A stretch of DNA of 23,150 nt, from positions 1 through 23,150 of the forward strand of contig JANBQS010000279.1 of NCBI GenBank assembly GCA_027577415.1, written 5' to 3'. Under the pieces are notes generated by a model. That model was not told where the DNA came from and did no database searches. It saw only the letters and a list, made by a program, of their open reading frames with translations. This DNA comes from Coemansia sp. RSA 922 (taxonomy: Eukaryota > Kickxellomycota > Kickxellomycetes > Kickxellales > Kickxellaceae). Numbering within the stretch: the first letter of the stretch is position 1; every line of letters starts with the position of its first letter. Below are positions 1 to 23,150 of this stretch, one piece after another. The position numbers and the translations under genes were made by a program.

Positions 1-341
1 GCTTTGCTTGGGCGAAACATTTGTCAAATCTAGTGCTTTCTTTTCCACTTTGCTTGCAAGCAGCTACAGCATAAAATGTATTCGTCATATACATGGAGTA
101 CTTTGTCTTGATTCACATTGGAACCAACTTTGAGTTGGCTTGATACGCAGTCCAGTTGGTTCACGTCTTGATCAGATCACTCAATCACAGTAGAGCCAAT
201 AGCACGCAGCCAGGCAACACCTAGCGCTTTGGACTGAAAGCGTCACTGGTCATTTCTCTACTCTTTTGTTTTAATCGTACATTCCAGCCAGCACTTTATA
301 TTCTTTACATCTACTAGCGCGTGGAAGCTTGCGTCACTGAA
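1..341 (+). promoter_or_regulatory. Upstream region and 5' leader of RET2
   Basis: No coding region is supported here. The stretch ends at the RET2 start codon and presumably holds its promoter and 5' leader; a TTTATATTC run near 296 is the only TATA-like sequence close to the gene. A 9-base perfect inverted repeat (GAACCAACT at 121-129, AGTTGGTTC at 154-162), with another AGTTGG at 133-138 between the arms, could fold or bind a dimeric protein; its role is unknown. Confidence 0.4.
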
Positions 342-2192
342 ATGGTAAGCAGCGCGATTGCTGTCATCTGGCTCATTCAGAGCCCGCCGAGTATGTGCGT
401 AATCACCGATAGTAGTTAACCTCAATTCACATCGAATTTTCCTGCCTGTCGGACGTGTAATTCTATAGGTTATCTTGGCATCGTCGATTTGTACAAAGAC
501 CGGAACTGGTACGTTACGTGATATTTAAAGTTAGGACTGGTGTGGCAATTGCTCAGACTCGCTCACTAACAATCTCTCCCCCTTTCTTCTTTACAAACAT
601 TAGCTTTGGTCTCTCGGCAATTTGTCGAGATGCCACGTACGCGCATTGAGGGGCTTTTGGCGTCGTTCCCAAAGCTAATGGTTCCTGGTCAGCAGCACAC
701 AACGATAGAGACCGAGACTATCCGCTATGTGTACCAGCCGATCGGCGAGGAAATGTACGCCGTGCTTATTACCAGTCGCCAGAACAATATTGTCCAGGAC
801 ATGGACACGCTCCACTTGATTGCGCGGGCGGTGGCCGACATTTGCGACGTCAACGACCAGCAGGGTGTCATTTTGCGCGGGTTCGATATCCTGACAGCGT
901 TTGAGGAGATTATATCACAGGGATCCAGGGACAAAATCGACCTCGCCAAGCTGCGCACAATCATGGAGATGGAGAGCCACGAGGAAAAGATACAAGATAT
1001 CATTGATCGCAACAAGGAGCGGGAGGCCAAGCAAGAGCTGAAGCGGAAAGCCAAAATGTTTGAGGAGCAGCGCCGGCTGGCTACAAAGCACGGGCTTGCT
1101 GAGCCAAGTTTGGGCGGTATTGGCTCTGAGTCTGGGGGATCAATTCTTGGTGGTGGACGCATGGGAGGTAGCTATGAGCCTCTACTATCTCGCGAACCAG
1201 AGACTATTCGCTCGTTTGCGTCGGCCTCTCCAGCAGCCTTGTCGTCGTCGTCATTTGCGTCTAATGCTCGCGGTATGAAGCTTGGACGCAAGCCAAAGGG
1301 TGCCGATGCCATGGGCGCCATGCGAAACGAAATTGACCTGTCACAGAATCTCGCCGAGCAGCTTAATATATCCGAGCCAGTACTTGGATATAGTTCTTCT
1401 CACTCCGTTGCTGCTGCTGCTCCGATTGCTGCCGCGGTTGCTATGCCGACAATGGCACTTGCGGACATGAAGGCCGTTCACGTACAGATCGAGGAGCACA
1501 TCACAGCTATAGTCAATCGCGACGGCGGTCTTGAGCAGATGGAAGTCAAGGGCGATTTGTCGCTTATTGTAACCGATGAGACATGCAGTGTCGTCCAAGT
1601 CGGAGTTGCCACCAACGACTCGCACAACGCCCAGATCAAGACGCATCCAAAGATTGACAAGAAAAAGTTCCTGAGCGACTCGCTCATTACTCTCAAGGAC
1701 GCGTCTGGATCATTCCCCCTGTCGCAGCCCATTGGTGTGCTCAAGTGGCGCATTGTCTCCTCCAACGAAGACGATATCCCGCTCACAATCAACTGCTGGC
1801 CGTCGCCCAATGGCAGCGGCTCTGTTGACGTGAATATTGAGTACGAGCTGAACGATACCAGACTTGAGCTTGACAATGTTGTTGTGTCTATTCCGATTCC
1901 GCATGGCGCTCAGCCCAGTGTCAGCGATGTCGACGGCGCTTATGATGTCAACCGCACTCGCGGCACTCTTGACTGGGAGATTCCGACCATCGACGCGAGC
2001 AACAAGAATGGCAGCCTTGACTTTAGCATTCCCGGAAATGATGCTGGTGCGTTCTTCCCTGTGGTTGTGTCGTTTGTATGCAAGAGGCCTTACTACGACA
2101 TTGCCGTAACTAGTGTCACTACCCCTGACGGCCAAGAAGTTGACTTTTCGCAGCTCGTGTCGCTGGTGCCCGACCAATACGCGGTTATTTAA
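342..2192 (+). CDS. RET2: Coatomer subunit delta (delta-COP)
   Basis: Subunit of the COPI coat (F-subcomplex), which drives retrograde Golgi-to-ER and intra-Golgi vesicle traffic in the cytosol and on Golgi membranes. The coding exons are 342-344, 469-508 and 604-2192, giving about 543 residues, close to yeast Ret2 and human ARCN1. The joined N-terminus reads MVILASSICTKTGTALVSRQ, which lines up without gaps with the family start MVLLAAAVCTKAGKAIVSRQ; this fixes both small exons. Residues 1-135 form the longin-like domain (FVEMPRTRIEGLLASFPKL, YVYQP). A charged helix follows (EREAKQELKRKAK), then a Ser/Gly/Ala-rich linker, and from about residue 300 the mu-homology domain (HPKIDKKKF, GVLKWRI, PLTINCWPS, VNIEYEL). 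Two introns interrupt the first 16 codons. The start codon stands alone in exon 1. Identity is certain; the start is strongly supported by homology. Confidence 0.97.
345..468 (+). other. RET2 intron 1, directly after the ATG
   Basis: Donor GTAAGC follows the start codon immediately and the acceptor is CTATAG. A GTTAAC near 415-420 can serve as branch site. Removing it puts the ATG in front of GTT ATC TTG GCA, the conserved delta-COP N-terminus. Confidence 0.9.
509..603 (+). other. RET2 intron 2
   Basis: Donor GTACGT, acceptor ATTAG, branch site CACTAAC at 564-570 followed by a pyrimidine-rich tract. It splits an Ala codon (G|CT) and joins the ICTKTGT segment to LVSRQFVEM. Confidence 0.92.
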
Positions 2193-2597
2193 GTCGTTGT
2201 CGTCCATTATCTTAGCTTTATTCTCCTGTAATGCTGGACTGTCAGTTTCAAGACATCCTCAGTAGTATCTGATATATTTAATAATGGCTTTTTTTGTCAT
2301 TATACGTATGTAAGATGTAACATTTTATTGACCGCCAATTGCTTTTAGGCTTGTCTAAATTGGCATTAGCTGATCAAGAACCCGAGACATGATGTTTAAA
2401 AGCACTGTCATTCCGCTTTGACAGGCCAAGTACAAAGGGCTTTTTTTAAAAAAAATATTAAGACGCTTTGTGTCCCAATGGAGGCAAGATAAAGCGGTCA
2501 AAGACCTGGATAGCATTAAGAGGCAAAGTTCTTGTTTTTTTAACCACTTTCTCGCTTTCCCTCTCACTTCACCCAATTATTATTTTCTTCATTCATC
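2193..2597. other. Intergenic: RET2 3' end and upstream region of the F-box-like gene
   Basis: AT-rich spacer with no supported gene. A T7A8 run at about 2443-2457 (TTTTTTTAAAAAAAATATT) is the likely core promoter or nucleosome-poor segment for the downstream gene. Pyrimidine-rich sequence (about 2527-2590) leads up to the ATG at 2598. No unambiguous AATAAA signal for RET2 was seen. Confidence 0.4.
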
Positions 2598-4301
2598 ATG
2601 CTACACTACTTAACTTCTCTTTTTCCATGCAAATTGCCGTTTGCCAATATTTCCAAACATGTATCTCCAGCGCAGACTACTCCATCTATTATCATACACC
2701 AAGTTAGACACTTTGTGGTAAGGGGACTAATGTCACCACATGATAAATCAGAAGACACGAAAGGAAAGATGGAAGAAATGTTGTATGTGTGCTCCTCTTG
2801 GCGACAAGCCTCTTTGGAATATATTTGGAGGGACCTTACCCTATGCGCCAACATTGAGGGGACCAAGATGCTTATCTCGGGTTCGCTATGGAAAAACCTG
2901 CTCTATCTTCCTCATGGTGTTGCAAACATGGTCAGGAAGGTTAAAATGTATGTACCCATGGATATCATTGTAAATGGGGTTGCCCACAAGCTTTTGTTCG
3001 AATTCATGGGGGATACAGAAGGATTTCCTTTGGTCAACAAGCTTACTATGGTGGTTGGCGACTGGACCATCACCTCGCCATGCTCAAAGGATGAGGCCAT
3101 TGGGAATGCTCTCAAGTTTGCTCAGCTGATTCAGTCAGTTACTCTAGGCACAGCAATGACGAATGTGATATTCACTGGCACTAATAGACTTGTAGGCAAG
3201 TTTGATGAAGAAATATTAGGGATGTTTATTAATTTACTATGTGGCAACATAAAAAGCCCGAGACTCGAACTGAGAGATCTGAAAATCAAGCATACATCAA
3301 CTGTTGAAAATACCCCTCAGCTTTCTTCACTAAGCGTGCGCTGCACAACAGCGTTTGATTTAAACACCGAGCTTGTTCACAAGTGTTCCCCGTCACTCCA
3401 GTTCTTGTATATTGGATTGTGTAATGCAAGAGCATTGCTGTACGATATACATGGGAATTCTATAGTCTATCCGAATATAAAACATCTGGTAATGTATTGT
3501 GCCGTCCATGATTACTCTGAAAAACGAGTTTTGGCCCCAGGCACGGTGCCATTTCCTTTATTGGCAAGCCTGAGAATAAACATGCCATATCCCTTTGCTG
3601 ATGATGTGGTTTTCCGAGGCAATAGTACCACCCTAAAACACCTGGACTTTAAAATTGACACGGATTCTGTGCACTCGCTACACGACAGTCGAGTGTTTAA
3701 AAACAAGCACGGAGTTTTGCATACAGTCAAACTTTGTGAGAACATCCGAGCTGGCGGTATCTCCCTCACCTTGGAAACTGTTTGGAACACATTTTTGAGG
3801 GATCTCATAGAACCTGCTTGTAAGTTGGTACTATCATACTCGGTTCAAGTGAAACCTATAATAGCAGCAGCGCCAGATGGTCATGGGTTCATGAATGTCC
3901 AAGTGTTGAATATGTCCTACAAACAACTCTATTTCTATGACATTTTGCGCCTATTAAAGGTATTTCCAGCCCTCGTGAAGCTTACATGTGGTGTTCTTAA
4001 TCTAGGTCCAGAGCTTGCACACGTTGATGCTGATGAATTGCCTGATTACATAGCTTCTACGTACAAAGAAACTGGAAAATGCCTTCAGGCCTGGTATATA
4101 TCAGGGTTTCACGGCAAGAGTGTCGTTACTACTGAATATGTTTTGCTACTTGCCCTTTGTTGTCCAAGGCTTCGCCGACTTGATGTGGGTTGTGAGGCAG
4201 CTTTTGAATTTAATGCCCTAGTGGTAGAAATGCTTGAGCGTAAACCATTTAGCAAGTATGCCTCGCAACTTAATCGACTTCTTCACTCTATGTATAATTG
4301 A
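2598..4301 (+). CDS. F-box-like protein with degenerate leucine-rich repeats
   Basis: Uninterrupted 567-codon frame. Residues about 29-80 resemble an F-box-like helix set: IIIHQVRHFVV, a charged linker, then MLYVCSSWRQASLEYIWRDL, whose 'VC..WR..aL..iW..l' is the usual end of an F-box. The rest is a run of irregular leucine-rich strands spaced 25-60 residues apart: FPLVNKLTMVV, PQLSSLSVRC, SLQFLYIGLC, PNIKHLVMYC, FPLLASLRINM, TLKHLDFKI, FPALVKLTCGV, CCPRLRRLDVGC. Such proteins are typically substrate receptors of SCF ubiquitin ligases. They form large, fast-evolving families in Kickxellomycotina as far as I recall. Base composition is more AT-rich than the flanking housekeeping genes. The N-terminal 28 residues are unlike the family, so the true start may be later or in an upstream exon. 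Substrate unknown. Confidence 0.55.
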   Translation: MLHYLTSLFPCKLPFANISKHVSPAQTTPSIIIHQVRHFVVRGLMSPHDKSEDTKGKMEEMLYVCSSWRQASLEYIWRDLTLCANIEGTKMLISGSLWKNLLYLPHGVANMVRKVKMYVPMDIIVNGVAHKLLFEFMGDTEGFPLVNKLTMVVGDWTITSPCSKDEAIGNALKFAQLIQSVTLGTAMTNVIFTGTNRLVGKFDEEILGMFINLLCGNIKSPRLELRDLKIKHTSTVENTPQLSSLSVRCTTAFDLNTELVHKCSPSLQFLYIGLCNARALLYDIHGNSIVYPNIKHLVMYCAVHDYSEKRVLAPGTVPFPLLASLRINMPYPFADDVVFRGNSTTLKHLDFKIDTDSVHSLHDSRVFKNKHGVLHTVKLCENIRAGGISLTLETVWNTFLRDLIEPACKLVLSYSVQVKPIIAAAPDGHGFMNVQVLNMSYKQLYFYDILRLLKVFPALVKLTCGVLNLGPELAHVDADELPDYIASTYKETGKCLQAWYISGFHGKSVVTTEYVLLLALCCPRLRRLDVGCEAAFEFNALVVEMLERKPFSKYASQLNRLLHSMYN

Positions 4302-4587
4302 AGCAACGTTCATTAATCTCCATCCTTGGATTGTGTGTATTCTTTTGATCTTTGTCTATTTTTTTTATCTCTTTATTTGTTCTAGTAAATTACTTTTGAT
4401 GTGAGAGCCTGGATATGGTATAAAGTAGATGCCTCTAGCTTAGAGTAAGCATGCCTACGAGAATAGGTGTATAGCTGGGGAGACACAATACAATAGCTTG
4501 TCTGCGGTGGTGGGGTCGTTGCTGAGAGCTGGTAGCGTAATATCTCTTGCATGTAGGAGCAGGCTTTAGCTAGTCGTGGGTAGCGGC
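4302..4587. other. Convergent intergenic spacer
   Basis: 3' ends of the F-box-like gene (+) and of the first small zinc-finger gene (-). A minus-strand AATAAA (plus TTTATT at 4372-4377) lies about 210 bases beyond the stop of the zinc-finger gene. No gene is supported inside. Confidence 0.35.
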
Positions 4588-4692
4588 TCATCCGATCCGC
4601 CACAGAGAGTGGATCCTTACAAAGTGATAATATCCGTCTATTTCTGATGCTAGAAACTGCCCACATATATGGCAATCGCGTGGATAATTCAT
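4588..4692 (-). CDS. Small single C2H2 zinc-finger protein, copy 1 (34 aa)
   Basis: Function unrecognised. The 34-residue frame starts MNYPRDCHICG, shared in part with copy 2 (MNYP..C..CG). C7 and C10 are followed by exactly 12 residues and then H23-x4-H28, the classical C2H2 zinc-finger spacing. The hydrophobic residue four after the second Cys (L14) is kept, as in the other copies. The frame ends SLWRIG. One finger can bind zinc but is normally weak at sequence-specific DNA binding, so a protein-binding or dimeric role is possible (inference). Upstream are a TATA box at 4824-4831 and ACAATT at 4909-4914. Too short for usual gene callers; reality rests on the conserved motif and promoter across six copies. 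Confidence 0.62.
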   Translation of the reverse strand: MNYPRDCHICGQFLASEIDGYYHFVRIHSLWRIG

Positions 4693-4914
4693 TATCAACA
4701 ATTTAATCCTTGGAACAATTTAATGTGTCTTGTAGTAGTTTTCTCTAGCGCCTGTTGAGATGGAAGTGATAATTTTAAAATATGCGATTTAGCTCCTTGT
4801 GTTATCCCCTGGCTGACTAGCCCTTTATATACGGCAAACAACACTTGGAAACCCCAAACCAAGCGGAATATGAATACAATGAGCAAAGGCGAAAACACTA
4901 ATAACCGTACAATT
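4693..4914 (-). promoter_or_regulatory. Promoter and leader of zinc-finger copy 1
   Basis: On the minus strand GTATATAAAGGG gives a TATA box at plus 4824-4831, about 132 bases before the ATG. ACAATT occurs at plus 4909-4914, 78 bases upstream of the TATA box. A diverged version of the distal repeat may lie at about 4984-5060 (GGAATCCCGC ... CATGTACAT). Confidence 0.6.
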
Positions 4915-5085
4915 AGCAGCATATTTAATTGACCAAATGAGGAATATTCAAAAGTATAATTAATATTTATTATTATATTACTGGATTGGAATCCCGCGTT
5001 ATACTTGTAGGTCTGCACATTTAAGAAAGCTAGCTTTTACAAATATCGTGTCATGTACATTACACAATTGACGTGCAGAGTAACT

Positions 5086-5214
5086 TTATTTGAAACCATT
5101 GGGACAAAAAAAGTATTGTGTCACGCGACAAGGTGGTCCTTTATAGTGGGTAAAATCCTGATCAGCCGATTCTAGATGCATTCCACACACCTTGCATTCA
5201 GTGGGGTAATTCAT
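5086..5214 (-). CDS. Small Cys-rich zinc-finger protein, copy 2 (42 aa, C2HC-like)
   Basis: Function unrecognised. The frame begins MNYPTECKVCG like copy 1. C7-x2-C10 and H23 keep the family spacing of 12. The second His is missing: a Pro stands where the x4 His falls, and C29 follows one residue later (H-x5-C), with another Cys at 37. Zinc binding by C7, C10, H23 and C29 or C37 is plausible. The 42-residue frame ends PNGFK. It has a strong TATATATAAAGG box at about 5349-5360 and ACAATTG at 5430-5436. No AATAAA was seen downstream. It may be a diverged active gene or one losing its finger; retention of five Cys/His residues favours the former. Confidence 0.55.
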   Translation of the reverse strand: MNYPTECKVCGMHLESADQDFTHYKGPPCRVTQYFFCPNGFK

Positions 5215-5436
5215 TACTGCCAAAGAAATATGATGCAAAATCCAAGCAGAGTTTATAGTTTGGAGTAAATGTCGCGGTGTTTGTCTGGAGAAAATTGGAT
5301 GAAGTAAAGTATAGCGAGCTCTCCAAACAAAAGGACCTACAACAGTGCCTTTATATATAAAAGGCCATTTTCGAGCAGACCAAGCCAAGCAACTTGTGAA
5401 TATCGGGGAAAGTATCTGATGGTCATTACACAATTG
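5215..5436 (-). promoter_or_regulatory. Promoter and leader of zinc-finger copy 2
   Basis: Minus-strand TATATATAAAGG (plus 5349-5360) lies about 137 bases before the ATG. ACAATTG (5430-5436) lies about 70 bases further upstream. The leader contains GCTATACTTTACTTCATCC (plus about 5297-5315), nearly the same as GCTATACTTTGCTTTATTC in copy 5. Confidence 0.65.
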
Positions 5437-5506
5437 CGTTTACCAATATCCGGCTATTTATGTAATTGCCAATTATGAACATTCGCTTCTTAGCATAAAA
5501 TTTTAT

Positions 5507-5575
5507 TTTTGGAATGCCGCCCATGTGTATGCTTAGAACATGCACAACAGCTCACATATATCCTATAGGAAACTC
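5507..5575 (-). repeat. Distal upstream repeat of copy 2
   Basis: Plus-strand core GGAATGCCGCCCATGTGTAT, then a GAACATGCACA and CTCACATAT segment. It matches the distal elements of copies 3, 4 and 5 in the order GGAATgCC - CaCGT-like - tTgGAAca - cACaagAG - CgTACAT. Confidence 0.5.
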
Positions 5576-5961
5576 AGGCAATTATATTACTATTGCATTT
5601 TGCATTCTTTTAAATTTCACTACAAGTATTTACAAAAAAAAATCCATATTTCTTTAAATTTTATTTGCTAATTAATACAGCCACAAATTTATAATCTTGA
5701 AATAAAACGGTAACACAATGTCCAGAGTAAGGTAATTATAGATAAATAGGTTAATTTTGTCAGGCCATTCAGCGATAGTGAGTTGTACAGTGAGAGTCGG
5801 TTGTCAAGCCAGTTATTTGTTCTTGTGGCTTTCAAGTACTGTATTATCATTAGACGATAACGAAATATCATACAATAAGGAGGTATATTCATTGGATTGC
5901 ATTCTTTTATACTGCCTACTATTTGGTATAATAATAAAGACTATGATGGTTTAAAGGCGTG
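5576..5961. other. AT-rich spacer, no gene seen
   Basis: The longest gap in the array. It includes the 3' flank of copy 3. A minus-strand TATAAAAG followed by GCAATCC (plus 5898-5911) resembles the array TATA boxes, but no ACAATT lies 70-78 bases upstream and no C-x2-C frame lies 135 bases downstream. At most it is a decayed unit. Confidence 0.3.
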
Positions 5962-6051
5962 TCATGCAATGTGGTAGAACTTGGCTTTCACCGATTTTAG
6001 CAGCCTCTTGCATATTTTGCAGTAGCTGGGATATAACTTGGTTGCTGACAT
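5962..6051 (-). pseudogene. Small zinc-finger protein, copy 3, ended by UGA inside the finger (29 aa)
   Basis: The frame reads to C11-K-I-C14 and, after 12 residues, H27, then I, A and a UGA stop at 5962-5964. The next codon is CAC (His), so without the stop the spacing would be H-x3-H, also a legal C2H2 form; the frame would then close at TAG (5941-5943) after six codons. The product therefore lacks the fourth ligand unless the UGA is read through. Promoter parts are intact: TATA at 6138-6145, AATTGT at 6214-6219, and GGAGGAATTC in the leader. A recently broken copy is the simplest reading; a functional truncated peptide or stop readthrough cannot be excluded. Confidence 0.5.
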
Positions 6052-6221
6052 GATATCTAGCATGTATCAGGCATATTTTAGAATGAAACAAGATACAAGA
6101 GAATTCCTCCGAGTGAGTGAATGTCAAACCGTTGCCTTGTTTATAACAATTTTAGCTTAGATATAATCATATTGAGCAGTACACGAACATTCCTCATTCA
6201 AGGACATTCGCGTAATTGTAC
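6052..6221 (-). promoter_or_regulatory. Promoter and leader of zinc-finger copy 3
   Basis: Minus-strand TATAAACAAGGCAAC (TATA at plus 6138-6145) is about 87-94 bases before the ATG, the shortest leader of the six. ACAATT (plus AATTGT 6214-6219) is about 69 bases upstream of the TATA box. GGAGGAATTC (plus 6101-6110) lies about 28 bases downstream of the TATA box, where transcription should start. Confidence 0.62.
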
Positions 6222-6290
6222 AACATGTGCATTGGAGGTCGGCTCTGAATGAAGTTGACACATGCCAAAATAAGTTTTATGTACAATTGC

Positions 6291-6346
6291 TGTAGGAATG
6301 CCAGCCACGTACAAGTTTGGAACACACACAAGAGTTCGCGTACATA
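6291..6346 (-). repeat. Distal upstream repeat of copy 3
   Basis: Plus-strand core TAGGAATGCCAGCCACGTAC, then GTTTGGAACACACACAAGAG and GCGTACAT. It is the best-preserved version. A second TACAATTG lies just before it (6282-6289). Confidence 0.55.
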
Positions 6347-6521
6347 AGTTATCTAATGGAATAGTGAGGTCCCACTCACCTATTCGCTGTAAACAACTTA
6401 TACCCTTTTAATAACAATCAATAGGTATGAAAAGAGATGACGTTTCTCGTTTAGTAATTTTAATAATGTAATTATTTATTAAACTTAATGGAGGAGGCTA
6501 TACCAACTAGGGAGTGCATCT

Positions 6522-6632
6522 TTAGCCAGACAACACAATACCGTGATAAATTAGCAAATGTCCCTTCCCTTCTTCTACTGATGCTACCACCGCCCCACAA
6601 ATTTTACATGTTCCGCCATTCGTCGCCGCCAT
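6522..6632 (-). CDS. Small single C2H2 zinc-finger protein, copy 4 (36 aa)
   Basis: Function unrecognised. The frame has 36 residues. C9-K-I-C12, twelve residues, then H25-x4-H30 form a canonical C2H2 spacing. The stretch between is rich in small and acidic residues (SVEEGK), followed by HLLIYH. It has exactly the same length as copy 5 and about 16 of 36 identical residues, with no indel, including all four ligands, CG, SVEE, K23, HLLI and I32. TATA is at 6767-6774, ACAATT at 6849-6854, and a minus-strand AATAAA (plus 6475-6480) lies 42 bases after the stop, so the unit looks like a complete short gene. There is no signal peptide and no room for another domain. Confidence 0.7.
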   Translation of the reverse strand: MAATNGGTCKICGAVVASVEEGKGHLLIYHGIVLSG

Positions 6633-6854
6633 TACGTTAAAGCAGAAAAAAATACAGATTGGTTTTAAACTACAGCGTGGTAACTGCAGTGCTTGTCAAG
6701 AGAGGATTTGTAATATTGACGAGATATTATGAAATCCCTCAGAGTGGGTGGGTGTCCTAGGATTGCCTTTTATAGCAGCGCTGACTTTAAGTGGTTCAAT
6801 CCAGGCATTACGTGAATGCTCAGCATTAAAACATAGTTTATTAATTATACAATT
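6633..6854 (-). promoter_or_regulatory. Promoter and leader of zinc-finger copy 4
   Basis: Minus-strand GCTATAAAAGGCAATCC (TATA at plus 6767-6774) lies about 135-142 bases before the ATG; ACAATT (6849-6854) lies 75 bases upstream of the TATA box. A CTGAGGGATTTC variant of the start-site motif lies about 27 bases below the TATA box. Confidence 0.68.
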
Positions 6855-6910
6855 AAGTGCGACAATGGTTGGCTTGTTAAGCACTGACGTGCGTATATTC
6901 TTATTCCCAA

Positions 6911-6968
6911 ATCTTTGTGAATACCACTCACGTGCATGTTTGGAAAATACACGAGAGCTTACGTACAT
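6911..6968 (-). repeat. Distal upstream repeat of copy 4
   Basis: Plus-strand GTGAATACCACTCACGTGCA, then GTTTGGAAAATACACGAGAG and ACGTACAT. It carries a palindromic CACGTG (E-box/bHLH-type core) at the point where copies 3 and 5 have CACGTA. Confidence 0.52.
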
Positions 6969-7138
6969 CAGTTTCTATTTGAGTAGCAAGTTTCTGCCCA
7001 CCTTCTCGCTGTAAATGGTCAGTGACTTTTCAGTGGTATATATGAGGAATGAGGAGAGAATGCCTTGATTTTTTCAAATAGTATAAATGCTTTTTTATTA
7101 TGCAATTGAAAGGGCTACACCCATTAGGGAGAGCAGAT

Positions 7139-7249
7139 TCAGTCGACTACGTTAATATTGTGAAAAATTAGCAAATGTAGTTTCGCTTCTTCTACCGATA
7201 CTACCATCATCCCACAAAGATAACAAATTCGGGTATCCATTACCACCAT
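7139..7249 (-). CDS. Small single C2H2 zinc-finger protein, copy 5 (36 aa)
   Basis: Function unrecognised. The frame has 36 residues with C9-Y-L-C12, twelve residues, H25-x4-H30, and HLLIFH at the end of the finger. It is collinear with copy 4 without a gap although more than half the residues differ, which argues for selection on the finger. A second in-frame ATG at codon 4 could also serve as start. TATA is at 7383-7390, ACAATT at 7465-7470, and a minus-strand AATAAA (plus 7094-7099) lies 40 bases after the stop, matching the 42 in copy 4. Confidence 0.7.
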   Translation of the reverse strand: MVVMDTRICYLCGMMVVSVEEAKLHLLIFHNINVVD

Positions 7250-7470
7250 TATGCAAATGTAGAAAATAGTACAGGTTGGTGATAAAGTAAGACGTAGTTA
7301 ATGTGGCACTTTTCAAGAAAGAGTTAGAATAAAGCAAAGTATAGCAGTATTCCTGCGAGCGAATGGGTGTTTTGCCCTTGTCTTTTTATAGCATATTAAG
7401 CTCAAAATAGATTAAAAATAATAATATGCAAATGACCAACAATGAAGTATATTTCTGTGATTGTACAATT
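7250..7470 (-). promoter_or_regulatory. Promoter and leader of zinc-finger copy 5
   Basis: Minus-strand GCTATAAAAAGAC (TATA at plus 7383-7390) lies about 134-141 bases before the ATG; TACAATTG (ACAATT at 7465-7470) lies 75 bases upstream. CGCAGGAATACTGCTATAC starts about 28 bases below the TATA box and matches the start-site motif of copies 3 and 6. Confidence 0.68.
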
Positions 7471-7540
7471 GAGTGAGAAGATGGTCAGCTCTATATGCGA
7501 ATGCCAAATACGGAAGTACGTCTATTGTTAGAAAAGTTGC

Positions 7541-7605
7541 TTTAGGAATGCTGTTCACGTATGCAATTTTCCACCTGTATGTAAGCCTGGAGCATACATG
7601 TACAA
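7541..7605 (-). repeat. Distal upstream repeat of copy 5
   Basis: Plus-strand TTTAGGAATGCTGTTCACGT, then a diverged ATGCAATTTTCCACC and GAGCATACATGTAC. It shares the GGAATGC and CACGTA parts with copy 3. Confidence 0.5.
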
Positions 7606-7722
7606 TTATAGCTATCATGTCAACGTCACGCATAAGGGCTCTCATATATATTCCAAGGTGCCCAATCGCGTGGTTAGCTGTCCAAACAACGCGATCTGCT
7701 TTCGACTCAAAACTCGCCGGGC

Positions 7723-7887
7723 TCAGGGCAGCCAATAGGGTTTCTTTGGAGGGCAGCCTTTGCCAACCAATGTAACATTGTGTTTATCTCGAAAATGTTT
7801 TACCGCGTCTTCAACAGTCAGAATATATGCCCAACAGTAGCAGCAATTTCCAGGATATGGATCGGGTTTTGAGTAAATACGATGCAT
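7723..7887 (-). CDS. Small single C2H2 zinc-finger protein, copy 6 (54 aa)
   Basis: Function unrecognised, and the longest copy. The N-terminus is MHRIYSKPDPYPGN. The finger is C15-C-Y-C18, twelve residues (including TVEDAVK), H31-x4-H36. A basic, Pro-rich tail follows (GKGCPPKKPYWLP). The ATG is the first after an in-frame TAG five codons upstream, so the start is well defined. TATA is at 8007-8014 and two ACAATT elements at 8077-8082 and 8085-8090. It is the most diverged from copies 4 and 5 and the first unit after FIBP; the KKP tail could add nucleic-acid contact (inference). Confidence 0.65.
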   Translation of the reverse strand: MHRIYSKPDPYPGNCCYCWAYILTVEDAVKHFRDKHNVTLVGKGCPPKKPYWLP

Positions 7888-8096
7888 GGCTCGAGCAGAC
7901 TATACGATCTAACGTGTTATTAGTCGTGACACTTGTCAGAAAACAATTATAATATAAGCAAGGTGTAATGAAGTTCCTCCAAGGATGTAGATGCCATATC
8001 ATTGCCATTTTATAGCAAAGCAGGTTTGAAGTGAATCATGTCGAGCAAAGAGTACTCAACATTAAAGTATATTGGAACAATTGCACAATTGTGCAA
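7888..8096 (-). promoter_or_regulatory. Promoter and leader of zinc-finger copy 6
   Basis: Minus-strand GCTATAAAATGGCAATG (TATA at plus 8007-8014) lies about 120-127 bases before the ATG. GGAGGAACTTC (plus 7970-7980) begins 27 bases below it. TTGCACAATTGTGCAA at 8081-8096 is a perfect 16-base palindrome centred on the ACAATT element, about 71 bases upstream of the TATA box. Confidence 0.65.
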
Positions 8097-8330
8097 TAAA
8101 AATTTTTTCAAAAAAAGAAATATGCTGAAAGGGATGATGTCAAATGACCCGTATCTATTGCTCAAATAGATTTTATTAATGAGAAATCATGCATTCATTG
8201 GTTGAAAGGTTTTTTTAGTCAAATAAACATCTTATTCAAGCAATTGTACGAGCTGTCTCCACAAAGCTCCAACCTCCGCAACAGCACATCCTCAAGTCAT
8301 CTCGTCATTTTAATATCTTCACAGATTTTG
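8097..8330. other. Intergenic: 3' flank of FIBP
   Basis: AT-rich sequence beyond the FIBP stop on the minus strand, containing A- and T-runs (for example 8100-8120 and 8210-8216). No distal repeat like that of copies 2-5 was seen for copy 6 and no gene is supported. Confidence 0.35.
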
Positions 8331-9723
8331 CTATTGTGCGGGTCTGATTTTGTTTAGCGGGCCGAAAATGCTAGATTTCTGTCTAAACAGTCTGCGCCCA
8401 ATAAGCTTGGTTCCTGTCAGCGTACGACTGAGGGCCTCAATGGCAGGCGCCGAGTCGGGAATCTGCTCAGTGACAATGCCAATGGAGTGGATAATGACAG
8501 AGTCGTAAAACAGCTCCATGTCCTCGGATCGTAGACCCATGCTGGCAAACGAATCGACAATCTTCTCCACTATAATTCCTAATACGCTGCGCAACGTTGA
8601 CGAAGCGCCAATATCGGCAACTATACTAAACGAAACCCGCAAGACTGCTCGAATTTGTGTACTTCCACGTACGATGCGATTCTCCAGTAGCGCCAGCAAA
8701 GCTGATGAGGGAACTGTAGAGGTAGAGGCCGAAGATCCGCTGGGCGTTTTGGGTATAAGCGAACTGATGTGAACGCGCACTGCTGTACACAAACAGTCAA
8801 AATTGGCCTTGTTTTCAATTAGAAGACTCTTCAACTGCTGAGCGTGCTGGGTAAGCGGTTGGTCAATATCGTCTAGCGTCATCGTGCTAGTCGGAGTAGT
8901 CCAGTACTGTATGAGTATCGAAGCACAAAAGTCAAAGTCGGCAAACTTGAAGTGTGCCAGACAACGCTTTGTCGTGTCAACTCTGTTAATGTTCAAAAAC
9001 AGGATATGCGCGTAGTGTGTCGCTAGTGGCTCGGACAATGCAAACCTTTCCATAATCTCATTGACTAGCGGCACGCCTTCCTCGTCTTCTGACTGCTTGG
9101 CAATGCGTTTGATATTCTCAAACTGGCGCTTGCAGCTGGCTACAGGGATGCCTGTCTTTGTTGCCACTTCGGGCAGATATGTACGAGTACGGGAGTTGAG
9201 CTTGCGGCTGAGGAATTCAAGCATCACTGGCTCGTCAAACGCATAGTACTGCTCGACCAGACCCATGCGTGCCTTATCGCCTAGCGGCAAGAGATGGCGT
9301 TGCTCGAGAAAGTACCGCGGACGGCACATGTAGTACTCTAGGTACTGCATCAGGTGTAGCTGTCCTCTGACATACTCGGTCACTGCTGACTCTTGTGCGC
9401 CTACCATGTCCGGCTCGCTGCGCATCCGGGTTACCATTTCGTGAACTATAGAGCAAGAACATTTGTAGATACGCTTAGTATTGGTCCAAGTGACGACAAC
9501 CAACCTTAGAGGTGCCAGTATCAGTGATTCTCCTCGTACCTGGTCGACCTAATATGTACTCGTTAAATATCATGTTGTCTACCACGACTGGCGTCGACAC
9601 TATCGCTGTAAAGTTTGCATCATCTGCTTGCTCCTCGTGCCGGTTGAAGCGCAAAAAGTCTAGGTTCGGGTGAGGCAAGCGCAAATTTGAGAGCTGGAAG
9701 CTAGCCGAGGCAAAGTCGCGCAT
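8331..9723 (-). CDS. FIBP: FIBP-family protein (acidic FGF intracellular-binding protein homologue)
   Basis: The coding exons are 9723-9540 and 9445-8331, about 432 residues (human FIBP is about 364). The splice joins NEYILGRP to VHEMVTRMRS, which is collinear with human WLDGYSVTDAVALRVRS. Other family landmarks are VEQYYAFDEPVMLEFLSRKL (human IERYYAFDEAFVREVLGKKL), ATKTGIPVASCKRQFENIKR, FADFDFCASILIQYWT and a helical C-terminus. The first 45 residues are an extension not found in the human protein. FIBP is an intracellular helical protein that in animals binds FGF1; its ancestral role in fungi, which lack FGF, is unknown. The start was placed at the only ATG in exon 1; the frame is open further upstream to a TTG. 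Divergent from ZNHIT3 with a 223-base shared promoter. Confidence 0.9.
9446..9539 (-). other. FIBP intron
   Basis: Minus-strand donor GTACGA, acceptor CTATAG, branch-like ATACTAAG about 30 bases before the acceptor. It splits a Val codon (G|TT) and restores the FIBP alignment without a gap. Confidence 0.88.
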
Positions 9724-9946
9724 ATGGTAGTTTTCAAAATAAAAGAGAGGCTGGAATTGAGACAAATGAGTACAAATTAAGAAAATGTTGAATAATCGAA
9801 TAAGAAAGGAGAAACGAGAGCTTGGTGTCTAGACCTCCCCCCATAAAGCCCTGCTGGTGACAATCGTCGAGCCTTGACGGCTGGATACTTTGGCGTATAA
9901 ACCTGCACAGGAGAACGTGTGTAGCTTTATCTTTTTTTCAACTACC
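9724..9946. promoter_or_regulatory. Bidirectional promoter between FIBP and ZNHIT3
   Basis: Short divergent spacer. It contains a CCTCCCCCC run near 9833 and pyrimidine-rich sequence before the ZNHIT3 ATG (CTTTATCTTTTTTTCAACTACC). No clear TATA box for either gene. Confidence 0.4.
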
Positions 9947-10369
9947 ATGGGCGAAGAAACATGCACTGTTTGTAGCGAGGCAGTCTCCAAATACAAGTGC
10001 CCCACATGTCGGGCGGGCTACTGCTCGGTTAAATGCTTCAAGCTGCACAAACTCGAGCCATGCGCTCCACCAGACCACAGCACGCCGGCAGCAGCACCAA
10101 GCAAGGGCCGAGTCTTAAAACAAAGCGAGCGAGATCGTATTGGTGACGATGATGAGGAAGAAAAGTACAGACTGACACCCGGCGACTTGCAAAAACTGGA
10201 CGAGTCGACAAAGGTCAAGCAATTATTGATGAACCCAAATACGCGAGCGCTGCTAGAGGCCGTGCGCAAAGATCCCAATCCAGTCGAGGCCATTCGCGCT
10301 TTGCGACAGCGTCCGGATTTTGAGGAACTGGCTCAGGCACTTATTGGCGCTACCGCAATGACGTCCTAA
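9947..10369 (+). CDS. HIT1: HIT zinc-finger protein, ZNHIT3/Hit1 type
   Basis: A 140-residue protein. An HIT zinc finger fills residues 6-39: C6-x2-C9, C18-x2-C21, C26-x3-C30, H34-x4-C39, with KYKCPTCRAGYCSVKCFKLH typical of the family. The C-terminal half has the ZNHIT3 helix pair: LTPGDLQKLDESTKVKQLL, MNPNTRALLEAV and FEELAQALIG, like human LLLNPHLRQLM...FVEFADCCL. ZNHIT3/Hit1 binds NUFIP1/Rsa1 and helps assemble box C/D snoRNPs in the nucleus. The ATG at 9947 (CTACCATGG context) was chosen because the 19 upstream in-frame codons are unlike the family and lie in a pyrimidine-rich leader. An acidic DDDEEEK stretch lies in the linker. Confidence 0.9.
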   Translation: MGEETCTVCSEAVSKYKCPTCRAGYCSVKCFKLHKLEPCAPPDHSTPAAAPSKGRVLKQSERDRIGDDDEEEKYRLTPGDLQKLDESTKVKQLLMNPNTRALLEAVRKDPNPVEAIRALRQRPDFEELAQALIGATAMTS

Positions 10370-10610
10370 TGCTAAATATAGCGCAGGGCCATTTTGGGGT
10401 CGAAGTCGTTTTCCGCGTATCAAAGCGCATGTGGCCCGCGCTTTCCTTCTCGCTCTTGGAGCTGATTTCGTACTTTGGCAATACTCTGCATTTCTATTTA
10501 ATTTATTCCTGGCTTTTTTTTTTTTTTTTTTTTTGACAAAGCACGCACTCGCGCGACGATTGGAATTCCACACGTCTTATAATAGGCTTGCAATTGTCCA
10601 AAAGAGAAGA
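10370..10610. other. Intergenic with long poly-T tract
   Basis: ZNHIT3 3' end and UNC13-like promoter. A run of 21 T at 10514-10534 is a typical poly(dA:dT) promoter element of fungi. A frame open through it (FLAFFFFFFL) is regarded as non-coding leader. Confidence 0.45.
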
Positions 10611-13600
10611 ATGCCACCGCGTCCACTACCCACGCGCCCAGTTCCTGAGGGGAGGAACTCGCCGTTCACCACGCCCATGGACCCACAGAGTAGCTCGCGG
10701 GTGATGAGCTATGACCAGCAACTATACTCTGACTATGCACCTACTAGATTAAGCGCTACAGAACAGCAACTATCGTCTCTAAGCCTACAGAACGATTTTG
10801 TCGATGGCGGTGCGATGCATTGGCCCTTTGACACAGCCACTGGTAGCGTAAGTGCTGTTTCGAGTACACAGGCCATTACGCAGCAGAGTGCTACTCCGCT
10901 TGCCGCATCGTCGGTTAATATTCACGACAGAGCTAGTAGTCCTGACCGCCATCCCGCCGACAGCGAACAAATCACTTACCAGTACGCGTTAAGGTATGCA
11001 ATGCTGCTAGACGCGGATAGCGCGCTGCTAGCGGCCCGCACACGCAGTTTGGGTGGATTCGATGCCTTATTGGACTCAGCCGAAGGACGATCAGGGTCTC
11101 CGGGTCCAAACGGGTTTGCTGTAAAGACCGTGGGCCGAGCCAGCGGCGCACCCAATCTCAACAACCGCACACCAACTCTAATTGTCTCAAACAGGACGAG
11201 AGCAGTATCCAGTGCGAGTCCAACGGAGCTCAGTTCTATCTCTGGAAAATCTAGAGGATGGAAAACAAGCTTGCTTGAGTTTAGCGACAGCGCCGCACGT
11301 CGGTTAAAGGCCGAAATTGGCAGCGCGGGAAAGCTCAAGCAACTTGCCAAGGGCAAATCGAGTAGTGGGTTCGCGCCTAAATCGCCTACCAAGAACGGCG
11401 GCATGACGTCCAACATTATCAAGGCCCTACAGCAGCAGCTCAAAACGTCTGCTGGCTCGTCCTCGGTGCATCCAATCACCAAGGATTGCTACTTGGAGAT
11501 GTATGGCTATTTGCGAGTCAAGGAACATAGCGAGACGCTGGCCGAGCACGGTACCATTGGCGATATAATGGAGTTGTTTACCGATACAGCACGCACTGTC
11601 TGTCATCGCCACGGAATTACGACCAACGAGGCTATCATACGCACTGTCGATAGCCAGGTGGACGGGTTTGTAAAGCTTTTCCGGTCGACTTTGCAAACAA
11701 GGGCTCAGGCTTCGCGCGAGGCGGGACTGGCGCTGCTGAAGCTTGACGATTATCAGACCGCACCGTTTGCTGGTGGTGGTCGTATGCGCTCCAATTCGGA
11801 GCTGTCGTCAGCTAGGAATGGTGCGCAGCGTCAGTCTTTGATTGTCGATAACACGGCGGTAGAGAGCAAGCTAATTAGCAATTGGCTCAAAGACGCATTC
11901 AATGTCCCGGATAGCGAGCACCGACAGTTAGTTGCCGAGCTCAAGAACGAAGTGAATCAAGAGGTAAGCGCTATTAGTGAAATGTCGTTGTCAACCAACT
12001 GCTTGCCTACACATGACCCTTGGAGTGTTGCTAATGTTGCTCTGTATTACTTGTGTTTTTTTTATTATTATGTAGACGGCGACGTACGACTTGCGTATGT
12101 GTTTGTTGGTGCTGAAGAAGGACCAGAGCTTTGCTGGCAAGCCTGAGAACTTTCGAACGCCACACGCTTACAGTATTTGGAAGGAGCGCGAGATCACATC
12201 GCTGGAGCAGCTTATACACACGTACGCCATGAGGCAGAGTTACATGTCGGGAGAGCAAATCGGCGCTGGGCGACTGAAATTGGAGGCCAGCGCGATAGAG
12301 TCCATGGGCGATGAGGAGATCGCTGCTGCTTTCGAGTATATTCCAGCCAAGGCCGCGCAGCACTATCGAATGCTTGTTTACAAGGCTATCACGCACGATA
12401 TCGTCGACCGAATAGATACAGCCAATCCTGCTACGCCGCTCCAGCTGTCTAATCGTGCCAAAGACTTGCTCAAACAGCTCTCTATCGCCTGGCGTATAAG
12501 CGCGTCGTATCGCGAAACGTGCTATTTGGACATTATCAACGACTACTACGAGCAGGACGTCTTGCCCTATTCATACTTGCTGGATGCGTTTGGCAAGATT
12601 GAGAGAATCATTCATCTCATGAACCCGATGGAGTGGCTGATCCCCCAGTATCAGTACTTGGTCGATGTCGAGGGGCGGATCGAATATCGCGCACTGGGAT
12701 GCACCCAAGATGTCATCGAGGAGCTCGACCAGCAGCGGCCCGAAAAAGTCGACCACTTGAAGCGCATATTAAGGGCGCTGGTTATAAACGATGCTGCCTG
12801 TCCCGTCGCGATTAACAAACCTATGCCCAGTATCCAGAGCAGACGCGAAGAGGTAGTCGCTGTTCTTGAGTCGTCAATCGTTTACCGCTGCGATTGCTTG
12901 CTCAGACAGTGCTTTGGCGACGACTCATCAGTAGCGCCCAGCGTCGATGGGCATGCGCAGTTGGCCGGGTTGGTTTTGCGCGACTACGAGCGGTGCCTAC
13001 TGATGTTCTCTATGCCACTGCTTGAAGACGGAGACCGCCGCTTTGACATTGCTGGGATTGTCGCGGAGATTGAGACGGAGTACTTTTACACCAACTTGAA
13101 GCGCCATATCGACCAATTCGGGTACACTGTCGAGAATGCTGATATCGAGACTACTCTGGAGCTATGCAAACTGGTTTCAAAGATCGAGAGGCTCCACGCT
13201 CGATATAGCGCCCGACCGCTTTCAGGTGTTGACAACCGGCGACTGTTCAAGGAGACCGTGGCGATTTGGCTCAAGGGCATTGATCGCGAAAAGTCAAAGT
13301 GGGCTGAGAACGCTCTCAAGCAAGACAGCTCGCCTCGGGAGCTGGATATCGGCAAGCACTCTACGTCGGTCATCGACTTGGTCAGTTGCTTTTCGCAGCA
13401 GGCGGCGACAGTGCAGCGGCTCGAGTGGCCTGACATGGAAACCAAGGCGTGGTTCCTAGCCGAGTTTATGAAGTACGTCGACATTAGCTTCAAGGTGTAT
13501 GCCACGGTGATGCTAAAGCAGTTTATGGCTTGTCTGAGTCTACCGGCGGAGGACGAGGACGCCAAGAGTCCAGGCTGGAACAGCATGTGGAACCGCCGAA

Positions 13601-15534
13601 AGTACAAGGAACAGTCGCTCAACTTGAACTCGTCGACACAAGCCGCGATATCCAAGCTGGACCAGTCGCAAGCCGTCGAGATACACGCCGAGGCGTGTAT
13701 AAAGCTCAACAACCTGGCGATCGCCTTGGAGAAGCTGCACGAGTTGCAAGACGACTTGGGCGTGCGCGAGACAGTGGAGGCCTTGGGCGGAGATAATCGG
13801 CCGTCAATCAAGGGTCCGCGACCCGAGACGTTTCTTTTGTCGTTCAAGGTTATCCGTGCCGAAAGCTTGGAAATCTACAAGGAGCAGTATGGCGCGGCTG
13901 TCGACGCGGGAGCTCGACCCTATGTCAAACTGGCGGTTACGCGGCAAGTAGATAGCGAGGTGACCAAGCGCTCGACGTTTGGAAAGACCAGGCCAGCACC
14001 CATTGGATCGGCCAACCCACGGTGGAACGAGTCATTCGACTTGCAGGTTGACTCGCGAGAAGAGTTTTTGGCGCCGCTTGAGGCTCGCATCTGCACTCGC
14101 GATGGGCCAAAACGGCTGGGGTACCGCGAAAAGACGCGAGCGCGGGCGTTCTTCGCACCTCCTTCGGAGCTTGCATTTGGAATTGACGGCTCTGTCGATG
14201 TCGTGCTGGATCTTGAGCCCTCGGGATACCTTTTGCTACAGGTCACAATGGACGGCGAGCGTGACGATGTGGAGTTTTACAGTGGGCGCATGTTCCGCTT
14301 CTTGGAGCGGGCAATGTCTGATATGCAGCATCGCATTGTGGAGCAGGTGTCTTGTGGCATACGAGAGTACTTGCGGCAGATTCTAGTGGCCCAGCCTGCG
14401 CGCTACCGTGCCTCGCGCACCCTGGGAGGCGGTAGTAGCAGCTATGTGAACATGGATCGTAGTATCGAGCGCAGCATCCAGTTCCTCAAGCGCGGCGGAC
14501 ATCAGGCGCCTGCTACCATTCGAGTGACCCAAGAAAGCTGCTGTGAAGCGCTTATCCCGCTGGTCGACTATCTCGAAGACAGCCTACATACCCTGTTTGT
14601 GCACCTGTACGAGGACACGGCTAATGGCGTTATCTGCAAGGTGTGGCATGAGGTGCTGCTGTCGCTGGAGGACATATTGCTGCCGCCACTGCTTGGCGCG
14701 TCAAAGGGCAGTGCCAAGGCGTTGACTGAGACCGATATGCAAAACATATTCGATTGCTTGGATTTCCTAAAGTGGTACTTTGAGGGCGGCACGGACAAGG
14801 ACGGCATTCCAGAGGAAGCTCTAGTCACTCGCAAGTATCAAGAGCTGTTGATGGTCCGCGAGATGTACTTTATGCTGTCCAAGGAGCTGATCGACGCGTA
14901 CTTGCACGAACTGCGCCGATCGGCGATCGAGCTGAACGAGGTGCCGACTTTGACGACGGCTGACTCGCCCTCCAGTGTCAACACTTCGCCTGGACATCGG
15001 CGGCCTCTACCATCCACTCCGCAAGAAAAGGGCGATATGGCGTTCCCGCCAACACGACTCTCTCCGACGCTGACTCCGGCTCCGCCAAAATATAGCGAGA
15101 CTGCAGCTGGGGCCTTTGGTCTGCCTCCTGGTCGGCGTCCAATTCCTCCGCCGCCACCGCCCATTCGAACGAGAGTCGATAGCATGGACAGGCTAAGTGC
15201 CCATCGGTTCGGCGAACATGAAGACGGTGGGCACAACTCGTCTACGGACACACTGCCCATGCCTGCTATGGACATACGCACGGCTATTGTGCCAATGCCT
15301 GCTAAGCAATCTGGCGTGAATCGCAGTCGCTCGGTGTGGGCTCACAAGAACGCCGAAACGCTGAGTCGATTCAAGCGCAAACACCGCATGGTTACGGACA
15401 GAGGCGACCTCATCCTGCGCATCCTTCGCTTGCGCTTTGACAAGGAGGCCAGCAAGTTTGTGCAAACTCAACTCGATGTTCGAAACCAACAAATGCACTT
15501 TGAAATGCGCCGTGCCGCTAAACGGCCCTCTTAG
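10611..15534 (+). CDS. ync13: UNC13/Munc13-like protein with MHD1, C2 and MHD2 domains
   Basis: Exons 10611-11963 and 12076-15534 give about 1603 residues. The N-terminal ~300 residues are low-complexity Ser/Pro-rich. A helical UNC13 (DUF810-type) region follows. MHD1 lies at about 815-937 (ERLHARYSARPL ... VDISFKVYATVMLKQF). A C2 domain lies at about 1035-1180 (LLSFKVIRAESLEIY, RPYVKLAV, NPRWNESFDL). MHD2 lies at about 1270-1400 (LVDYLEDSLHTLFVHLYED, VWHEVLLSLEDILLPPLL). A Pro-rich disordered segment (PIPPPPPPIRTR) precedes a basic helical C-terminus. Munc13 proteins prime vesicle fusion through SNAREs at the plasma membrane; fission yeast Ync13 couples exocytosis and endocytosis at the division site. 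The C2 loop lacks an obvious full set of Asp Ca2+ ligands. The start at 10611 (MPPRPLPTRP) avoids the poly-T leader. Confidence 0.92.
11964..12075 (+). other. UNC13-like gene intron
   Basis: Donor GTAAGC, acceptor TGTAG, branch-like GCTAAT at 12030-12035, T-rich 3' part. It joins ELKNEVNQE to TATYDLRMCLLVL in phase 0; without splicing the first frame runs to a stop at 12146. Confidence 0.92.
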
Positions 15535-15634
15535 TTGTTATAGCTTTTGTATGAAATGTATGTAGTTCAGAGTTGTTATTTTTTTGTTTAAAGTTTGAAT
15601 ATAAAAGAATATGTTCCATGTCGATGAACTAGGG

Positions 15635-16888
15635 CTAATCCTCGCGGCATGGTCGCTGGTTGGCTTCGTCGGGGTTGTGTTGGAGATAAGTAGCGACAAT
15701 GTCGTGGTCAAGCTTGTAGTACTTTGGTATGTTGCTCAGCTTTTTCGGGTCATGGTCGACGACGCCGATGGTGTACTTGGAGAAATCCAAAGAGCTGGTG
15801 TCTGTAACACTGCGTGCTGGCCAGTGGTCAAACTTGATTAGAACCGACACATCCCTGAGCGTGGTGGCGAGTATGAGCTCCAATACTGCCTGACAGTCGC
15901 TGACCATGGATTTATCGATGCTTCCCGAACCCAGGCGCCTTCTAAACTCGGCATATGCCTCGAGCCAAGCACCAATCCCAGGCTCCTCAGTAGTAAGCGT
16001 ACCAGTTTCCAGAGCACGCTGGTACTTTGGCAGGACGCTCTCAATGTTGAACGAGTCCAGCTCGCGCTGTATCAGTTGCAGCCTCGAGAAAAGATCCTCT
16101 TTCTGCACAATACCAGCGACGGTATCCCGGAGCAAGGCCCAATGAGGCACGCACTTGTCGCTAATTTCCCCTTGGTCGTCGACGACGCTGCGACCATCCA
16201 CGAAGATGACAAAGTTGTTGTGAGGCAATTGCGCAAAATGGTCCAGAGATCTGGCTATCCTGTCGCGGTCTCCGGAGAAGAGCTCGAGCGGGCAGAACTT
16301 GCTAACATTGCCGTCCTTGTGCAAGGTGTGCTGGTGCAGGCAAAACCAGCATACCCGGTGCTTTACCGAGCTCTCGGGCGCAGCAAACTCGGATCTTGGC
16401 AGAGTCATACACTTTGGCTTCAACTCAACAGTCACCGAATGTCTACCCTTGTCGTTGGCTGGCGTCCTGGATATCATCTCCTTGGTTAGCATACTTGCAC
16501 TCTGCCTGGAATCGATATACTTGGCTAGTCGGTTCTTGGGCCGCCGGGACTCGATGTTCTTTCTTACTTGGAGGAGAAACTCGGTGCTAACTGTGACCAG
16601 CCGCTGTGGTAGAACATACTCGTCTCCAACTATCGGACTGACGATGCTTGCTGCAAACTCGAGTGCGTCTTGCTTTCTCTGTAGCTCCTTGTTGCGGAAT
16701 AGCGAGGCTTCGTGGCTGTCGACATCTATATCAGCGCCAACGTCACATTTTGTCAGTCGAAGTACCCAGCCTTGCAACTCGGGATCGTTACCATGGTATG
16801 ACACAATCACGTTTTCTATTCCCTCTTCTATATAGTCCCAGTCGCCTGGTACAAGCGGAATATCGACGAGCTCCTTGGAAATAGGCAT
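15635..16888 (-). CDS. IPK1: Inositol-pentakisphosphate 2-kinase paralogue A (diverged copy)
   Basis: A 417-residue IPK1-family protein (InsP5 + ATP to InsP6). Family landmarks in order: EEGIENVIVSY (20s), VLRLTK (42-47), VELKPK (154-159), C180-W-F-C-L-H185-Q, CPLELFSGD (199-207), N224-N225, D346-V-S-V-L, and DHDPKKL (378-384). Two positions differ from copy B: Trp181 replaces Arg183 and Leu189 replaces Lys191. By alignment with plant IPK1 as I recall it, those basic residues contact inositol phosphates, so this copy may be weaker, altered in substrate, or non-catalytic. ATP-side motifs look intact and the frame is open, so it is not simply a pseudogene. Convergent with the UNC13-like gene, 100 bases between stops. 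Confidence 0.92.
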   Translation of the reverse strand: MPISKELVDIPLVPGDWDYIEEGIENVIVSYHGNDPELQGWVLRLTKCDVGADIDVDSHEASLFRNKELQRKQDALEFAASIVSPIVGDEYVLPQRLVTVSTEFLLQVRKNIESRRPKNRLAKYIDSRQSASMLTKEMISRTPANDKGRHSVTVELKPKCMTLPRSEFAAPESSVKHRVCWFCLHQHTLHKDGNVSKFCPLELFSGDRDRIARSLDHFAQLPHNNFVIFVDGRSVVDDQGEISDKCVPHWALLRDTVAGIVQKEDLFSRLQLIQRELDSFNIESVLPKYQRALETGTLTTEEPGIGAWLEAYAEFRRRLGSGSIDKSMVSDCQAVLELILATTLRDVSVLIKFDHWPARSVTDTSSLDFSKYTIGVVDHDPKKLSNIPKYYKLDHDIVATYLQHNPDEANQRPCRED

Positions 16889-17216
16889 GTTTTATGTTCT
16901 TCGTGCGAGTTTGAAATAGATGCAATATGTTGTTCTTGTGCTAATATATGGAGGTGAAAAAAAAAAAAAAATTACAAAGGCAAGAAGTGAGTACGCGTAA
17001 AACTTGCCCAGCCTGTCGCTTCCGGATATCGTGCCTCAGATGTTGCCCACGCATGACAAGCACGAATGGGTAGACGTGCAAAGCTCGCGCTTTCTTTGAG
17101 TGTCTTTGCTCAAGGGTGCGAAAACACAACCTTTTTGTAAGGCGCCTTCTTTGACTGTCTTCTGAGCAATGGCCGCAAAGAACTCACGCGCACTGCTAGC
17201 AAGAAAGCGACTATTC
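16889..17216. other. Spacer between the two IPK1 genes
   Basis: Promoter of copy A and 3' flank of copy B (both minus). It holds a run of A (16958-16971), which is T on the transcribed sense, close to the copy A start. An imperfect direct repeat lies at 17091-17112 and 17146-17168 (TTTCTTTGAGTGTCTTTGCT-like). No gene is supported. Confidence 0.4.
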
Positions 17217-18464
17217 CTATTCGTTGCACTGTCGTTGGCTGCCAAGGTCGGGGCAATGCTTGAGATAGTGCTTGACGATCTTTTCGTCTTTGCTAAAGTA
17301 GTCGGGGATTTTTGCCAGCTTTTTGGGGTCCGAATCGATCACCGCAATTGCATACTGCGGTTCAGTAGGCACACTGTCAAGCGACGTCTTGTGTACAGGC
17401 CACTCTGGCAGTGTAATTAGCACCGATACGTCCTTCAGCGTAGTGGATATTAGAAACTCCAAGATCGCCTGCTTGTCGGCCACAGTTGAATCCGCGCGCT
17501 CAGTGCGATGGAGAAAGTCGGTGACAGTGGTAAGCCAGTCGCTTATAGACGGCTGCACGTTAGCTAGAGACCCCGACTCCACTGCGCGTGTATACAGTGG
17601 TAGAATACCCTCTATGTCAAGCGAGTCCAACATTCGCTGACACTGCTTGAGCCGAGAAAACAAGGGCTCCTTGAGCACGATATCGGCGATACAGTCGCGA
17701 AGAGCCTCCCATTGAGACACACACTCATCACTAATCTTACCATGTCTGTCAATGGCAATATGGTCATTGACAAACACACGCAAGTTATTCTGAGGAGACT
17801 GTGCTAGGCTGTCCAAAGCTCGCACTATGCGGTGGCGGTCGCCCGAGTACAAATCAAGTGGACAAAAGCCGCTGATGTCTTGTGACGAGTGCTTTGTGAA
17901 CTGGTGCATGCAATACCGACACACCCGACTTTTCACAGAGTTGCGCGGGGAAACTGACGATAGGCTGGGCAGGAACCCCCATTTTGGCTTTAACTCTACG
18001 GTGACTGACTGTCTTAGCCGACCACTGCTGCTGACGGGCGGCGTACCACGAAAAGCGTTTGGCATTAGAACGCCCACATCTTGGCTCAGGTCTATTTGTC
18101 TATGGAGCCGGTGAGCTGGACGCAATGGCTCGCTCTTTGCCTGCAGCCGGCGAAGAAAATCCGGCTCAAGTGCCACTAGACGCTGTGGCAATATGTACTC
18201 AGGCCCAAGTAGAGGACCAATGACGCTGGTCGTGTAAGTGGCGTTGTCTCGCTTTCTCTGAGTGTCGTCCAGCCGGTGCGCGGTACAGCCATTGACGCTC
18301 GTAGCTACGTCGCACTTTGACAGTCGCAAGAGCCATCCGCTTATGTCGGTGTTGCTTCCTCTATACGAAAACACAATGTTTTCGTTTCCCTCGCCCTTGT
18401 AGCTCCAGTCGCTGGGCTTAAAGGGTATGCTCTCGGGCAAGTCGACAGAGGATGGGACAGCCAT
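17217..18464 (-). CDS. IPK1: Inositol-pentakisphosphate 2-kinase paralogue B (canonical copy)
   Basis: A 415-residue single-exon IPK1. It makes InsP6 (phytate) from Ins(1,3,4,5,6)P5; in yeast the enzyme is nuclear and supports mRNA export. Landmarks: YKGEGNENIVFSY (22-34), LLRLSK (45-50), VELKPKWGFLP (156-166), C182-R-Y-C-M-H187-Q-F-T-K191, CPLDLYSGD (201-209), N226-N227, LKDVSVLI (D345), and DSDPKKL (377-383). All presumed substrate-binding basic residues are kept. It is about half identical by eye to copy A, with nearly equal length and the same strand, so the pair is an old tandem duplication. It is divergent from SEC8, sharing a 312-base promoter. Confidence 0.94.
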   Translation of the reverse strand: MAVPSSVDLPESIPFKPSDWSYKGEGNENIVFSYRGSNTDISGWLLRLSKCDVATSVNGCTAHRLDDTQRKRDNATYTTSVIGPLLGPEYILPQRLVALEPDFLRRLQAKSEPLRPAHRLHRQIDLSQDVGVLMPNAFRGTPPVSSSGRLRQSVTVELKPKWGFLPSLSSVSPRNSVKSRVCRYCMHQFTKHSSQDISGFCPLDLYSGDRHRIVRALDSLAQSPQNNLRVFVNDHIAIDRHGKISDECVSQWEALRDCIADIVLKEPLFSRLKQCQRMLDSLDIEGILPLYTRAVESGSLANVQPSISDWLTTVTDFLHRTERADSTVADKQAILEFLISTTLKDVSVLITLPEWPVHKTSLDSVPTEPQYAIAVIDSDPKKLAKIPDYFSKDEKIVKHYLKHCPDLGSQRQCNE

Positions 18465-18776
18465 TAGTTGAGGAAAATGTAAGTGAACAGAAGAGCCAGT
18501 TGACTTTTTTTATTTGGAAGGATATAAATGAAAAATGATATGCAAGCGAGATGCAAGATGTTTGTGATCGGTGTGTAACTGTGAGAGAGAAAAAAAACCC
18601 ACCAGATATTTGCTAGGATTGGGGGGGGGGAAGAAGTGTGTGCAAATTCAGAAGCTCGTGCTGTGCTTTTTCTCATTGCCAAAACAGGATGCTTATGTAC
18701 CTTTTTTCATATTTCATATATCGTGAAGGAATTCAGTAATTCGCACTCTTGCTAGAATTCAGCTGCATTTGAAGTC
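18465..18776. promoter_or_regulatory. Bidirectional promoter between IPK1-B and SEC8
   Basis: No gene seen. It contains a G10 run at 18621-18630, a GAGAGAGAAAAAAAA run near 18584, and two GAATTCAG copies near 18729 and 18756. Any of these may be promoter elements, but none is recognised. Confidence 0.4.
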
Positions 18777-21700
18777 ATGCATCGTTCGCGGCCACGCAAG
18801 AATTCTGCTGCGGCCAAGCCTCAGGAGACTGCAAATGGCGAGCAACGCAAGGAGCTGGCGCTGAGACAAGCTGAAGGTATTCAATCGCAACAGTCCCAAA
18901 AAAAAACACACGTGTACCAATTTTGAGTTAGTGATGACAAACGACACCCGCTAATTATGCCAATACCTTTTGCATTTGCACATTTCCTCGCTAGATGCGT
19001 TGTGGCAGCTTCCGCGAACACTCGATGGGATAAAGCGCACAGACTTTAACCCCGTATCGCTGGCCCTGCAGATGATGGACTCTAGCTCGTTGGGCAAGAG
19101 CTACGAGGAGTTCTGCTACTACTATAACCAGCTTAACGAGTCGCTCGACGGCATTGTCAACGAATACTATGGCGGCTTTAACGACTCCATATTGACGTTT
19201 AGCGGCTTGCACGACAAAATCCAAGGCGCGTCGGGGTCAGTCAACCACGTTAAAAATAACTTGCAAAAGGTGCGTCGCATGATTCTGGAGGAGCGCGGCA
19301 GCCTGGACCAGCTGTACACTAAGAGCAATCAGTTGGGCGCCATTGTGTCGATTCTCAACCGCTTTGAGGAAGTGAAGCGACTACCTGACGAGTTGGCGGG
19401 GTATGCGCGCGAGAAAAAGTTTCTGACGGCTGCTAGCAAGCTTGTACAAGATATGCAGTTTGTCTTTGACCCAGAGCTCAACCCCATAGAGGCACTATCG
19501 GGATTGCGGCAGCAGTTGGAGAAGGAGAAGGGTGACTTGCTACGCCTGATTATCGACGAGTTGCACAACCACATTTACCTCAAGAGTCCTTATTGCGAGC
19601 GTAAGATGGGTATTGAAGGCGAGGACGAAGACGGTGATATTGGCGGTGGCGGTTCTGCGGCTGGTATTGGCGCCGACGAAGGCGGTACAGGCCAAAAGTC
19701 GCTAGCAAGAGGCGCCGATGGCTTGGGACGGCGGAAAGCAAAGGGAGCACGTAAGACCAAGCGTGTACTGGACGATGGTGATCAAAACAACCCTGAAGCC
19801 GACTCGTTTTCGTACGTCGAGATGCTGATCGAGAGCTTGGTAGCGCTGGACAACACCAACGAGGCTATGCAAGAAGTCAAGAGCTCGATCAACCTCGAGC
19901 TGGGTCGGCTCATCGATGGTGTAGTCAACGAGGTCGAAGAGCGCAATAAGGCGCTGATATACAAGTCCAAAGCCGCTGACCAACAAGACGACGTGCTGGC
20001 GCAAGATACTGACCGTGAAGTTTTGTTCGACTTTACCCGCATTCTCTTTGCCCGACTGGAGACAGTGCTAGAGTACCACGACTACGTATTAGATGTGGTG
20101 AATAGCCTGGATCGCCGCGAGCGGTACTCGCTCTCGCCCACGGCCAACGCATCCAATGACCGGACACGCCGAACGAGGCCGTACACGATTGGCGACGTGT
20201 GGAGCGCGATCAAGGCTGAAGTACTCGTCTTGCTCAAGGACTACTTGATCCCCGCTGAAACACAGGCGATTGACATTACTCCCAGTGCTGGTGGCAGTGC
20301 GGGTGCCAAGCCAGGCACCAGAGACCTGTTCCACATTGAGAGAATCGGCGAGGTGTCCGATGCAGTTGAGGCTCTATATTCGCAGATCGACAGTCAGTTC
20401 CAAGATCTGACTGTCTCTGTATCCAGCAAGAAGAGGGACACCAGTGCGCCAGCGGTTATCGACGAATACGCCGACCACCAACACAGCCTACGCCACAAAT
20501 TGCTGGTTGAGTCGAACATTGAGCATGCACCGGTCATGCTCAACATGGCTCTTTCGTTTACGAAACGCGTTGCTCCCTTGCTGGGATCGGCTGTGAACAG
20601 CTCGCCCAGCGCACTGTCGCCCTCGGTCAGACGCAGCATGGCTGGCGAGATGACGTCCATGCTTAACCCCACCTCGCCCAGCCAGGGACTGTCGACTAGC
20701 GATTTGGATGCCGACGAGTACTTGCAAGCCTTTTTCAAAAAGGTATTCTTGCCTCGCACCGAGGCATATGCCATGCAGCTATTTGACGCCGTTACCTCAG
20801 CCAGCGACGCCTTTGACATTGACCTGAATACCTACTTTAACGGTCGGCCGATCTTTCGCAGTGCCGCGGCAATCGTACCTTTGCTACACAGCTTTGGTCA
20901 CTTGCTAAACGACTTGCACTCATTCCGAGGCGAGAACTGGGGGATCTTGCTCCAGCTATCGACAAAGTACTATGAAAAGTGCTGGGCTTTGTTCCGCGAC
21001 ACCATTCGGTCTCCCGACAATCAAGTGTACACTAGCGCCAAGTGGTCAGAGACGCCAGATATGCTGCAGCTATTCGGTCGTAAGCTCAAGCAAGCTGGCT
21101 CTCGGACACCAAGCGATCTAGGCGCCGACATGGATAAAGAGATTCGCCTAGAGGAGGCCCTCAAGACAGAACGGTCTTTGCATCTTACTGAGCTTATATT
21201 CGACGTTAAGCGCTTGGTCTGCGCTGCCCAATTGCACCAAACACTGGAGTGGCTGTTGGTGCAGCTCAACAAGGTCGCCGCTGACCGTGCCAAGGTACTG
21301 AGCAGCTACGACAGCACTACAGCTGCGGCACTTCTTAAGCGGCATGAAGCCGACAAGGTCAAAGTAGTTAGCCGCTACCACACCCTGTCGACACAGTGTC
21401 TGATGACGCTGCGCATTGAAGTTCGCGCGCACTGCACTTATTACCTCGATTTGGCGACACGCGAGGGCAGCTACAACCTGGACACCGACGCAGTTGAGCC
21501 TGACCAGTACATCCAAGCACTGAACGCCGACATCTCTACAATCGAGGAGAAAATGGAGAGCTGTTTGCCGGCCGACAGACTCAATCTGGTCTTTGGCGGA
21601 ATATCCGTGTTGATGGCGCACATTTTGATTGCGAATACTCGCTATATCCGGCACTTTAACGACGCTGGTAACCGCAAGATGGTGCGCAACATACTCGCGC

Positions 21701-22065
21701 TGCAGCAGAACCTAACAAACATTGCATTGCCCGAGGAGAGCGGTCTGGACAAGGCTCGTAGGTTCTACGAAATGTACGACTTGGGTGCCGACGGTATCCT
21801 CAAGCACATTGCCGAGCACGGCGCTTCATTTTCGTTTGACAACTACCGTCGCGTGCTGGACTTTATCTACAGCGGCAGTGGCCAGACTGGCGATTTGGGA
21901 GCGGGACGTGCTGCAAGCCTGACAGAGGCCAGGCAGAGCGACCAGTATGAAAACCATGTGCGCAGGCTGCGCGAACTGCTTTCACAATCTCAACCCACTC
22001 AAGCCGCTCCACCTGTGGCAGCTCAGCGCCCAGCCTCAGCGCGGGTACCCAACATGATGGCCTAA
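18777..22065 (+). CDS. SEC8: Exocyst complex component Sec8 (EXOC4)
   Basis: Exons 18777-18876 and 18995-22065 give about 1056 residues (yeast Sec8 1065, human 974). Sec8 is a subunit of the exocyst, the octameric tether that docks secretory vesicles at the plasma membrane at sites of growth and division. The Sec8 N-terminal region is clear: PVSLALQMMDSSSLGKSYEE, NESLDGIVNEYYGGFNDSIL and coiled-coil helices typical of the exocyst CorEx core (SGSVNHVKNNLQKVRRMILE). An acidic, Gly-rich then basic insertion at about 238-300 is disordered and species-specific. Long helical CATCHR-type rods follow to about residue 1010, ending in an Ala/Pro-rich tail. Exon 1 encodes a basic start, MHRSRPRKNSAAAKPQ. 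Convergent with the FANCE-like gene, 68 bases between stops. Confidence 0.95.
18877..18994 (+). other. SEC8 intron
   Basis: Donor GTATTC (weaker than the GTAAGC/GTACGT used elsewhere in the window), acceptor CGCTAG, branch-like GCTAAT near 18950. It splits an Asp codon (G|AT) and joins LALRQAE to DALWQLPRTL. Confidence 0.85.
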
Positions 22066-22133
22066 CTGCCAACAACTTTTTTTACTCTGTACCACAGCAT
22101 TCTAATATTACACTTTTTTTGCGCTATATGACA

Positions 22134-23150
22134 CTAGCTGGTTACTTTTGCCTTCTTGCGCTGAGCTGCGGCTATTATTGCCTTTTTAAGCGGCATGTTG
22201 AGAACACTGGCAGCTGCGGCAACACGATCCAGTTCCGTACTGTCCAGCCTGCTGCCAAACTTGTTGAGCAAGTGAAGCATCAAGGCACCTAGCTTCTTCG
22301 AGTCGCCGTTTGTTCGAGCAGCAACCTCCAAAACATCGACCCAGACCTTGATCCACTCTAACGTCGTCCGGTCGGCGGGTACTACGCCCACGAGCGCCTC
22401 CATTACCTGGAACAAGGAGTCGCAAACCACAGTGGGTGTCTTTATTGCCAGAGAAGCCAGCCCCGAGCACACAGCCTCCAGTGCCGTCGATGACATGTCT
22501 GCCTTTACGACCTTTACAATCATTGCCACAGCTGACGGCGACAGATTCCGCGAACGCTCCAGCAATGAGAGAAGCAGGCCCGAGGCAACTGTCTGAGAGT
22601 GCGTTCGAAGTATTGCCAATACTTGACTCTGTACAATAGCGGGTATTGCGTCCTCATTCGTGAACCATGTGCTAGATGCCGCACGCTGTAAGAGCAAGTG
22701 CTGGTTCTCGAGGCTCACCTCTGGGTTGTTCACAGCGGCGCTGATAAACCCAGCTAGCGCTGCGCCGTTACAGTTGTTGAGCGACAAATGCGCCTGGCAG
22801 AGTCGCGAGAGTTCGGCGTTCGGCAGCTGCCATATCCGAGAGGCGCTAGCAAAGTCGGGCGAATCGAGATCCGAGAGTGTACGGAGCTGCTTGGCTGCCC
22901 ACTCAAGATCGCTCGCCTTGTCGTTGGTACTTGGCGTGGGTGCTAAGTCTGACAGCGGTCCGTCAGTGACACTAACTGTGTTTTGCTGCTGCTGCTGCTG
23001 CCATATCTTTCTTCTAATAGCACTTAGCGCGGTTTCGCCAGCACTAAGCGAGAGCATTTGCTCATTTCCTCTGGGTAGTTCCGAGTTCAGTGTGTACGGC
23101 AAGTGGTTGCTGTTGGTTGGCGTAGATCGTAAGTACTCGGCAACTACGCT
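22134..23150 (-). CDS. FANCE: FANCE-like protein (Fanconi anaemia group E C-terminal repeat), cut by window edge
   Basis: The minus-strand frame is open through the right edge (at least 338 residues), so the N-terminus is outside the window. A short poly-Q (IWQQQQQQN) is followed by an alpha-solenoid of repeated helices. The C-terminus, KLGALMLHLLNKFGSRLDST followed by an Ala-rich helix and PLKKAIIAAAQRK, fits the end of FANCE (K.LL.LL.K.. ... ....LKK.L.AA). WQLPNAELSRLCQAHLSLNN would be the first repeat. FANCE in animals bridges the Fanconi core complex to FANCD2-FANCI for interstrand crosslink repair in the nucleus. The call rests on pattern memory; another helical-repeat protein is possible. 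Confidence 0.55.
   Translation of the reverse strand, partial: SVVAEYLRSTPTNSNHLPYTLNSELPRGNEQMLSLSAGETALSAIRRKIWQQQQQQNTVSVTDGPLSDLAPTPSTNDKASDLEWAAKQLRTLSDLDSPDFASASRIWQLPNAELSRLCQAHLSLNNCNGAALAGFISAAVNNPEVSLENQHLLLQRAASSTWFTNEDAIPAIVQSQVLAILRTHSQTVASGLLLSLLERSRNLSPSAVAMIVKVVKADMSSTALEAVCSGLASLAIKTPTVVCDSLFQVMEALVGVVPADRTTLEWIKVWVDVLEVAARTNGDSKKLGALMLHLLNKFGSRLDSTELDRVAAAASVLNMPLKKAIIAAAQRKKAKVTS

Follow-up and report, generated by a model that had tools for sequence, protein, structure and literature searches.

What does a row of six short reading frames, each holding all or part of the ligand pattern of one C2H2 zinc finger, represent in a fungal genome? The row lies in 23,150 nucleotides of Coemansia sp. 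RSA 922 (contig JANBQS010000279.1, positions 1 to 23,150), referred to in full as the window. Genes this short are usually omitted from fungal annotation. By computation, we identified ORFs, recurring arrays, a promoter grammar, pooled coding constraint and turnover between haplotypes, and a promoter-sharing gene family seems to have been overlooked so far.

Six units and their alleles

Positions 4588 to 7887 contain six minus-strand units, each consisting of a TATA box and an ORF of 29 to 54 codons with C-x2-C-x12-H. The features are as follows.

4588-4692, minus strand: copy 1 ORF, 34 aa, complete finger
4826-4831, minus strand: copy 1 TATA box, 139 nt before the ATG
4903-4914, minus strand: copy 1 upstream palindrome, 2 mismatches
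5086-5214, minus strand: copy 2 ORF, with a frameshift in the finger past the first His; contig C69 has the complete form
5354-5359, minus strand: copy 2 TATA box, 145 nt before the ATG
5424-5435, minus strand: copy 2 upstream palindrome-like site, 3 mismatches
5962-6063, minus strand: copy 3 ORF, cut short past the first His on either haplotype
6140-6145, minus strand: copy 3 TATA box
6214-6225, minus strand: copy 3 upstream palindrome, 2 mismatches
6522-6632, minus strand: copy 4 ORF, 36 aa, complete finger in the window; AATAAA 41 nt past the stop
6769-6774, minus strand: copy 4 TATA box, 142 nt before the ATG
6843-6854, minus strand: copy 4 upstream palindrome, 1 mismatch
7139-7249, minus strand: copy 5 ORF, 36 aa, complete finger; AATAAA 39 nt past the stop
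7385-7390, minus strand: copy 5 TATA box, 141 nt before the ATG
7459-7470, minus strand: copy 5 upstream palindrome, 1 mismatch
7723-7887, minus strand: copy 6 ORF, 54 aa, complete C-x2-C-x12-H-x4-H; allele at C69:35107-35271
8009-8014, minus strand: copy 6 TATA box, 127 nt before the ATG
8079-8090, minus strand: copy 6 upstream palindrome, 1 mismatch to AATTGTACAATT

Copy 6 has a further palindrome match (at most 2 mismatches) starting at 8087. A kinase near the array is 92% identical to a kinase of Coemansia sp. S146.

All six C-x2-C-x12-H frames described in the sequence-only reading are present. In 3000 dinucleotide shuffles of 4320-8340, scored on both strands with an ATG required before the motif, such frames averaged 0.040 (maximum 2) versus the 6 observed, and frames with the full C-x2-C-x12-H-x4-H motif averaged 0.0033 (maximum 1) versus 4. 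The full motif occurs in 4/6 window copies; these are copies 1, 4, 5 and 6, as that reading had it, and the allele of copy 4 on C69 lacks the first His.

C69, the contig of the second haplotype, carries the window array too, at 95.2% identity, and bears on both of the other copies. Copy 2 had been called C2HC-like; that variant was dropped because the window allele is frameshifted inside the finger relative to a complete finger on C69. Copy 3 is indeed broken: on each haplotype its stop follows the first His; recoding of this stop codon was considered and dropped, the truncation being common to both haplotypes and nothing supporting recoding.

Purifying selection, which had been suggested from the constant ligand spacing, is borne out by a pooled allele dN/dS of 0.35 (13 allele pairs from several arrays; bootstrap, 0.23 to 0.61; Fisher p = 3.6e-5). 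The window array by itself gave 0.37 (p = 0.021) with a bootstrap range of 0.19 to 1.15. The pooled value of the finger genes exceeds that of the five neighbor frames measured. Members found on one haplotype and not on the other include C538_12153 as well as C72_12411 and C72_13257. Two alleles lack a ligand His (C69 copy 4 and the C248 allele of C538_12738), and between the fingers of copies 4 and 5, pN (0.21) is greater than pS (0.14) over few sites; individual copies may for these reasons be dispensable. The family is thus constrained, yet copy number differs and ligands get lost between haplotypes.

Relatives and a shared promoter

Related members were found on further contigs (C538/C248, C61/C72 and C3), where arrays recur. 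The earlier description of microprotein genes in tandem, each encoding a stand-alone single finger, is supported. We defined a core set of 14 intact alleles, from which copy 3 was excluded and in which copy 2 is represented by its C69 allele. Core members have 31 to 54 residues, and all 14, having been picked for intactness, show C-x2-C-x12-H-x4-H. Among 25 one-haplotype members, gathered by C-x2-C-x12-H alone, the second His stands at the same spacing in 21, and the hydrophobic position four residues past the second Cys, first noticed in the six copies, is kept in 25/25 (F, L, V, I, Y or M). In the protein tree, which had little resolution, 3/22 inner branches were starred and the core set was not a single clade.

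Every one of the 37 collected ORFs has one finger or broken finger, which is partly by construction because the collection was restricted to frames of ≤130 aa. When single members were used to query the own genome, no frame longer than 117 aa came back, so that a larger "parent" protein is hypothetical, as is the titration of larger zinc-finger regulators suggested in the sequence-only reading. The generic C2H2 model PF13894 also detects large C2H2 proteins in the genome; it gave 129 matches at E ≤ 10, 1 of them above the curated cut-off, with 62 in frames of ≤130 aa across 47 contigs. Eight of these 62 were inspected (two on C660 and one each on C636, C42, C150, C3, C538 and C926), and each proved to be a short ORF that has an ATG and contains a single finger or finger-like motif, those on C636 and C3 without the standard second His. 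Since exons of larger genes, chance matches and allele pairs from one locus may be among the remaining short frames, family size is left unstated here. Queries built from alignments of 25 and 7 members gave no relative in a protein collection of 5.8 billion entries, a null result of little weight because just 2 and 5 candidates had words in common with them. This collection does include Coemansia proteins.

Core genes have a common promoter order, which goes unmentioned in the sequence-only reading: the palindrome AATTGTACAATT, 64 to 72 bases, a TATA box, 126 to 145 bases, and the ATG. Across 19 members on four contigs, the palindrome is present at ≤2 mismatches in 13, versus 9.8% of positions drawn at random from these regions, and absent at 2 mismatches from 6. 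A TATA box is at the expected place in 13/19, versus 48/665 of all ATGs there, those of members among them, and missing from the expected stretch in 6/19. A protein-blind scan of 154 kb, sequence chosen because members lie there, placed all 23 distinct palindrome-TATA places (alleles apart) inside arrays, and at 16 of the 23, reading from the first ATG gives a C-x2-C-x12-H finger. In the whole genome, the exact promoter form had 16 matches, 9 of them at known members (alleles apart); the other 7 compare with 9 for a reversed-pattern control. The palindrome-TATA signature offers a route to finding such genes by their promoter.

Finger type and alternative readings

In profile searches of the PDB, the family matches classical C2H2 fingers. 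The 25-member profile matched ZNF568 (E = 3.6e-16) and Zif268 (E about 1e-7), in scores that sum matches along multi-finger chains. It also matched the C2H2 micro-proteins 6skg_Bo (E = 3.5e-4) and 9sra_Bk (E = 7.8e-5) of archaeal ribosomes, for which the core profile gave weak matches (E = 0.1 to 0.25). The double-stranded RNA-binding ZFa was a weak profile match (E = 0.031). The core profile matched the fingers of EEA1 (E = 9.5e-4) and PRMT3 (E = 0.0022) across their length; the multi-finger Gfi-1 and HIC2 score above EEA1, and Zif268 forms score about equal to EEA1 and PRMT3. No Pfam family reached its gathering score among the matches listed (10 + 1 members with cut-offs), and no UBZ family was among the matches listed, which were 25 of 49 Pfam families (25 members, E ≤ 1). 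NCBIfam gave three families, each in 1/14 core members; the best, a desulfoferrodoxin domain (E = 9.3e-4), was taken as a chance match to C-x2-C. The AF2 model of copy 5 has one helix (19 to 30; pLDDT, 83.6). All Foldseek matches were weak, the best being a double C2H2 protein at E = 0.28, with none at E ≤ 0.001.

At the helix positions that usually contact DNA, core members carry the polar Ser at -1 (12/14) and largely acidic residues at +3 (11/14; basic, 0/14), with fewer at +2 (7/14; basic, 1/14) and +6 (5/14; basic, 2/14). Mean finger charge is -1.6, versus +3 and +4 in two of the three Zif268 fingers.

Several explanations compete for these data. That the units are functionless, whether as degenerating exons from a larger gene with several fingers or as a dead repeat, would agree with the two broken copies in the window (2 and 3) and with the protein collection yielding no homologue; it is made highly improbable by the units' own TATA boxes, the fingers opened at 16/23 promoter places, the second-His spacing kept in 21/25 members, the dN/dS of 0.35 and a shared promoter grammar across several contigs. 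A transposon remnant, checked by repeat search alone, was considered and dropped. Noncoding RNA units with incidental ORFs, which short units behind a fixed upstream element could suggest, are barely plausible: constraint falls on codons, Rfam gave no match at E ≤ 1 in 4320-8340, and the palindrome-TATA distance of 64 to 72 is, to our knowledge, unlike that of a small nuclear RNA promoter. We are nearly certain that this is a real coding family. It could be a recognition or conflict family of fast turnover (self/non-self, element control or selfish), its promoter and zinc frame staying constant as the paralogues diversify. Haplotype-restricted members, ligand-loss and frameshift alleles and the pN > pS of copies 4 and 5 point that way; the overall allele dN/dS below 1, and the absence of toxin, immunity or mobile-element family matches in the eight neighbor frames scanned, speak against such a role, which we consider improbable.

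Two further alternatives concern what the fingers bind. Small DNA binders, perhaps dimeric or acting via short tails, could regulate genes, possibly through their own palindromic promoter; DNA-binding multi-finger proteins are indeed the top scores for the family profiles, and a palindrome would suit a dimeric binder. Yet the usual contact positions are mostly acidic or Ser, the fingers are mostly net negative or neutral, and specific DNA binding usually takes more protein than a lone finger with almost no flanking residues, which leaves this reading unlikely. A slightly fainter candidate is a set of RNA- or ribosome-associated micro-proteins, resembling the small C2H2 protein of archaeal ribosomes or human ZNF706. 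Size class, the 25-member profile matches to 6skg_Bo and 9sra_Bk, and the weak match to ZFa are in its favor, but the core-profile matches are weak, the surface is acidic, and divergence with copy loss would be unusual for a ribosome component.

Proposed role and known systems

Our best explanation, held with about even confidence and drawn from sequence, is an unrecognized Coemansia-lineage family of protein-binding single-finger microproteins that would be expressed, bind zinc and have target proteins. Each separate gene would be one uninterrupted short frame with its own transcription from the common promoter type, and its product, if transcribed and translated as we infer, one classical C2H2 finger and little more. 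One dimeric regulator would bind the AATTGTACAATT palindrome, and the whole set would therefore be switched together. Intact peptides are very probably zinc-binding C2H2 fingers, each predicted to fold around one zinc ion. Whether they mainly bind protein rather than DNA is an evenly balanced prediction. The acidic or Ser contact positions, the negative mean charge and the EEA1 and PRMT3 matches speak for protein binding, and the core-profile scores of Gfi-1, HIC2 and Zif268 forms speak against it. The finger would then be a module for binding proteins, comparable to the single fingers of EEA1 or PRMT3, serving as adaptor or competitor for partner proteins, and paralogues with different helix surfaces would have different partners. 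A putative competitive inhibitor of larger proteins is a tentative, rather doubtful proposal. More speculative still, and improbable, is a large co-regulated repertoire, in which the dimeric regulator on AATTGTACAATT would switch on many diverged single-finger peptides; if true, a haplotype-variable peptide set would be deployed against changing partners, the organism's own or those of others. The family also offers a naturally occurring set of minimal C2H2 peptides, with ligands kept and surfaces varied, in which to ask what one finger can bind.

Among the closest known systems, Haloferax volcanii is described as having many one-domain zinc-finger micro-proteins of <70 aa per genome, and 12/16 deletion mutants showed a phenotype in one or more of the conditions (PMC6562870). 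The peptides described here are likewise <70 aa, with a single zinc finger and many per genome. Unlike the archaeal four-Cys pattern, in which two C(P)XCG motifs are reported for 43/282 micro-proteins there (PMC10716476), core fingers here have one C-x2-C and an H-x4-H pair, and no tandem arrays with one promoter were noted in the abstract text of these papers. Plant MINI ZINC FINGER microproteins are also small and single-domain and are presented as the model in which a small protein interferes by pairing with its larger relative (PMC6003976, PMC13087070); they are of the zinc-finger-homeodomain type with a known larger parent family, whereas ours are C2H2 and own-genome searches with single members found no parent. 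Human ZNF706, a zinc-finger protein by name, is another eukaryotic microprotein and acts on G-quadruplex RNA; it is a single protein, and the abstract mentions no array family (PMC13082076).

The lone C2H2 finger of EEA1 (3mjh) is reported to bind Rab5 (PMC7036122), and that of PRMT3 (1wir) to help bind uS5, a model without direct uS5 contact by the finger also being discussed (PMC10216425). Both match the core profile; each is one domain of a large protein, whereas the fingers here are free-standing. With Zif268-type C2H2 fingers, the family shares the Cys/His spacing class, the hydrophobic core position and the predicted helix, and it departs from them in being a single finger where those proteins carry several, in the H-x4-H spacing of its 14 core members, and in contact positions that are mostly acidic or Ser.

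The array, its alleles and its neighbours

On the minus strand, at 4588-7887, six short ORFs all carry C-x2-C-x12-H, and four of them encode the complete C-x2-C-x12-H-x4-H finger. Across 3,000 dinucleotide-preserving shuffles of region 4320-8340, frames with an ATG and C-x2-C-x12-H averaged 0.040 (maximum 2) versus six observed, and frames with the full motif averaged 0.0033 (maximum 1) versus four observed. In a repeat search, portions of the units came out as divergent copies spaced by ~620 bases, with copies 4 and 5 sharing 71% identity across 168 nt.

The second-haplotype contig, C69, aligned to the window region in a single match of 19.35 kb (95.2% identity). Copy 2, considered C2HC-like in the sequence-only reading, is complete on C69, so that the window carries a frameshifted allele instead. 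Copy 3 is indeed broken, ending after the first His on both haplotypes, and the C69 allele of copy 4 has lost the first His. With allele states from the window and C69 combined, a complete finger is therefore encoded by one or both haplotypes at five of the six loci. Contigs C538 and C248 are also alleles, matching in two blocks (94.6% and 89.6% identity); one member lies within a 478-base stretch of C538 that is absent from C248, and near the end of C538 there are two copies versus one in C248. Two members on C72 had no counterpart in the examined stretch of its partner, C61. Divergence in the main matching blocks was ~5 to 14% for the pairs C279/C69 (C279 being the contig of the window), C538/C248, C61/C72, and C150/C42. 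Such paired contigs could be two haplotypes or two strains assembled apart.

The neighbors of the array look like ordinary genes:

Lower-coordinate side of the array: Adap_comp_sub protein (Pfam), presumably coatomer delta
2544-4301, plus strand, lower-coordinate side: 585-codon frame without a Pfam match at E ≤0.001
Higher-coordinate side of the array: FIBP, HIT-finger protein, MUN/C2 protein, and Sec8 (Pfam)
15635-18509, minus strand: two tandem inositol-pentakisphosphate 2-kinases (PF06090, E = 3.2e-69 and 1.9e-88)

The kinase at 17217-18509 shared 92% identity with a Coemansia sp. S146 kinase, which places the window in Coemansia or a near relative. The 585-codon frame (haplotype pN/pS of 0.32) diverged nearly as fast as the microproteins; by appearance, which is an impression only, it is of an orphan F-box or leucine-rich-repeat type.

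Relatives in the assembly and a shared promoter

Searches with single members against one assembly (20.4 Mb, 960 contigs) recovered relatives on C538/C248, C61/C72, C3, C150/C42, C636, and C660, with further relatives on C92, C492, C175, C495, C299, and C196. Because paralogue-to-paralogue E-values in these single searches were often modest (about 1e-5 to 0.1), family membership was judged by motif, promoter, and position jointly. The examined stretches held 37 ORFs with C-x2-C-x12-H in frames of ≤130 aa on 11 contigs, a count that includes both haplotypes and omits eight frames judged to be chance and two without a nearby ATG. A generic C2H2 model gave 129 matches in the assembly, one of them above the cut-off, and 62 of the 129 fell in frames of ≤130 aa across 47 contigs (eight of these 62 were inspected individually); on 14 control genomes it gave matches in two, none above the cut-off. 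There are thus hints of what may be a much larger single-finger set in this assembly.

Members on C279, C538, C72, and C3 share the palindrome AATTGTACAATT 203-224 nt upstream of the ATG (162 nt in copy 3), with palindrome-to-TATA spacing of 64-72 nt (most commonly 64 or 68) and TATA-to-ATG spacing of 126-145 nt (82 nt in copy 3, given the start codon adopted). The palindrome was present at ≤2 mismatches in 13 of 19 members versus 9.8% of positions drawn at random from those regions, and the TATA box lay in the expected stretch in 13 of 19 members versus 48 of 665 ATGs of the same regions, members included. No palindrome site at ≤2 mismatches was found in the window outside the array (1-4319 and 8341-23150). 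Among core members (the 14 taken as intact alleles with the complete finger), two have the palindrome with three mismatches, and C72_13257 has the palindrome and no TATA match.

A scan of 154,370 bases for the palindrome plus TATA box, using no protein information, identified 23 distinct places (alleles apart), all within arrays. The first ATG opens a C-x2-C-x12-H ORF at 16 of these and an ORF of the same type with the first His lost at two more, and at the remaining five a short ORF (5 to 16 codons) precedes. Since these stretches were chosen for holding members, a genome-wide search tests the promoter more fairly: exact TTGTACAA-N64-76-TATAAA occurred 16 times, nine at known members (alleles apart), and the other seven are about the reversed-control level (nine). 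In its exact form, therefore, the promoter seems nearly private to the single-finger family.

Ten outer members had no palindrome at ≤2 mismatches; C636 and C538 hold three each, C660 two, and C150 and C3 one each. Seven of the ten have a TATA box 78-116 nt upstream of the ATG, and the three on C538 had none in the examined stretch. Upstream of an outer-type finger gene, at C538:13539 and C248:5956, lies a palindrome-TATA pair with just a 9-codon ORF after it, which may be what is left of a lost unit. Single-finger ORFs of a second class were observed on C636 (L056), C660 (L057), C92 (L063), C492 (L065), and L066-L069. Many start MP(S/T), and in most a TATA box precedes the ATG by ~78-116 nt; in this class the C636 and C660 members were scored for the palindrome and lacked it at ≤2 mismatches. 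Clusters of short weak-C2H2 frames, spaced by ~400-1,000 bases, occur on C926, C441, C847, and others of the 47 contigs, and the frame inspected on C926 is a 51-codon ORF with the finger at its end.

Constraint on the microproteins

Purifying selection, as proposed earlier from the constant ligand spacing, was upheld for the set. Thirteen distinct allele pairs were usable from 19 rows (five were dropped as frameshifted, absent, or gapped, and one was a duplicate pair), and these pooled 30.5 synonymous differences over 317.7 sites and 44.5 nonsynonymous differences over 1,266.3 sites, for a dN/dS of 0.35 (bootstrap over genes 0.23-0.61; Fisher p = 3.6e-5). The ratio was 0.35 without copy 3, and 0.44 (0.26-0.79, p = 0.003) without copy 3 and a possibly paralogous pair. 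The window array alone (five pairs) gave 0.37 (p = 0.021), but with a bootstrap range of 0.19-1.15. Non-coding divergence in the array was 0.054 per site, a value between a dN of 0.036 and a dS of 0.103. Five neighboring frames had uncorrected ratios of 0.11-0.32, below the microproteins. In many comparisons of paralogues, synonymous sites approach saturation; the fingers of copies 4 and 5 had pN of 0.21 and pS of 0.14, on few sites, and dN exceeded dS in one further pair of the seven paralogue pairs compared. Taken together, allele and paralogue ratios indicate that constraint on the set is real but moderate, with turnover.

Structure, proposed mode of action and nearest known kinds

That the family was not a recognized one agreed with our searches: no relative was found at E ≤10 in 5.8 billion proteins, a collection that includes Coemansia proteins, with little reach because only two and five candidates shared words. 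None of the members for which cut-offs were given (ten in one search, one in another) reached a Pfam gathering score. Among the open-licence papers listed on Coemansia, Kickxellales, or fungi and on single-finger microproteins, no title or abstract opening described such a family.

A 25-member profile matched classical C2H2 fingers in the PDB (ZNF568, 3.6e-16; Zif268, about 1e-7), with E-values that flatter because multi-finger chains sum several matches. The 14-member core profile had Gfi-1 (1.8e-7) and HIC2 (1.4e-6) as top matches, followed by EEA1 (9.5e-4), a Zif268-GCN4 chimera (0.0012), Zif268 variants (from 0.0021), and PRMT3 (0.0022), and a profile of the six window peptides alone gave weak matches (best, 0.031). 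AF2 modelled copy 5 with a single helix at 19-30 (pLDDT 83.6), and the best Foldseek match was a double C2H2 protein (E = 0.28).

Two of the three Zif268 fingers are at +3 and +4 charge, whereas the 14 core fingers average -1.6. Under the standard C2H2 numbering, Ser occupies helix position -1 in 12 of the 14 core members; +2 is acidic in seven and basic in one, +3 is acidic in 11 and never basic, and +6 is acidic in five and basic in two. The acidic and Ser contact positions, together with finger charge, therefore disfavor ordinary one-finger DNA reading, and it is mainly contact residues and charge that lead us to prefer protein as the candidate partner of the core fingers. Alternatively, they might bind RNA by analogy with ZNF706, an RNA binder (PMC13082076). 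The favored protein-binding role would resemble that of the EEA1 finger, which binds Rab5, and of the PRMT3 finger, which is needed for uS5, as described in PMC7036122 and PMC10216425, respectively. Among known kinds, the one-domain zinc-finger micro-proteins of Haloferax (PMC6562870) come closest, with a ligand set that differs from that of the Coemansia family.
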